From assembly GCA_009908945.1 (NCBI GenBank), contig JAAAOI010000153.1, positions 1 through 51,946 on the forward strand: 51,946 nt of DNA, read 5' to 3'. Below are positions 1 to 51,946 of this stretch, one piece after another; positions within the stretch are counted from its first letter, which is position 1; each line of letters begins with the position of its first letter. The stretch comes from Bacteroidota bacterium (lineage in GTDB: Bacteria > Bacteroidota > Rhodothermia > Rhodothermales > Salinibacteraceae). The notes under the pieces were generated by a model. That model was not told the DNA's origin, did not search any database, and saw nothing but the letters and a program-made list of their open reading frames with translations. Both the position numbers and the translations under genes were made by a program.

Positions 1-608
1 TAGGCCACGAGGCCATAGCGGCTCACCCGTCCATACGTGGGCTTCAGCCCTACCACGCCACAAAAGGCGGCTGGCTGCCGCACGGACCCGCCCGTGTCGG
101 TGCCCAGGGCAGCGTGCACCATCCCATCGGCTACCGCGGCGGCGGAGCCTCCCGAGGAGCCACCGGGCACCCGGGCCGGGTCCGCCGGATGGCGTACCGG
201 GCCGGCGTAGGAGGTTTCATTCGACGACCCCATCGCGAACTCGTCGCAGTTGGTTTTCCCGATGAAGATCGCCCCGGCATCCCGCAACCGCTTGAGCGCC
301 GTAGCGTCAATCAACGACTCGAAGGAGGAGAGCATCTGGGAGCCGCAGGTGACGTTCCGTCCGCGCATGCAGAGCACGTCCTTAACGCCAACAATCAGCC
401 CGGCCAGCGGCCGCTCGTGGCCCCGGGCGCGCTGGCTGTCGAGGTAGCGCGCGTGGTTGCGGGCGCCCTCTTCATCCAGCTCGATAAAGGCGTTCAGTTC
501 GTCGTTGCGTTTCTGGATGCGGTCCAAAAAAGAAGAGACCAGTGCTTCGCAGCTGGCCTCGTCGTTTTTCAGCGCCCGTTGGGCGTCCGAAAATGTAGAG
601 TAGGACAT
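1..608 (-). CDS. gatA: Glu-tRNA(Gln)/Asp-tRNA(Asn) amidotransferase subunit A, partial
   Basis: This is the first 202 residues of an amidase-signature protein; its 3' part lies beyond the left edge of the window. GatA is the glutaminase subunit of the GatCAB complex, which converts misacylated Glu-tRNA(Gln) or Asp-tRNA(Asn) to the amide form in the cytoplasm. The Ser-cisSer-Lys triad is visible: Lys76 in GVKD, Ser151 in GGSSGGS, and nucleophile Ser175 in TDTGGSVRQPA. Their spacing matches the family. The start is the ATG read from 608, just before the sequence MSYSTFSDAQ. It lies 89 nt downstream of tatA on the same strand and may be cotranscribed with it. Other amidases share the signature, but the N-terminal region and triad spacing favour GatA. 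Confidence 0.93.
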   Translation of the reverse strand, partial: MSYSTFSDAQRALKNDEASCEALVSSFLDRIQKRNDELNAFIELDEEGARNHARYLDSQRARGHERPLAGLIVGVKDVLCMRGRNVTCGSQMLSSFESLIDATALKRLRDAGAIFIGKTNCDEFAMGSSNETSYAGPVRHPADPARVPGGSSGGSAAAVADGMVHAALGTDTGGSVRQPAAFCGVVGLKPTYGRVSRYGLVA

Positions 609-697
609 GTAGGCGACAGGGAGTTCAACTCAGGTAAATCACGATGCAGCCGGGCGCGCGGCAAGCCCGGGCAGCATGGAGCCACAACGCGGCACCG

Positions 698-991
698 TTA
701 GCGCTGCTCGGCCGCGTCTGATGCTTTGGAATCTTGCGCTTGCCGCTGATCCTCCTGCGTGCGGGCCGACTCGCGCGCCTGCGGCTGCCCCTGGCGCGGG
801 GGGCGGATCGACTCGCGCTTGTCCTCCACATCGATTTCGCGTTTGATTTCGCTGGTGGCGTCTTTGAATTCGCGGATCCCTTTGCCCACGCCGCGAGCAA
901 TCTCAGGAATTCGCTTGGCTCCAAAGACCAAAAGAATGACCAGGAATATGATGACCAGCTCGAATCCGCCAGGGATACCCATAACTACCAT
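698..991 (-). CDS. tatA: Twin-arginine translocase subunit TatA/TatE
   Basis: A 97-residue protein with the TatA layout: a short N-terminal membrane helix (about residues 8-22, FELVIIFLVILLVFG), the FGAKRIPEIARG hinge, an amphipathic helix, and a long charged, Gln/Arg-rich tail. TatA oligomers form the conduit for folded twin-arginine substrates in the inner membrane. The ATG at 991 gives MVVMGIPGG; a second ATG at 982 gives MGIPGG and is equally plausible. No tatB or tatC is next to it. Many Bacteroidota have a single TatA/E-type protein with tatC elsewhere. It lies upstream of gatA and is divergent from the adenosine deaminase gene. Confidence 0.93.
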   Translation of the reverse strand: MVVMGIPGGFELVIIFLVILLVFGAKRIPEIARGVGKGIREFKDATSEIKREIDVEDKRESIRPPRQGQPQARESARTQEDQRQAQDSKASDAAEQR

Positions 992-1213
992 GAATCGGTG
1001 ATACGAAAAGCGCGCGTGGCGCAGGTGCTACAACCGGACGCAAGAGCGCCCATGCTGTAGGGAATTCGTAACGTGCCGTCTGTTGAGCGGTTCCTACACC
1101 TCACTCCAGAACCGGCGTCTGCGAAACAGCGCCTGGGGGTCGCGGGTTGCTTCGGGCTACTATCTGCCCGCTGCGCAGGCACGCTGTCCTCACGTATGCA
1201 CAGGTCTCCCGCT

Positions 1214-2278
1214 ATGGAACCCACGCTCTCCCATGCTACAATTCGCTCTTGGCCCAAGGCCGAGCTCCACTGTCACCTGGATGGCTCCCTCCGGCTTCAG
1301 ACTATGTTGGACTTAGCCCAGGCGCAGGGCAAGATGCACCTGCTGCCCTCGGATAGTGTGGACGGCCTGCAGGAGATTTTGAAACAGGTGGATGACTCGG
1401 AGACGTTGGAGGCCTATCTGAAGTGGTTTCAGTACACCATTCCGCTGATGCAAACGGCCGATGCCCTCTCCCGCATTGCGTACGAGCTGGCGGAGGACAA
1501 CGCCCGGGAGAACGTGCGCTACTTGGAGGTTCGGTACGCGCCCATCGTAGCGGCCAAAGAAGGGCTTACGCTGGAGGCGGTGAACGATGCCGTGCTGGAG
1601 GGGCTGCGCCGGGCAGAGCAGGACTTCGACATCAGGACCAGCGTCATCATCTGTGGCCTGCGGGATCGGTTTGAGAGCGCATCGCTGCGCCTGGCCGAAC
1701 TGGCCGTGGCCTACAAGGACCGCGGCGTGACGGGCTTCGACCTGGCCGGCGGCGAAGCGGGCAACCCCCCGAAACACCACCTGCATGCGTTTTATCATGC
1801 CCGCAACAACCTCCTCAACCTGACGATCCACGCGGGCGAGTCGTGGGGGCCGGACTCCATTCAGCAGGCCCTCTTGTACTGCGGCGCGCACCGCATTGGC
1901 CACGGCATCACGCTCCCCCAAAGCCCCGAGCTGACGCAATATTTTGTCGATCACCAGATCCCGCTTGAGATCTGCCCTACAAGTAACGTGCAGACGCGCG
2001 CGGTGGACGGCTTCGCGCAGCATCCCATCGGCGCCATTGTGGAGGCGGGCGTACCGGTAACCGTCAACACGGACAACCGCCTCTTCAGCCGCACCTCCGT
2101 CACCGAGGAGCTATATCGGGTGCACACGCACTGCGGCGTGAGCGCAGACGCCCTGCGAGAGATAACGCTGAACGGCTTTCGGTACGCGTTCCTGCCGTGG
2201 GACGAGAAGCAGGACCTGCTGAAGGCCATGACGACTGCCCTTCCGGCCCAGGCCTCATCGGAGACCCCGGTGTGGTAA
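1214..2278 (+). CDS. add: Adenosine deaminase
   Basis: A 354-residue metal-dependent deaminase of the amidohydrolase superfamily that converts (deoxy)adenosine to (deoxy)inosine in purine salvage. Zinc and catalytic motifs are in order: HCHLDGS near the N terminus, GFDLAGGE, TIHAGESWGP, RIGHGI, EICPTSN and VNTDNRLFS. The TDN in place of TDD at the last motif is seen in some bacterial Add proteins and is not a defect. The frame stays open upstream to 1073, but homology begins at WPKAELHCHL, so I chose the ATG at 1214 (MEPTLSHA); an ATG at 1196 is also possible. aroA follows after 45 nt on the same strand. Adenine deaminase is a less likely alternative. Confidence 0.92.
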   Translation: MEPTLSHATIRSWPKAELHCHLDGSLRLQTMLDLAQAQGKMHLLPSDSVDGLQEILKQVDDSETLEAYLKWFQYTIPLMQTADALSRIAYELAEDNARENVRYLEVRYAPIVAAKEGLTLEAVNDAVLEGLRRAEQDFDIRTSVIICGLRDRFESASLRLAELAVAYKDRGVTGFDLAGGEAGNPPKHHLHAFYHARNNLLNLTIHAGESWGPDSIQQALLYCGAHRIGHGITLPQSPELTQYFVDHQIPLEICPTSNVQTRAVDGFAQHPIGAIVEAGVPVTVNTDNRLFSRTSVTEELYRVHTHCGVSADALREITLNGFRYAFLPWDEKQDLLKAMTTALPAQASSETPVW

Positions 2279-2323
2279 TCCTGCTGCGTTCTCCATCTCT
2301 TTCAGCTACCCTGCTCGTCGCTC

Positions 2324-3598
2324 ATGGATCAGGTCCTTCACCCGTCGCGCGGCCTGATGGGCCGCGTCGCGCTTCCGCCCGACAAGTCCATTGCCCACCG
2401 CGCTGCCCTCTTTGCGGCCTTGGCCGATGGCCCGTCGCAAATCGTCAACTACCCCGATGCGGCCGACCCGCAATCGACGCTCGCCTGTCTGCGGCAGCTG
2501 GGGGTCGAGATTGAGGAAGAGGACGGCGTCCTCTACGTCGAGGGCGTCGGGCGCTTCGGCTTTACGCCACCGGGGCAGCCCCTGGACTGCGGAAACTCGG
2601 GCACCACCATGCGCTTGCTTACCGGGATACTGGCGGGGCAGCCGTTCGACAGCGTACTTACCGGTGATGCATCGCTTCGAGGCCGGCCCATGGAGCGCAT
2701 TGCCGCGCCCCTCCGCGAGATGGGCGCCCGGATCACTCTGGCCGATGGCTGCGCACCTATTCGGATTACGGGTGGCGCTGACCTGCAGGGCATCACCTAC
2801 ACCCTGCCTGTCGCCTCGGCCCAGGTAAAGTCGTGCGTGCTACTGGCCGGGCTGCATGCGGCCGGCGAAACTACGGTCATCGAACCCACGCCCTCTCGCG
2901 ACCACACCGAGCGCATGCTGGGCATGGACGTGGTGGAGATCGGCGGGGCGCGACACCTTTCGGTGCGCGAGGGCCAGCGCGTGGCCACGGGCACCTGGGC
3001 CGTGCCGCGCGACATTTCAGCGGCCGCCTTTTTCTTGGTCGCGGGCAGCATCGTGCCCGGTAGCGCCCTGGAGATGCGTAGCGTGGGGCTCAACCCGTCG
3101 CGGGCTGGCGTGGTGAACGTCCTGCGCACGATGGGCGCCACCATCGACATCAGCGACGAGCGGGAGCACAGCTTCGAGCCGCTGGCCACGCTGAGCGTAC
3201 AGTCGGCGCCCCTCCACGGCGTCACCATCGACGGCGCTCTCATTCCCAACCTGATCGACGAGGTCCCCGTGCTGGCCGTCGCTGCGACACAGGCCCGCGG
3301 CCGCACCACGATCCGCGATGCCGCCGAGCTCCGGGTGAAGGAAACGGACCGCATTGCCGCCATTGCCACCAACCTGCGGGCGCTCGGCGCGGCCGTCGAA
3401 ACCTTCGACGACGGGCTGGCCATCGACGGCCCACAGGCGCTCGCCGGGGCCACCCTCGACAGCTTCGGCGACCATCGCATCGCAATGGCATCGGCCGTGG
3501 CGGCTCTTGTGGCCAACGGCCCCACCACCATTACAGGGGCCGAGCACGCTGAGGTATCGTTTCCACAGTTTTGGGACGCCCTGGCCCGGGTAAGCTAA
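2324..3598 (+). CDS. aroA: 3-phosphoshikimate 1-carboxyvinyltransferase (EPSP synthase)
   Basis: A 424-residue enzyme of the shikimate pathway that joins shikimate-3-phosphate and phosphoenolpyruvate to form EPSP. Hallmarks are PPDKSIAHRAA near residue 19 (Lys and Ser for substrate binding), CGNSGTTMRLL, GDASLRGRPM, PNLIDEVPVLAVAA with the catalytic Asp, ELRVKETDRI and FGDHRIAMA. Length and motif order are normal for the family. It follows add by 45 nt and probably shares its transcript, although the pathways are unrelated. A DAHP synthase gene for the first step of the pathway lies at 19.8-20.8 kb on the other strand. Confidence 0.97.
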   Translation: MDQVLHPSRGLMGRVALPPDKSIAHRAALFAALADGPSQIVNYPDAADPQSTLACLRQLGVEIEEEDGVLYVEGVGRFGFTPPGQPLDCGNSGTTMRLLTGILAGQPFDSVLTGDASLRGRPMERIAAPLREMGARITLADGCAPIRITGGADLQGITYTLPVASAQVKSCVLLAGLHAAGETTVIEPTPSRDHTERMLGMDVVEIGGARHLSVREGQRVATGTWAVPRDISAAAFFLVAGSIVPGSALEMRSVGLNPSRAGVVNVLRTMGATIDISDEREHSFEPLATLSVQSAPLHGVTIDGALIPNLIDEVPVLAVAATQARGRTTIRDAAELRVKETDRIAAIATNLRALGAAVETFDDGLAIDGPQALAGATLDSFGDHRIAMASAVAALVANGPTTITGAEHAEVSFPQFWDALARVS

Positions 3599-3632
3599 GC
3601 CGCCGAACGGCGCGCTTACCCGTCGCTACGAC

Positions 3633-3671
3633 AAAAAGCCGGAGTAGGCCCTCAAACGGCCTACTCCGGCT
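3633..3671 (-). terminator. Intrinsic terminator between aroA and susD
   Basis: A perfect 14-bp inverted repeat, 3637-3650 and 3658-3671, encloses a 7-nt loop. It is flanked at the left by an A-run (3633-3637), which becomes a U-tract on minus-strand RNA. It sits between the convergent 3' ends of aroA and the SusD-type gene. It should terminate the minus-strand susC-susD transcript and may also act on the aroA transcript, although the plus side has only a weak T-tract. Confidence 0.8.
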
Positions 3672-3721
3672 GTTCTGTGACGCTACGAGGCGCCGCAACG
3701 CCCCGTCGTGAGCACGAGCGG

Positions 3722-5434
3722 TTAGCGGATCGGCATGGTGCTGATACGGCTCGGGGTGGGTCCGAGGCGCTCAGTCTCCTGCAGCACCAGGCCACCGTTC
3801 AACGGCGCCGTGAACGGGCCATCGCAGCTCAGGTCGCCCTGGTTGCACCAGGCATTATCGCCCGAGGCGGTACCGGGTTGACCTGCACTGCCCACTCCAC
3901 CGAAGGTGTAGAGCGGCTCACCGAGCGTCTGCAATTCCGTGGCCGGCACCGGCAGATGCAGCGGCGTGCCAGCCTGCAGTTGTCCGCGACGGCGCAGGTC
4001 GTAAAACGGCAGCCCCAAGCCGGTGCGGTACAGCTCAATATCACGCTCGTAGAAGATCGCGGCCAGCACATCCTCCTGCGACGTGCCGGCGGCCAGTGGT
4101 TCGAGGCCCCCGATGTTGACGCGCGAGCCGGCGTTAACCAGCGTAATCGCTCCTGGCACATCTCCCGTACGCGCGGCGGCCTCCGCTTCCATCAGGCGAT
4201 TCTCTTCCAGCAGAAAGATTGGGCCCGGCCCCGCAGCAAAGGGCGTCTCATTCCACTGCTGATCCACAAAGTCGCGGGCATAAAAGTAATTGCTCTGGAG
4301 CGTCGGGCCGCGCTCTTCGCGGAAAAAGGACTGGTCGGTTTCATAAGCGAAATAGCAGCCCAGGTCGCGCGCTTCGGTCAGCCCATCGCCCTGAAAGAAG
4401 GTCAACCCTTCCGTGGTGCCGGGGCAGAGGCGCTGGTCATCTGACTGAGCGGGAGCCAGGGCATTTCCTGCACTACCGGCCGGATACTTGATCGGGTAGC
4501 TATCGTCCATCATGTTGATGATGCGGTTATCCACCCGCCAGTACCAGAAGAGCCCGCTGATGTACTGGTAGTTGTTGAACCAGCTGGACCCGTCCAGCTC
4601 CATGATGATGCTCTCCTGAATCCCATCGGCGGCCAACTCGCGGATCTCATTCCAGTTGATGGCATCGTTCTCGGCGGGCGTTCGGGGGTTGCTGATGATG
4701 AAGCGCGCCTCGAACGAGTTGGCCATCTGGACGAGCCGCTCGCTGGTTACGTCTACCGTGAACGGGAGATAATTCTGCAGGGTAAAGGCGTTCACCTCAG
4801 CGATCTCGCGGGCCAGGCCAATATCTGCACGGGCCTGTGCGAGTACAGCCTCGTAGTCGCTAAACTCAAGAGCATCAATCTCCGCCTCGCCAAAGTCCGC
4901 CCCTACAATGAACGCCTGGTTGTAGTAATTAGCGAGGTGCCCGTATGCCAGCCCGCGCAGAAAATACGCGGCAGCTAACGACTCTTGCGTCTCGTCTGTG
5001 CCATCCACGACAACCTCAAAGTCGTTAAACTCGATCTGGAAGATCACGTCGTTGGCGGATGAGATCGCCGAGTTCAGGTTAGACCACGGGTTAGCGACGA
5101 TAGAAAGGTCACCGAACGAAAGCGTATTGGGAAACTCTGTCCGCGGTTCATCGACGGCCACGTTCCAGAACCCACGGAACGCGTTGGTGGTCGTCTGCGC
5201 GTCGCCCCAGCCATCGAGGTGAGGCTGCGGTACGGACTGTGGGGTGTTCGAGTAGCTGCCGTTCCACCAGCTGGTGTAGCCCCCGGCCAGGACGGACTGC
5301 AGATCACTGGCGTCGGTGATGGCGCGCTGAGCATCCGGCGCATTGAGGTTTTCGACGTCCAGGTCGGCGCAGCCTGCTATGAGGAGCACTGCAGCGAGTA
5401 AGGGTACAAGCGTTAAGCTATAGCGCGTAAACAT
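3722..5434 (-). CDS. RagB/SusD-family outer-membrane lipoprotein
   Basis: A 570-residue SusD-like surface lipoprotein, the lid that captures substrate for the adjoining SusC-type channel. The start at 5434 gives a lipoprotein signal peptide (MFTRYSLTLVPLL) ending at lipobox IAGC; the frame runs further upstream without homology. SusD features include the N-terminal LNAPDAQRA segment, helical repeats with conserved YFLRGLAYGHLANYYNQAF, and the C-terminal ERDIELYRTGLGLPFYDLRRRG. The substrate is unknown: no glycoside hydrolase, peptidase or sigma/anti-sigma pair adjoins the genes, so it need not be a polysaccharide system. It is preceded by the SusC gene with a 125-nt gap containing a hairpin, and followed by a terminator. 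Confidence 0.92.
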   Translation of the reverse strand: MFTRYSLTLVPLLAAVLLIAGCADLDVENLNAPDAQRAITDASDLQSVLAGGYTSWWNGSYSNTPQSVPQPHLDGWGDAQTTTNAFRGFWNVAVDEPRTEFPNTLSFGDLSIVANPWSNLNSAISSANDVIFQIEFNDFEVVVDGTDETQESLAAAYFLRGLAYGHLANYYNQAFIVGADFGEAEIDALEFSDYEAVLAQARADIGLAREIAEVNAFTLQNYLPFTVDVTSERLVQMANSFEARFIISNPRTPAENDAINWNEIRELAADGIQESIIMELDGSSWFNNYQYISGLFWYWRVDNRIINMMDDSYPIKYPAGSAGNALAPAQSDDQRLCPGTTEGLTFFQGDGLTEARDLGCYFAYETDQSFFREERGPTLQSNYFYARDFVDQQWNETPFAAGPGPIFLLEENRLMEAEAAARTGDVPGAITLVNAGSRVNIGGLEPLAAGTSQEDVLAAIFYERDIELYRTGLGLPFYDLRRRGQLQAGTPLHLPVPATELQTLGEPLYTFGGVGSAGQPGTASGDNAWCNQGDLSCDGPFTAPLNGGLVLQETERLGPTPSRISTMPIR

Positions 5435-5517
5435 AAGTAGTCGTAGGTAAGGTAGAAGCATCGGCGGATCGTTGGAGCGCGTGGGTGCCCGCAAAGGGGC
5501 AGCCGCCGCGCCGATCC

Positions 5518-5539
5518 CGCCCTGGCCTATGCCAGGGCG
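5518..5539 (-). promoter_or_regulatory. Perfect hairpin between susC-type and susD-type genes
   Basis: A 9-bp perfect stem (5518-5526 pairing with 5531-5539) closed by a 4-nt loop lies in the 125-nt spacer, just after the SusC-type stop codon. It has no U-tract, so it is unlikely to be a full terminator. It may be a partial attenuator or a 3'-end stabiliser that sets the SusC:SusD ratio. The hairpin is seen directly; the role is inferred. Confidence 0.55.
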
Positions 5540-5559
5540 GACCGGGTAGATGGCTCGGT

Positions 5560-8500
5560 CTAAAACCGAAGCTCCAAGGAAGCGGAAAACGTGCGGAAGT
5601 TCGGGTAGGCAAACTCGTCGAACTTGTAGTTGACGGGCTGCGAGGCCCCAGTCGTGGACACTTCCGGATCGAATCCGGTGTAGTCGGTGAACGTGAAGAG
5701 GTTGCGGCCGAGCACGGAGAAGCGTGCGTCATGGATGGCCTGCCCGATCCCCCAGCGATCCAGCAGTTCACTGGTGAACTGGTACGACAGGGAGATCTCG
5801 CGGATCTTCACGAAGGAAGCATCCTCTACAAAGTGTGAGGACGGCGACGCCTGGTTGTAGAGCGGCCCCTGGTAGTAGGTAGCCGGACGGCGCTGGCCTT
5901 CCGGTTGGCCGGACTGGTCGAGGTCGCCGTGGCGATCGTTAAAGTAGAGCAGCTGCCGCGTGTAGTTGTACACGTCGGCCCCTTGCTCAATGTCGATCGT
6001 CGTGAAGAGGCTCCAGTTCTTATACCGCAGCGTGGTGTTGAGCCCCATATTGAAGCTTGGGTTCGCATCACCAATCTGCGTGCTGATCTTCGCCCCCGAG
6101 GCGTCTCGGATGTAGAACGGCTCTTCGTCACCGGTGAACTCCGTGCCCTGCTCAATGACGTAGCCGTCCGAGTTGATCGTCAGATCATTCGGCCCAAGGC
6201 AGCCGGCTTCGCCCACCAGGCAGCCATCGACGAACAGCAGGTCGTCGATGGACGTGGCCAGCTCGTTGCCGAACATGCTCCCCAGGTCTACCCCCTCATC
6301 CACGCGGAAGATGTCAAAAGCCCCGCCGATGTTGAGATCAAACGAAGGGCGGTTGAGCTGCGTCACGGTCTGCCGGGTACGGTCAAAGACGACGCCGAAA
6401 TCCAGACTCCAGTCGTCGTCTTCGTAGAGCAGCCCGCCAGCGCCAAACTCCCAAGTAGAGGTGTTGATCGTAGCAGCGTTCTGGTACTGGCTGTTGAAAC
6501 CAGCGGCTGCCGAGAGGGGCACCAGCAGCACCTGATCGCGCGCATCCGCCTCAGCGTAGGTGCCCTCAAAGTAGAAGCGGCTGAGGAAGTTGACGTCGAT
6601 GCCCGTCTCAAACTCGCGCACGTCAGCCGGCGCAATGTTGCGGTTGCCCAGCACGTTCTTCGTGATACCGGTCGTCGTTACGGTGAACGTTTCGTACTGC
6701 GCCACGAAGGGCGGGCGTGAGCCCGAGGTGCCGTACGAGGCCCGGAGCTTGAGTTCATCAATATTGGGAAGCGCGAAGTCTTCCGACAGGCGATACGTAC
6801 CAGCCAGGCGGAAGTACGTCTTGTCCCGGGCGTCCGGACCAAAGAGCGACACGCGCTCCTGCCGCACGACACCGTCGAAGATGTAGCGGTCCTTGTAGTC
6901 CAGCACCAGGTTCCCCACAATATCCTCAGAGCGGATCACCCCTTCGAATTCCCCCGTGTCCAGGTTGTCGCGTAGCGTGTTGGGGAAGCGCGGTACGTCT
7001 CGGGCAAGAAAGTCCGACCCAAAGAGGCTTTCACTTTCAATGAGCCGGTCTTCGTAGGTGTAGGACCCGACGAGGCTTACGTCCAGCTCGCCAAACTCTT
7101 GTGAGAGCAGGGCGCGGGCACGCGCCACGGCAACCCGCTCGCGGCTCTCTGATTCAAAGAGCGACCCCTGAGAGACGGACTCAGCAGGACTCGAGGGGAA
7201 CGTGCCCTTCGGCGTCAGCGACACGAAGGAGCTTTCGTCTTCATCGTAAGAAAACTGAGCATCCAGCGTGAGCCAGTCGGTAGCTTCAAAGTCGGCGCGG
7301 AAGTTGCCAAAGATGCGGTCGCCCTGGTTGGTCCGGTTGATCACCGCTGCTCGGTACAGCGGGTTCGCCGCGTTACCGGCTGTAGCAAACGGGTTGAAGG
7401 GGGCGTCCACGCCCTCCGGAGGATCGGCGCGCAGGTCGAGGTCCGGAAAGGATAGCAGCGCCCCGTAGAACACGTTGTTGGCGCCCTGCCCTTGCTCCAG
7501 CGCGTTCACCCCTTCCGAGTCGCTAAAGAGTAGCGACGCCGATACGTCGAACCGGTCGGACACCGCGTTATCCACATTGAGGCGCACGTTCCGGCGCTCG
7601 TAGGCCTCCAGACCCGTCACGACACCTCCGTTGAACGTGTTCTCAAATGAAACCAGGTAGTTCAGATCTTGCTGACGCGAGGCTACCGATACATAATTGG
7701 TGAAGAACCCCTGTCCTTCAAACAGCACCTCCTGCTGATCGAAGTTTTCAGAAAAGGAGTTTTGGAAAATGGCGTCCGGGGCTACCGGATTAAGCGGACA
7801 GGGTGGGGTGTCGCACGACTGGCGGAAATTCGTATTGATCACGTTACCGTCCTCGTCTCGACCAGCCCGATTGTGAGTGCCTGCCAGCGAGATCGTATTG
7901 GCCAGCTGCGAGAAGCCCGCCTCATTGCGCACGGTGATCCGGGTCGTCCCCATCGCATCGGCACCCCGTTTGGTGATGATCTGAATGACACCATTGCCGG
8001 CCAGTGAGCCGTACAACGAAGCAGCGGCAGCGCCCTTGATGATCTCAATAGACTCGATCGACTGCGTGTCGATGCTGGAGAGCCCACCGCTGGTGATAGC
8101 GCCATCGACCACAATGAGCGGCTCCTGACTGCCCGACAGCGTGGTGGTACCCCGCAGGCGAATGGAAGGCGCTGTACCCGGCTGTCCGGAAGCCTGCACG
8201 ATGCGGGCTCCAGGCACCTTGGCGCGCAGGGCGTTGGCAGGGTCCGTGCCCGGTACCTCCTGCAATTCCTCGGCCCCTACTTTCGATATCTGAAAGCCGA
8301 TCTTTTGCGTCGGCCGCCCTACCGAAACGCCTGTCACTACCACCTCGTCGAGCAGGCTGAAGTCTTCAGCAAGTGCAAAGTCTACCTGCACTTCCGCTCC
8401 TGCTTCTACGGTGACCTCCCGTTCGGCCGGCTCGTAGCCGACAAAGGTGGCCCGCAGGGTATAGGTGCCAGGGGCTATTTGGAAGGCGTATGCGCCGTCA

Positions 8501-8673
8501 ATATCGGTGGCCGTTCCCTGCTCGGTGCCCACCGCAGTTATGGTGGCCCCCGGCAAGGGCTCGCTTGTCTCTTCATCGATGACGGTACCCATTATGGTAC
8601 CCTCTTGCGCAAAGGCATGGCCTGCCATAAGGAAGGCAAACGCCATGCACGCAATGGTAGCAATAAATCTCAT
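5560..8673 (-). CDS. SusC/RagA-family TonB-linked outer-membrane protein
   Basis: A 1037-residue TonB-dependent transporter of the SusC type. It has a signal peptide (residues 1-22, ending AFAQ), an N-terminal carboxypeptidase-regulatory-like Ig fold (about 26-100, GTVIDEETSEPLPGATI), then the plug domain with DEVVVTG near residue 109 and the SusC plug motif IESIEIIKGAAAASLYGS, then the 22-stranded barrel ending in Phe (SLELRF). It imports a substrate delivered by the SusD-type lipoprotein encoded 125 nt downstream, using energy from TonB/ExbBD. The substrate is not deducible from the neighbours. Length is normal for the family. The upstream region is unusually AT-rich. Confidence 0.95.
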   Translation of the reverse strand: MRFIATIACMAFAFLMAGHAFAQEGTIMGTVIDEETSEPLPGATITAVGTEQGTATDIDGAYAFQIAPGTYTLRATFVGYEPAEREVTVEAGAEVQVDFALAEDFSLLDEVVVTGVSVGRPTQKIGFQISKVGAEELQEVPGTDPANALRAKVPGARIVQASGQPGTAPSIRLRGTTTLSGSQEPLIVVDGAITSGGLSSIDTQSIESIEIIKGAAAASLYGSLAGNGVIQIITKRGADAMGTTRITVRNEAGFSQLANTISLAGTHNRAGRDEDGNVINTNFRQSCDTPPCPLNPVAPDAIFQNSFSENFDQQEVLFEGQGFFTNYVSVASRQQDLNYLVSFENTFNGGVVTGLEAYERRNVRLNVDNAVSDRFDVSASLLFSDSEGVNALEQGQGANNVFYGALLSFPDLDLRADPPEGVDAPFNPFATAGNAANPLYRAAVINRTNQGDRIFGNFRADFEATDWLTLDAQFSYDEDESSFVSLTPKGTFPSSPAESVSQGSLFESESRERVAVARARALLSQEFGELDVSLVGSYTYEDRLIESESLFGSDFLARDVPRFPNTLRDNLDTGEFEGVIRSEDIVGNLVLDYKDRYIFDGVVRQERVSLFGPDARDKTYFRLAGTYRLSEDFALPNIDELKLRASYGTSGSRPPFVAQYETFTVTTTGITKNVLGNRNIAPADVREFETGIDVNFLSRFYFEGTYAEADARDQVLLVPLSAAAGFNSQYQNAATINTSTWEFGAGGLLYEDDDWSLDFGVVFDRTRQTVTQLNRPSFDLNIGGAFDIFRVDEGVDLGSMFGNELATSIDDLLFVDGCLVGEAGCLGPNDLTINSDGYVIEQGTEFTGDEEPFYIRDASGAKISTQIGDANPSFNMGLNTTLRYKNWSLFTTIDIEQGADVYNYTRQLLYFNDRHGDLDQSGQPEGQRRPATYYQGPLYNQASPSSHFVEDASFVKIREISLSYQFTSELLDRWGIGQAIHDARFSVLGRNLFTFTDYTGFDPEVSTTGASQPVNYKFDEFAYPNFRTFSASLELRF

Positions 8674-8778
8674 GATCGCTCCAGGCTTGTGAAAGGGTGG
8701 GTGAGCAGCAAGGACAGCGTTGAAGGGTCACTTGCCCTTGTAAGCTGTCTCAATATGTCAGCCCACAGCGTTGCAAAC

Positions 8779-8797
8779 AATATATAAACTATATATT
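8779..8797. promoter_or_regulatory. AT-rich palindrome upstream of the SusC-type gene
   Basis: An 8-bp perfect inverted repeat of alternating A/T (8779-8786 and 8790-8797) with a 3-nt spacer lies 106 nt before the SusC-type start, within an AT-rich island (about 8770-8830) in otherwise GC-rich DNA. It probably marks the promoter or operator region. On the minus strand, TTTG-containing stretches nearby (about 8770-8780 and 8835-8845) resemble the Bacteroidota -7 element with altered spacing, but the match is not exact. Confidence 0.45.
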
Positions 8798-8923
8798 CAC
8801 GGAAACTAAATAATAACACTGTAACCCGATAGCACCAAAGTATACACGCTGCACCGGGCGCACCATTTCATGCCCGTATCGTATGATGGAAGCGTTCCTC
8901 TTCGCTTTTCCTGCTGCCCCCCG

Positions 8924-9655
8924 ATGCCCTCCCCCTCTCGCTTGCCCTTCCCCCGCGCGGCGCTCGTCGTTGCAGCTGCGCTGCTCGTCTTCACGTCCTG
9001 CACGTTCCTGCGCAGCGGGCGCACCGACCGCGTGACGCCCTCCACGCTGGTCGCGCAGCCCATCCCCACCAGCCCGGTGTCGGTCCCCCATCCTGACTCC
9101 ATGCGTGCCGACCGCGGCTCGTACTTCCAGCAGCAGATGGACTGGTCGGCGGGCTACCGAACGCCCTTTGTTGCCCGCTCCTTTGCATCGGATGTACACA
9201 CCACGTTTGCTACCCTCTGGAGCCGGGAGCTGGTGGAGGCCGAGTTGATTCACGAGACCGGGATCACCGACCTGTCCGATGACCTTGCCGAGCGCTTGCG
9301 GACGCAAGAGGTGCTGGCGTACGAGCGGCTCGTGCGGATTCGCGTCCACATGTTTGTGAACCAACGCGCGCCAGAAGCTGCCTTTAGCACCGACCTGCGG
9401 CCGCCTCGGGTAAACATCCAGCTCCGGGCTGCCAACGGGGAACGATACCCGCCCATTCGGACCCGCTCAGGCGGTATCGAAACGTACCAGCAGACCTCCT
9501 CCAGCCCCGTCATGCTCTACCGCGTGAACGACCTCTACTTCGAGCGCATGGTCGACAATACCGACATCCTGGACACCGACGACCTGCAACTGCGTGTGCG
9601 GTACCCGGCCAACCCTCTGGAGGATCTGTATTTCGAATGGGAGTTTACGGAGTGA
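8924..9655 (+). CDS. Putative lipoprotein of unknown function
   Basis: A 243-residue protein that I do not recognise. From the ATG at 8924 it begins with a hydrophobic segment (about residues 8-22, FPRAALVVAAALLVFTS) followed by Cys, a probable lipoprotein signal with a non-ideal lipobox. The mature part has a mixed alpha/beta composition with several charged strands (about 125-240), including VRIRVHMFVNQRAP and a C-terminal LYFEWEFTE, which resembles a small beta-sandwich. There are no catalytic motifs. It stands alone on the plus strand, divergent from the SusC-type gene and convergent with the response regulator. The frame is open upstream to 8870, but the signal peptide fixes the likely start. 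Confidence 0.75.
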   Translation: MPSPSRLPFPRAALVVAAALLVFTSCTFLRSGRTDRVTPSTLVAQPIPTSPVSVPHPDSMRADRGSYFQQQMDWSAGYRTPFVARSFASDVHTTFATLWSRELVEAELIHETGITDLSDDLAERLRTQEVLAYERLVRIRVHMFVNQRAPEAAFSTDLRPPRVNIQLRAANGERYPPIRTRSGGIETYQQTSSSPVMLYRVNDLYFERMVDNTDILDTDDLQLRVRYPANPLEDLYFEWEFTE

Positions 9656-9719
9656 GCCGAGCGGCCAAACGCTTTTCACACGACTCATCTTCTGTGGACA
9701 AAGCCTCCCCTATCGACAA

Positions 9720-9746
9720 AGCCCCCCGGTGAGAACCGGGAGGGCT
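9720..9746. terminator. Possible hairpin terminator between convergent genes
   Basis: A GC-rich inverted repeat (9720-9730 with 9735-9746, one bulge) lies in the 232-nt gap between the plus-strand lipoprotein gene and the minus-strand response regulator gene. It lacks a T-tract on either side, so its terminator role is only suggested by its position. The rest of the gap holds small GC-rich hairpins and no gene. Confidence 0.35.
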
Positions 9747-9887
9747 CGATGGGCCGGCGACAGGGCCACCGGTAGACGCTCGACCGTGGTTCTGCCCGCC
9801 CGGTGAAATGGGCGCGTTCTCCGGCACACGGTGCCAGCCGTGACTGTGCGCGTGTCCGTGATGCCATTTCTGCCGTAGTGTGAGGCG

Positions 9888-10595
9888 TCACTTGGAGGCC
9901 ACTTCGCGCGATTCTACTCCTCCCCCCTGCCCATGCGTCCATTGGATGGCGTACTGTAGAAGTTCAGCTACCGTATCGAGGCCGAGCTTTTCTTTGGCGC
10001 GGCGCCGGTACGTCTCAATGGTCTTGCGGCTAAGGCTAAGGCGGTCAGTGATTTCTTCAATGCTGTAGCCCTGTCCCAGCATTTGGAAGACGGCCATCTC
10101 CCGGTCGGTCAGGTCATCGATGGCAAAGCCCGGGCTTGCGGCGCGCCCCGGCCGGGCGACCTTGCTCAGGATGCGGGAGGCCATGCGGCGGCTCAGGAAG
10201 ACTTCGCCGTCCATCACCCCGCGCACCGCGTCGATCACGCGCTGCGTGGGTTCGCTCTTCATGAGGTACCCGCTGGCACCGGCGCGAATGGCGCGTTCGG
10301 CATAGACGCTTTCGTCGTACATCGAGAACACAATCACGTTGACCTCGCTGTACTGCGCGCGGATATTCTGCACGAGGTCGAGCCCGTGCGCATCCTCAAG
10401 CGACACATCCACGATGGCCACGTCCGGTCGCTCGCGGTCAATCAGGCGGAAGCCCTCATCGGCCGAAGGTGCTTGCCCCACGAGGTCGAGGTCCATCTTA
10501 GAGTCGATGATATTGCTAAGGGCCTCGCGAATGGCGGGGTGGTCATCAATGATGACAACGCGGGTACGGTCAGACAAAGATTTCGAGTTCTTCAT
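9888..10595 (-). CDS. NarL/FixJ-type response regulator (copy 2)
   Basis: A 235-residue response regulator: an N-terminal receiver domain with VVIIDDHPAIREAL, phosphoacceptor Asp in VAIVDVSLEDAHG and Lys in GYLMKSE, then a LuxR-type helix-turn-helix (about residues 160-222) with LTDREMAVFQMLGQG, IEEITDRLSLS and KTIETYRRRAKEKL. It should bind DNA as a dimer after phosphorylation. The start at 10595 (MKNSKSLSD) matches the paralogue upstream at 11482; the frame runs on to 10706 without homology. It is a close paralogue of the neighbouring regulator and follows it by 167 nt, so it may have its own promoter. The likely partner kinase is encoded at 11.5-13.9 kb. Confidence 0.93.
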   Translation of the reverse strand: MKNSKSLSDRTRVVIIDDHPAIREALSNIIDSKMDLDLVGQAPSADEGFRLIDRERPDVAIVDVSLEDAHGLDLVQNIRAQYSEVNVIVFSMYDESVYAERAIRAGASGYLMKSEPTQRVIDAVRGVMDGEVFLSRRMASRILSKVARPGRAASPGFAIDDLTDREMAVFQMLGQGYSIEEITDRLSLSRKTIETYRRRAKEKLGLDTVAELLQYAIQWTHGQGGGVESREVASK

Positions 10596-10735
10596 GGGTC
10601 TGCCGAAGCATTGGGTGGAGAGGCGGTGAGGTGCACGTCTGGTGGCGATTACTGAAATCTTAACACTACAGTATACGTCATTGTGTGCACCAATTCCACC
10701 CCACATGGCGTAATTTCGCCATCCCGGAGGCCATC

Positions 10736-10774
10736 CTCAGTTGCCGCCCTCAGTTGCCGCCCTCAGTTGCCGTC
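10736..10774. repeat. Three tandem 13-bp repeats at a gene end
   Basis: The 13-bp unit ctcagttgccgcc occurs three times in a row (10736-10748, 10749-10761, 10762-10774; the last has one change). The rightmost copy holds the stop codon and last codons of response regulator copy 1. The unit length is not a multiple of three, so the extra copies lie outside the reading frame. This fits slippage duplication of the gene's 3' end. Confidence 0.85.
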
Positions 10775-11482
10775 CTGCGAGGCCGCTGCTTTCTCCTGGC
10801 CCGGTGCCGGCTGCGCGTGGGTCCATTGGATGGCGTATTGCAGCAGCTCGGCCACCGAGTCCAGCCCCAGCTTTTCCTTGGCCCGGCGCCGGTAGGTCTC
10901 CACGGTTTTCCGGTTGAGGGACAACCGCTCCGTGATTTCCTCGATGCTGTAGCCTTCGCCCAGCATCTGGAAGACGGTAATTTCGCGGTCGGTCAGGTCG
11001 TTAATGGGGAAGCCCGGGCCGCTGGCTTTGTCCTTCGTGCCGGTGCTGCCCATGATGATCTGGGAAACCATCTTGCGGCTCAAGAAGACTTCCCCGTTCA
11101 TGATGGCGCGGATGCCTTCCACCACCCGCTCCGGCGATTCCCCCTTCATGAGGTAGCCTTTCGCGCCGGCTTGCAGGGCCCGTTCAGCATACACGCTCTC
11201 GTTATACATGGAGAAGACGAGCACCTTTACGTCTTCGTAGAGGGCGGTGACGTTCTGGACGAGATCGAGTCCGTGGGCATCTTCCAGCGACACATCCACG
11301 ATGGCCACGTCCGGCTGCTCTTTTTCGATGAGCCGGAAGCCGGCATCCGCGGAACTGGCTTGTCCCACGAGATGCAGGTCCAGGGCGGCTTCGATGACGT
11401 TGGAGAGCGCAACCCGAATGGCGGGGTGGTCATCAATGATGACGACGCGCGTGCGACTGGAGGACTGCTTGGAGGTAGACAT
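10763..11482 (-). CDS. NarL/FixJ-type response regulator (copy 1)
   Basis: A 239-residue receiver plus LuxR-type helix-turn-helix regulator. Visible are the acidic pair in VVIIDDHPAIRVAL, the phosphoacceptor Asp in VAIVDVSLEDAHG, the Lys in GYLMKGE, and the HTH with LTDREITVFQMLGEG, IEEITERLSLN and KTVETYRRRAKEKL. It is nearly colinear with the regulator downstream, which points to tandem duplication. It starts 34 nt after the histidine kinase stop codon, so the kinase and this regulator very probably form a cotranscribed two-component pair. The start at 11482 (MSTSKQSSS) is placed just before the receiver domain. Confidence 0.94.
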   Translation of the reverse strand: MSTSKQSSSRTRVVIIDDHPAIRVALSNVIEAALDLHLVGQASSADAGFRLIEKEQPDVAIVDVSLEDAHGLDLVQNVTALYEDVKVLVFSMYNESVYAERALQAGAKGYLMKGESPERVVEGIRAIMNGEVFLSRKMVSQIIMGSTGTKDKASGPGFPINDLTDREITVFQMLGEGYSIEEITERLSLNRKTVETYRRRAKEKLGLDSVAELLQYAIQWTHAQPAPGQEKAAASQDGN

Positions 11483-11516
11483 GAGGCTTCTACAACAGAA
11501 ATGGGAAAAATAAGGC

Positions 11517-13901
11517 TCAGGACCGGGCAGAGGGTGCATCGGTAGGTGCAGCCGCCGCGAAGGGCACGCGGCACTGTACGGTAGTGCCTTCGCCTGGCGA
11601 CGAGTCGATCGTCAGGTCGGCCTGGACGGTATGGGCACGGTAGACCATGCTATCCAACCCGATGGACGAGCGGCTCCGTTTGGCATTCACATCAAATCCG
11701 GTGCCATTGTCTTGCACTTGCAGGAGGATGCGTTTGTCACGATGGGTGAAGGTGATGCGTATATGCGTAGCATCGGCATGTTTGAGTGCATTATTAGTCG
11801 CTTCCTGTGCAATACGATACAAATGCAACGTGGCATCGTGATCTGTGACGTCAATCCCGCCATCGTGGTCGAACGTGCAGGTCACCTCCGGGAGGCCATC
11901 GGTGGTGTGGGCCAGCTCGTCAAGCGCGGCCAGCAAGCCCTCCTGGTGCAGCTGCACGGGCGTCAGGCCACGGTAGATTTCGCTGACATGCTGCGATGCC
12001 TCTTCCGCAAACTCAGCGATGCGACGGGCCTGTTTCTTGCGCGGGTCGTCGGGCTCGAAGCCCGTGTCGGCCAGGTTCTGACTGAGCATGCGGACGCCCG
12101 TCATGAGCTGCCCCACACCGTCGTGCAGGTCGCGCCCGATGCGCTGCTGCTGCTCTTCCAGGGCCGAGAGCATGCGGCGCTCCAGCCGCACGCGTTCCGT
12201 CACATCCACGACGCTGCCCCAGATGCGGACGAGCACGCCCCGCTCGGTGGTGCCCACGGCATTCAGCACGAAGTACCGCTTGCCACCGCCAGGGAGCCGC
12301 ACCGCGTGCTCTCTGTTGCGGAGCCGGTAGCCATTCCCGACAAACTCCCGCAGGATACCGTCATCCGAAAGAAAGTCTTTCATGGGGCGCCCTTCAAGCT
12401 GCTCCAGGCCGGCCGCCTCAGCGAAGCCCACCATGACCTTGTTGCAGTCCACAAGCCGCGCGTGCTCGCGGATGTACGCCACCTGCAGCCCCGGCCGCGT
12501 AGCACTGGCAACCGGGCGGTCCAGGTCGGCATGCCAGATCCCCTCGGAAATGGTCTCGACGAACGTACGGTAGCGCTGCTCGGTTTTGACGCGCTCGGTG
12601 ATGTCGCGCAGCACGGTCTGCACCGCGGTCTGCCCCTTGTGCAGGATGGGCACTGCGTAGGATTCTACGATGCGCTCTTGCCCATCCAGCCGGATGAGCT
12701 CGTGCTGGAGTGGCGGCGGCGTCTCGCCCTCCATGACACGCGTGAGGCGCTCGGAAAGCTGCTCGTGCAGCTCGGCGGAGACGAAGTCCAGCAGCGAGCG
12801 CCCCTCCACCTTCCGATGCTCAGGCGCGCCCAGCACCTCCACGCCCGTTCGGTTGATGTACACAATCCGGTCCTGCTGCGTGATAACGATCGGATCCGGA
12901 TGGCTTTCTACAAGCCGGCGCCACCGCTCCTCGCTCTCGCGTAGCGCCTGCATGGCGTGGTTGCGCTCAAAGTAGGTCGCCAGCAGGTCGCCCAGCACCT
13001 GCAAGACCCGCACGTCCTCCTCCTGCCAGGCGGTGGGCAACAGCTCGGCGCCGGCGCCCGCCGTCTCGGCGGTTTGGGGGTGTTCAATCCCAAGATAACC
13101 ATACAGCAGGTCTTCCGACGAAAGCACCGGTACGGCAAACGCCGACGGCGAGGTGGGGCTGCCGGCCGCGGCAACGACATTGCTATCCAGCAACTCGTAA
13201 AGGTTTTGAGGTAGGGCCTCTTCTGGTCCGAGCTCCGTATCGCCGGCACCGCCTTCTGCCGACCAGATCGTCAGCCCCATGCCAACTTGCTGCGCCGTGG
13301 ACTCGCCCAGCTGCTCATCGCGAAAGGGCTGCTCTTCCGTAGGGATGGTGACAAGGTACACGCTGCGGGCCCCTACCGCGTCGCCGATGACGCCTAACAG
13401 CTTTTCGAAATCAACCTCCCGAGGCGCGACCAGCATCCGGGACACCTCCGTGAGGGCTTGTTCGACCCGCAGCCGATGCTTCATGCGGGCCTCATGCTGA
13501 GGCGGCTGGGTGCGGTCGTTGATGATCGCAAGCACGCCGGTAAGGCCTGTATCGTGCTGTATGGGCGAGACGATGATCGCTACGTCACGCGTTTGCCCAC
13601 TGGCAAGCCGCAGGCGCCCCTCACGCTGCCACTCCCCCTCCTCTTTGAGTGCCCGTGTAACGTGCATCAGGAGCCCGGGCGTGGCCTCTGGAAACGTCCC
13701 AAGTACGGACATGGAACGGCCGATGGCATCCTCTGATGACGTCTCGAAGAATGCCTCCGCTGCCGCATTAAGGTGCGCCAGTCGCCCTTTGCGGTCCACA
13801 ATCACCACTGGATCCTGAAGGTGCGCCAGCGCTGTGGGGGGCACCGTGCCCTGTGGCACCGACGTGCGTTCGGCCGCGGGTCCGTGCGAGGAGGAAGCCA
13901 T
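11517..13901 (-). CDS. Soluble multi-PAS sensor histidine kinase (NarX/DegS type)
   Basis: A 794-residue kinase without a membrane segment or signal peptide, so probably a cytoplasmic sensor. Domain order: an N-terminal PAS (about 25-130), a GAF-like segment (about 145-320), two further PAS domains (about 325-445 and 450-575), then the HisKA_3 dimerisation helix with phosphoacceptor His593 in GRDLHDGVGQLM, and a HATPase_c domain (about 690-785) with EATNNALKHA, DNGTGFD and SSIGLDSM. The HisKA_3 class normally phosphorylates NarL/FixJ regulators, which are exactly what follows. I chose the ATG at 13901 (MASSSHGP); the frame extends to 13973. The signal is unknown; PAS/GAF domains commonly bind small ligands or redox cofactors. 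Confidence 0.93.
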   Translation of the reverse strand: MASSSHGPAAERTSVPQGTVPPTALAHLQDPVVIVDRKGRLAHLNAAAEAFFETSSEDAIGRSMSVLGTFPEATPGLLMHVTRALKEEGEWQREGRLRLASGQTRDVAIIVSPIQHDTGLTGVLAIINDRTQPPQHEARMKHRLRVEQALTEVSRMLVAPREVDFEKLLGVIGDAVGARSVYLVTIPTEEQPFRDEQLGESTAQQVGMGLTIWSAEGGAGDTELGPEEALPQNLYELLDSNVVAAAGSPTSPSAFAVPVLSSEDLLYGYLGIEHPQTAETAGAGAELLPTAWQEEDVRVLQVLGDLLATYFERNHAMQALRESEERWRRLVESHPDPIVITQQDRIVYINRTGVEVLGAPEHRKVEGRSLLDFVSAELHEQLSERLTRVMEGETPPPLQHELIRLDGQERIVESYAVPILHKGQTAVQTVLRDITERVKTEQRYRTFVETISEGIWHADLDRPVASATRPGLQVAYIREHARLVDCNKVMVGFAEAAGLEQLEGRPMKDFLSDDGILREFVGNGYRLRNREHAVRLPGGGKRYFVLNAVGTTERGVLVRIWGSVVDVTERVRLERRMLSALEEQQQRIGRDLHDGVGQLMTGVRMLSQNLADTGFEPDDPRKKQARRIAEFAEEASQHVSEIYRGLTPVQLHQEGLLAALDELAHTTDGLPEVTCTFDHDGGIDVTDHDATLHLYRIAQEATNNALKHADATHIRITFTHRDKRILLQVQDNGTGFDVNAKRSRSSIGLDSMVYRAHTVQADLTIDSSPGEGTTVQCRVPFAAAAPTDAPSARS

Positions 13902-14237
13902 AGCGGCGTTCAAGACGCGTTTGAAAGATAGCGGAGAAGCGCCACCCGCCGGTGACAGAGCGAATGGTGCCAAGCCAACACGTAGAGCGCACCGGGTTCA
14001 CGTACACCCGGCGCAGACGCCCAAAACGAACGTCTTTCCTGCTCAGCCTGGTAATGTAGCATACGCAATGTCACGCGAGTATCCAAAAGATGAGGTGGAA
14101 TTAATTCATTTCTCCTCATCCTCCCGACGTTGCCTGCCACTCCCGTGCGGATGCGCGGGGTAGCAGTGGGCGCACAAGCAGATACGCTGCCGACGCGGCC
14201 CTCCGCAATATCGCGCGCCGTATCTGCCGTAGCGTGC
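13902..14237. other. Intergenic region upstream of the histidine kinase
   Basis: A 336-nt gap between the kinase start and the small gene at 14238. The middle (about 14040-14125) is clearly more AT-rich than its surroundings and probably holds the kinase promoter. An open frame at 13910-14131 on the minus strand has the wrong codon bias and is not called as a gene. A 9-bp inverted repeat with a 32-nt loop (14178-14186 with 14219-14227) lies near the 3' end of the small gene; it is a weak terminator candidate. Confidence 0.5.
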
Positions 14238-14426
14238 TTAATTTAATGTGGTGCGCTGTCCAAATTCAAACCACATCAGCATGCCGATGTCATGCTTCCC
14301 AAACGGGCAACGCGCATCGATGTACGCTTCCCACCCCTCCAGATAAAGCTTCTCAACGTACTTGCGCAGTTCGGGGGGCAGGTCCTCGTCGAGGCCCAGT
14401 TGGCGGTGGTAATGAAGTAAGTCCAT
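14238..14426 (-). CDS. Small protein of unknown function
   Basis: A 62-residue acidic protein that I do not recognise. It starts MDLLHYHRQLGL, has a central amphipathic stretch (ELRKYVEKLYLEGWEAYIDA) and ends with an aromatic-rich segment containing one Cys (CPFGKHDIG and MLMWFEFG). Codon use shows the strong third-position GC bias of neighbouring genes, which supports real coding. There is no signal peptide or membrane helix. It lies alone on the minus strand, upstream of the kinase gene but 336 nt away from it. A conserved lineage-specific protein is the best guess; no function is proposed. Confidence 0.6.
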   Translation of the reverse strand: MDLLHYHRQLGLDEDLPPELRKYVEKLYLEGWEAYIDARCPFGKHDIGMLMWFEFGQRTTLN

Positions 14427-14669
14427 AGGTCGGCAAGTCGGGTGACAGGATGCAGCAGACGGTAAAGCCCTTATCGGCGCACGTGGAGATCCCTTAACAA
14501 TGGCGTCTGGTCGCTATAGGAGGCCGTTTGTGGCTCCGCCGCACCGCGCCCTTCTGTGCAAAGCGCCTTGCGCGGAAGATGGGGCTGCGGCTGCGCCAGA
14601 AACTAATGCCTCCGGGTCCAGGCCATGGTTATGTTTTGATTACCATTACCCCATGCTCCTCTCGCTATC

Positions 14670-15005
14670 GTGCCTGTGCCCGAATCGTTTGTGACCATCA
14701 CGGCGGCCCCTACGGACGCTCCCTCACCTGCTCCCGCACGCGGCAGCTACACCACACGCCGGGGACGCCAGGCTTATGCGGCCGCCGTATCGGTCCCGGC
14801 GTCGCTCTGGCACGTGCTGGCCCGCCTGCCGCCGGCTTTTTCGGTAGATGACCTTGTGGACCTCTCCGAGCAGCTGCAGCTGGAGGTCTTCGTCGTGTTT
14901 GACGACCTGCGCACGCTGATTCATGCCGGCCTCATCCAGTGCAGCCCCAGCGGCTTCGAGCAAACCCCCACCTGCCGGTACCTGACCGAGCGGTTTACGT
15001 CATAA
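14670..15005 (+). CDS. Small protein of unknown function, possible winged-helix fold
   Basis: A 111-residue protein starting at GTG 14670. An N-terminal Ala/Pro/Thr-rich stretch (about 1-35) is followed by a compact region (about 40-111) with WHVLARLPPAFSVDDLVDLS and FDDLRTLIHAGLIQC. That helical pattern, ending in a short hairpin (EQTPTCRYLTERF), is reminiscent of winged-helix domains, but no family was recognised. It is convergent with rplI. There is no signal peptide. A purely structural reading is tentative, and a DNA-binding role is only an inference. Confidence 0.55.
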   Translation: MPVPESFVTITAAPTDAPSPAPARGSYTTRRGRQAYAAAVSVPASLWHVLARLPPAFSVDDLVDLSEQLQLEVFVVFDDLRTLIHAGLIQCSPSGFEQTPTCRYLTERFTS

Positions 15006-15110
15006 CGCCGCCTGATCTTCATTCTGGTCGCCCGGTTGCCGCTCGTGTCTTTCCTGGTACCGCGCTGCATTTCACCGAGGGCCCCGACACGCGGCCCCGC
15101 CCCGCACCAA

Positions 15111-15145
15111 TAAAAAACGGACATCACCAGTAGGTAATGTCCGTT
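15111..15145 (-). terminator. Intrinsic terminator of the rpsF-rpsR-rplI unit
   Basis: A 9-bp perfect inverted repeat (15116-15124 with 15137-15145) is preceded on the plus strand by six A residues (15112-15117), which give a U-tract in minus-strand RNA. It lies about 70 nt after the rplI stop codon. Confidence 0.8.
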
Positions 15146-15213
15146 GCCATGCTGTCTGGCAGCTGTTGACCTGGTCAGGCACCCACATCCTGTTGTGAGG
15201 CAGGCCCAGGCGC

Positions 15214-15663
15214 TTAGTCTTCGAGCGGCTCCACGCGCACGGTGATGGTGGCGTCCACATCGGAGTGTACGGTAACGGAAGCTCTGTAAACACCCAGCAG
15301 CCGGATGTCCTCCAGCAACTCGATGTTCTTCCGGTCGATGTCAAAGCCTTCCTTGCGAAGCTGGTCGGCCACCTGCTGTGTGGTAATCGTACCAAAGATG
15401 CGCTGGTCTTCGCCCACTTTGGCCCGCACCACCACCTCGGTGTCTTCGAGTTCGCGGCGGACGTTCTGTGCCTCGTCGCGCTTGTGTGCCCGCTTGCGCG
15501 CCTGTTGGCGGAGCGTCTCTTCACGCTCGCGGATGGCGCCTTGCGTGGCCAGGCTGGCAAGCCCTTGGGGGATGAGATAGTTGCGGCCGTAGCCGTTCTT
15601 TACCTCCACGATCTCCCCTTCCTCCCCAAGGTGATCGACGTGTTGCTTGAGAATAACTTTCAT
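15214..15663 (-). CDS. rplI: 50S ribosomal protein L9
   Basis: A 149-residue ribosomal protein. The N-terminal domain carries the L9 signature (MKVILKQHVDHLGEEGEIVEV then NGYGRNYLIPQGLA), followed by the long central helix (about 45-75) and the C-terminal RNA-binding domain. L9 binds domain V of 23S rRNA near the L1 stalk. It is the last gene of the rpsF-rpsR-rplI order, 68 nt after rpsR, and is followed by a terminator. No ssb gene is present in this cluster, unlike in many Firmicutes. Confidence 0.97.
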   Translation of the reverse strand: MKVILKQHVDHLGEEGEIVEVKNGYGRNYLIPQGLASLATQGAIREREETLRQQARKRAHKRDEAQNVRRELEDTEVVVRAKVGEDQRIFGTITTQQVADQLRKEGFDIDRKNIELLEDIRLLGVYRASVTVHSDVDATITVRVEPLED

Positions 15664-15731
15664 AACGTTTGGTCGTCAGCGGTGCGGCGCAGCGGCCGGC
15701 ACCCGATGAAACAAAAAGCGAGCGGTGCGGC

Positions 15732-15926
15732 CTACCGCATGGCATCGTCCACGAAGGGCAGCAGCGCCAGATGGCGTGCCCGCTTCACGGCGCGGGTAAT
15801 CTGCCGTTGCATCTTGGCAGACACGCCCGTCACCCGGCGGGGCAACAGCTTGCCCTGCTCGTTGACGAACCGCTGGAGGAATTCGGTGTCCTTGTAATCG
15901 ACGTATTCTCGGTCGTTCGTAGCCAT
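15732..15926 (-). CDS. rpsR: 30S ribosomal protein S18
   Basis: A 64-residue protein with the S18 core: [24 protein letters not shown], then [28 protein letters not shown]18 pairs with S6 on the platform of the small subunit. It is slightly short at the N terminus compared with typical S18 (about 75 residues), within normal variation. It lies 52 nt downstream of rpsF and upstream of rplI. Confidence 0.96.
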
Positions 15927-15978
15927 AATAGTGTACTGGTAGAAATTAAATCAACACGGGAAAGGGCGACGGCAGGGG

Positions 15979-16410
15979 CTACGCGTCGTCCTCAGAATCG
16001 TCCTCGTCGGCCTCCATTTCCGCTTCGCGGGCCGCCTGCTCCTTGGCCGCCTCGGCCTGAGCGCGAGCGTACGCTTTGCGGTCTTCGTGGCGCTGCCGCT
16101 CCATCACGGGCGTCACGCGGAGCGTCAGGTAGCGGAGGATGTCATCATCGATTTGGAGCGCGCGCTCAAGGCGCTGCACGGTCTCCTCTTCGCCTTCGAA
16201 GTAGAGGTTGACGTAGTGTCCGTTGCGACGCTTTTTGATGGCGTAAGCGAGGCGTTGGGAGCCCCACTCATCCACTTCCACCACTTCACCGCCGTGCTCT
16301 TGGATCACGTTGTTGACCCGGCGGACGGCATCCTGAATCTGCTTTTCGTTCAGGACCGTGTTGATGATGTACGTCAGTTCGTACGTGTATGTCGTGTGCT
16401 GTTCAGCCAT
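15979..16410 (-). CDS. rpsF: 30S ribosomal protein S6
   Basis: A 143-residue S6 protein. The ferredoxin-like core (about 7-105) shows YELTYIINTVL, EWGSQRLAYAIKKRRNGHYV and LERALQIDDDILRYLTLRV. A C-terminal extension (about 110-143) is strongly charged and ends in an acidic run (EADEDDSEDDA), as in many S6 proteins that can be modified or are acidic in salt-adapted organisms. S6 binds S18 and the central domain of 16S rRNA. It is the first gene of the ribosomal unit, 188 nt after prfA, so it probably has its own promoter. Confidence 0.96.
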   Translation of the reverse strand: MAEQHTTYTYELTYIINTVLNEKQIQDAVRRVNNVIQEHGGEVVEVDEWGSQRLAYAIKKRRNGHYVNLYFEGEEETVQRLERALQIDDDILRYLTLRVTPVMERQRHEDRKAYARAQAEAAKEQAAREAEMEADEDDSEDDA

Positions 16411-16598
16411 GGGATACCCTATGGAATGACGGTTGCGTGAAGCACCAAGTCATGCCCTACCGACAGGCGGTGGAGCAGGGAGTGCGAGCAGAATGGCACG
16501 GTTGTCCGGTACTGGGGATCCACGGGCGGCATGAAATATCTATGAGCCGAACACGCAGGAGGGCAGCGAGCAGCCGCCCCATGGGCGGTCCGCCCCGG

Positions 16599-17687
16599 CT
16601 ACGCTTCGGTCTCCAGATGCGCCAGCCGCTCGGCCGTTTCGGCCATGCGCAGCGCCTGGATAATCGGCTCCAGGTGGCCGTCCATGACATCGCTTAGCGG
16701 GTAGTTCTTGTCATCGCCCTCCAAGCGGTGGTCCGTCACGCGGTCCTGTGGGTAGTTGTAGGTGCGGATCTTTGCAGAGCGATCCCCCGAGCCGATGGCG
16801 GAGCGCCGCACGGCGTCACGCTCAGCCCGGCGCGCTTCCAGCGCCTGCTCATAGAGCCGCGACCGGAGCACCCGCATGGCCTTGTCCTTGTTTTTGTGCT
16901 GGCTCTTTTCGTCCTGGCAGGAGACCACCAGCCCGGTGGGGATGTGTGTGATGCGCACGGCTGAGTCGGTGGTGTTCACGCTCTGGCCGCCCGGGCCACT
17001 GGAGCGGTACACGTCGATTTTGAGCTCGTGCTGCTTGATGTCTACGTCCACCTCTTCGGCCTCGGGCAGCACCGCTACCGACGCCGCGGAGGTGTGGATG
17101 CGGCCGCTGGACTCCGTCTCCGGCACGCGCTGCACCCGGTGGACGCCGCTTTCGTACTTGAGCGTCCCGAACACAGCCCGGCCTTGCACGCTGAGCACGA
17201 TTTCTTTGAAGCCTCCTTGTGAGCCTTCCGAGAGATCCATCAGCTCTATCGTCCATCCCTTTTTCTCGGCATACCGATGGTAGAGCCGGTAGAGGTCGCC
17301 CGCAAACAGCGCGGCCTCATCACCGCCGGTGCCGGCGCGGATCTCCATGATCGCATCGTTGGCGTCCTCCTCGTCCTTGGGCACCAACGCCATGCGGAGC
17401 TCGCGCTCCAGGGCGGGAAGCCGCTGCTGCACGTCTTCCAGTTCGTCCTTTGCCATGGCCACAAAGTCCGGCTCCTCTTCTTCCGCGATGAGCTCCTGCA
17501 GTTCCTCCCGCTCATGAAGCGCCGCTTCGTACGCGTCGATCAGCTCCACCACCTCTGCGAGCTCGGCGCGCTCAGGCCCCAGCTCGGCCATCTGCTGGGG
17601 ATCCGTGGCCACCTCCGGGCGCGACATCAGGTCGGTGACCTCCTGAAACCGGCGTTTGATTTCTTGAAGGGCGTCGAGGTTGAGCAT
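16599..17687 (-). CDS. prfA: Peptide chain release factor 1
   Basis: A 362-residue class I release factor that recognises UAA and UAG. The peptidyl-tRNA hydrolysis motif GGQ is in [19 protein letters not shown] (about residue 232), with the Gln that PrmC methylates. The codon-recognition tripeptide region reads [11 protein letters not shown] (PET, of the RF1 PxT class), which separates it from RF2. RF2 is often frameshift-controlled; this gene has one continuous frame. The start [14 protein letters not shown] fits the family. prmC, often adjacent elsewhere, is not here. Confidence 0.97.
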
Positions 17688-17884
17688 ACGAAAAGTAGTC
17701 GGTGAAAAACGGTTGTAAAAGATCCTATGCCGCGCTACGGGTTCCGTTCAGGGCGCCGCCTTCGTCTCCAAATCGCAGGGCGATCCTGTGGTGGTCAAGA
17801 CACCGGAAGCGCCGACTCCTCGCTGACGAGCCTCCTCGATTCTTCGTCTCCCCAACCTCCCCCCGGACGCCCATACGCAGCCCC

Positions 17885-19720
17885 CTACTCCACCGTCACG
17901 CTCTTCGCCAGGTTACGCGGCTGATCCACATGGCAGCCCCGCATCACGGCGATATGGTACGAGAGGAGTTGCAACGGAATAGAAGTTAGCAGGGGCGACA
18001 GAAATTCCTCTGTCTTGGGTACCCGGAGCACGTATTCGCAGAGGCGGTCCAGTTCGCCGTTGCCTTCGTCGGTAATGGCGATGACCGCGCCTTCCCGGGC
18101 GGCGACTTCTTCGATGTTCGAGATGATTTTGTCGTACGTCCGGTCGCGGAGTGCGGTGAAGACCACCGGCATGAACTTGTCGATGAGCGCGATCGGCCCG
18201 TGCTTCATCTCAGCCGCCGGGTAGCCCTCAGCGTGGATGTAGGAGATTTCTTTCAGCTTGAGCGCCCCTTCGAGCGCCACAGGAAAGTTATAGCCACGTC
18301 CAAGGTAGAGGAAGTTTTCGGCGTAGCGATATACCTTGGCCATCGCCTTGATCGTTTCGGACTGGTCCAGCACCGTCTGCACCTTCTCCGGAATGGCCTC
18401 GATGGCGTGCAGGTTGTGCGCGATTTCGGCCTGGCTCAGCGTGCGCCCCTCAGCCAGCTTCATCGAGAGCATGGCCAGCACCAGCACCTGCGCAGTGAAC
18501 GCCTTCGTCGAGGCCACGCCAATCTCGGGCCCGATGTGCAGGTACACCCCCGCATCCGTCTCACGGGCAATGGTAGAGCCTACCACGTTGCAGATGCCGA
18601 GCGTCAGTATACCCTGCCGTTTGGCTTCGCGGACGGCGGCCAGCGTATCGGCGGTTTCCCCGCTCTGGGAGATCACAATCACGACGTCGTCGTCGCGCAG
18701 GATGGGGTTGCGGTACCGAAACTCGCTGGCGTATTCCACCTCTACCGGTACGCGGGCAAACTCCTCAATGAGGTACTCGCCGACCAGGGCCGAGTGCCAG
18801 GAGGTCCCACATGCTGCAATGATGATGCGGTTGGCCGCGCGCAATTGGTCCATCACATCCATCAGCCCCCCCAGGACGACCCGCCCTTCGCTGGCCCGGA
18901 CGCGGCCCCGCATGCAGTCCCTGAGCGCTTTGGGCTGCTCCATAATTTCCTTTAGCATGAAGTGCTCGTACCCCTGCTTTTCGATCTGCTCGATGTCCCA
19001 CTGCAGTTCATGGACTTCCTTCTGCAGGGGCTGGTTGGCGATGGTACGGACTTCGTATCCACTGCGGCGGACGACGGCCATCTCGCCATCGTTCAGGTAG
19101 ACGACCTGCCGGGTGTGCTCAATGAGAGCGGAGGCATCAGAGGCGATGAAGTACTCCTGCTCGTTCACGCCCAGCAGCAGCGGGCTGCCGTTGCGAGCGG
19201 CCAGCAGCAGGTCGGGGTCCTCAGCCGAGACGAGGGCAATGCCGTACGTTCCGACCACCTTGGCGAGCGCCTGCGAGAGCGCTTCGGGCAGGTCCAGCTC
19301 CTGCTCCTTGCGCACGTAGTCAATCAGATGCACGAGCACTTCGGTGTCGGTTTCCGACGTAAACGGGTAGCCCTTCTCCTGCAATTGCTTCCGCAGGGTG
19401 GCATAATTTTCGATGATGCCGTTGTGCACGAGGGCAAAGGCGCCATCGCTGCTGGTGTGTGGGTGCGCGTTTTTATCATTCGGGAAGCCGTGGGTGGCCC
19501 AGCGCGTGTGGCCTACGCCCAGCGTACCCTGCACCCGTACGTTTTCCACGGCCTTGGCCAGGGCGCTCACCTTTCCCTTCTGCTTACGCACTACAAGGCT
19601 GTTGTCATCTACGATGGCCAGTCCAGCAGAATCGTAGCCGCGGTACTCAAGACGCTTCAGTCCCGTCAGCAGCAGATCGTCTGCTTGCTGCGGGCCAATG
19701 TATCCAACAATGCCACACAT
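17885..19720 (-). CDS. glmS: Glutamine-fructose-6-phosphate aminotransferase (isomerising)
   Basis: A 611-residue enzyme making glucosamine-6-phosphate for peptidoglycan and LPS. The N-terminal glutaminase domain begins MCGIVGYIG with nucleophile Cys2; HTRWATHG and GIIENY follow. Two SIS domains (about 285-430 and 455-600) carry ACGTSWHSALVGEY, SQSGETADTLAAV and GRGYNFPVALEGALKLKEI; the C terminus is PRNLAKSVTVE, as usual. It lies 38 nt downstream of the DAHP synthase gene and may be cotranscribed with it. I see no evidence of a glmS ribozyme upstream. Confidence 0.97.
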   Translation of the reverse strand: MCGIVGYIGPQQADDLLLTGLKRLEYRGYDSAGLAIVDDNSLVVRKQKGKVSALAKAVENVRVQGTLGVGHTRWATHGFPNDKNAHPHTSSDGAFALVHNGIIENYATLRKQLQEKGYPFTSETDTEVLVHLIDYVRKEQELDLPEALSQALAKVVGTYGIALVSAEDPDLLLAARNGSPLLLGVNEQEYFIASDASALIEHTRQVVYLNDGEMAVVRRSGYEVRTIANQPLQKEVHELQWDIEQIEKQGYEHFMLKEIMEQPKALRDCMRGRVRASEGRVVLGGLMDVMDQLRAANRIIIAACGTSWHSALVGEYLIEEFARVPVEVEYASEFRYRNPILRDDDVVIVISQSGETADTLAAVREAKRQGILTLGICNVVGSTIARETDAGVYLHIGPEIGVASTKAFTAQVLVLAMLSMKLAEGRTLSQAEIAHNLHAIEAIPEKVQTVLDQSETIKAMAKVYRYAENFLYLGRGYNFPVALEGALKLKEISYIHAEGYPAAEMKHGPIALIDKFMPVVFTALRDRTYDKIISNIEEVAAREGAVIAITDEGNGELDRLCEYVLRVPKTEEFLSPLLTSIPLQLLSYHIAVMRGCHVDQPRNLAKSVTVE

Positions 19721-19758
19721 AGAGGTAGGGGGAGCTTAGGTAAGAGGAGAAGCAGCGA

Positions 19759-20793
19759 TTAGGCCGAGATGTGAGCCGGGGCGACGTCCCGCCCGACCAC
19801 CTCGGCGAGGGCGCGGACGTGCGTCATGAGCTGCGCAAACTGGTCAAACGGCAGCGATTGGGGGCCATCGCTTTTGGCCAGCGAAGGATCGGGATGCACC
19901 TCCACCATGAGGCCATCGGCCCCGGCCGCTACGGCAGCGCGGGCCATCGGCAGGACGGCATCACGCCGGCCGGTGCCGTGGCTGGGGTCAACAAAGATCG
20001 GCAGATGGCTCTTCTGCTTCACCACCGGGATGGACGAGAGGTCGAGCGTGTTGCGGGTCGCCGTCTCGAAGGTGCGAATGCCGCGCTCGCACAGGATGAC
20101 GTCCGGGTTGCCGTGGGCGATCAGGTACTCGGCAGCCATCAGCCATTCTTCGATGGTCGCCGAGGCCCCGCGTTTCAGGAAGACCGGCTTCCCCGCATGC
20201 CCCAGTTCTTTTAGCAGATCGAAGTTTTGCATGTTGCGCGCGCCCACCTGGAAGATATCCGTGTACCGATGAATAACGTCTATCTTAGCAATATCCATCA
20301 CTTCGGTAATGACGCTAAGATCATGCCGGTCGCCGGCGGCGCGCAACAGCCGGAGCCCTTCCTCGCCCAGGCCCTGAAACGAGTACGGGGACGTCCGCGG
20401 CTTGAACGCGCCGCCCCGTAGCAGGGTGGCGCCATGGGCCGCCACATGGGCAGCCACGGCTTCCATCTGGTCCTCGTCTTCCACCGAGCATGGCCCAGCG
20501 ATGACAGTGAACGTGTCGCCTCCAACCGAGCGCCCGCCCACGTGAACGATCGTATCGTCCTGCTTCCAAGAGCGGCTTGCAAACTTGTAGGGCGAGGTGA
20601 CACGGTGCACATCGGCCACGCCCTCCAGCACTTGGATGTGGCGCACATCAAAGTCGGGCTTGACGCCGATGGCGCCGAGCACCGTCTGATTGACCCCGCT
20701 GGACCGGTGTACGTCGAACCCATAGCCATTCAGGCGTTCGATGACCTCTTCAATAGCAGGCTCGCCCGCATTGGGGCGCATGACAACAACCAT
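19759..20793 (-). CDS. 3-deoxy-7-phosphoheptulonate (DAHP) synthase, class I beta type
   Basis: A 344-residue enzyme for the first shikimate-pathway step (PEP plus erythrose-4-phosphate). An N-terminal ferredoxin-like regulatory domain (about 1-75, with GYGFDVHRSSGVNQTVLGAIG) precedes a KDO8P/DAHP barrel with AGPCSVEDEDQM, GGAFKPRTSPYSFQGLG, VGARNMQNFDLL, FLKRGASATIEEW, CERGIRTFE, DPSHGTGRRD and MVEVHPDP. The N-terminal domain is typical of Thermotoga-like, feedback-inhibited enzymes. The chosen start is ATG 20793 (MVVVMRPNAGE); an ATG at 20781 is also possible, and the frame runs to 20892 without homology. Usual symbols are aroF/aroG. Confidence 0.95.
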   Translation of the reverse strand: MVVVMRPNAGEPAIEEVIERLNGYGFDVHRSSGVNQTVLGAIGVKPDFDVRHIQVLEGVADVHRVTSPYKFASRSWKQDDTIVHVGGRSVGGDTFTVIAGPCSVEDEDQMEAVAAHVAAHGATLLRGGAFKPRTSPYSFQGLGEEGLRLLRAAGDRHDLSVITEVMDIAKIDVIHRYTDIFQVGARNMQNFDLLKELGHAGKPVFLKRGASATIEEWLMAAEYLIAHGNPDVILCERGIRTFETATRNTLDLSSIPVVKQKSHLPIFVDPSHGTGRRDAVLPMARAAVAAGADGLMVEVHPDPSLAKSDGPQSLPFDQFAQLMTHVRALAEVVGRDVAPAHISA

Positions 20794-20910
20794 AAGACTA
20801 CAGCAAGGTGGGTGATAGAAAACAGATAAAAAACAGTTCAGACGCCCCAGGGGATGCAGCAACCGGCGGTAGAACCAGCTACGGCGCCCCAAAAGTTTCG
20901 GCGGCGCACG

Positions 20911-21672
20911 CTACTGGTAGCGGTCGAGCTTAAACTTCTCCCCCAGGTACCGCTTGCGCACCTCTGGGTCCGCCACCAGCTCCTCGGCGGTGCCCGTCTT
21001 CAGGATTTGGCCCTCGTAGAGCAGATAGGCACGGTCGGTGATGGCCAGCGTCTCGTGCACGTTGTGATCGGTGATGAGCACGCCAATGCCCCGCGTCTTG
21101 AGCTCCGCCACGATAGCCTGGATGTCTTCCACCGCAATGGGATCCACTCCGGCAAACGGCTCATCCAGCAGAAAGAAACGCGGCTTGACGGCCAGCGCGC
21201 GGGCAATCTCAGTACGGCGGCGCTCGCCACCCGAGAGCATGTATCCCTTCGAGGTGCGCACGCGCTCCAGGCCAAACTCGCCCAAAAGTTGCTCCACCCG
21301 GGCCCGTCGTTCCTGCTTGTCCAGCTCCTGAAACTCCAGCACTGCACTGATATTTTGCTCTACCGTGAGGTGTTGAAAGACCGACGACTCCTGCGCCAGA
21401 TAGCCAATGCCCAGACGGGCGCGCTTGTACATGGGGAGCCGGGTGATGTCGCGGCTCCCCAGCCGCACCCGCCCTTCGCTGGGCCGCACCATGCCCACGA
21501 TCATGTAAAACGTGGTGGTCTTACCGGCTCCATTGGGCCCCAGCAGGCCGACGATCTCGCCCTCGTCTACCTGCAGGTGGACATCCTGGACGACGGGCAC
21601 ACGCTTGTAGCGTTTGGTCAGGCCCTCCGCGTGTAGCGTCACAGAATTGGGCGTAGGCGTGGGTTCTTTCAT
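20911..21672 (-). CDS. lptB: LPS export ABC transporter ATP-binding protein LptB
   Basis: A 253-residue ABC ATPase that powers lipopolysaccharide extraction with LptF and LptG. Motifs: Walker A in [17 protein letters not shown]-loop near [12 protein letters not shown] signature [16 protein letters not shown], Walker B with [16 protein letters not shown], and the switch His in [11 protein letters not shown]. The FAGVDP sequence and the NVHETL loop are LptB-like. It follows the OstA-like gene by 42 nt and closes an lptC-ostA-lptB unit. The lptF/G genes are not in the window. Confidence 0.95.
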
Positions 21673-21714
21673 AGCAGTGGAGCGAGGGAGCCGAGGGGCA
21701 GGAAGCCTAACGCG

Positions 21715-23700
21715 CTACGGGGCGTCCGTGTCCGGTGGAGCGTCGTTCGGCGGCGGATTCGATGGCGGCGGATTCGATGGCGGCGCGTCGGGCCTGGGCA
21801 AGGGGACTTCACCGGGAGGAGCGAGCGGCATGTCGTCTGGCAGTTCCGGGAGGGGCGTCCCATCGAGCACGCCGCGGCGGAGCCAGTGATGCGGGGGTGG
21901 CGGGCGGTCGGGGAGCAGCTTGCCGGCGAGGTACATAAAGAGTTGCACGCGCTGCTCTGGCACCGCATTCAGCAGCGCGGCCTGCGTGGGCCGGAGCTCC
22001 GGCAGCCACAGGAAGCCGTCCAGTTCCAGCGGATCCGGCACAAGCTCTTCTTCCCAGTATTGCCCCTCGATGTTCGGCGCGAAGTGGATGTATTTTAACT
22101 CGTCGCCCTCGAACCGAAAGAAGCTCGCGTCGGCCCGTACGCGGAGGGCGCCATCGGGGGCACCTGCTTCGGTGTGCCGATGGTACACAGCCGCCGCGTT
22201 GGGCCAGACGTCGAAAGCGCGCATCGAATCGGGGGTGCTGATGCCCTCTAACTGGCGCCCGCGCAGTTGATGGATGCGCTGCGTGGTGCTGTCGAGCTGC
22301 GCCAGGAAGACGTGCCCGCGGCCAAAGATCGAGTCCACGGGGGCGCCCCCGCCGCTCCGCACGCGGATGGTGTCGGCGCTCATCTGCGACTCCTCAAACC
22401 ACCCGACGGGGTCCCGAAAGAGGCGGGCCTCCTCCAGCGGCTCCTCGGCCTCATGGCCGCGATCTGGGGAGAGGGGCGTCAGCGGCAGCGGGGACGCCCC
22501 TGCTGGCGGCGGCTCCTGTTCCGCTCGGCCGGCGGCCGTGGTGTCGGCGGCCGTGGCGGCGGAAGAACGGGAGGCGGCGGCATCCGCCGATGTGGTGGTA
22601 TCCGGCGCCGTATCCGCGGCGGTCGCTGCTGGCGCTCCGGTGCGTATCGCCTCGGGGGAGGCATCCGCCAGTAGGGCCTCCAGCGTATCCGCATCCGGCG
22701 GCGCATCGCCCGGCACCGGGAAGTAGCCGGGCTGGTAGCGGTCGTACACCGCCGAGTCGGCTACCGCGGCAAAGTCGGCCTGCCACGACTGCACCTCGCC
22801 CCGCCCGATGATTTGGCGGTGGCCTTCCTTTTCTTGCGTGTACAACCAGTCGGCGCGGAGCATCAAAGTGTCCAGCTGGTCGTCTTCATAGCGGAGCTGG
22901 TAGACGAGCGCGCGGCCCTCCACCCGGCTGCGCTGTTGCTTGTCGTCATTGTAGGCATAGTCGCCCAGCAGGTAGGTGCGCGTGAGCGAGTCGGCGGGCG
23001 TCTCCTCCTGGCCCTCATCCCGCTCAAAGCGCTCGATCAGCACCCGGCCGTAGGCATGCGAGATCTCCTCTTCTCTGTAGAAGCGAACAGCGTCCGCCTG
23101 CAGGAACGTGTCGTCGCTCGTAAGCTGCACAAGCCCGGCAAAATCCGCCCGGCTCTCGTCCGAGTAGTAGGTGCCGGCCAGGCTGGTGAGCGTTGAGGTG
23201 GTATCGACCAGCGTGACGCCCTGCATGAAGTCGGTGCGCTTCTCGTCGGTGAAGTGCAGGGCGGCGGGGGCAAAGACCCGGACCTCGCCGTCGGACAGCT
23301 CCACCCGGCCCAGCGCCTCGCCCACCTTCGAGCGACGATTGTAGAAGACGGTGTCGGCGCGAAGCGAGTCGCCCTGATCTGCGATTAGCACGTTGTCGAA
23401 GAAGAAAATCTCGTCGCGATCCAGGTATTGCACCGCACGATCGGATTGCAGGTAGGTACTGTCCTGCAGCAAACGCACGTTGCCCTGCAGGTAGCGTACC
23501 CGCTCCTCATTTTCGATGCGCTGCTCCACGCGTTCCACACAACATTGGATAAAGACCTGCTGCACGCCCTCTTCCGTCTCCTGGGCGTGCGCGTTCCCCA
23601 TCCCCCCCACCAGGAACAGCAGAGCCACGGCCGCCCCCCACAGTGCGCGGGCTCCGCGGCGCGCTGAGACCGATCGATATGGCAAGGGGGGCTGTTTCAC
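21715..23700 (-). CDS. OstA/LptA-like periplasmic LPS-transport protein, extended
   Basis: A 661-residue protein. After a signal peptide (about 1-40, ending AHAQ) comes an OstA/LptA-like beta-jellyroll region (about 48-300) with repeated strands such as VRYLQGNVRLLQDSTYLQSDRAV and LSDGEVRVFAP. A low-complexity Ala/Asp/Thr-rich linker (about 350-395) follows, then a second OstA-like stretch (about 440-560), and a Pro/Asn/Asp-rich tail (about 625-661). It is more than three times the length of E. coli LptA (185 residues). It may be a periplasmic bridge or part of an LptD-like protein, but lacks a visible LptD barrel. The start is GTG 23700, overlapping the lptC stop by 4 nt, so translation is probably coupled. 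Confidence 0.82.
   Translation of the reverse strand: MKQPPLPYRSVSARRGARALWGAAVALLFLVGGMGNAHAQETEEGVQQVFIQCCVERVEQRIENEERVRYLQGNVRLLQDSTYLQSDRAVQYLDRDEIFFFDNVLIADQGDSLRADTVFYNRRSKVGEALGRVELSDGEVRVFAPAALHFTDEKRTDFMQGVTLVDTTSTLTSLAGTYYSDESRADFAGLVQLTSDDTFLQADAVRFYREEEISHAYGRVLIERFERDEGQEETPADSLTRTYLLGDYAYNDDKQQRSRVEGRALVYQLRYEDDQLDTLMLRADWLYTQEKEGHRQIIGRGEVQSWQADFAAVADSAVYDRYQPGYFPVPGDAPPDADTLEALLADASPEAIRTGAPAATAADTAPDTTTSADAAASRSSAATAADTTAAGRAEQEPPPAGASPLPLTPLSPDRGHEAEEPLEEARLFRDPVGWFEESQMSADTIRVRSGGGAPVDSIFGRGHVFLAQLDSTTQRIHQLRGRQLEGISTPDSMRAFDVWPNAAAVYHRHTEAGAPDGALRVRADASFFRFEGDELKYIHFAPNIEGQYWEEELVPDPLELDGFLWLPELRPTQAALLNAVPEQRVQLFMYLAGKLLPDRPPPPHHWLRRGVLDGTPLPELPDDMPLAPPGEVPLPRPDAPPSNPPPSNPPPNDAPPDTDAP
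21751..21780. repeat. Two exact 15-bp tandem repeats in the OstA-like gene tail
   Basis: The 15-bp unit cggcggattcgatgg is repeated exactly at 21751-21765 and 21766-21780. It codes for SNPPP in the Pro-rich C-terminal tail, in frame, so copy-number changes would lengthen or shorten the tail without a frameshift. Confidence 0.8.
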
Positions 23701-24338
23701 TCTGTATCCTCTATGTTCTCCATGTCCTCAGCACCGTCTGCATCTGGCCGATCGTTTGTTAGGGTAACCTGCCCGGTCACGCGGCTGATTTCGTACGTTT
23801 GTAGCGTTTCATCGCCTTCCAGTTCGTAGCCCTCGACCTGCTCGGTAGGCGTGCGCAGTCGCACGAAGCCCGGCGCCTGCAGCCGCTGTGCTTCTTCATC
23901 CCAGATCAGAAACTCCGTTTCCAGCAGGCGCTCTTCTGTGGATTGTACCCGCACATCGCCGTCAGCCTCCATCCGCCGGTCGTCCGTGTAGTAGTAAAAC
24001 CGGTTGGCCGTGACGGTCGCCGTGGAGTCGCCTGCCTCATCGAAGAGGAAGGCGACGGCTTGCTCTGCCTGGCTATCGCGGTCGTGCTGCAGCAGTGTGT
24101 ACGTGCTGTCGTGGTCGAACACCGCCATGTAGCCGGCTTCGACGTGCAGGCGGGTACGGCTCGCCTCCTCGCCCCGCAGCACCTGCGATACGGTGTAGCG
24201 CACGTCCCAACTTTCCTGGGTGGGGCGCTCGGCCGGATCTGTTTCTTCCACTGCTGCAGGGGGGCCTTCACGCTGCTCGCAGGCCCCCAGGGCCGTGCTC
24301 AGCAGGAGCAGGAAGAACATATGAAGCAGGGGGCGCAT
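23697..24338 (-). CDS. lptC: LptC-like LPS-transport protein, predicted lipoprotein
   Basis: A 213-residue protein. The start at 24338 (MRPLLHMFFLLLLST) gives a signal ending in lipobox LGAC, so it is predicted to be a lipoprotein rather than the bitopic form of E. coli. The mature part (about 45-190) has the LptC beta-fold pattern: WDVRYTVSQVLRGE, VFDHDSTYTLLQ, ATVTANRFYYYTDDRRMEADGDVRVQSTEERLLETE, where intermediate and final strands match LptC/YrbK. An acidic tail follows. It overlaps the OstA-like gene by 4 nt and is the first gene of lptC-ostA-lptB. The frame continues upstream to 24464 without homology. Confidence 0.85.
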   Translation of the reverse strand: MRPLLHMFFLLLLSTALGACEQREGPPAAVEETDPAERPTQESWDVRYTVSQVLRGEEASRTRLHVEAGYMAVFDHDSTYTLLQHDRDSQAEQAVAFLFDEAGDSTATVTANRFYYYTDDRRMEADGDVRVQSTEERLLETEFLIWDEEAQRLQAPGFVRLRTPTEQVEGYELEGDETLQTYEISRVTGQVTLTNDRPDADGAEDMENIEDTE

Positions 24339-24755
24339 GCCAGCCGGAGGTGAAAAAGCGGTAGAAAAGGCGATGTAAAAGGGAAGCGCCAATGATTCGG
24401 GGCGCTCGAAGGGTCCGGCCCGGCGATAGGTGCAGGGCGGGCCGCGGCGTAGGCTGTGCAACAAAACATACCGGCAGGGGTGGACGCGCCACCATTTTGG
24501 CCGGTCGGAGTGCCTTTGGCTCAGACAACAGACCGTCCACTACCCTGTGAAGTTCAGACGCCCAATGGCTGCTTTGCCTACTGGTAGCGCCCGGGGCTTT
24601 TTTCTGATGCTAAAATTGTTAGTTTAGAGGGGCCGTACGGGAGAGGCACACCGGTGTTAAAGTTACACGCTACCAACCGATACCCGTGCTGTACCCACGC
24701 AACGTGCCATGCACTACCCCACTGCACCCGTGTACTTAGATCGACCCACTGCACC
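24339..24755. other. Divergent intergenic region, lptC and STAS promoters
   Basis: A 417-nt gap between divergent gene starts. Most is GC-rich, but 24597-24630 is a clear AT-rich stretch (with six or more T and then TAAAATTGTTAGTTTAG) that probably holds the promoter of the plus-strand partner-switching operon. The 126 nt next to lptC have no clear signal. No gene with the local codon bias is seen here. Confidence 0.45.
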
Positions 24756-25094
24756 ATGAGCCTTGAGTTAAAAACGCATAACGAAGAAACGGTTATTGTG
24801 CGCATAGGCAAAGCCCTGGATTTCAGGAATGCCTCCGATTTTAAAGCGCAGTGCCAAGAGCAGGTGCAAGAGGGAGCCCGCAACTTTATATTGGACTTCT
24901 CCGACACCGGTATTCTGGACTCTACCGGGCTGGGCTCTATCTTTTCGCTGTACCGGCAGGTCTCCCCGCTGAACGGCCAGGTGGTCTTTGCTTCCGTCTC
25001 GCGCCCGGTACAGGTGGTGGTGCAATTGACCCGTACGTACAAGGTTTTTCGCCAATTCCCCTCCGTGGAAGCAGCCCAAGACACCCTCGCGTAG
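24756..25094 (+). CDS. STAS-domain anti-sigma factor antagonist
   Basis: A 112-residue single STAS domain like SpoIIAA/RsbV. The phosphorylatable serine is Ser56 in ILDSTGLGSIF. In these systems the unphosphorylated antagonist binds the anti-sigma kinase and frees its partner; phosphorylation by the kinase turns it off and a PP2C phosphatase restores it. The kinase follows after 38 nt and the phosphatase after that, so the whole switch is in one operon. The start is ATG 24756 (MSLELKTHNE); the frame is open to 24654 without homology. Confidence 0.92.
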   Translation: MSLELKTHNEETVIVRIGKALDFRNASDFKAQCQEQVQEGARNFILDFSDTGILDSTGLGSIFSLYRQVSPLNGQVVFASVSRPVQVVVQLTRTYKVFRQFPSVEAAQDTLA

Positions 25095-25132
25095 TTTTTC
25101 CTTCCCTGCCCTTCTCGTGGTCGTTGTGCCCC

Positions 25133-25588
25133 ATGCTGGCTGAACACCATACGTTTTGTGATCTCGATGCCCTGATCGATCAGGTGCACCACCTGTTTAC
25201 GCAGTGGGAACGTGACGAACGGTTCGCTCCTTCCCTGGGCGTAGATGACCTGCACCGCCTCAAGCTGGCCGTCCACGAATGGCTGGCGAACCTGGTACAG
25301 CACGCTCACTTCAACGGCCACGATCCCGTGATAAGCCTGTCCGTCGAAGTACAGGACGATGGCATCCAGTGCACCATTAGCGACAATTCCGACGGCTTTA
25401 ACCTGGATGACGAATTGACGCTCCGCTCCACCTCGCTGGAGTCACTGCCTGAGCGCGGCATGGGCCTGTTGATGCTACAGGCCTGCACGAAACGCCTGTC
25501 CTATACACGCGTGCAGGGCTCCGTACAAAAATTAGAATTCGTCGTCTCTACTCAAGACAATCCATGGCTGAAAATTCAATTCTCATAG
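25133..25588 (+). CDS. RsbW/SpoIIAB-like anti-sigma factor serine kinase
   Basis: A 151-residue GHKL-type ATPase. The N-box is LAVHEWLANLVQHA (Glu49, Asn53), the G1 box DNSDGFN (Asp84, Gly88), and the G2 box ERGMGLLML. These proteins bind and inhibit a sigma factor or another target and phosphorylate the STAS antagonist. No sigma factor gene is nearby, so the target is unknown. The start at 25133 (MLAEHHTFCD) fits the domain; the frame runs on to 24851 through the STAS gene in a different phase. Its end overlaps the next gene by 25 nt. Confidence 0.9.
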   Translation: MLAEHHTFCDLDALIDQVHHLFTQWERDERFAPSLGVDDLHRLKLAVHEWLANLVQHAHFNGHDPVISLSVEVQDDGIQCTISDNSDGFNLDDELTLRSTSLESLPERGMGLLMLQACTKRLSYTRVQGSVQKLEFVVSTQDNPWLKIQFS

Positions 25589-26673
25589 TAGAGGACGAAC
25601 GCACGCTGCGGCGCCTGCTGGAGTACCGGCTGGGCAAGACGTATCAGGTGCGCACGGCCGCCAACGGCGAAGAAGCCCTCGACCGCGTGCACGAGGAGGC
25701 CCCCGACCTCATTGTGTCGGATATCATGATGCCAAAGATGGACGGTTTCGCCCTGCAGGATGCCCTCTCCCAGGAGAAGGCAACCCGCGCCATTCCCTTC
25801 ATCTTTCTCACAGCAAAAGCCGACGAGACCAGCAAGCAGCGCGGCATGCGGACCGGAGTCGATGACTACATCACCAAGCCGTTTGACATCGACCAACTGC
25901 TGTCTCGCATCGACCGGCTGCTGGAGCGGGCCAACGTGTACCAGTCGCAGCTCGACGCCAAGCTGGGGCAAGATTTTTCCGAGCGCCTTATGCCCAAGCG
26001 CATGCCGGAAGAGCCGGGCTACCATGCGACCTTTTACAACAAGCCGCGCGAGTATGGTGGGGGCGACATCTTCGATTGGAAAAGAGCCGGCGATGACTAC
26101 TTCTTTACCCTCGGCGACGTGATGGGCAAGGGGCTGCAGGCCAAGTTCTATGCTTTTAGCTTCTTAGGCTACGTGCGCAGCAGCCTCAAGGCCATGATGG
26201 AGTCGACCCGGTCCCCGGCCAAGCTGATGCAGAAAATCAACCAGGTGTTGGTCGAAGATGAGGTGATGGAAAACACGTTTGCCTCCCTCCTCCTCATCCG
26301 ATGGAACCCCAAACGCCACGAGCTCACCTACGCAAACGCGGGCCACTGCCGCCCGGTGCTCGTCACGGATAACGGACCTGAGCTCATCACGTATAGCGAC
26401 ATGATCCTTGGGTTGAAAGGCGATACCGAATATCAGGACTCGACCCTCACCATCCCGCCAGGGGCGGCCTTTATGGCCTACACCGATGGGCTGATGGAAC
26501 AGCAAACCCCCGATGGTACGATGCTCGGCGAGGAAGGCGTGATGACGTGCACGGAACACCTTCACACGGCTGACGCCCCCATCGACGAGTTGCTACAGCG
26601 CGTGCTTGACGCCAGCCATAACGACATCTTTGATGACGATATTCTGGTGTTCTGGCTGCAGCGCAACGCGTAA
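25564..26673 (+). CDS. Response regulator with PP2C-type (SpoIIE/RsbU-like) phosphatase output
   Basis: A 369-residue two-domain protein. The receiver domain (1-125) has ILIVEDERTLRRLL, phosphoacceptor Asp53 in LIVSDIMMPKMDG, Thr in IFLTAKAD and Lys in YITKPFD. The PP2C-type phosphatase (about 150-367) keeps metal-binding positions in GGGDIFDW, TLGDVMGKG, YANAGHCRPVL, MAYTDGLMEQ and FDDDILVFW. It should dephosphorylate the STAS antagonist encoded upstream when its receiver is phosphorylated, linking a two-component signal to partner switching. It overlaps the kinase gene by 25 nt, which implies coupled translation. The cognate histidine kinase is not adjacent. Confidence 0.94.
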   Translation: MAENSILIVEDERTLRRLLEYRLGKTYQVRTAANGEEALDRVHEEAPDLIVSDIMMPKMDGFALQDALSQEKATRAIPFIFLTAKADETSKQRGMRTGVDDYITKPFDIDQLLSRIDRLLERANVYQSQLDAKLGQDFSERLMPKRMPEEPGYHATFYNKPREYGGGDIFDWKRAGDDYFFTLGDVMGKGLQAKFYAFSFLGYVRSSLKAMMESTRSPAKLMQKINQVLVEDEVMENTFASLLLIRWNPKRHELTYANAGHCRPVLVTDNGPELITYSDMILGLKGDTEYQDSTLTIPPGAAFMAYTDGLMEQQTPDGTMLGEEGVMTCTEHLHTADAPIDELLQRVLDASHNDIFDDDILVFWLQRNA

Positions 26674-26711
26674 CCTCGTCCTCCGGCGCTCGTGCACTGG
26701 CCGCCGCACGC

Positions 26712-27311
26712 TTACGTCGCAGCGGAGGACGTATCGGAGAGCTCGGGCAGGTCCATAGCCTCGTAGGTGGGGCGGAGCAGGCCGTAGATGTGTTTGTCCC
26801 AGTAGCGCTCGTTTCGATGCAGGTAGTCCCGCTCGGTCCCCTCGTGCGTGAAGCCCATCCCCTCCACCAGCCGCTGCCACGCAATGTTGTACTCGAACGT
26901 CTCCGCGCTTACGCGGTGCATGGCGAGCGTTTCGAAGCAGTACTGCAGGACCAGCGCCAGGGCATCCCGGCCGTAGCCCTCCCCCCAGTAGTCGCGGTCG
27001 CCGATGGTAAGACCCACCAGGCAGTGCTGGTTGTGCCGGTTGATGTTGGCGATGTGGACCACGCCGATGAGCGGCCCATCAACAGCATGGATTTCGAGGT
27101 CGACGTTGGTGAACGAGGGCCGCAGCATGGACTCGAACCGCTGCTTGAAGGCCCCGAACCGCTCCTCCACGTAGGGCACCTCCGTGTCCATCCGGTTTAG
27201 CTCTGGGTCGTTGTTCCACTCGAAGTGGCGGTGGATATTTTCGATTTGCAGGGGCGTCAGGCGTACCTTTGTGCCGCGCAGTTCCGGGGGCGGGGTAATC
27301 GTATCAGGCAT
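26712..27311 (-). CDS. GNAT-family N-acetyltransferase (RimJ/RimL-like)
   Basis: A 199-residue acyl-CoA-dependent N-acetyltransferase. The acetyl-CoA-binding region is visible as VGLTIGDRDYWGEGYGRDALALVL (Q/RxxGxG/A-like, about residues 115-138), followed by LAMHRVSAETFEYNIAWQRLVEGMGF, the usual RimJ/RimL C-terminal half, and EGTERDYLHRNERYWDKHIYGLL. The substrate could be a ribosomal protein N terminus, another protein or a small amine; the sequence does not decide. It is convergent with the partner-switching operon. The start at 27311 (MPDTITPP) precedes the domain; the frame is open to 27353. Confidence 0.88.
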   Translation of the reverse strand: MPDTITPPPELRGTKVRLTPLQIENIHRHFEWNNDPELNRMDTEVPYVEERFGAFKQRFESMLRPSFTNVDLEIHAVDGPLIGVVHIANINRHNQHCLVGLTIGDRDYWGEGYGRDALALVLQYCFETLAMHRVSAETFEYNIAWQRLVEGMGFTHEGTERDYLHRNERYWDKHIYGLLRPTYEAMDLPELSDTSSAAT

Positions 27312-27439
27312 GAGGACAGGGCAACCATGTGAGTGGATCGGAAGCGCTTCCATATGGGCTATAGCGGACCAAAGGATGCACGATTAGTTTCCGATAACGG
27401 CCTCTATCACGTTAGATCCCGATGAAGCTCAACGAAGCG

Positions 27440-28873
27440 CTATCGGGCCGCGCCGTGCAGCGCCTCGGCCTGCTCCTGTAGCGCAGCGCGTTGCACTTTG
27501 AGGCTGGTATCGGCCCCGTGCGGCCAGGGATGGTACGCGTCCGGGCGCTTGAAGCTGGCCAGATGCGCAGCAAGGGCGTCATGCCAGGCATCCGGCGCGA
27601 ACGCCACGCCGGGGTCAACCTCCACAAAGGCCACGGGCCGGGCCCCATACGTGGCGTCCGGCACGCCCACCACAACAGCTCGGGCTACGCCAGCCAGCCG
27701 CTGCAGAGCGGTTTCCACCTCTTCGGGCTGAATGTTTTCACCTCCTGAGATAATCAGGTTGTCCTTGCGGCCCTGCACGCAAAGATTGCCGCCGGCGTCC
27801 AGCCGCCCGAGGTCGCCCGTAGCGAACCAGCCATCGGCCGTCAGGGGACGGTCCAGCCCGTGGGGCGTCACGTACCCCTGAAAGAGCGTCGCCCCGCGCA
27901 CGAGGATTTCGCCATCGTCCGCGATGCGCAGTGCGCGATGGGGGAGCACCGGTCCGGCCGTGCGGAGCTGCGCGCGGGGAGCCGCTGGCGGCGTGGTGGT
28001 CACCTGCGAGGCCATCTCCGTCATCCCGTACGTGGTATGCACTGGCAGGCCGGCATCCAGCGCCTCGTCAACGAAGGCGGGCGGGAGGGTGCCGCCGCCG
28101 AGCAGTACAGCCTGCAACGTGGGGGGCGTGTCCTCTGGGGTGGCCTGCAGGAGCCGCTGCAGCTGCGTGGGCACCAGGGAGACGTGGGTGATGGCGTGGT
28201 CGGCAATAGCTTCAGCGAGCGGGGTATCCGAGGCGGCCTGTGCCACCGTTGCCCCGGCCAACACGCAGCGCATCAGGATGCCCAGCCCCCCCACATGGTA
28301 CAGGGGTAGCGACAGCAGCCAGCGGTTGCCCGGCGTGAGGGGCAGGTTGGCGTTAGCTCCGCGCGCGCTCCAGACGAGGTTGCCCAGCGAAAGGCAGGCG
28401 GGCTTGGGCTGTGCCGTGCTGCCGGAGGTAAACACGATCACCGCGGGGGCCTCGAGCCTCCATCGAGGCGCCGCTTGCTCGGCCGGGACGTCTTGCATCA
28501 GCGCCGGCCAGGGCAGCGTGGGCAGACCAATAGGCGGGGCCTCCGCCGGGCGGACGATCTGCGATGCGCCTGCCCTGCGGGCCTGCTCGGCGAGCGCCTC
28601 CGCCGGCAGCCGGGTGCTCAGCACGCAGGCCGGTGCCCCAAGGCGCCAGCACGCCAACAGGAAGCATGCAAGGCGCCATCCGCGCGGGGCCTGTACCGCC
28701 ACGCAGTCGCCGCGCGCAACACCCTGCGCTCGCAGCCCGGCTACCATGCCGCGCACCGCAGCATCGGCTTCAGCGTAGGTGCGGTTGGCGCCTGGGCTCA
28801 CAAAAAACGGTGCTTTCGGTGCCTCCTGCGCCGTTTTCCACACGGGGCACGGGATGCTGATGGTCGTGCTCAT
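27440..28873 (-). CDS. menE: o-Succinylbenzoate-CoA ligase
   Basis: A 477-residue acyl-adenylate-forming enzyme that activates o-succinylbenzoate in menaquinone synthesis. Motifs: the P-loop VIVFTSGSTAQPKPACLS, TYGMTEMASQVT, GWFATGDLGRLDAGGNL, GRKDNLIISGGENIQPEEVE, and a C-terminal Lys in DTSLKVQRAAL that is the likely catalytic Lys. Its start codon overlaps the menC stop by 4 nt (ATGA). It is the last gene of the men operon, which fits the call over other AMP-ligases. Confidence 0.94.
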   Translation of the reverse strand: MSTTISIPCPVWKTAQEAPKAPFFVSPGANRTYAEADAAVRGMVAGLRAQGVARGDCVAVQAPRGWRLACFLLACWRLGAPACVLSTRLPAEALAEQARRAGASQIVRPAEAPPIGLPTLPWPALMQDVPAEQAAPRWRLEAPAVIVFTSGSTAQPKPACLSLGNLVWSARGANANLPLTPGNRWLLSLPLYHVGGLGILMRCVLAGATVAQAASDTPLAEAIADHAITHVSLVPTQLQRLLQATPEDTPPTLQAVLLGGGTLPPAFVDEALDAGLPVHTTYGMTEMASQVTTTPPAAPRAQLRTAGPVLPHRALRIADDGEILVRGATLFQGYVTPHGLDRPLTADGWFATGDLGRLDAGGNLCVQGRKDNLIISGGENIQPEEVETALQRLAGVARAVVVGVPDATYGARPVAFVEVDPGVAFAPDAWHDALAAHLASFKRPDAYHPWPHGADTSLKVQRAALQEQAEALHGAAR

Positions 28874-29967
28874 AGGGACAGCCGTGTTAGGGTTTCTGTT
28901 GAGACGAGCGGGCGCTGAAAGGCGTCGGATGCCAGCGACACCTCCGCCCCATCGAAGGGGAGGCGAGGCTTCAAGGTATCTTCTGCAAGGCGGCGGTAGG
29001 TGTCAAGCCCCGAGGCTTCTGCCGCACCGAGCGCTGCCGCCAGCGCCAGCAGCAGGCGCATACCCACCCCTGTCTCGAAGGCTGCGCTCAGCACCGTACG
29101 GCCGCCCCAACCCGCCGCCGCGGCGGCCAGCCGCCGCACGATGACGGGCCCGCCCAGCAGCATCGGCTTGCAGACGAGCGCTGCGGCATAGGCATGCTCT
29201 GTCACCGCCTCTGGAGCCAGCCCCACGAGCGTCTCATCCAGCGCTACCGGCCAGCCCGTAGCCTCGGCAAACCGGGCGAGCTGCGACGGGTCGGCCAGCG
29301 GTTCTTCGATATAATCGAGCGTATCCAGCCCGCCGAGGGCCTCAGCAAACGTGAGCGCGTCCTGCCACGCCCAGGCCCGGTTGGCATCCAGCCGGAGGGC
29401 GACGCCCGGGCCCAGCGCCTCCCGCGCCTGCCGCACGCGCACTACGTCGGTGGCAACGGTGTGGCGGCCGACCTTCATCTTCACGACCGGATAGCCGGCC
29501 TGCCTCAAGCGCTGCGCCTCCGCTGCGAGGTCATCCGAGGCGGTGAGCAGCCCGTTCAGCGTGACGGTGGCGCGCTGCGCCGGGCCAAGGAGGGTGACGA
29601 GGGGCTGGCCGGTCTGATCCGCAAGAAGCCACGCGAGCGCCCCTTCGAGCCCACAGCGGACAGAAGGGTACAGCTCCAGCGCCTCGACGGCAGCGGTAAA
29701 GCTCCCCTCCGGCACCAGCGCATCGGCAGGCACGTCGCGGTCGGCGAGCCAGGCGCAGAGGCGCCGGGCCTGCGCCTCAGCAGCGGCCAGGGATCCGGGG
29801 CTGAAGGCGGGCAGCGGTGCGATCTCGCCCCACCCCGTGGCGCCGTCCACCGTGCGCAGATTAAGCAGCAGCCCCTCCCGCTCGGTCAACCGCACCGGGC
29901 CCAGCCGCAGCGGTTTAGTAAGCGGCAGCGTGTAGCGGTAGAGTGTAGCGTCGGTCAGTTGGGGCAT
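28870..29967 (-). CDS. menC: o-Succinylbenzoate synthase
   Basis: A 365-residue enolase-superfamily dehydratase that forms o-succinylbenzoate from SHCHC. Catalytic and metal residues are visible: Lys pair in PVVKMKVGR, Asp in LRLDANRAW, Glu in LDYIEEPL, Asp in VALDETLVG, and Lys in LVCKPMLLGG. I chose ATG 29967; a TTG one codon upstream is possible. It lies between menA and menE, with the stop overlapping the menE start. Other enolase-superfamily members are excluded by the operon. Confidence 0.93.
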   Translation of the reverse strand: MPQLTDATLYRYTLPLTKPLRLGPVRLTEREGLLLNLRTVDGATGWGEIAPLPAFSPGSLAAAEAQARRLCAWLADRDVPADALVPEGSFTAAVEALELYPSVRCGLEGALAWLLADQTGQPLVTLLGPAQRATVTLNGLLTASDDLAAEAQRLRQAGYPVVKMKVGRHTVATDVVRVRQAREALGPGVALRLDANRAWAWQDALTFAEALGGLDTLDYIEEPLADPSQLARFAEATGWPVALDETLVGLAPEAVTEHAYAAALVCKPMLLGGPVIVRRLAAAAAGWGGRTVLSAAFETGVGMRLLLALAAALGAAEASGLDTYRRLAEDTLKPRLPFDGAEVSLASDAFQRPLVSTETLTRLSL

Positions 29968-30066
29968 CAACGTTCCCTCATGGTGAACAGGGGCGAACCG
30001 AACGGATGAACAAGCTCTCCCGCGAAGGTCATTGGGGGATGCCGGTTGCGATTCCTCGTGCGGGGC

Positions 30067-30993
30067 TTATATCACCCATCCAATGGAAAACAGCACAGCG
30101 TACAGCAGCAACAGCTGTCCGGTACGCCCTAACAGTGGGTTCAGCTTAGCGGGATTGCGCTCGGTGGCCAGGGTATGGATGATGGGCACGGCCGGCAGCA
30201 ATGCAGCGGAGGCGAGCATGGCCCAGGGCGCGCCCGCCCCTGCCAGCCACAGGCCCACCGGCAGCTTGGCCGCCAGCAGCACGCAGGCGGCGTACAGCAC
30301 CACCCCCGCCGGGCGTCCCAGCCGCACCACCAGCGTGCGTTTCTGCGCAGCGCGGTCCTGCCGCACGTCACGGATATTGTTCACGAGCAGGATAGCCGTG
30401 GCCAGCAGCCCCGGGCCGAAGCCGGCAACCACCACGCCGGGCGTCACCGTCAACGCCTGCACGTAAAACGTCCCGGCCACGGCTACCGGCCCGAAGAAGA
30501 GCAACACAAACAGGTCGGCCACGCCCAGATACGCCAGGGAGTACCGCCCTCCTGCCGTATAGAGCACCCCAAACAGGATAGACGCCACCCCGATGGCGAG
30601 CACCGGCCAACCGCCACGCCAGATCAGATACAATCCAACAATAAACGCCCCGGCAAAAACCGCGATCGTCGCCCAACGCATCCGCTCGGGCGGCACCAGC
30701 CCGGCCTGGGTCACCCGTAGCGGACCGACGCGCTGGTCCGTATCGGCGCCCTTGAGGTAGTCGACGTAGTCGTTGCTGAAGTTGGTGCCGATCTGGATCA
30801 GCACGGCCGCCAGCAACGCGCAGGCTGCCGCCGGACCGTAGAAGGCGCCGGCCTCAACCGCGAAGGCCGTCCCCAGGAGCACCGGGGCCACAGCCGCGGC
30901 GAGCGTCTTGGGCCGGGCCGCCCAGGTCCACACCTGCACACGCGAGGGCGTGGGGGCTGCAGAGGGAGTGGTAGGCGCCGGGCGATGAGCCAT
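30067..30993 (-). CDS. menA: 1,4-dihydroxy-2-naphthoate polyprenyltransferase
   Basis: A 308-residue UbiA-family membrane prenyltransferase that attaches the polyprenyl tail to 1,4-dihydroxy-2-naphthoate. The first Asp-rich motif is NFSNDYVDYLKGADTDQ (about 72-88) and the second is NNIRDVRQDRAAQKRTL (about 205-221); eight or nine hydrophobic helices surround them. The start at 30993 (MAHRPAPTT) lies 15 nt after the menH stop; a TTG at 30999 is an alternative. Its place in the men operon and motifs separate it from UbiA or heme O synthase. Confidence 0.93.
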   Translation of the reverse strand: MAHRPAPTTPSAAPTPSRVQVWTWAARPKTLAAAVAPVLLGTAFAVEAGAFYGPAAACALLAAVLIQIGTNFSNDYVDYLKGADTDQRVGPLRVTQAGLVPPERMRWATIAVFAGAFIVGLYLIWRGGWPVLAIGVASILFGVLYTAGGRYSLAYLGVADLFVLLFFGPVAVAGTFYVQALTVTPGVVVAGFGPGLLATAILLVNNIRDVRQDRAAQKRTLVVRLGRPAGVVLYAACVLLAAKLPVGLWLAGAGAPWAMLASAALLPAVPIIHTLATERNPAKLNPLLGRTGQLLLLYAVLFSIGWVI

Positions 30994-31008
30994 GAGCAAG
31001 CACGCAGG

Positions 31009-31806
31009 TTACGGGCGAATGGGAACGGGAGATAGCTGCAGGGCCAGCACGCGACGCAAGGCATCGGCATGCTCGTCGTGCACCACATGGCCGGCCCCGG
31101 CACATACGTGCGCAGTAATCGCCGGACGTGCGGCGGCCATGGCCTGCGCAATGGCGACGTACTTTGCATCGCGCCCGCCGGCCAGCACTGCGGTAGAGAC
31201 GGCAAGGGCGTCCAGCCGTTCCCAGAGCGGCGGCTGCGCGCCCGTGCCCATGCCATGCAGCGAACGGGCCAGCTCGGCCGGGGCATTGTCTTGTCGAAGG
31301 GCCACACGCGCCGCGCGAAGCTGAGGCGACAGGCCGTCGAACACGGGCTGGTCATACCACCGCGCCACGAAGCCCGCAACGTCAGCCTGCAGGGCATCGG
31401 CGCGCGCGGCGTCCTGCCGGCGCCGCTCTGCCCGGGCCTTGGCGGTACGCAGCCCCGGCGAGGCCGAGACAAGCGTGAGCGACCGGACGCGCGCCGGGTG
31501 CTGCAGCGCCAGGTACAGCGCCAGCCGGCCGCCCATGGAATAGCCGACGACGTCTGCACGGGCCACCGCTTCCGCATCGAGCCCTTCGAGCAGCGCTGCG
31601 GCAGCGCCGGGCATCGTGTAAGCCCGATCCTCCAGCCCCACGGACGCGCCGTGCCCCGGAAGGTCCGGCATGAGCACCCGGTGCGTCGCAGCTAACCGAG
31701 CGCTCCAGTCTGCCCACGCGGCCCCACGCCCCATAAAACCGTGCAGAAGCACCACGGGAGGTGCGCCTGCAGCGCCCCTGTGATGGATGTGTAGCATAGC
31801 GCCCAT
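31009..31806 (-). CDS. menH: 2-succinyl-6-hydroxy-2,4-cyclohexadiene-1-carboxylate synthase-like hydrolase
   Basis: A 265-residue alpha/beta hydrolase. The oxyanion region is VVLLHGFMGRGAAW, the nucleophile Ser is in VVGYSMGGRLAL, the Asp is in LAGGRDAKYV, and the His is in GAGHVVHDE. Its place between menD and menA supports MenH, which eliminates pyruvate from SEPHCHC. A generic hydrolase fold makes the family assignment weaker than for its neighbours. The start at 31806 (MGAMLHIHH) or 31797 (MLHIHH) cannot be separated by the sequence. It follows menD by 21 nt. Confidence 0.87.
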   Translation of the reverse strand: MGAMLHIHHRGAAGAPPVVLLHGFMGRGAAWADWSARLAATHRVLMPDLPGHGASVGLEDRAYTMPGAAAALLEGLDAEAVARADVVGYSMGGRLALYLALQHPARVRSLTLVSASPGLRTAKARAERRRQDAARADALQADVAGFVARWYDQPVFDGLSPQLRAARVALRQDNAPAELARSLHGMGTGAQPPLWERLDALAVSTAVLAGGRDAKYVAIAQAMAAARPAITAHVCAGAGHVVHDEHADALRRVLALQLSPVPIRP

Positions 31807-31827
31807 GGGGGGTGTATGTGTACTGAA

Positions 31828-33603
31828 CTACGCTGAACGCACGCCATCTACCGACCGCACCGCGTCTACCAGCGCCTCATGCAGCGCGTGGTTCTCCGCG
31901 CGGTCGGTGCGGATTTCGATGAGGGCAGACGTGCCCTGCTCGGTGGCGCTTGTGTACGCCTCAACAAACGTATCGGGCGTCGTGGGGTGATGGTACGGCA
32001 GCCCGAACTGCTGGGCAGCGTGGGCAAAACCCATCCCGTGAGGGGTCCCGAAGTACGGCTCAAACACGCCTGTCTCCTCAGCAATCGGGAGAAAATGGAA
32101 GATTCCCCCGCCATTGTTGTTAAGCACGACGACCACCACCGGGGCCTGTTGCAACAACGCCAGGCTGTTGAGGTCATGCAGGAGGGCGAGATCGCCGATC
32201 AGCAGCGTGGCCGGGTGGGCGCGGCCGATGGCAGCGCCGGCTGCCGTAGCCACCAGCCCGTCGATGCCGCTGGCGCCCCGGTTGGCGATGATAGGCACCC
32301 GGGCGCCCGACGGCCGGCGCGCAAACCGATCGGCATCACGCACCGGCATGCTGCTGGCCAGCACCAGGGGGTGGCCATCGGGCAGATGGGCAGCCACGAG
32401 GCGTGCCACCTGAGGTTCGCTGAGGGGATCTGTGGGAAGTGCGCGGGCAAGCGCTTGCTCGGCAGCGGTGTTGGCCTGCTGCCACGCTTCCGCATACGGC
32501 GCGGTCGACGAAGCCCTCGGGAGCGTGTCCATCAGCGCGCGGGCAAAGGCAGCTGGGGCGGCCTGGATCCGGTGGGTCACGTCGTGGTGCGGGTCGATGC
32601 GGCGCGGGCCGGGATGCACCAGCGCGTACGTCTGTGGCTGCCAGGCATGCAGGGCCTGCTGCAGCCGCTTCGACACCGGCGGACCGCCGATCTGTACCAC
32701 GGCGTCCGGCGCCAGCGCCTCGCGCCAGTCGGCCCGCGCCAGCACGTGGTCGAAGGCCAGGCAGCGCGGGTCGTCAGCGCCAGATGCGGCCAGTTGGAGC
32801 TGCGAGCCTACGTCGGGCAGCAGGGGCCAGCCGAGGTGCTGCGCCAGCGCGTGCACGGCAGCGCTATCGGCGCTTGGGGGCATCCGGCCGGCAATCAGCA
32901 CGCCACACCCGGCACCATGCAGGCGGTCAGCAAGGTCGTCCGGCGCCGCGACGACGGGCTGGGCCACGGGGTAGGTGGTCCAAGGGGCACTCCGCTTCGC
33001 CCAGCCGCGCACGGCGGCGGTGTAGGTGGCGTAGGTCTGCCCGTCGGGCGTAGGCCCCAGCGGCTTGCGGTACATCAGGTTGAGATGCACGGGGCCGGGG
33101 TCGGCCGTACCGCGCGCCCGGTGCGCCGCCTGATCGACCATCGTCAGGAGAGCCGCCAGCGGGACGTCGGTGCTGGGGGTGGGGACGTCCATCGCCCAGC
33201 GCACATAGGCGCCATACAGACCCGGCTGATGGATCGTCTGGTTGGCGGCCGTGTCGCGGAGCTCGGGCGGGCGATCGGCGGTGAGCAGCACCAGCGGGAC
33301 GCTGTCGGTGCCGGCCTCCACGATGGCCGGGAAGCCGTTGGCCAGCGCCGTGCCGGAGGTTGTGACCCAGCCAGCCGGGTGGCCGGTGGCTCGCCCGTAG
33401 CCCAGCGCCGCAAACGCTGTCCCCCGCTCGTCGTAGTGCATCGTGGCTCGGGCGGCTGGGTGCGCCGCCACGGCCGTGGTGAGCGGCGTGCTGCGCGACC
33501 CCGGCGCCAGGAAGAACTGCGTCACCCCGCAGCGGACGAGCTCCTCCACGAGGATGTTGGCCCAGAGCCGGTTGAGGTTAGGAGCGTCGAGGATCAAGGC
33601 CAA
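31828..33603 (-). CDS. menD: 2-succinyl-5-enolpyruvyl-6-hydroxy-3-cyclohexene-1-carboxylate synthase
   Basis: A 591-residue ThDP-dependent enzyme that joins isochorismate and 2-oxoglutarate (Stetter-like addition). Motifs: the activating Glu in YDERGTAFAALGYGRATG, the ANRGASGIDGLVATAAGAA stretch, and the ThDP-binding IGDLALLHDLNSLALL ... LNNNGGGIFHF. No ATG lies near the homologous start (LILDAPNLNRLWAN); a TTG at 33603 or 33597 is the likely start, so the gene begins inside the menF 3' end and overlaps it by 20-26 nt. The open frame continues upstream to 33783, but that part is only menF in another phase. Confidence 0.92.
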   Translation of the reverse strand: MALILDAPNLNRLWANILVEELVRCGVTQFFLAPGSRSTPLTTAVAAHPAARATMHYDERGTAFAALGYGRATGHPAGWVTTSGTALANGFPAIVEAGTDSVPLVLLTADRPPELRDTAANQTIHQPGLYGAYVRWAMDVPTPSTDVPLAALLTMVDQAAHRARGTADPGPVHLNLMYRKPLGPTPDGQTYATYTAAVRGWAKRSAPWTTYPVAQPVVAAPDDLADRLHGAGCGVLIAGRMPPSADSAAVHALAQHLGWPLLPDVGSQLQLAASGADDPRCLAFDHVLARADWREALAPDAVVQIGGPPVSKRLQQALHAWQPQTYALVHPGPRRIDPHHDVTHRIQAAPAAFARALMDTLPRASSTAPYAEAWQQANTAAEQALARALPTDPLSEPQVARLVAAHLPDGHPLVLASSMPVRDADRFARRPSGARVPIIANRGASGIDGLVATAAGAAIGRAHPATLLIGDLALLHDLNSLALLQQAPVVVVVLNNNGGGIFHFLPIAEETGVFEPYFGTPHGMGFAHAAQQFGLPYHHPTTPDTFVEAYTSATEQGTSALIEIRTDRAENHALHEALVDAVRSVDGVRSA

Positions 33604-34966
33604 GGACGTTGATGAAGTCGCTGATTTTGTGTTCGATTTCCTGCCACTCGGCGGCCGGGTCGGAGCCCGTGACGATGCCAGCGCCCGAGAACAGCGACAG
33701 GTCGGCGCCGTCCACCAGCCCGGAGCGGATGCCCACGGCAAAGGCCGCGGCATCGTCCTGCACCCAGCCCACCGGTCCGGCATACCAGCCGCGGTCCAGC
33801 GGCTCCATCGCGCGGATGTGCTGGAGGGCCCCCTCGGTAGGCGTGCCCCCGACGGCCGGCGTTGGGTGCAGCGTGCCCAGCAGATCCCACACGTCGACGC
33901 CTTCCTGCAGGCTTCCCTTCACGGCCGATTGCAGGTGCCGCTTCCGCGCCAGGCGCAGCTCGGAGGGCGCCTCCTCCACCGTTAGCGTCTGGGTGAGCGG
34001 CGCCAGGGCCCGCCGGATGCGCTCGCGCACAAACGCGTGCTCGCGTCGGTCTTTGTCGCTTTGCAACAGCGCGCGGCGCAGCCGAGCGTCGGCCGCCGGG
34101 TCGTCGGCCCGGGGACGCGTGCCCGCCACCGCCTCGCTGCGCACCCGGGCGCCTTCCTTGGCAAACAACAACTCGGGCGACGCCCCCACGAAGGCAGGCC
34201 CGGCCGCCGACTGAAACGCAAAGTGAAAACAGTTAGGGGTGGCTGGCTTCAGCAAGCGAAGCAAGGTGAACGGTGCCAGCGGGGCAGCAAACGTAAACGT
34301 CGCTACCCGTGCCAGGACGACTTTCTCCAGGGGCGTCGTGGCGATGGCCTCCAGCGCCTCCCGCACCGTAGCTTCCCATGCGGGGCGATCGGGGGCGTCG
34401 GTGCGCGCTACTGGAGCCGCCAGGGCCGCGGGGGGCGAGGCCGCAGGATGCAGCCGCACCTGGTGCACCAGCGCCTCGACTACCGACCGGTCGTCGTGGC
34501 CGGGCCGCAGGTTGCACCGCAGCAGCGTGCCCTCCGGCGTCCGGTGCAGCTCAAGGCGCGGAAGTACGAAGCGAAACGTGCTAAACGGCTGCCAGCGCGC
34601 CTCCGCCGGCCGGCCACTGTCGAACCGCAGCCCTCCGATATAGCGGCCGCCCTCCATGAAGGAGTGCTCGCGGAGTACCTGTGTCAGCGCCGCCCGCCGC
34701 ACCGGGGCACGAGAACGCTGCACATCAGCGGCCCCTACCGCCGCCATTTCGTGGTGGCCGTTGCGGTCCGACCAGTACGTGCGTTCCGCCTGCGGCTGCG
34801 CGTCCAGCCAGGCCAGCACGTCCATCGGCGGCATGGGCACCGTCACCTGCGTCAGCTCCGTACGACCGTTGGACTGCAGCCCCTGCCGTACCGCCCGCAA
34901 CAGCTGCTGCCGGGTGCGGCGGGCATCAAACCGATGCCTGGAAGCAATGTCGCTGGCTGTACCCAT
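33578..34966 (-). CDS. menF: Isochorismate synthase
   Basis: A 462-residue chorismate-binding enzyme for the first committed step to menaquinone. Signatures: VAGTRPRADDPAADARLRRALLQSDKDRREH, GGTPTEGALQHIRAMEPLDRGWYAGPVGW and GAGIVTGSDPAAEWQEIEHK, which bind chorismate and Mg. The start at 34966 (MGTASDIASRHRF) is at the end of an intergenic stretch; the frame is open to 35080. It is the first gene of the men operon and overlaps menD by 20-26 nt. Homologous entC, pabB and trpE are less likely because of the operon. Confidence 0.93.
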   Translation of the reverse strand: MGTASDIASRHRFDARRTRQQLLRAVRQGLQSNGRTELTQVTVPMPPMDVLAWLDAQPQAERTYWSDRNGHHEMAAVGAADVQRSRAPVRRAALTQVLREHSFMEGGRYIGGLRFDSGRPAEARWQPFSTFRFVLPRLELHRTPEGTLLRCNLRPGHDDRSVVEALVHQVRLHPAASPPAALAAPVARTDAPDRPAWEATVREALEAIATTPLEKVVLARVATFTFAAPLAPFTLLRLLKPATPNCFHFAFQSAAGPAFVGASPELLFAKEGARVRSEAVAGTRPRADDPAADARLRRALLQSDKDRREHAFVRERIRRALAPLTQTLTVEEAPSELRLARKRHLQSAVKGSLQEGVDVWDLLGTLHPTPAVGGTPTEGALQHIRAMEPLDRGWYAGPVGWVQDDAAAFAVGIRSGLVDGADLSLFSGAGIVTGSDPAAEWQEIEHKISDFINVLGLDPRRS

Positions 34967-35116
34967 GCCTTCAGCAAAACATAGTGAATGAAGACCGCTT
35001 TTCGGGGCTCCTGTGAAGTAAAGCGCCGATGCGAATGAATAAATTAGGGCAGGCGTTCCAGCCTGGCGCGGGCGTCGCAAGAGGTTAACATCACAGGCGA
35101 GGCACCAGGCGAAGCC

Positions 35117-35764
35117 TTACGGAGAGCGCGTCCACCGCTCGATGATATCGCGCTCCATGGCCTCCAGTTCGGGCAGCGACTCACGGTGCTTCATAGCCGT
35201 ACGAACGACGACGGCGCGCAGCACCTGATCGGGGGCCGGGAGGGGATGCACCTGTTGCTGGAGATGCCGGATGAGGGGGGCGAGCAGCCGAGGAAGCAAG
35301 CGCCAGCGGTACAGCACAAACCCGAGGAGGCCAACGGTGAGGCCGGTCATCGCATCCTGGGCAGCCAGCAGGCTCAGCACGAACACGTAAGCGAGGCCCT
35401 GCACCCACACGCTGTTCAGGACCCGCACCAGCGGGAGCGCCGTGAGGCTTACCAGCGACGGGCTGAGCACCGCCCATCCCACGTATACGCCCACGGAGAC
35501 GATCGCGGCGGCCCATGCCGGCAACACCAGCAGCGCCAGCACCAGCGATCCTACCCCCATGGTGAGAGGGGTGGCCAACCAGGCTTCCGCAGCCTTTAGG
35601 AGATCAACTACCGACGTGTGCTTGAGCACGGGGGCCGCATACGCGCGCAGCAAGGCCTCGGAGGTGTGGTACCACGTGCCTGCTGCCGTGAACATACCCC
35701 GCGGCGTATCGGCGTAGAACCCCTCATCGGGAGCATCGGGGGGATGGGCGGCGGAAGCAGGCAT
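35117..35764 (-). CDS. Predicted integral membrane protein of unknown function
   Basis: A 215-residue protein that I do not recognise. The N-terminal 65 residues are soluble (PDAPDEGFYADTP and WYHTSEALLRAYAAP). Three or four hydrophobic helices follow (about 70-165), including MGVGSLVLALLVLPAWAAA and LAYVFVLSLLAAQDAM, and then a basic cytosolic-looking tail ending in MERDIIERWTRSP. There is no signal peptide. The start at 35764 (MPASAAHPP) precedes the conserved-looking part. It lies 150 nt downstream of the menF start region on the same strand side and is divergent from the CBS gene. The name cannot go beyond its topology. Confidence 0.72.
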   Translation of the reverse strand: MPASAAHPPDAPDEGFYADTPRGMFTAAGTWYHTSEALLRAYAAPVLKHTSVVDLLKAAEAWLATPLTMGVGSLVLALLVLPAWAAAIVSVGVYVGWAVLSPSLVSLTALPLVRVLNSVWVQGLAYVFVLSLLAAQDAMTGLTVGLLGFVLYRWRLLPRLLAPLIRHLQQQVHPLPAPDQVLRAVVVRTAMKHRESLPELEAMERDIIERWTRSP

Positions 35765-35962
35765 GAGCAAAACGCACGATGGAGAATGGCAGCCCCCTCG
35801 CGCGGATAGCAGCGATCGGGCTAAGCTTTCAGTTATCATTGAAACTACTGATACGTATACCGCATGTTGCTACTATACGGTACCCCGCATGAAACGGGCC
35901 GCTCCGCTGTGGGTGCGTGCCTTTAACGCGTGCTACTCTTCTTTCGAAACCCTGCTTTTTCT

Positions 35963-36418
35963 ATGCAACGACCAATTGCTGAACTCATTGCTCATGGGGG
36001 AGTGCTTCTTCATGCCGCGCCCACCACTTCTGTGAGGGCCGCCGTGGCTCTCATGACGGAGCACAACGTAGGGGCCCTCGCCGTACTGTCCAGTGGAGAT
36101 ACGTTGGAGGGCATCTTCACCGAGCGCGACCTGATGACGCGCGTGGTGCACGAGAGCAAGGACCCCGCCACCACGCCGCTGCGTGAGGTCATGACGGCTG
36201 ACGTGGTAGTCGCGACTCAGGACATGGAGCGTCGGCATGCGCTTCACCTTATGGAGGAAAAGCACATCCGGCACCTGCCGGTCTCGGATGGAGATCACCT
36301 GGTAGGCATGGTTTCGATGCGGGACCTGCTTCGGTTTGAGGAGCAGGTGAAGGACCAGCAGCTGCAGCAGATGCGCGAATACGTGCAGGAACGCCCCTAT
36401 CCGCGATACCCCGGCTGA
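35963..36418 (+). CDS. Two-CBS-domain protein
   Basis: A 151-residue protein built of two CBS motifs: the first (about 10-65) with APTTSVRAAVALMTEHNVGALAVL and GIFTERDLMTRV, the second (about 75-135) with MTADVVVATQDMERRHALHLMEEKHIRHLPV and GMVSMRDLLRFEE. CBS pairs bind adenosyl nucleotides (AMP, ATP, SAM) and regulate a partner protein. It has no attached catalytic domain, so it is a free regulatory or energy-sensing unit with unknown partner. It stands alone on the plus strand, convergent with the secretin gene. The start at 35963 (MQRPIAELI) begins the homologous region. Confidence 0.9.
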   Translation: MQRPIAELIAHGGVLLHAAPTTSVRAAVALMTEHNVGALAVLSSGDTLEGIFTERDLMTRVVHESKDPATTPLREVMTADVVVATQDMERRHALHLMEEKHIRHLPVSDGDHLVGMVSMRDLLRFEEQVKDQQLQQMREYVQERPYPRYPG

Positions 36419-36462
36419 GGCGGCCCGCGGCGACCGCCAAGCCCCTCTATTCCCGGGGGCCT

Positions 36463-36500
36463 AAAACACAAAAGGCAGTGCCGGTTGCCCGACACTGCCT
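36463..36500 (-). terminator. Intrinsic terminator after the secretin gene
   Basis: A hairpin with an 11-bp imperfect stem (36474-36484 with 36489-36499, one mismatch) is preceded on the plus strand by an A-rich run (36463-36473), giving a U-rich tail in minus-strand RNA. It lies about 55 nt after the secretin stop and probably ends the pilus/secretion transcript. It also lies downstream of the convergent CBS gene. Confidence 0.75.
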
Positions 36501-36554
36501 CCGCGGTCTACATGCCCGTACTGTTCTATCCACCGAAGAACAACATGCAGCCGC

Positions 36555-37970
36555 TTACTCGTTAGAACCGTTTTGGCGTGTCTCGTCCGTGTCCCCGTCA
36601 GGTGCAGGTGGTGGGCTCGCGGGGGCCGGCTCAGGAGGCCTGTCATAGATCTCCGGGTTGAGGAAGTCCACCCGCTCAGCCGCGTTGGTGTCGAAGCGGC
36701 GCAGTGTACGGTTTATGTCTTCACGGCTGCGGCGGAGGAGGTCCCGCTCAAACGGCCGCTCGGCGCGTTCGCGGAGCGGATCGACCAGGCTGGCCTGCAG
36801 CACAATCAGCAGCTCGCGTTGGATGAGCGTGGTGCTCGTGAGGCCGGTCAGGTAGCGGATCCCGAAGAACCAGCCGGGCAGGTCCTTCAAGATGGGGATG
36901 CCGCGCCGCGACTCGGTCTCTTCCGTGCTAATCAGGCCACCAATCACGGTTTGCTCACCATCTAACAGCATCACCCGCGTCTCCGCCGTGTTGCGGTCTA
37001 CGATGGGGCCCGATGGCGTCACCTGCCCGCTGGAGTTCTCCACGCGGACTTCAAGGTCAATGAAATCGACCAGCGGGGCGCCCAGCGTGTCGGCAATGGG
37101 TTGCGTGATGAGCGTGGGGGTTACATCGATGATGATGCCGGTGTTCACAAACTGGGTGATGGTGTTGCCGGCAAAGTCCCGTGTGGTGAAGGGGATATCG
37201 CTACCAATCTGGATGTTGCCCTCCTCCCCACTCTGCACCGTGACCCGAGGGCTGGCAATGGTCTCGCCCGCGCCGCGCGATTCAGAGATGTTGATAAACT
37301 CTTGCAGGCGCTGCGCGCTCAGTTCTCGCGGGAGCACCACCACGTCCTCCGTGGCGTCGGCAATGCCACCGGTGAGCACTTCGATGTCCCCCCCGGCGCC
37401 ATCACCGGCGAGGAACGAGTTCCAGTTCAGCCCGATTTCCCGCGCCCGGTTCACATCCAGCGAAAAGAGGACCGCGTTAATCTGAATGTCGCGCGTGTCC
37501 AGGTTGAGGCGATCATCGCCCGACACCGTCGTCATGCGGGCCGGCTGCTCACCTGCTCTGGCCTCACCCGCGGCGACTTGCTGCGAAGGGCGTGCCTCCT
37601 CAATGAAGAAGAAGCGATCCGTCTCGCGGTACGTCAGATTGTTGGCCTCCAGTACCAGGTCGAAGGCATCAAAGAAGTACATGCCTGAGATGGAGATACC
37701 AATCTCGCGGGTGCGTCCTTCGGGGTCGATGACTTGCTTCTCAAAGACGCGCCGAAAGATCGGGTTGAGAAAGTCGACGAACTGCTCAAACGAAGCATTC
37801 GGGCTGAAGGACACGATCTGGTCCTGTGGAATGAAGGTTCGGAACTCCCGCTGTGGCGGTTCTTCACGATCCTGCGCCTGACCGGGCACAGCGGTGAGGC
37901 CGATGAGCAGGAGCACAAGCGCGGTGGCCAGGACGGGGCGAGACATAGGGGTTGAAAGCAAGTTCTTCAT
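36555..37970 (-). CDS. Secretin (PilQ/GspD family)
   Basis: A 471-residue outer-membrane secretin. After a signal peptide (about 1-33, ending GQAQD) is an STN/N-like domain (about 50-125, YFFDAFDLVLEANNLTY), a linker, and the secretin core (about 160-395) with ETIASPRVTVQSGEEG, IPFTTRD, and the signature LLDGEQTVIGGLISTEETESRRGIPILKDLP. A Pro-rich tail closes it. It forms the outer-membrane ring of a type IV pilus or type II secretion-like machine. It is short (PilQ is often over 700) and lacks AMIN and several N domains. It follows the PilO-PilP-like gene by 76 nt. Confidence 0.93.
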   Translation of the reverse strand: MKNLLSTPMSRPVLATALVLLLIGLTAVPGQAQDREEPPQREFRTFIPQDQIVSFSPNASFEQFVDFLNPIFRRVFEKQVIDPEGRTREIGISISGMYFFDAFDLVLEANNLTYRETDRFFFIEEARPSQQVAAGEARAGEQPARMTTVSGDDRLNLDTRDIQINAVLFSLDVNRAREIGLNWNSFLAGDGAGGDIEVLTGGIADATEDVVVLPRELSAQRLQEFINISESRGAGETIASPRVTVQSGEEGNIQIGSDIPFTTRDFAGNTITQFVNTGIIIDVTPTLITQPIADTLGAPLVDFIDLEVRVENSSGQVTPSGPIVDRNTAETRVMLLDGEQTVIGGLISTEETESRRGIPILKDLPGWFFGIRYLTGLTSTTLIQRELLIVLQASLVDPLRERAERPFERDLLRRSREDINRTLRRFDTNAAERVDFLNPEIYDRPPEPAPASPPPAPDGDTDETRQNGSNE

Positions 37971-38046
37971 AGGTACGTAGACTCTCGTGGCGGGCCGGAC
38001 GCAGTGCCGGCGGGCGCGTCAGATGAATGGTCGGCAAATAGCGGGG

Positions 38047-39060
38047 TTAGGGGCGCTCGTTGATGGGCTTTAGGGTCCCCCGGTCCTGATGCTGACGGTA
38101 GCGGTTAGGGAGGTTGAGCTCAAGCTCAATATCGTCCACAATGCCACCTTTGTTAAGGCGGGCCCGGACGACGCCCTCCATGGGGTCGACCCTCGTGAGG
38201 CGGCCGAGGTATACGTCTTCGCCCTCCCCCACCGAGACGAACCCGTCGGCGCTGCGGAAGACGGCCCGATCGCCTACGATAGACACCAGCTCGTCGGCTT
38301 CCACGTTGACCAGCTGGTAGGTGTTGGGCGGCAGGCGGTCCATGATGCCCGGGAAGAACGGATTCATTTGCGGCCGCTCATCCGGAAGGACAAACGCTGG
38401 GACTGGCGGCCGGTCGTCGGCGACCTGGCTGACGGGGAGGTCGTACTCCTCCAGCATGGCCAGCGTGGACTCCTCGGGGGCGCTCAGGACGCTGGAGCCG
38501 CCGAAGTAGGCGTCGACCCCCATCCGAAACGACACCATGACCTGCATCCGCTCCGTCCCGCGCTCTTCATCTTCCTTCATGACGTCGATGTGGTCCAGCC
38601 GGACGTCCCGCACGCGGTACATCTTGCGGTTATTTTCCAGCTGCCAGACCACGCGGTACAGGTCGTTGAAGTACCCGCGGCCCTGCACATCGTACGTGTG
38701 GTAGTCGTAGTCGCCCTGCCGCTGCGTCCCCCGAAAGGTCACATCGAAGTTCTCGAAGCCGCGCCGGGTGATTTCGTTGAAGTACCCGATGACCGACGGG
38801 CTGGAGAGCTCATCAGGCAGTTCTTTGTAGCGCGCCTTCCACCGGGCCATCACGTCATCGACCATCATGCGCGTGTCTGCCTGCTCCGACATCAGGGCGC
38901 GCATCTCGGCCTGCTCCATCTCGATAGCTTCCTGCGCTTTTTCCAGGCGCTCCAGCTCGGCGGGTTGCTCCATGTAGGTCACGTAGATGCCGCCGGCAAG
39001 GACGCACACCCACACGACGGACAGCAGGAGAAGGTTGTAAATGTTGTTAGACAGCGACAT
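38047..39060 (-). CDS. PilO-PilP-like fusion protein
   Basis: A 337-residue inner-membrane protein. One N-terminal helix (about 8-30), a coiled coil (about 33-65, rich in Glu/Met/Ala) and a PilO-like ferredoxin fold (about 85-190, with SPSVIGYFNEITRRG and YHTYDVQGRGYFNDLYRVV) are followed by a Pro-rich linker (210-240) and a PilP-like beta domain (about 250-322): LVSIVGDRAVFRSADGFVSV, then VYLGRLTRVDPMEGVVRARL. In typical type IV pili PilO and PilP are separate proteins; PilP, a lipoprotein, contacts the secretin. Here the PilP part seems to be joined to PilO. It follows the PilM-PilN-like gene by 68 nt and precedes the secretin. Confidence 0.72.
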   Translation of the reverse strand: MSLSNNIYNLLLLSVVWVCVLAGGIYVTYMEQPAELERLEKAQEAIEMEQAEMRALMSEQADTRMMVDDVMARWKARYKELPDELSSPSVIGYFNEITRRGFENFDVTFRGTQRQGDYDYHTYDVQGRGYFNDLYRVVWQLENNRKMYRVRDVRLDHIDVMKEDEERGTERMQVMVSFRMGVDAYFGGSSVLSAPEESTLAMLEEYDLPVSQVADDRPPVPAFVLPDERPQMNPFFPGIMDRLPPNTYQLVNVEADELVSIVGDRAVFRSADGFVSVGEGEDVYLGRLTRVDPMEGVVRARLNKGGIVDDIELELNLPNRYRQHQDRGTLKPINERP

Positions 39061-39128
39061 GGATCTGGTAGAGATAAGCGGGTGGAGATGGTGGAGGGCG
39101 GGCGGCTGCGGAGCGTCCGGAGCCCGCG

Positions 39129-40970
39129 TTAGTCGGTAGCGTCGTCGTCGAGGGCGGCGGAAGACATCGGGGGCTGCTCGCCCTCAGCGGCTTGCTGCTC
39201 GGCGATGCGCTCGCGGAGGAAGACCGCCGCTTCCGGCAGTTCGTTGGAGAGCGGTACCCGAAGCGTGTAGGAATAGACCGGCCACTCGCGGATCTCGGCA
39301 AAGGTCAGGGTTTCGATGCGGCCATCCAGCCGTTCGGCCAGGGTTACCACCCCGTCGCGGGAGGTGGCGCTGCCGCTCAGCTGCAGCTCGTTGCCCGAGG
39401 GCTGCCAGCTATCCACCCATAGGCCTTCCACGACGGCCATCTCGCGGGCCGCTTTCTCCATCGCACGGCTCCAGCGGTCGCTGCCCACCATGAGGTCTTC
39501 CAGCACATCCAGTCCGCGCACCACTTCAGCGTGCACGTTCTGCAGGCTATCGATGCGGGCTTGCAGCACGGTGGGGTCGGCGTCCACATACGCGGGCTGC
39601 TGCTGCTCCACCCGGTCGCGGTAGTCCTGAATGCTGCTTTGCAGGGTGAAGAAGCGGGCCACAAAGAAGAGCACGGTGCAGAAGAGCACCACGTACATCG
39701 CCATGATGTGCCAGGTGACGGGCAGCACAAACTGCCGGCGGCGCAGTTCGGCGGGCAAGAAGTTGATGTCGGCAAATGCGTCGGCATACGCCGCGTCGTT
39801 GGCCAGACGCAGCGCCGCCAGCGTAGCGGGGATGGTGGCGGCCTTGCCTTCGCTTGGCGTACCGTTCTTGGTCGGCGGCAGCTCCTCGCGCATGCCCCGG
39901 ACGTGCGCTTCGGGGAAAAACATCTCAAAAGCATCCGCCAGGTCGTCCTCCCGATCTTCGCTGGCCAGCAGCACGTGTTCAATCTCGCCAATGCCGTACT
40001 CATCCTGCAGCAAGAGCACCCGCGAACAGATCGTCTCGGGGGGCTCCACGGCCGTGAGCGAGCGCAGGTTTTCGGTGTGCTTCAGGCGGTCGTCTTCGAG
40101 AAAGAGGACGAGCGTGTCCTCGCTACCGACGCGCACCATGAGGGTGTAGAGCGGCTCGTCCCCTTCCGCGGGGCCGGCGGTATCGGTATCGTCCGCATCG
40201 GCAGCCTTGGCATCGGCCGCATCGGTTGCCTGCGCAGCGACCATGCTGCGCCCCAGGCCCAGGTACAGCGGCACCTCGGTATCCAGCAGCTTGGCCGGTG
40301 GCAGCCGGCGCTTTTCTTCGCGCAGCTCGGTGAGCGTGGTGGCCACCGGGTTTTCGGCACGCGACGTCACGGCCAGGTAGCGGGGCACCCCTTCGTCGGT
40401 GGGCGTCAGGCGCAGAAACGCCACGCGCTCATCATCCGATGCGCCCTCGTGTTGTTCTTTCAGCGCCGCTACCAATTTCTTGCGGCTGACGGCTTTATCC
40501 TTCTCCTCGGTGGCCTTTTCCTCTGGCAGATGCAGTTCTACGGCCGACACATCCGAGGCCTCCAGGGCAAACGCCATCGTGGGGCGGGCATAGCCCAGGT
40601 CCTCGCACTCGGCCAGGATGTCGGCCAGCTCCAGCGCGAAGGATACCGCCACCTGGGCGGAGCTTCCGCCGCTCAGGTCAGCCGCGCCACCCTCCAGCCC
40701 CCCAAACTCGGAGGCAATGAACATATTGTCGACATCGCTTCCGCCTTCGTCTCCAAACTGGATGTTGAAGTCGGAGCCGCTTTCTTCAAGGGCGTCCAGG
40801 TCGTCGCCCATGCTGGCTTCCGGCGTGCTGGCGCCCCGGGAGGAACGCTGCCGCGTGAAGGTCCGCACGAGGTGAAGCCCGTCGCCGGTCTGCTCCAGAA
40901 GCGAGGCATGCAGGGTGCGGCCGGTGACCATCACCCCTAAAATTGTGTTTGCTGCGTTGCGCGATGCCAT
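39129..40970 (-). CDS. PilM-PilN-like fusion protein
   Basis: A 613-residue protein. The first 395 residues resemble a divergent PilM/actin-like domain: NTILGVMVTGRTLHASLLE (a degenerate phosphate-1 strand), VAFSLELADILAECEDLGY, and LYTLMVRVGSEDTLVLFLEDDRLKHTENLRSL, with acidic insertions (about 45-80 and 235-255). Residues 401-413 (DINFLPAELRRRQ) match the PilN cytoplasmic tag that binds PilM; a membrane helix (417-441), a coiled coil and a PilN-like periplasmic domain (about 475-590) follow. Nucleotide-binding residues of PilM are poorly conserved, so ATP binding is doubtful. It sits between the PilT-like and PilO-PilP-like genes. Confidence 0.72.
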   Translation of the reverse strand: MASRNAANTILGVMVTGRTLHASLLEQTGDGLHLVRTFTRQRSSRGASTPEASMGDDLDALEESGSDFNIQFGDEGGSDVDNMFIASEFGGLEGGAADLSGGSSAQVAVSFALELADILAECEDLGYARPTMAFALEASDVSAVELHLPEEKATEEKDKAVSRKKLVAALKEQHEGASDDERVAFLRLTPTDEGVPRYLAVTSRAENPVATTLTELREEKRRLPPAKLLDTEVPLYLGLGRSMVAAQATDAADAKAADADDTDTAGPAEGDEPLYTLMVRVGSEDTLVLFLEDDRLKHTENLRSLTAVEPPETICSRVLLLQDEYGIGEIEHVLLASEDREDDLADAFEMFFPEAHVRGMREELPPTKNGTPSEGKAATIPATLAALRLANDAAYADAFADINFLPAELRRRQFVLPVTWHIMAMYVVLFCTVLFFVARFFTLQSSIQDYRDRVEQQQPAYVDADPTVLQARIDSLQNVHAEVVRGLDVLEDLMVGSDRWSRAMEKAAREMAVVEGLWVDSWQPSGNELQLSGSATSRDGVVTLAERLDGRIETLTFAEIREWPVYSYTLRVPLSNELPEAAVFLRERIAEQQAAEGEQPPMSSAALDDDATD

Positions 40971-41039
40971 AAGTCGAACGAATTACGTGAAGGTCATTTC
41001 GCGGTATCGGTGCCACGGCCACGTTCTTAAGCGGGCGGG

Positions 41040-42338
41040 CTACCCCAGCAGGTGCTTGAGGCGGCGTTTGTTGTTGGCGTAATCGACGGCCGTCTCCATG
41101 GTGATTTGCCGCTGCTGCACCAGCTGATGGAGGTCCTGCTCCAGCGTGGTCATGCCGAGTTTATTTCCCTCCCACATCATCTGATAGATTTCGCCGGTGT
41201 TGTCGTTTTTGATCGCGGCGCGGGCGGAGGACGTCATCCAGAGGACTTCTTTGGCCAGGATCCGGCCGCCGCCCACCTTGGGCAGCAGTTTCTGCGAGAT
41301 GACGCAGCGGAGCACGTCGGCCAGGCGGTTGCGGATGCGCTCCTGCTCCTCCGTCGGGTACTCGGCCACGATCCGGTCGATGGTCTCCACGGCAGAGATG
41401 GTGTGCAGCGTGGAGAAGACCTTGTGGCCGGAGTCGGTAATTTCGAGGGCGGAGGAGATGGTGTCCGGGTCGCGCATCTCCCCAATCACCACGATGTCGG
41501 GGTCCTGCCGTAGCGCCTGCACGATGCCCGACTTGAAGGTGGGTACGTCGCGCCCCACTTCCCGGTGGCGGACGATGCACTCCTTCGGGTCGTGGATGTA
41601 CTCAATCGGCTTGGCCACGATGACGATATGGGCCGGTACGTCTTCGTTGTTGGCGTCGATGATGGCATCCAGCGTGGCGCTCTTTCCGGAGCCCGTCACC
41701 CCGGTCACGAGCGTCAGCCCATCGCGGATGTGGCGAAACATGACACCCTTCTCGATCATGCGCGGGAAGCCCAGCGACGGCAGCGGAAACAGCTCGTCTT
41801 TGATGAGGCGCATGTTCAGCGCCAGGTGCTGGTTGTCGTAATAGCACGTGGCCCGGAAGCGCGTCGGGCGGCCGTCTTTCTCTTTGGCGGGCACCTGATA
41901 CGAGAAGTCGAGCGAGTTCTCGTCCTTGAGCACCTCCAGCTGCCGCTCGTTCAGCAGGTTCAGGAAAAGGATGTCCGTCTCAGCATAATCATACTCGCCC
42001 AGGTCCTCGTACGGCCGCTTTTCGCCGTCGACGCGGTACCAGAAGCGGCCCCGGCAGCCCATCCCGCCGGCGTCCATATCGGACGCGCCGAGGTCGATCG
42101 CGCGGCGGGCGTAGATGCGCATGTGCTCGCGCAGCTGCGTGCGGTCTTTGTCCAGCAACGCGTTTACCTGATCGGCCAGAAAGTGAAGCCGCTCCTCCCC
42201 ATCCATCGACTCGGGGACGGCGTCGCAGACGGTTTTGACGATCTTAGGCAGGGGCGGCACCGACACTGGCTTGGCCGCAGGCCGGCGCGGCGTCTTCATC
42301 TGCTCGTTGACGATGTCGGCCAGGGCGGGATTGCTCAC
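41040..42338 (-). CDS. PilT-like type IV pilus retraction ATPase
   Basis: A 432-residue hexameric secretion/retraction ATPase. An N-terminal extension of about 85 residues precedes the PilT N-domain (GASDMDAGGMGCRGRFWYRVDGEKR). The core shows Walker A GVTGSGKSATLDAI (about 216), the Asp box, Walker B IVVIGEMRDPDT and His box GHKVFSTLHTISAVETIDRI. The VISQKLLPKVGGGRILAKEVL stretch is typical of PilT, not PilB, and the Cys4 zinc site is missing. I chose GTG 42338 (VSNPALADI), but ATG 42299 (MKTPRRPA) is possible. It starts a second transcription unit after a terminator-like hairpin, followed by the PilM-PilN-like gene at 69 nt. Confidence 0.92.
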   Translation of the reverse strand: MSNPALADIVNEQMKTPRRPAAKPVSVPPLPKIVKTVCDAVPESMDGEERLHFLADQVNALLDKDRTQLREHMRIYARRAIDLGASDMDAGGMGCRGRFWYRVDGEKRPYEDLGEYDYAETDILFLNLLNERQLEVLKDENSLDFSYQVPAKEKDGRPTRFRATCYYDNQHLALNMRLIKDELFPLPSLGFPRMIEKGVMFRHIRDGLTLVTGVTGSGKSATLDAIIDANNEDVPAHIVIVAKPIEYIHDPKECIVRHREVGRDVPTFKSGIVQALRQDPDIVVIGEMRDPDTISSALEITDSGHKVFSTLHTISAVETIDRIVAEYPTEEQERIRNRLADVLRCVISQKLLPKVGGGRILAKEVLWMTSSARAAIKNDNTGEIYQMMWEGNKLGMTTLEQDLHQLVQQRQITMETAVDYANNKRRLKHLLG

Positions 42339-42515
42339 GGGGCAGCAGGGAGAGGTCGAGGAATATCGAAAAATCGGGGCGCCGTAATGACCGCTCGAAG
42401 GGCGCCCCAACCACCGAAAGGTATCGCCCTCCGGCCGGGTTTCTTAACCCGAGATGGCTGTTTTTTAGCCCACGGGGCGCACGGTACAGAACGCACCGCC
42501 GGCCGCTTCGAAAGC

Positions 42516-42550
42516 GACCTGACCCGTGACCTGACCCGTGACCTGACCGT
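42516..42550. repeat. Three tandem 12-bp repeats upstream of the pilT-like gene
   Basis: The 12-bp unit gacctgacccgt is present twice exactly (42516-42527, 42528-42539) and once more with a 1-nt deletion (42540-42550). It lies between the hairpin at 42572-42613 and the pilT-like start, in a stretch with no gene. It could be a protein-binding array or a slippage product. Confidence 0.8.
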
Positions 42551-42571
42551 GGCCAAACGGGCGTTGTTGGG

Positions 42572-42613
42572 AAACAAAAAAACGCCACACCCCGGGTAAG
42601 CAGGATGTGGCGT
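42572..42613 (-). terminator. Intrinsic terminator after the third pilin-like gene
   Basis: An 8-bp inverted repeat (42582-42589 with 42606-42613) has on its left an A-rich run (42572-42582), which becomes a U-tract in minus-strand RNA. It lies 25 nt after the stop codon of the 363-residue protein. It would end a transcript of the platform, ATPase and pilin-like genes and separate it from the PilT-to-secretin unit. Confidence 0.75.
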
Positions 42614-42637
42614 GGAATACGTAGGCTTGAGGAATCG

Positions 42638-43729
42638 TTAGTCCCCCGCTTCCTCAAACTCTTCCCCCTCTGCCGCCAACCATTCGTCGTGGGGAATCAT
42701 CTCCACCGTGAAGGTCTGGTCCGACATATCGGGGATATTGCCAAAGTCCTCCAGGACCTTAAAGCCGGTCCCGGGTTCGAGGGCCCAGTCTTTGTGGTCC
42801 GTGTAGCGTCCCTGCTTACGGTCCCATTTGTTCGACCGTCCGCTGGTGGTGTACCCGAACTCTTTGATGGCCTCGTGTTGTTCGCGGCTGAACTTGCGGA
42901 GGTCTTCGAAGGTGAGGCGGTACACGCCGGCGGTGCTCTTGCTCTCCTCCACCATGGCGTACATGCCTTCTGTCATGTCCTCAAATTCTCCGGCGGTTAT
43001 TTCGAGGGCCCAGTGGTAGTGGTTGTACCGGTTGTAATCGAACGGTACCGTGATGTCCGCGTCGCTGTACATGCCCGGGAAGTCCCCGACCGCGTCGCAG
43101 CTCTTGTCCACCGCCAGGACGAAGTTGATCTGCGTGCCGGCCGGGATCACCCGCTCGTAATCGCGGACGGCAACGCCATCGACCCGCGGGATGTGGTTAT
43201 GCCGGTTCTGAGGCGGGAAGAGCATGTCGTGCTCGGGCTCGTAGTCCGGGTCGTCTTCGTAGTCCGGGTCCCAGAGTTCCACATACAGCCCGGAGCAATA
43301 CCCCGCCATGGAGCCATTGTACGAGGACCGTAGCACCACGTCCTCGTCGGCCCGCAGCGTCCGGGTTACGCTCTGGCCGTTCATCGTGTAGGAGGCCTTG
43401 CCGTAGCTGCCGGTTGCCTCCACGATGTAGCCCGAGCCCCCGATGTGGCGGAGGCGCGCGGTGTAGCGCCCGCCTTCGTAATCCCCCTCCAAGGCTCCAG
43501 CCGTTTCAACCAGGTCATCCGGACGGATGTCGGGGTTGTCAAAAATGATACGGCGGGCCTTAGACTCCATCGCGTTGTAGCCCGAACGGGCAATTTCACG
43601 CGCGATGAGCTCTTCCTGCCGATCCGCCTCACTGGCGTCGATGTCCAACGTCGCTTGCGTGGCCTGGTACATCAGAAGCGTACCCCCGATGAGGCCGGCC
43701 ACGACCAATAAAATAGCTGCTTTACCCAT
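42638..43729 (-). CDS. Membrane-anchored pilin-like protein (third of three)
   Basis: A 363-residue protein with an N-terminal membrane helix directly after the start (MGKAAILLVVAGLIGGTLLMYQ), then a long amphipathic helix (about 30-60, SEADRQEELIAREIARSGYNAMESKARR) and a large beta-rich acidic ectodomain with only two Cys (CSGLYVELWDPDY; KSCDAVGDF). The shape matches type IV pilin-like minor components of the PilX/PilY/GspK kind, but I see no leader with a G|F cleavage site. The start ATG at 43729 has a clear GGAGG about 8 nt upstream, so it is well supported. It follows the second pilin-like gene by 78 nt. Confidence 0.72.
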   Translation of the reverse strand: MGKAAILLVVAGLIGGTLLMYQATQATLDIDASEADRQEELIAREIARSGYNAMESKARRIIFDNPDIRPDDLVETAGALEGDYEGGRYTARLRHIGGSGYIVEATGSYGKASYTMNGQSVTRTLRADEDVVLRSSYNGSMAGYCSGLYVELWDPDYEDDPDYEPEHDMLFPPQNRHNHIPRVDGVAVRDYERVIPAGTQINFVLAVDKSCDAVGDFPGMYSDADITVPFDYNRYNHYHWALEITAGEFEDMTEGMYAMVEESKSTAGVYRLTFEDLRKFSREQHEAIKEFGYTTSGRSNKWDRKQGRYTDHKDWALEPGTGFKVLEDFGNIPDMSDQTFTVEMIPHDEWLAAEGEEFEEAGD

Positions 43730-43807
43730 AACACTGCCTCCAATATGATGAAAGTCCTGCACGAGAATCGATGTGTGCGCCGGGGCGCATGCATCGGTGG
43801 GGGTGGA

Positions 43808-44488
43808 TTATCCGCCCGACGACTCCTCCACCGTCAACTGATCGTTGTCGGCGTTGCTAATCATGAGCGTGGAGCCGTAGTACACCTCTCGAAGAAAGGT
43901 GCGGTCGGACTCGTACGGGGTAACCATGGCGAACCGCAGGCGTGTATTTCGAATGTCGCGTGGGTCCACCGCAAAAGGGTCTTCGATAGGGTTGGTGTCG
44001 CGGTCTAAGAGGTCGATGCGCAGGTAGCTCAGCAGGTCATTGCTCTGGCCGTCCGGCTCCTCGGGCTCGGCGCCCACCGTCCGGTAGCGCTGCATTGCGT
44101 AGACCGGCAGCACGCGCTCGCTGGAGGTGCCCTTGCCCAGCGTACGGGTCCCGACCTCGCTCAGCTCGTAGCGCACCTGAACTTGCAGCGTGTCAATGTC
44201 ATCGACCACGACCTGCAAGCTGTCGTAAACAAACGTAAAGTCGGTCGTCACACCCACAGCATTGGTATCCAAGGCCGTGATGGCCAGCTCGTCGCGGCTC
44301 ATGTTGCGCCCCATAAAGAGCAAGTCATCCTCCAGCCAGGTTGCCATTTGTTGCGCCTGACTCTTGACTGTGTACGTGGCTGTCCGCTCGACCATCACCT
44401 CGTTGAGGCGCTGGGTGGAGGCCAGCACAATGAGCAGCACCATCGCGCCGATCACCGTTGCCGTCAGGTTGTCGTATAAAAAAATCAT
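43808..44488 (-). CDS. Membrane-anchored pilin-like protein (second of three)
   Basis: A 226-residue protein. A membrane helix near the N terminus (about 8-25, LTATVIGAMVLLIVLAST) continues into a helix rich in Glu/Arg/Thr (MVERTATYTVKSQAQQMATWLEDDL), as in pseudopilins. A beta-rich acidic ectodomain follows, with TDFTFVYDSLQVVVDDIDTLQVQVRY and LRFAMVTPYESD. There is no Gly-Phe prepilin peptidase site before the helix; the short MIFLYDN leader lacks the usual charged part. It follows the first pilin-like gene by 27 nt. I call it pilin-like from topology and neighbours, not from a recognised family. Confidence 0.7.
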   Translation of the reverse strand: MIFLYDNLTATVIGAMVLLIVLASTQRLNEVMVERTATYTVKSQAQQMATWLEDDLLFMGRNMSRDELAITALDTNAVGVTTDFTFVYDSLQVVVDDIDTLQVQVRYELSEVGTRTLGKGTSSERVLPVYAMQRYRTVGAEPEEPDGQSNDLLSYLRIDLLDRDTNPIEDPFAVDPRDIRNTRLRFAMVTPYESDRTFLREVYYGSTLMISNADNDQLTVEESSGG

Positions 44489-44515
44489 AGCCGTTGGGGC
44501 GCCACTGGGGCGCGC

Positions 44516-45079
44516 TTATTCAAGCGAGGGCATTTGGTAGGTAAACACGCGGCTCAGCCGGATCGGCTCGCGCAGCAGGGGCTCCAGCCCGGAGGGCCAG
44601 GTATCCCGGACCAGCACGGTGACCTCCTTGCTGGACGTCCGGTTGCTTGCGGGCTGGCCCATCTCGTCGACGTACTGCACGCGGATGTCGACATCAAAGT
44701 AGAACGTGTCGACGCTGATGACGAAGGGGACCTGAGCCGTCTCCATGTTGTGGAAATGCTCCACGGCTTCGCAGTCGTCGGAGCCCGCATCCAGCACGTC
44801 GCAGCCCCGGCCGCCGGAGAAGTGATCCACCGGGTCCTTGAGCTCAAACGAGGAGATGATCTGCGACGAGGTCATGCCATCCGTGTCGTTGCTCAGCAGC
44901 CAGGCGTCATAGGCTCGCTCGCGCAGCAGTTCAATCATTTCCACGGCTACGGCCGAGCCCATCTCGCGCATCTCGCCCGCCATCGTGGTGCGCTGCACGT
45001 CCACGTAGCGCACCTGGGTGCTGTACGAGAACGTCACCGCAATCATCATCGCAAGTAGAGCAAGCAGGGTCTGTTGCAT
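44516..45079 (-). CDS. Membrane-anchored pilin-like protein (first of three)
   Basis: A 187-residue protein. The hydrophobic helix begins almost at the start Met (QQTLLALLAMMIAVTFSYS), followed by an amphipathic helix (about 25-55, TTMAGEMREMGSAVAVEMIELLRER) and a beta-rich domain (SFELKDPVDHFSGG, VDTFYFDVDIRVQYVDEMG). A Cys pair (CDVL ... DDCEAVE) could form a disulphide. No charged leader or G|F site is present. It starts 17 nt after the PilB/GspE-like gene, so it is surely cotranscribed. The layout suggests a minor pseudopilin, but sequence identity to a family was not recognised. Confidence 0.7.
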   Translation of the reverse strand: MQQTLLALLAMMIAVTFSYSTQVRYVDVQRTTMAGEMREMGSAVAVEMIELLRERAYDAWLLSNDTDGMTSSQIISSFELKDPVDHFSGGRGCDVLDAGSDDCEAVEHFHNMETAQVPFVISVDTFYFDVDIRVQYVDEMGQPASNRTSSKEVTVLVRDTWPSGLEPLLREPIRLSRVFTYQMPSLE

Positions 45080-45096
45080 AGCACTGTTGGGCTTGG

Positions 45097-48000
45097 TTAG
45101 TCGCGGCTGGCTACCACGCGCATCATCTCCTCAGCGGACGTCTCGCCGCTTTGCACGATGAGCTTGGCAGAGTCCTGCAGGGTGAGCATGCCGTCTTTCA
45201 CAGCGAGGTCTTTGATGTCTTCATCGCTCAGCTTGCCCTCGGAGTCGGCAATCAGGTGGCGCATCTCGCGGGTGAAGTACATGGCTTCCGTGACGGCGCG
45301 CCGGCCTTTGTAGCCCAGCCCGCCGCACTTCGGGCATTTGCGGTCGTTGCCTTCGGTGTAGAAGGTCGCCCCTTCAATGTCCTCGGGCGTAAAGCCGAGG
45401 TTCTTCAGGAAGATGGGGTCGGGATCGGGGTCCACCCGCTTGCACTGCGGGCAGAGCTTCCGAATCAGGCGCTGGGCCACCACGAGGTTGATGGCGTAGG
45501 CGATGAGAAAGGGCTCCACGCCCATCTTGTAGAGGCGGCTGACCGCGCTCGCGGCGTCGTTGGTGTGCAGCGTGGAGAAGGTGAGGTGGCCCGTGTTGGC
45601 CAGCTTGATGGCCAGCTCGGCGGTATGGCGGTCGCGCATCTCACCGACCATCACCACGTCGGGGTCGTGCCGCAGGATGGACCGCAGGGCGTCTTCCAGC
45701 CCCAGCTTGTTGTTGAGCTTGATCTGGCGCACCCCGGGCAGGATGTACTCCACCGGGTCCTCTACCGTCAGCACGTTCACCTCGGGCGAGACGACCTCGT
45801 GCAGCGCAGCGTACAGCGTGGTCGTCTTACCGGAGCCGGTCGGCCCGGTCAGGATCACCATGCCGTGCGGCTGGCTGATGGCGCGCTTGAAGCGCTCGAA
45901 GGCCAGCTCCTGCAGGCCCAGCTTGCGGAGGTCCTTGATCACCTTCCGGTCATCCAGCACACGAATCACAATGGACTCGGAGCGGACCTCGGAGGCGGCG
46001 TTGGCAATCGGCATCACCGAGACGCGGAAGCGGATCAGCGTCTCGTCGATCCAGCGCTGGATGAAGCCGTCCTGCGCGGCGTCCCGCTCGAAGCGGTCCA
46101 CATTCATCGAGTTGTCTTTGATGACCGCGATGAGTGCCTCGGGGTGCACCTTCTTCTCTACATGCCAGCGCTGCAGCCGGCCGTCGAGCCGGAAGTGGAT
46201 TTCGACCTGCTTATCGGCGTTGGGCCAGATGTGGATATCGGAGACGCCCTGCCGGGTGGCTTCCACGAGGGTGGCTTCGAACAGGTTGATGAGCTTGGAG
46301 CGGCTCATCTCAGCTTCCAGCGCTTCGTCGTCCACGAGGTTGTTCTCCTCGTCGTAGCTGGTGCCGAGGTCCATGGCCCCGCCATCGTCGTCGATGCGCT
46401 CCAGGTACTCGTTCTTGCGCGGGAACGCCTCCGCAATGAGGCCACGGACGACCCGCTCGGGCGCATACCGGAGCTCGAACCGCTCCAGCTTCAGCTTCTG
46501 CATCATGCGGTGCACGTCCGGGCGCGTGGGGTCGTGCGTGATGAAGGCCACCTTGATGGCGCCGCTGTTCGACTCCAGGTCCACCTCGTAGGGCAGCACG
46601 CCCAGGTCCAGCAGCTGATCGCGGTACTCCTCATCGAACGTGTCGGTGACGGACCGGGCAAACTCGGGATCCGGCTTGCCCTCGCGGATGTCGGCGGCGG
46701 GGAAGGCATACACGTTGGCCGCTTCTGCAAAGATGGCCTCGCGGTCGACGCCCTCCACCTGCGCCAGAATGCGCCAGAAGGACTCCTTCAGGCCTTCCTC
46801 GTCGCGCTTAATTTTGGCTTTGCGCATCTGCTCTGTGCTGATGGCCCCCTTGCCAAAGAGCGCCGCAATCACGCGGTCCTTCTTTTTGATTTTTTGCAGC
46901 TCCGGATCGTCAAGGGTTTCCTCAGCAAAGTTGGGCTGCTCGTCGTCGCCCCAGTTGGTGTCCGCGACAGGGGCATCGTCGGGCAGGTCGATGGAGCTGC
47001 CATCGAACGAGGCGCCTTCTTCCGCGTCGGCGCCAAACGGCTCGGCGGGCGCGATCTCGTCTTCTACCAGCACGTCCTCCTCGGCCTGCCGGTCGGTGTG
47101 GACGGCCTCGGCCAACTCGTCGGCGTTGATGCTGTGCTGTTCGGGCTTGAGCTGGGTGCGGTGCGGCGCGGCCGGCTCTTCCGCCCGACCCGCAGCGGGC
47201 GTTTGCTCCGGTGCAGAGGGCTCGTCGGGCCGCACGGGATCGGCAGGCGCAGCAGGTGCCGACGGTTGGGCGGTGATGCCGCCGGTTTCGTCGGTATCGT
47301 CGGTATCGTCGGTAGCATCTTCTGCGTCGGCGACAGGAGGGGCCTCCGTGGGGACATCGGCCTCCAGCGCGGCGTCAGCGGCGTCTACCGGAGCCGGTGC
47401 AGGCGCTTCCGGAACGGCGTCTGGGGCGGTGTCGCGCCCGCCTGCTGCGGGCGGGCCCGGATCTTCGGTTTCAGCTGACCTGCCGGCGGGCGCATCGGCG
47501 GGCGCATTGGCGGGGGCATCGGCGGGGGCGTCAGCTTCGGCAAACGGATCGGCATCCGCCTCATCCTCGCCAAACCCGGCAAACGGCTCCCAGCCCAGGT
47601 CGTCATCGTCGTCGTCAAACGCGAACAGGTCCTCGGCGGGGTCTTCTGCGCCGGCGGCCTCAGCGGCCGGCAGCGGTTGCGCGGGGGCGTCGCCTGCCGC
47701 CCGGTCGGCGGCGGGCGCTTCCGCAGCGGGTGCTTCCGCAGCGGGCGCTTCCTCCGTCGCTTCATCCGTCGCCTCTTCCATCCGGTCGTCGTGCGCGACG
47801 TCGTGCTCCGCGGCCGGTGCTTCGGCGGCGGTTTCCTCAAGCGTAGCCGTGCGGTCGTCTTCGGTATCGGGTGGCCCGGCCGTGTCCGCCGGTGTGGAGT
47901 CATCAGCTGGCGGAGCAGCGGCCGTGGGTTCTTCGGCTGGCTCGGCCTCGTCTTGTGCAGAACGGGCCAGGGCCTCCAGCGCATCGGGGGTGTCGTCGTC

Positions 48001-49317
48001 ATCGCCCAGCACCGCGTGCAGCCGCTGGCGCACCTCGGCCTCAGGCGCAAAGGTGAGCGTCACCGTCATGCCGAGGCTGCGTACCAGCTCCTCCACCTCC
48101 TCGCATGAGGGGTCGTGCGTCGCCACCGTCAGCAGGTGCCCGCCCACCTCAGGGTCGATGGTCATGGCGACCGGCAGCACGTTCAGCTCTTGAAGCGCTT
48201 CCTGCACGCCGGCAGGAAAGAGGCGCAGGATAGCGTTGACAAAGTCAGCATCAGGATGCTCGGGCGTAAGCGGCGCAGAGGCGTACTCCAGCACATCAGC
48301 GGCTGTGGCGTACGCGGCCGGGGCCGGCACGTGGCCCTCGGCGATGAGTTCGCGCCAGAGCACCGCGTGGGGATCCTCCAGGCGGTGCTGCACGCGCTCG
48401 GCTACCGCAGGGGCCACGTAGCCCTCGGCGCACAGCGCCTCCGCCACCGGGTCGCCCAGCGCCACCTGCGGGGCCGGAGCTTCAGCCTCCGGAACAGCGG
48501 GCTCCGCAGGGGCCGGCGGCTCCATCGTCCGCTCCTGGCCTTGCGGCGGATCTGTGGGATCATCGGGAGGGGTGGGCTCCCACCTGGCATCATCCGATAC
48601 AGGCGCATCATCCGATACGGGCGCATCATCGGACATCCGTGCGTCAGCAGGCGCGTGGTCCGGGGTGGAGCGGTCGTCGGTCGTGCGGTCGTCGGTCGTG
48701 CGGTCCAGGGTAGAGTGGCCCGGGGCTTCATCATCAGGAGCCCACAGGTCTTCCGCCGGGGCTTCGTCCAGGGCTTCTTGTGGCGCTTCTGCCGTCTGCG
48801 GCTCGTTCGCCTCGTCCTGCGAGACGGCAGACGGTGCGTTTGCAGCCCCCTCGCCGGGCAGCTCGGGCGGCTGCGCCTCTGCCTCCGTCGCTGAAACATC
48901 AGCGGCTTGAGGCCCGGCAGCAGCCTCCGGCGTGTCAGGCTCGGCACCCGCGGCCTCGCGCCTGCCAGCATCTGCCGCCTGTGGGTGCGCGGAAGCCTCC
49001 TCGATGGGAGCCTCCGGAACCGAGGCCTCCTCGATGGGAGCCTCCTCAGCAGCGGCCTCTTCAACTGGGGCCTCTTCAACTGGGGCCTCTTCAGCGGGAG
49101 CCTCCTCAACGGGAGCCTCCTCGACGGGAGTCTCCTCCGTGGGCGCATCGGGCGGCGTATCGGTAGATGCGCCGTCGCCTTCCTCCTGCACAAAATCGAC
49201 AAGCCAGCCCATCCGGCGTTTTCGACCGGCGCGGCGACGCCCGGTGCCCGAGGCCTCGGGCGCCGTGCCCTCGTCCTCAGGCGCAGGGTGCTGCTCGTTA
49301 TGGGAATGATCGGACAT
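45097..49317 (-). CDS. PilB/GspE-type assembly ATPase with a giant N-terminal region
   Basis: A 1406-residue ATPase, about 2.5 times the usual length. The C-terminal third (about 1060-1406) has everything expected: VILTGPTGSGKTTTLYAALH (Walker A near 1156), VNVLTVEDPVEYI, DPDVVMVGEMRD, HLTFSTLHTNDA, and a zinc site CPQC ... CPKCGG. A standard GspE N-domain lies at about 829-940 (VYAFPAADI, LGVLPYEVDL). Before it are two long acidic, Ala/Pro/Glu-rich regions (about 50-285 and 450-815), separated by a second, degenerate GspE-N-like domain (about 295-440, VNAILRLFPAGVQEALQELNVLPVAM). It starts 44 nt after the platform gene. It should drive pilin or pseudopilin assembly. Confidence 0.95.
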   Translation of the reverse strand: MSDHSHNEQHPAPEDEGTAPEASGTGRRRAGRKRRMGWLVDFVQEEGDGASTDTPPDAPTEETPVEEAPVEEAPAEEAPVEEAPVEEAAAEEAPIEEASVPEAPIEEASAHPQAADAGRREAAGAEPDTPEAAAGPQAADVSATEAEAQPPELPGEGAANAPSAVSQDEANEPQTAEAPQEALDEAPAEDLWAPDDEAPGHSTLDRTTDDRTTDDRSTPDHAPADARMSDDAPVSDDAPVSDDARWEPTPPDDPTDPPQGQERTMEPPAPAEPAVPEAEAPAPQVALGDPVAEALCAEGYVAPAVAERVQHRLEDPHAVLWRELIAEGHVPAPAAYATAADVLEYASAPLTPEHPDADFVNAILRLFPAGVQEALQELNVLPVAMTIDPEVGGHLLTVATHDPSCEEVEELVRSLGMTVTLTFAPEAEVRQRLHAVLGDDDDTPDALEALARSAQDEAEPAEEPTAAAPPADDSTPADTAGPPDTEDDRTATLEETAAEAPAAEHDVAHDDRMEEATDEATEEAPAAEAPAAEAPAADRAAGDAPAQPLPAAEAAGAEDPAEDLFAFDDDDDDLGWEPFAGFGEDEADADPFAEADAPADAPANAPADAPAGRSAETEDPGPPAAGGRDTAPDAVPEAPAPAPVDAADAALEADVPTEAPPVADAEDATDDTDDTDETGGITAQPSAPAAPADPVRPDEPSAPEQTPAAGRAEEPAAPHRTQLKPEQHSINADELAEAVHTDRQAEEDVLVEDEIAPAEPFGADAEEGASFDGSSIDLPDDAPVADTNWGDDEQPNFAEETLDDPELQKIKKKDRVIAALFGKGAISTEQMRKAKIKRDEEGLKESFWRILAQVEGVDREAIFAEAANVYAFPAADIREGKPDPEFARSVTDTFDEEYRDQLLDLGVLPYEVDLESNSGAIKVAFITHDPTRPDVHRMMQKLKLERFELRYAPERVVRGLIAEAFPRKNEYLERIDDDGGAMDLGTSYDEENNLVDDEALEAEMSRSKLINLFEATLVEATRQGVSDIHIWPNADKQVEIHFRLDGRLQRWHVEKKVHPEALIAVIKDNSMNVDRFERDAAQDGFIQRWIDETLIRFRVSVMPIANAASEVRSESIVIRVLDDRKVIKDLRKLGLQELAFERFKRAISQPHGMVILTGPTGSGKTTTLYAALHEVVSPEVNVLTVEDPVEYILPGVRQIKLNNKLGLEDALRSILRHDPDVVMVGEMRDRHTAELAIKLANTGHLTFSTLHTNDAASAVSRLYKMGVEPFLIAYAINLVVAQRLIRKLCPQCKRVDPDPDPIFLKNLGFTPEDIEGATFYTEGNDRKCPKCGGLGYKGRRAVTEAMYFTREMRHLIADSEGKLSDEDIKDLAVKDGMLTLQDSAKLIVQSGETSAEEMMRVVASRD
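47492..47527. repeat. Tandem 12-bp repeats in the assembly ATPase gene
   Basis: Three near-identical 12-bp units (47492-47503, 47504-47515, 47516-47527) code for an Ala-Pro-Ala-Asp/Asn repeat in the second disordered region. They keep the reading frame. Confidence 0.75.
47711..47755. repeat. Tandem 15-bp repeats in the assembly ATPase gene
   Basis: Three units of about 15 bp (47711-47725, 47726-47740, 47741-47755) code for EAPAA repeats in the second disordered region. They keep the frame, so length variation would be tolerated. Confidence 0.75.
48584..48700. repeat. 18-bp and 15-bp tandem repeats in the assembly ATPase gene
   Basis: An 18-bp unit encoding VSDDAP occurs about three times (48584-48637). 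A 15-bp unit cggtcgtcggtcgtg occurs twice exactly (48671-48685, 48686-48700), coding for a DRTTD repeat. Both are in frame, within the first disordered region. Confidence 0.8.
48988..49140. repeat. 15-bp-period repeats encoding EEAPV-type pentapeptides
   Basis: About ten degenerate 15-bp units code for the pentapeptide pattern E-E-A-P/A/S-V/I/A at residues 60-110 of the assembly ATPase. The period keeps the reading frame, and the protein stretch is highly acidic and likely disordered or extended. Confidence 0.85.
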
Positions 49318-49361
49318 AGACCGTCACGTAAACTGAAGGTGAAAGGGCGCCGGCAGGTGGG

Positions 49362-50720
49362 CTACCGGAGGCCCATCATGCTTTGCGTATCAGGCTGCAC
49401 GAAGGCGATCTCGGTGGAGAGCACTGTCAAGAAACAGATGCCAATGGTGATAAAGACCGCCACGGCCGTCTGGATGCTCTCAACCGCGTTTTTGAGCTGC
49501 AGCGACGTTTCGCGCTCGTAGTAATCGGCCATCTGGCGGGCGGAATCCTGCACGTTGCCCGTCTCGGCGCCGCTGCGGAAGCGCGAGAGCGTCATGCTGG
49601 TGAACACGCCGCTGGCTTCCATCGACTTCACGAGGCCCGTCCCCTGCGCCACCATCATGGGCACCGTGGTGGTTTTGATCTGGTGCTCCATGTAGCGGTT
49701 GCCGCAGGCCTCGGAGGCCACCTTGATGACGTTCAGGTTGTCGCCCGCACCGGAATAGAGCACGGAGAACACACGGCAGAAAATCTCGATGTTGAGCTTG
49801 TGCAGGAGCGAGCCAATGATGGGGATACGAATCAGGTATTTGTGGATGAGGAACTGCCCGCGGTCCGATCGGGCCCAGAGCCAGAAGCCTACCGACGAGG
49901 CCACGATGACAATGGCACACCAGAGCCAGTACTGATCGAGCCAGTCGGCAAAGGCCAGCGTCGCCACCGTCATCGGCGGCAGCTCCACGTCCAGCCCCTG
50001 AAACAGGCGGGCCGTTTCGGGGAAGATGTACCAGATGTACCAGATGAGGCAGGCCAGGAGCGCCAGCACGGTGATGGCGGGCGTAATCATGGCCGAGCGG
50101 ATGCTCTTGCGAAACTCGTCCTTGCGCTCCAGAAAGCGGGCGGTGGCCTCGTAGATTTCGGACATGTTGCCCGACTGCGAGGCGATGCCCAGCATGTAAG
50201 CGGTAAACTTGCCGAAGATGTGCTGGTGCTTCATGAAGGCCTGCTTGGCATCGGTGCCGCCTTTGAGGTCGGCGTTCAGGTCGCGGATGGCCTGGCGGAG
50301 GCTCTTCGAGGAGACGTCATTCACGAGCAGGTTCAGCACCTCGTCGAACGGCAGCTTCTCCTTCAGCAGGTTGGCCGAGAGGCGGACGAACATGATGATG
50401 TCGTCGTTGGCCGGCTTCGTCTGGAAGTTGAACCATTTCTTTTTGACGCTCAGCACCTCCAGGCCCATCTTGGCGAGGGCCTTCTCCAGCTCCTCCGCCG
50501 AGAAGGCTTTCTGCTCGCCCCGCACCACTTCGCCGTTCGGGTGCTTCACCTTGTACAGAAAGACGCGTCGCTCCAGCAGATTTTTCGTGCGGAAGCGGTG
50601 CTTCTCGGCCAGGGTGTCGACCTTCTGCCGGGCCGTCCGCTTCGAGGACGCAAACACGGTCCCTTTCACCGGCTGCCCGGTCTGGCTCATGCCTTCAAAT
50701 TTGAACTCTTTGGTGGCCAT
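49362..50720 (-). CDS. PilC/GspF-type inner-membrane platform protein
   Basis: A 452-residue type II secretion F-domain protein that couples the assembly ATPase to the pilin fibre. Two GspF repeats are visible: about 105-235 (FVRLSANLLKEKLPFDEVLNLLV ... ITPAITVLALLACLIWYIWY) and about 305-445 (FCRVFSVLYSGAGDNLNVIKVASEACGN ... SIQTAVAVFITIGICFLTVLST), with three membrane helices in total. The N terminus holds two copies of a short beta-alpha motif (FKFEGMSQTGQPVKGTVFA and YKVKHPNGEVVRGEQKAFS) where PilC usually has one. It lies 15 nt after the O-ligase-like gene and 44 nt before the ATPase gene, so it belongs to their transcript. Confidence 0.95.
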   Translation of the reverse strand: MATKEFKFEGMSQTGQPVKGTVFASSKRTARQKVDTLAEKHRFRTKNLLERRVFLYKVKHPNGEVVRGEQKAFSAEELEKALAKMGLEVLSVKKKWFNFQTKPANDDIIMFVRLSANLLKEKLPFDEVLNLLVNDVSSKSLRQAIRDLNADLKGGTDAKQAFMKHQHIFGKFTAYMLGIASQSGNMSEIYEATARFLERKDEFRKSIRSAMITPAITVLALLACLIWYIWYIFPETARLFQGLDVELPPMTVATLAFADWLDQYWLWCAIVIVASSVGFWLWARSDRGQFLIHKYLIRIPIIGSLLHKLNIEIFCRVFSVLYSGAGDNLNVIKVASEACGNRYMEHQIKTTTVPMMVAQGTGLVKSMEASGVFTSMTLSRFRSGAETGNVQDSARQMADYYERETSLQLKNAVESIQTAVAVFITIGICFLTVLSTEIAFVQPDTQSMMGLR

Positions 50721-50735
50721 CGGCTCTGGTTAGTT

Positions 50736-51946
50736 CTATTCGTTCACGATGATGAACCCCTGCTGCCAAAAGCGGGGATGGAGTTTGGGGTCGTCGGCCT
50801 GCTCTATAAAGTGCTGTTGCTGCTCCATCACATGCGAGGCCTCGGACACGGTGGACCCGAAGAGAAAGACACTGCCGATCACAATAGCGGCCATCAGTGT
50901 CGTAGCCAGCGCGCGCCGGGTGCGCTTCTCCGGGATGGGGGGCTTTCTGGAACGTGCGTTCTGGGCTGTCACGATGTAGAGGCCAAGCGCCCAGCCCACC
51001 ACCAGCACCATGAGCAATTGACTCAACGGCGCGACAACGAGACCACTCACCATGGTATGCGCCAGGGCTGCCATCAGAACGGCCGTCAGGGCCACGCGCA
51101 CCTGGCTGTGCGGCCCCCCGCCGTCCGTGCGCACCACCGCTATACTCTGGCGTACCCAGGCCACCAGCGCCCACGCCACAATGATGACCAGCAACGTCGC
51201 CGCAATGAGTCCCCACTCGGCGGCAAACTGCAGCACCGCGTTGTGCGGGGAGCCTCCCATAGAATCGGGGTACACGGCGTAGTGCATGGGGCCCACGCCC
51301 AGGAGCGGTGCGGACTGGATCTGCTCCAGCGCAAAAGCCCAGTAGTCGAAGCGCCCGCTGTCTGAGGTAGGGCTTCGGTGCAACAGGGAGCGAGCGGCCG
51401 TGGCGTAGTAGAGCACGCCATACAGGATGCCCCCCACAGCAGCAGCCGATACCTGGAACCCTAACCAGCGCGCAGCATCTTTGCGAAACAGCACGGCCAC
51501 CGCCAGTGATGCTATAAGAAGTCCAACCACCGTCCCACGGCCGCCGGACGTAAACAAGAGCATCCACCACCCGCAGCACAAGAAAAACAGCGCCGTTTTA
51601 GCGACGAGGTGCTTTTTTGGCAGGAGAAGGAACGGCAGCACAAGCAGGGGCAGGGTCCACGTCTGCAGGTGATTGAACATCCGGATATTGGAAAACCCGA
51701 GATTGATATCCGGCCAGACGATCATGCGCCCATTGACGACATGCTGCAGCCAGGAATATCCCCACGTCAGCATGTACAGGCTGACGCAGAGCACAACCCC
51801 CCAGAGGAGCAGGTCGCGCAACCGCTCCTGCTGCGCGAGCGACCCCGCCGCCACAATCAACACGGCGCCTACGAGCCCTATGTAAAGGCTTACATCCATA
51901 AAGGCGTACTGTACATTCTCAGCACGTGCCGCGGAGAGCAGGCCCA
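50736..51946 (-). CDS. O-antigen ligase/polymerase-like membrane protein, partial
   Basis: A polytopic membrane protein; 403 residues to the C terminus are visible, and the open frame continues past the right edge (SARAENVQYAFMDVSLYIGL), so the true start is outside the window. Ten or so hydrophobic segments flank a long periplasmic loop with Wzy_C/O-ligase features: FSNIRMFNHLQTWTLPLL, FTSGGRGTVVGLLI, and LGVGPMHYAVYPDSMGGSPHNAVLQFAAEWGLI. Such proteins ligate or polymerise glycans at the outer face of the inner membrane (WaaL, Wzy, or PglL-type pilin glycosyltransferase). It lies 15 nt upstream of the platform gene, so a role in modifying the pilin-like proteins is possible but unproven. 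Confidence 0.85.
   Translation of the reverse strand, partial: GLLSAARAENVQYAFMDVSLYIGLVGAVLIVAAGSLAQQERLRDLLLWGVVLCVSLYMLTWGYSWLQHVVNGRMIVWPDINLGFSNIRMFNHLQTWTLPLLVLPFLLLPKKHLVAKTALFFLCCGWWMLLFTSGGRGTVVGLLIASLAVAVLFRKDAARWLGFQVSAAAVGGILYGVLYYATAARSLLHRSPTSDSGRFDYWAFALEQIQSAPLLGVGPMHYAVYPDSMGGSPHNAVLQFAAEWGLIAATLLVIIVAWALVAWVRQSIAVVRTDGGGPHSQVRVALTAVLMAALAHTMVSGLVVAPLSQLLMVLVVGWALGLYIVTAQNARSRKPPIPEKRTRRALATTLMAAIVIGSVFLFGSTVSEASHVMEQQQHFIEQADDPKLHPRFWQQGFIIVNE

Follow-up and report, generated by a model that had tools for sequence, protein, structure and literature searches.

A PilB-type assembly ATPase with two GSPII/MshEN domains separated by a long acidic tether, neither of which keeps the c-di-GMP-binding residues

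The window (the whole stretch of DNA that was analyzed, 51,946 nucleotides) encodes a PilB/GspE-type assembly ATPase in which two GSPII/MshEN domains, here called N1 and N2, precede the ATPase and are held apart by a long acidic linker. The arrangement is best explained by a single duplication of the GSPII/MshEN domain before the radiation of the order, and the residues used by MshEN domains to bind c-di-GMP are missing from both copies. On balance, a reading is favored in which N2 serves in docking to the platform, N1 acts as a tethered landing pad, and neither copy senses c-di-GMP. The gene and its parts are as follows.

45097..49317, minus strand: PilB/GspE-type assembly ATPase, 1406 aa, with two GSPII/MshEN domains (uninterrupted open reading frame, ATG start)
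48469..49317, minus strand: N-terminal acidic low-complexity arm, residues 1-283 (27% D/E, 36% A/P, net charge -60)
49189..49212, minus strand: MGWLVDFV motif, residues 36-43 (kept in families f1, f5 and f10)
47989..48468, minus strand: N1, first GSPII/MshEN-like domain, residues 284-443 (homology to N2, fold match, purifying selection)
46909..47988, minus strand: acidic Ala/Pro-rich N1-N2 linker, residues 444-803 (29% D/E, 3% K/R and net charge -92 over residues 444-800)
47569..47601, minus strand: DLGWEPFAGFG linker motif, residues 573-583 (identical in three species of the genus)
46393..46908, minus strand: N2, second, ATPase-proximal GSPII/MshEN-like domain, residues 804-975 (homology to N1, fold match)
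45097..46392, minus strand: N2D and RecA-like ATPase, residues 976-1406 (T2SSE match and motifs)

A profile search of the proteins of the window placed a T2SSE match (PF00437) at residues 1006-1400 with E=1e-100, and the ATPase motif set is complete, with the Walker A motif at 1158, the Asp box at 1184, the Walker B motif at 1218 and the His box at 1243; the tetracysteine zinc motif of assembly ATPases is also present (CxxC at 1289 and 1328). These data bear out the full C-terminal GspE ATPase that a preliminary description of this DNA had read from the gene. The NCBIfam score was slightly higher for PilB (TIGR02538, 404 bits at residues 817-1402 against an equivalog cut-off of 676) than for GspE (TIGR02533, 381 bits against an equivalog cut-off of 630). 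Because both scores lie below their equivalog cut-offs, the protein is named PilB-type and no equivalog call is made; the product is best explained as an extension (assembly) ATPase that serves a type IV pilus-like machine.

Sequence comparison revealed that N1 and N2 are homologous over nearly their whole lengths. Residues ~284-430 aligned with residues ~809-958 (BLASTP, E=6e-14), the N1/N2 alignment scored 129, whereas none of 1000 shuffles exceeded 57 (z=18.9), and profile-profile comparison matched the two domains over 159 columns with 99.8% probability (E=5e-30). The likeness first seen between residues ~357-440 and ~880-960 was thus found again, and it extends further, over the full two-part GSPII/MshEN domain, which in N1 is laid out as a four-helix ND0 followed by an alpha/beta ND1. 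AlphaFold models were produced for N1, with N1 orthologues as the only input (pLDDT 79.5), and for N2 (pLDDT 87.5). The order of helices and strands agrees between the two models, a four-helix bundle being followed by an alpha/beta subdomain; the structural dissimilarity that had been named as grounds for abandoning a duplication was therefore not observed. When the N1 model was compared with the PDB, the only matches with E<0.01 were N domains of the GSPII/MshEN type (X. citri PilB-N, Thermus PilF, MshE and XpsE), and the N2 model retrieved the same set, other folds being absent at that threshold. Structures matched by both models include MshE 5HTL, Thermus PilF GSPII-A and GSPII-B, and XpsE-N, and the top fold match of N1 was X. 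citri PilB 7lko. A search of the PDB by sequence profile with N1 or N2 retrieved no MshEN structure, so it is fold comparison that ties the domains to solved structures. Similarly, the window protein scored under the curated cut-off of 23.1 for Pfam MshEN (PF05157), which was passed by two relatives, one that is 57% identical (G003:C9, 26.2 bits) and one orphan paralogue (G026:C313, 28.8 bits); most of these domains in the lineage escape the Pfam model.

The two-domain architecture is common to two congeneric genomes, namely L005/G025 (1233 aa) and L009/G026 (1030 aa to the contig end), and N1 and N2 lie in one frame in 20 further loci/genomes fetched from the order, with a Walker A motif found in all of these frames except two that run off the contig end. 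The preliminary description had allowed that a frameshift or assembly error might join two genes; no evidence was found in support of a frameshift, chimera or assembly error, and since separate assemblies keep the same frame, such an artifact is refuted and can be regarded as practically impossible. Across 114 genomes of the order, an N1 profile search gave matches in 75. A maximum-likelihood tree was built from 61 domains, and the N1 rows (24/24) fell into one group with support of 100/99, set apart from N2 and from the orphan paralogues described below; because all N1 copies share one clade, these data indicate one old duplication, and the same separation ruled out both a recent duplication and the fusion of an orphan N-domain paralogue. 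Taken together, sequence, predicted structure and the order-wide N1 clade uphold the ancient GspE-N/MshEN duplication that had been proposed. A sample of 395 genomes of the phylum gave few matches outside the order, one per genome and in frames of 600-635 aa. The named relatives in the public collection were Rhodothermaceae and Salinibacteraceae MAGs, and literature searches for Rhodothermus and Salinibacter pilus ATPases found nothing on such an architecture.

The regions flanking N1 were examined by composition and by comparison with relatives. Residues 1-283 and 444-800 contain 3-5% K/R and 10% large hydrophobics, a composition from which both tethers are predicted to be disordered, and a further, short acidic linker joins N2 to the ATPase. 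The 800-residue acidic extension described earlier is acidic in its flanks; however, that span includes N1, with ~283 residues before the domain and ~360 between N1 and N2. The length of the N1-N2 linker in relatives spans 11 to 434 residues. Its acidic character recurs in nearly every relative, families beyond that of the window included, which casts doubt on salt adaptation as the sole cause. The arm is 38% identical to that of a congeneric genome, with many gaps. The strict form of MGWLVDFV occurs in 6 of 25 arms and none was expected by shuffling, a test that is not independent because the regular expression was written after the sequences were seen. This motif shows dN=0 against L005, and a DNA pattern for WLVDFV was found once in each of four genomes searched, that of the window among them, in the ATPase gene. 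The linker motif DLGWEPFAGFG was not seen outside the genus. In the single-copy orthologues of genus g8 (L070-L071), the N-terminal arm carries a conserved stretch of its own, LGPVDSPRFA.PPF.

The evolution of N1 is much faster than that of N2, which has a dN/dS of ~0.05 against a congeneric genome and is 95% identical to L005. Within the family of the window, the second half of N1 is largely lost in genus g7 and N1 is absent in g8, and N1 is therefore dispensable in some relatives. These losses, together with tethers whose lengths vary by hundreds of residues and whose sequences align poorly, would suit a vestigial N1 whose acidic tethers are mainly a halophile-type spacer with no specific function; however, the dN/dS of N1 in the genus of the window (~0.11-0.13) indicates purifying selection, N1 has been retained in several families, acidic linkers occur in other families too, and MGWLVDFV persists where the rest of the arm fails to align. 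A vestigial N1 is for these reasons considered unlikely, with a modest chance of being right.

MshEN domains that bind c-di-GMP carry two 24-residue motifs with an RLG start and a Q end (PMC5013675), and the consensus RLGxx(LVI)(LVI)xxG(LVI)(LVI)xxxxLxxxLxxQ was tested in both window copies. In the alignment, N1 reads PVA...R in motif I and LWR...L in motif II, and N2 reads RVI...R and FWR...Y, respectively; of the RLG...Q residues, a single Arg in N2 is all that the two copies retain. In the genomes examined, the motif residues are likewise lost from N1 and N2. In motif I, the Gly of position 3 has become Ala in N1 and Ile in N2; in motif II, it is Arg in both copies. Furthermore, no GGDEF domain was found in any of the three genomes of the genus (90, 88 and 85% complete), and the control genomes gave matches; GGDEF also had no match in 8 of the 20 two-copy genomes. 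It could be argued that one or both of the domains sense c-di-GMP and thereby switch pilus assembly, in the manner of V. cholerae MshE, given that both models have the MshEN fold and that Thermus GSPII-B binds without the motif arginines (PMC11731258), so that the motif tolerates change at that position. However, the motif glycine is replaced in the window copies, their final Gln has become Arg, Leu or Tyr, the protein falls under the PF05157 cut-off, and the genus gave no GGDEF match where positive controls did, all of which makes c-di-GMP receptors highly improbable here. The possible c-di-GMP binding raised in the preliminary description is accordingly not supported, the motif test having failed and no cyclase having been found in the genus; judged from sequence, c-di-GMP control through N1/N2 would be unlikely. 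PilZ was found in only 5 of the 114 genomes of the order and in none of the genus of the window. The PilZ route of X. citri is therefore unavailable, and PilZ as the partner of N1 was ruled out.

An order-wide alignment of N1 and N2 copies revealed Arg at position 3 of motif II in 47/47 copies and Trp at position 2 in 46/47, i.e., a lineage-specific LWR signature in place of RLG. This conservation could mean that N1 and N2 bind a different small ligand, with WR for LG marking a changed, order-wide pocket; however, fold stability or a protein interface would explain the conserved WR as well, and another ligand is held to be decidedly unlikely. A broader proposal is that the MshEN module was re-purposed in the order, a WR-type surface replacing the c-di-GMP pocket for another ligand or for a lineage-specific protein, and the distal, tethered copy being a mobile arm that captures that partner; this has, in our judgment, a small chance of being correct.

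The neighborhood of the ATPase gene is read as a type IV pilus-like operon, with the following members.

49362..50720, minus strand: gspF/pilC platform protein (PF00482, E=1e-29; synteny)
42638..45079, minus strand: three small proteins with N-terminal hydrophobic segments (374, 226 and 187 aa), probably pilin-like
41040..42410, minus strand: PilT-type retraction ATPase (PF00437, E=2e-31; TIGR01420, 308 bits, just below the cut-off of 319)
39129..40970, minus strand: 613-aa protein with a weak C-terminal PilN match, putatively PilM/PilN-like by position
38047..39060, minus strand: 337-aa protein, possibly PilO-like by position/synteny, with no family match
36555..37970, minus strand: secretin, PilQ-like (PF00263, E=7e-26; TIGR02515, E=4.5e-22)

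Of the 20 two-copy relatives, 19 have gspF immediately upstream of the ATPase gene, the exception being L082, which begins at a contig end. Pfam recognized none of the 374-, 226- and 187-aa proteins, and pilin-like genes are kept downstream of the ATPase in many relatives. The PilN matches of the 613-aa protein are both weak (PF05137, E=0.019; PilN chain of 3jc8, E=0.014). A PilM_2 search did not match this protein; its matches lay elsewhere in the genome, in frames of ~340 and ~450 aa that we read as MreB- and FtsA-sized. Other genes of the window were noted as well. Beside gspF, positions 50736-51899 encode an O-antigen ligase-type (Wzy_C) protein (PF04932, E=1e-14), which could be a ligase for pilin glycosylation or for surface polysaccharide. 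Positions 25564-26673 encode a response regulator fused to a SpoIIE-type phosphatase domain, and positions 27440-35080 hold a cluster of AMP-binding, MenC-like, UbiA, alpha/beta hydrolase, TPP-enzyme and chorismate-binding genes that, named from its families, looks like menaquinone biosynthesis.

Thermus thermophilus PilF is the closest known system, in that tandem GSPII domains likewise stand before a single PilB-type ATPase and both window domains match PilF GSPII structures. However, PilF has three GSPII domains with gaps of a few residues, whereas the window protein has two with a ~360-aa acidic tether, and the B and C domains of PilF bind c-di-GMP (PMC11731258), whereas both window copies are without the motifs. 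Vibrio cholerae MshE has the same two-subdomain fold ahead of a T4P assembly ATPase (PMC5013675), but in one copy, which binds c-di-GMP via two RLG...Q motifs that are absent from the window copies. Xanthomonas citri PilB (ND0/ND1) resembles the window protein in being without the c-di-GMP motifs and in having its N domain followed by a flexible, acidic linker (PMC8389850), and differs in its one N domain and in its partner PilZ. Xanthomonas campestris XpsE and Vibrio EpsE share the N domain fold, and XpsE has lost c-di-GMP binding; however, these are T2SS proteins with a single N domain and no long tether. The N domain of XpsE/EpsE contacts XpsL/EpsL, which are PilM homologues (PMC5013675, PMC8389850), and the N-domain contact in T2SS and T4P is PilM or GspL (PMC8389850, PMC11656802).

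In PilF, the ATPase-proximal GSPII-C is required for PilMN stimulation (PMC6325625), and the distal, non-binding GSPII-A has been proposed as a landing pad (PMC12002112); docking is assigned to N2 and recruitment to N1 by analogy with these roles. N2 would most likely dock the hexamer to a PilM/GspL-like part of the inner-membrane platform. Because the 613-aa candidate has weak PilN matches and no PilM match, this PilM-like partner is placed by gene order only. Since neither copy keeps the c-di-GMP residues, recruitment of a protein partner is the most likely task of the extra copy, in place of sensing that signal. N1 would most likely be a landing pad by which another protein is recruited or positioned; the analysis identified no partner for it. 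The acidic tether, which sets N1 360 residues from N2, may let N1 roam, and MGWLVDFV, upstream of N1, is probably a second contact point. The triplicate GSPII arrangement has so far been reported solely for the Deinococcus-Thermus phylum (PMC11731258); the present one is a separate two-copy form common to much of another order, with the c-di-GMP residues missing in both copies. The roles of GSPII domains apart from c-di-GMP sensing are an open question in the PilB field, and copies without these residues, in an order where several genomes have no recognizable diguanylate cyclase, offer a natural test of such roles.

Paralogues of the ATPase and of its N domains were also observed. A second assembly ATPase of 632 aa with a single N domain is encoded in the genome of the window (L002, G000:C101:8724-10505); no gspF homologue was found around it within 18 kb, and a pilT query cross-matched only the ATPase itself. 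The paralogue in G025 (L032, G025:C30:71524-73300) is apparently split in two frames, with one TGA inside, and appears to be a pseudogene or an assembly error. Orphan paralogues with a GSPII-like domain and N2D, without a Walker-containing ATPase, are present in 3/3 species of the genus (L003:1444-2562 in G000:C148, L041 in G025:C4 and L046 in G026:C313), and these are possible regulators or competitors of the motor. Genus g7 has further ATPase-less GSPII proteins, namely L037/L034 (G008:C44), L036 (G010:C5, two adjacent genes) and L043 (G009:C13); by eye, the N-terminal region of the G008 protein looks like a response-regulator receiver domain.
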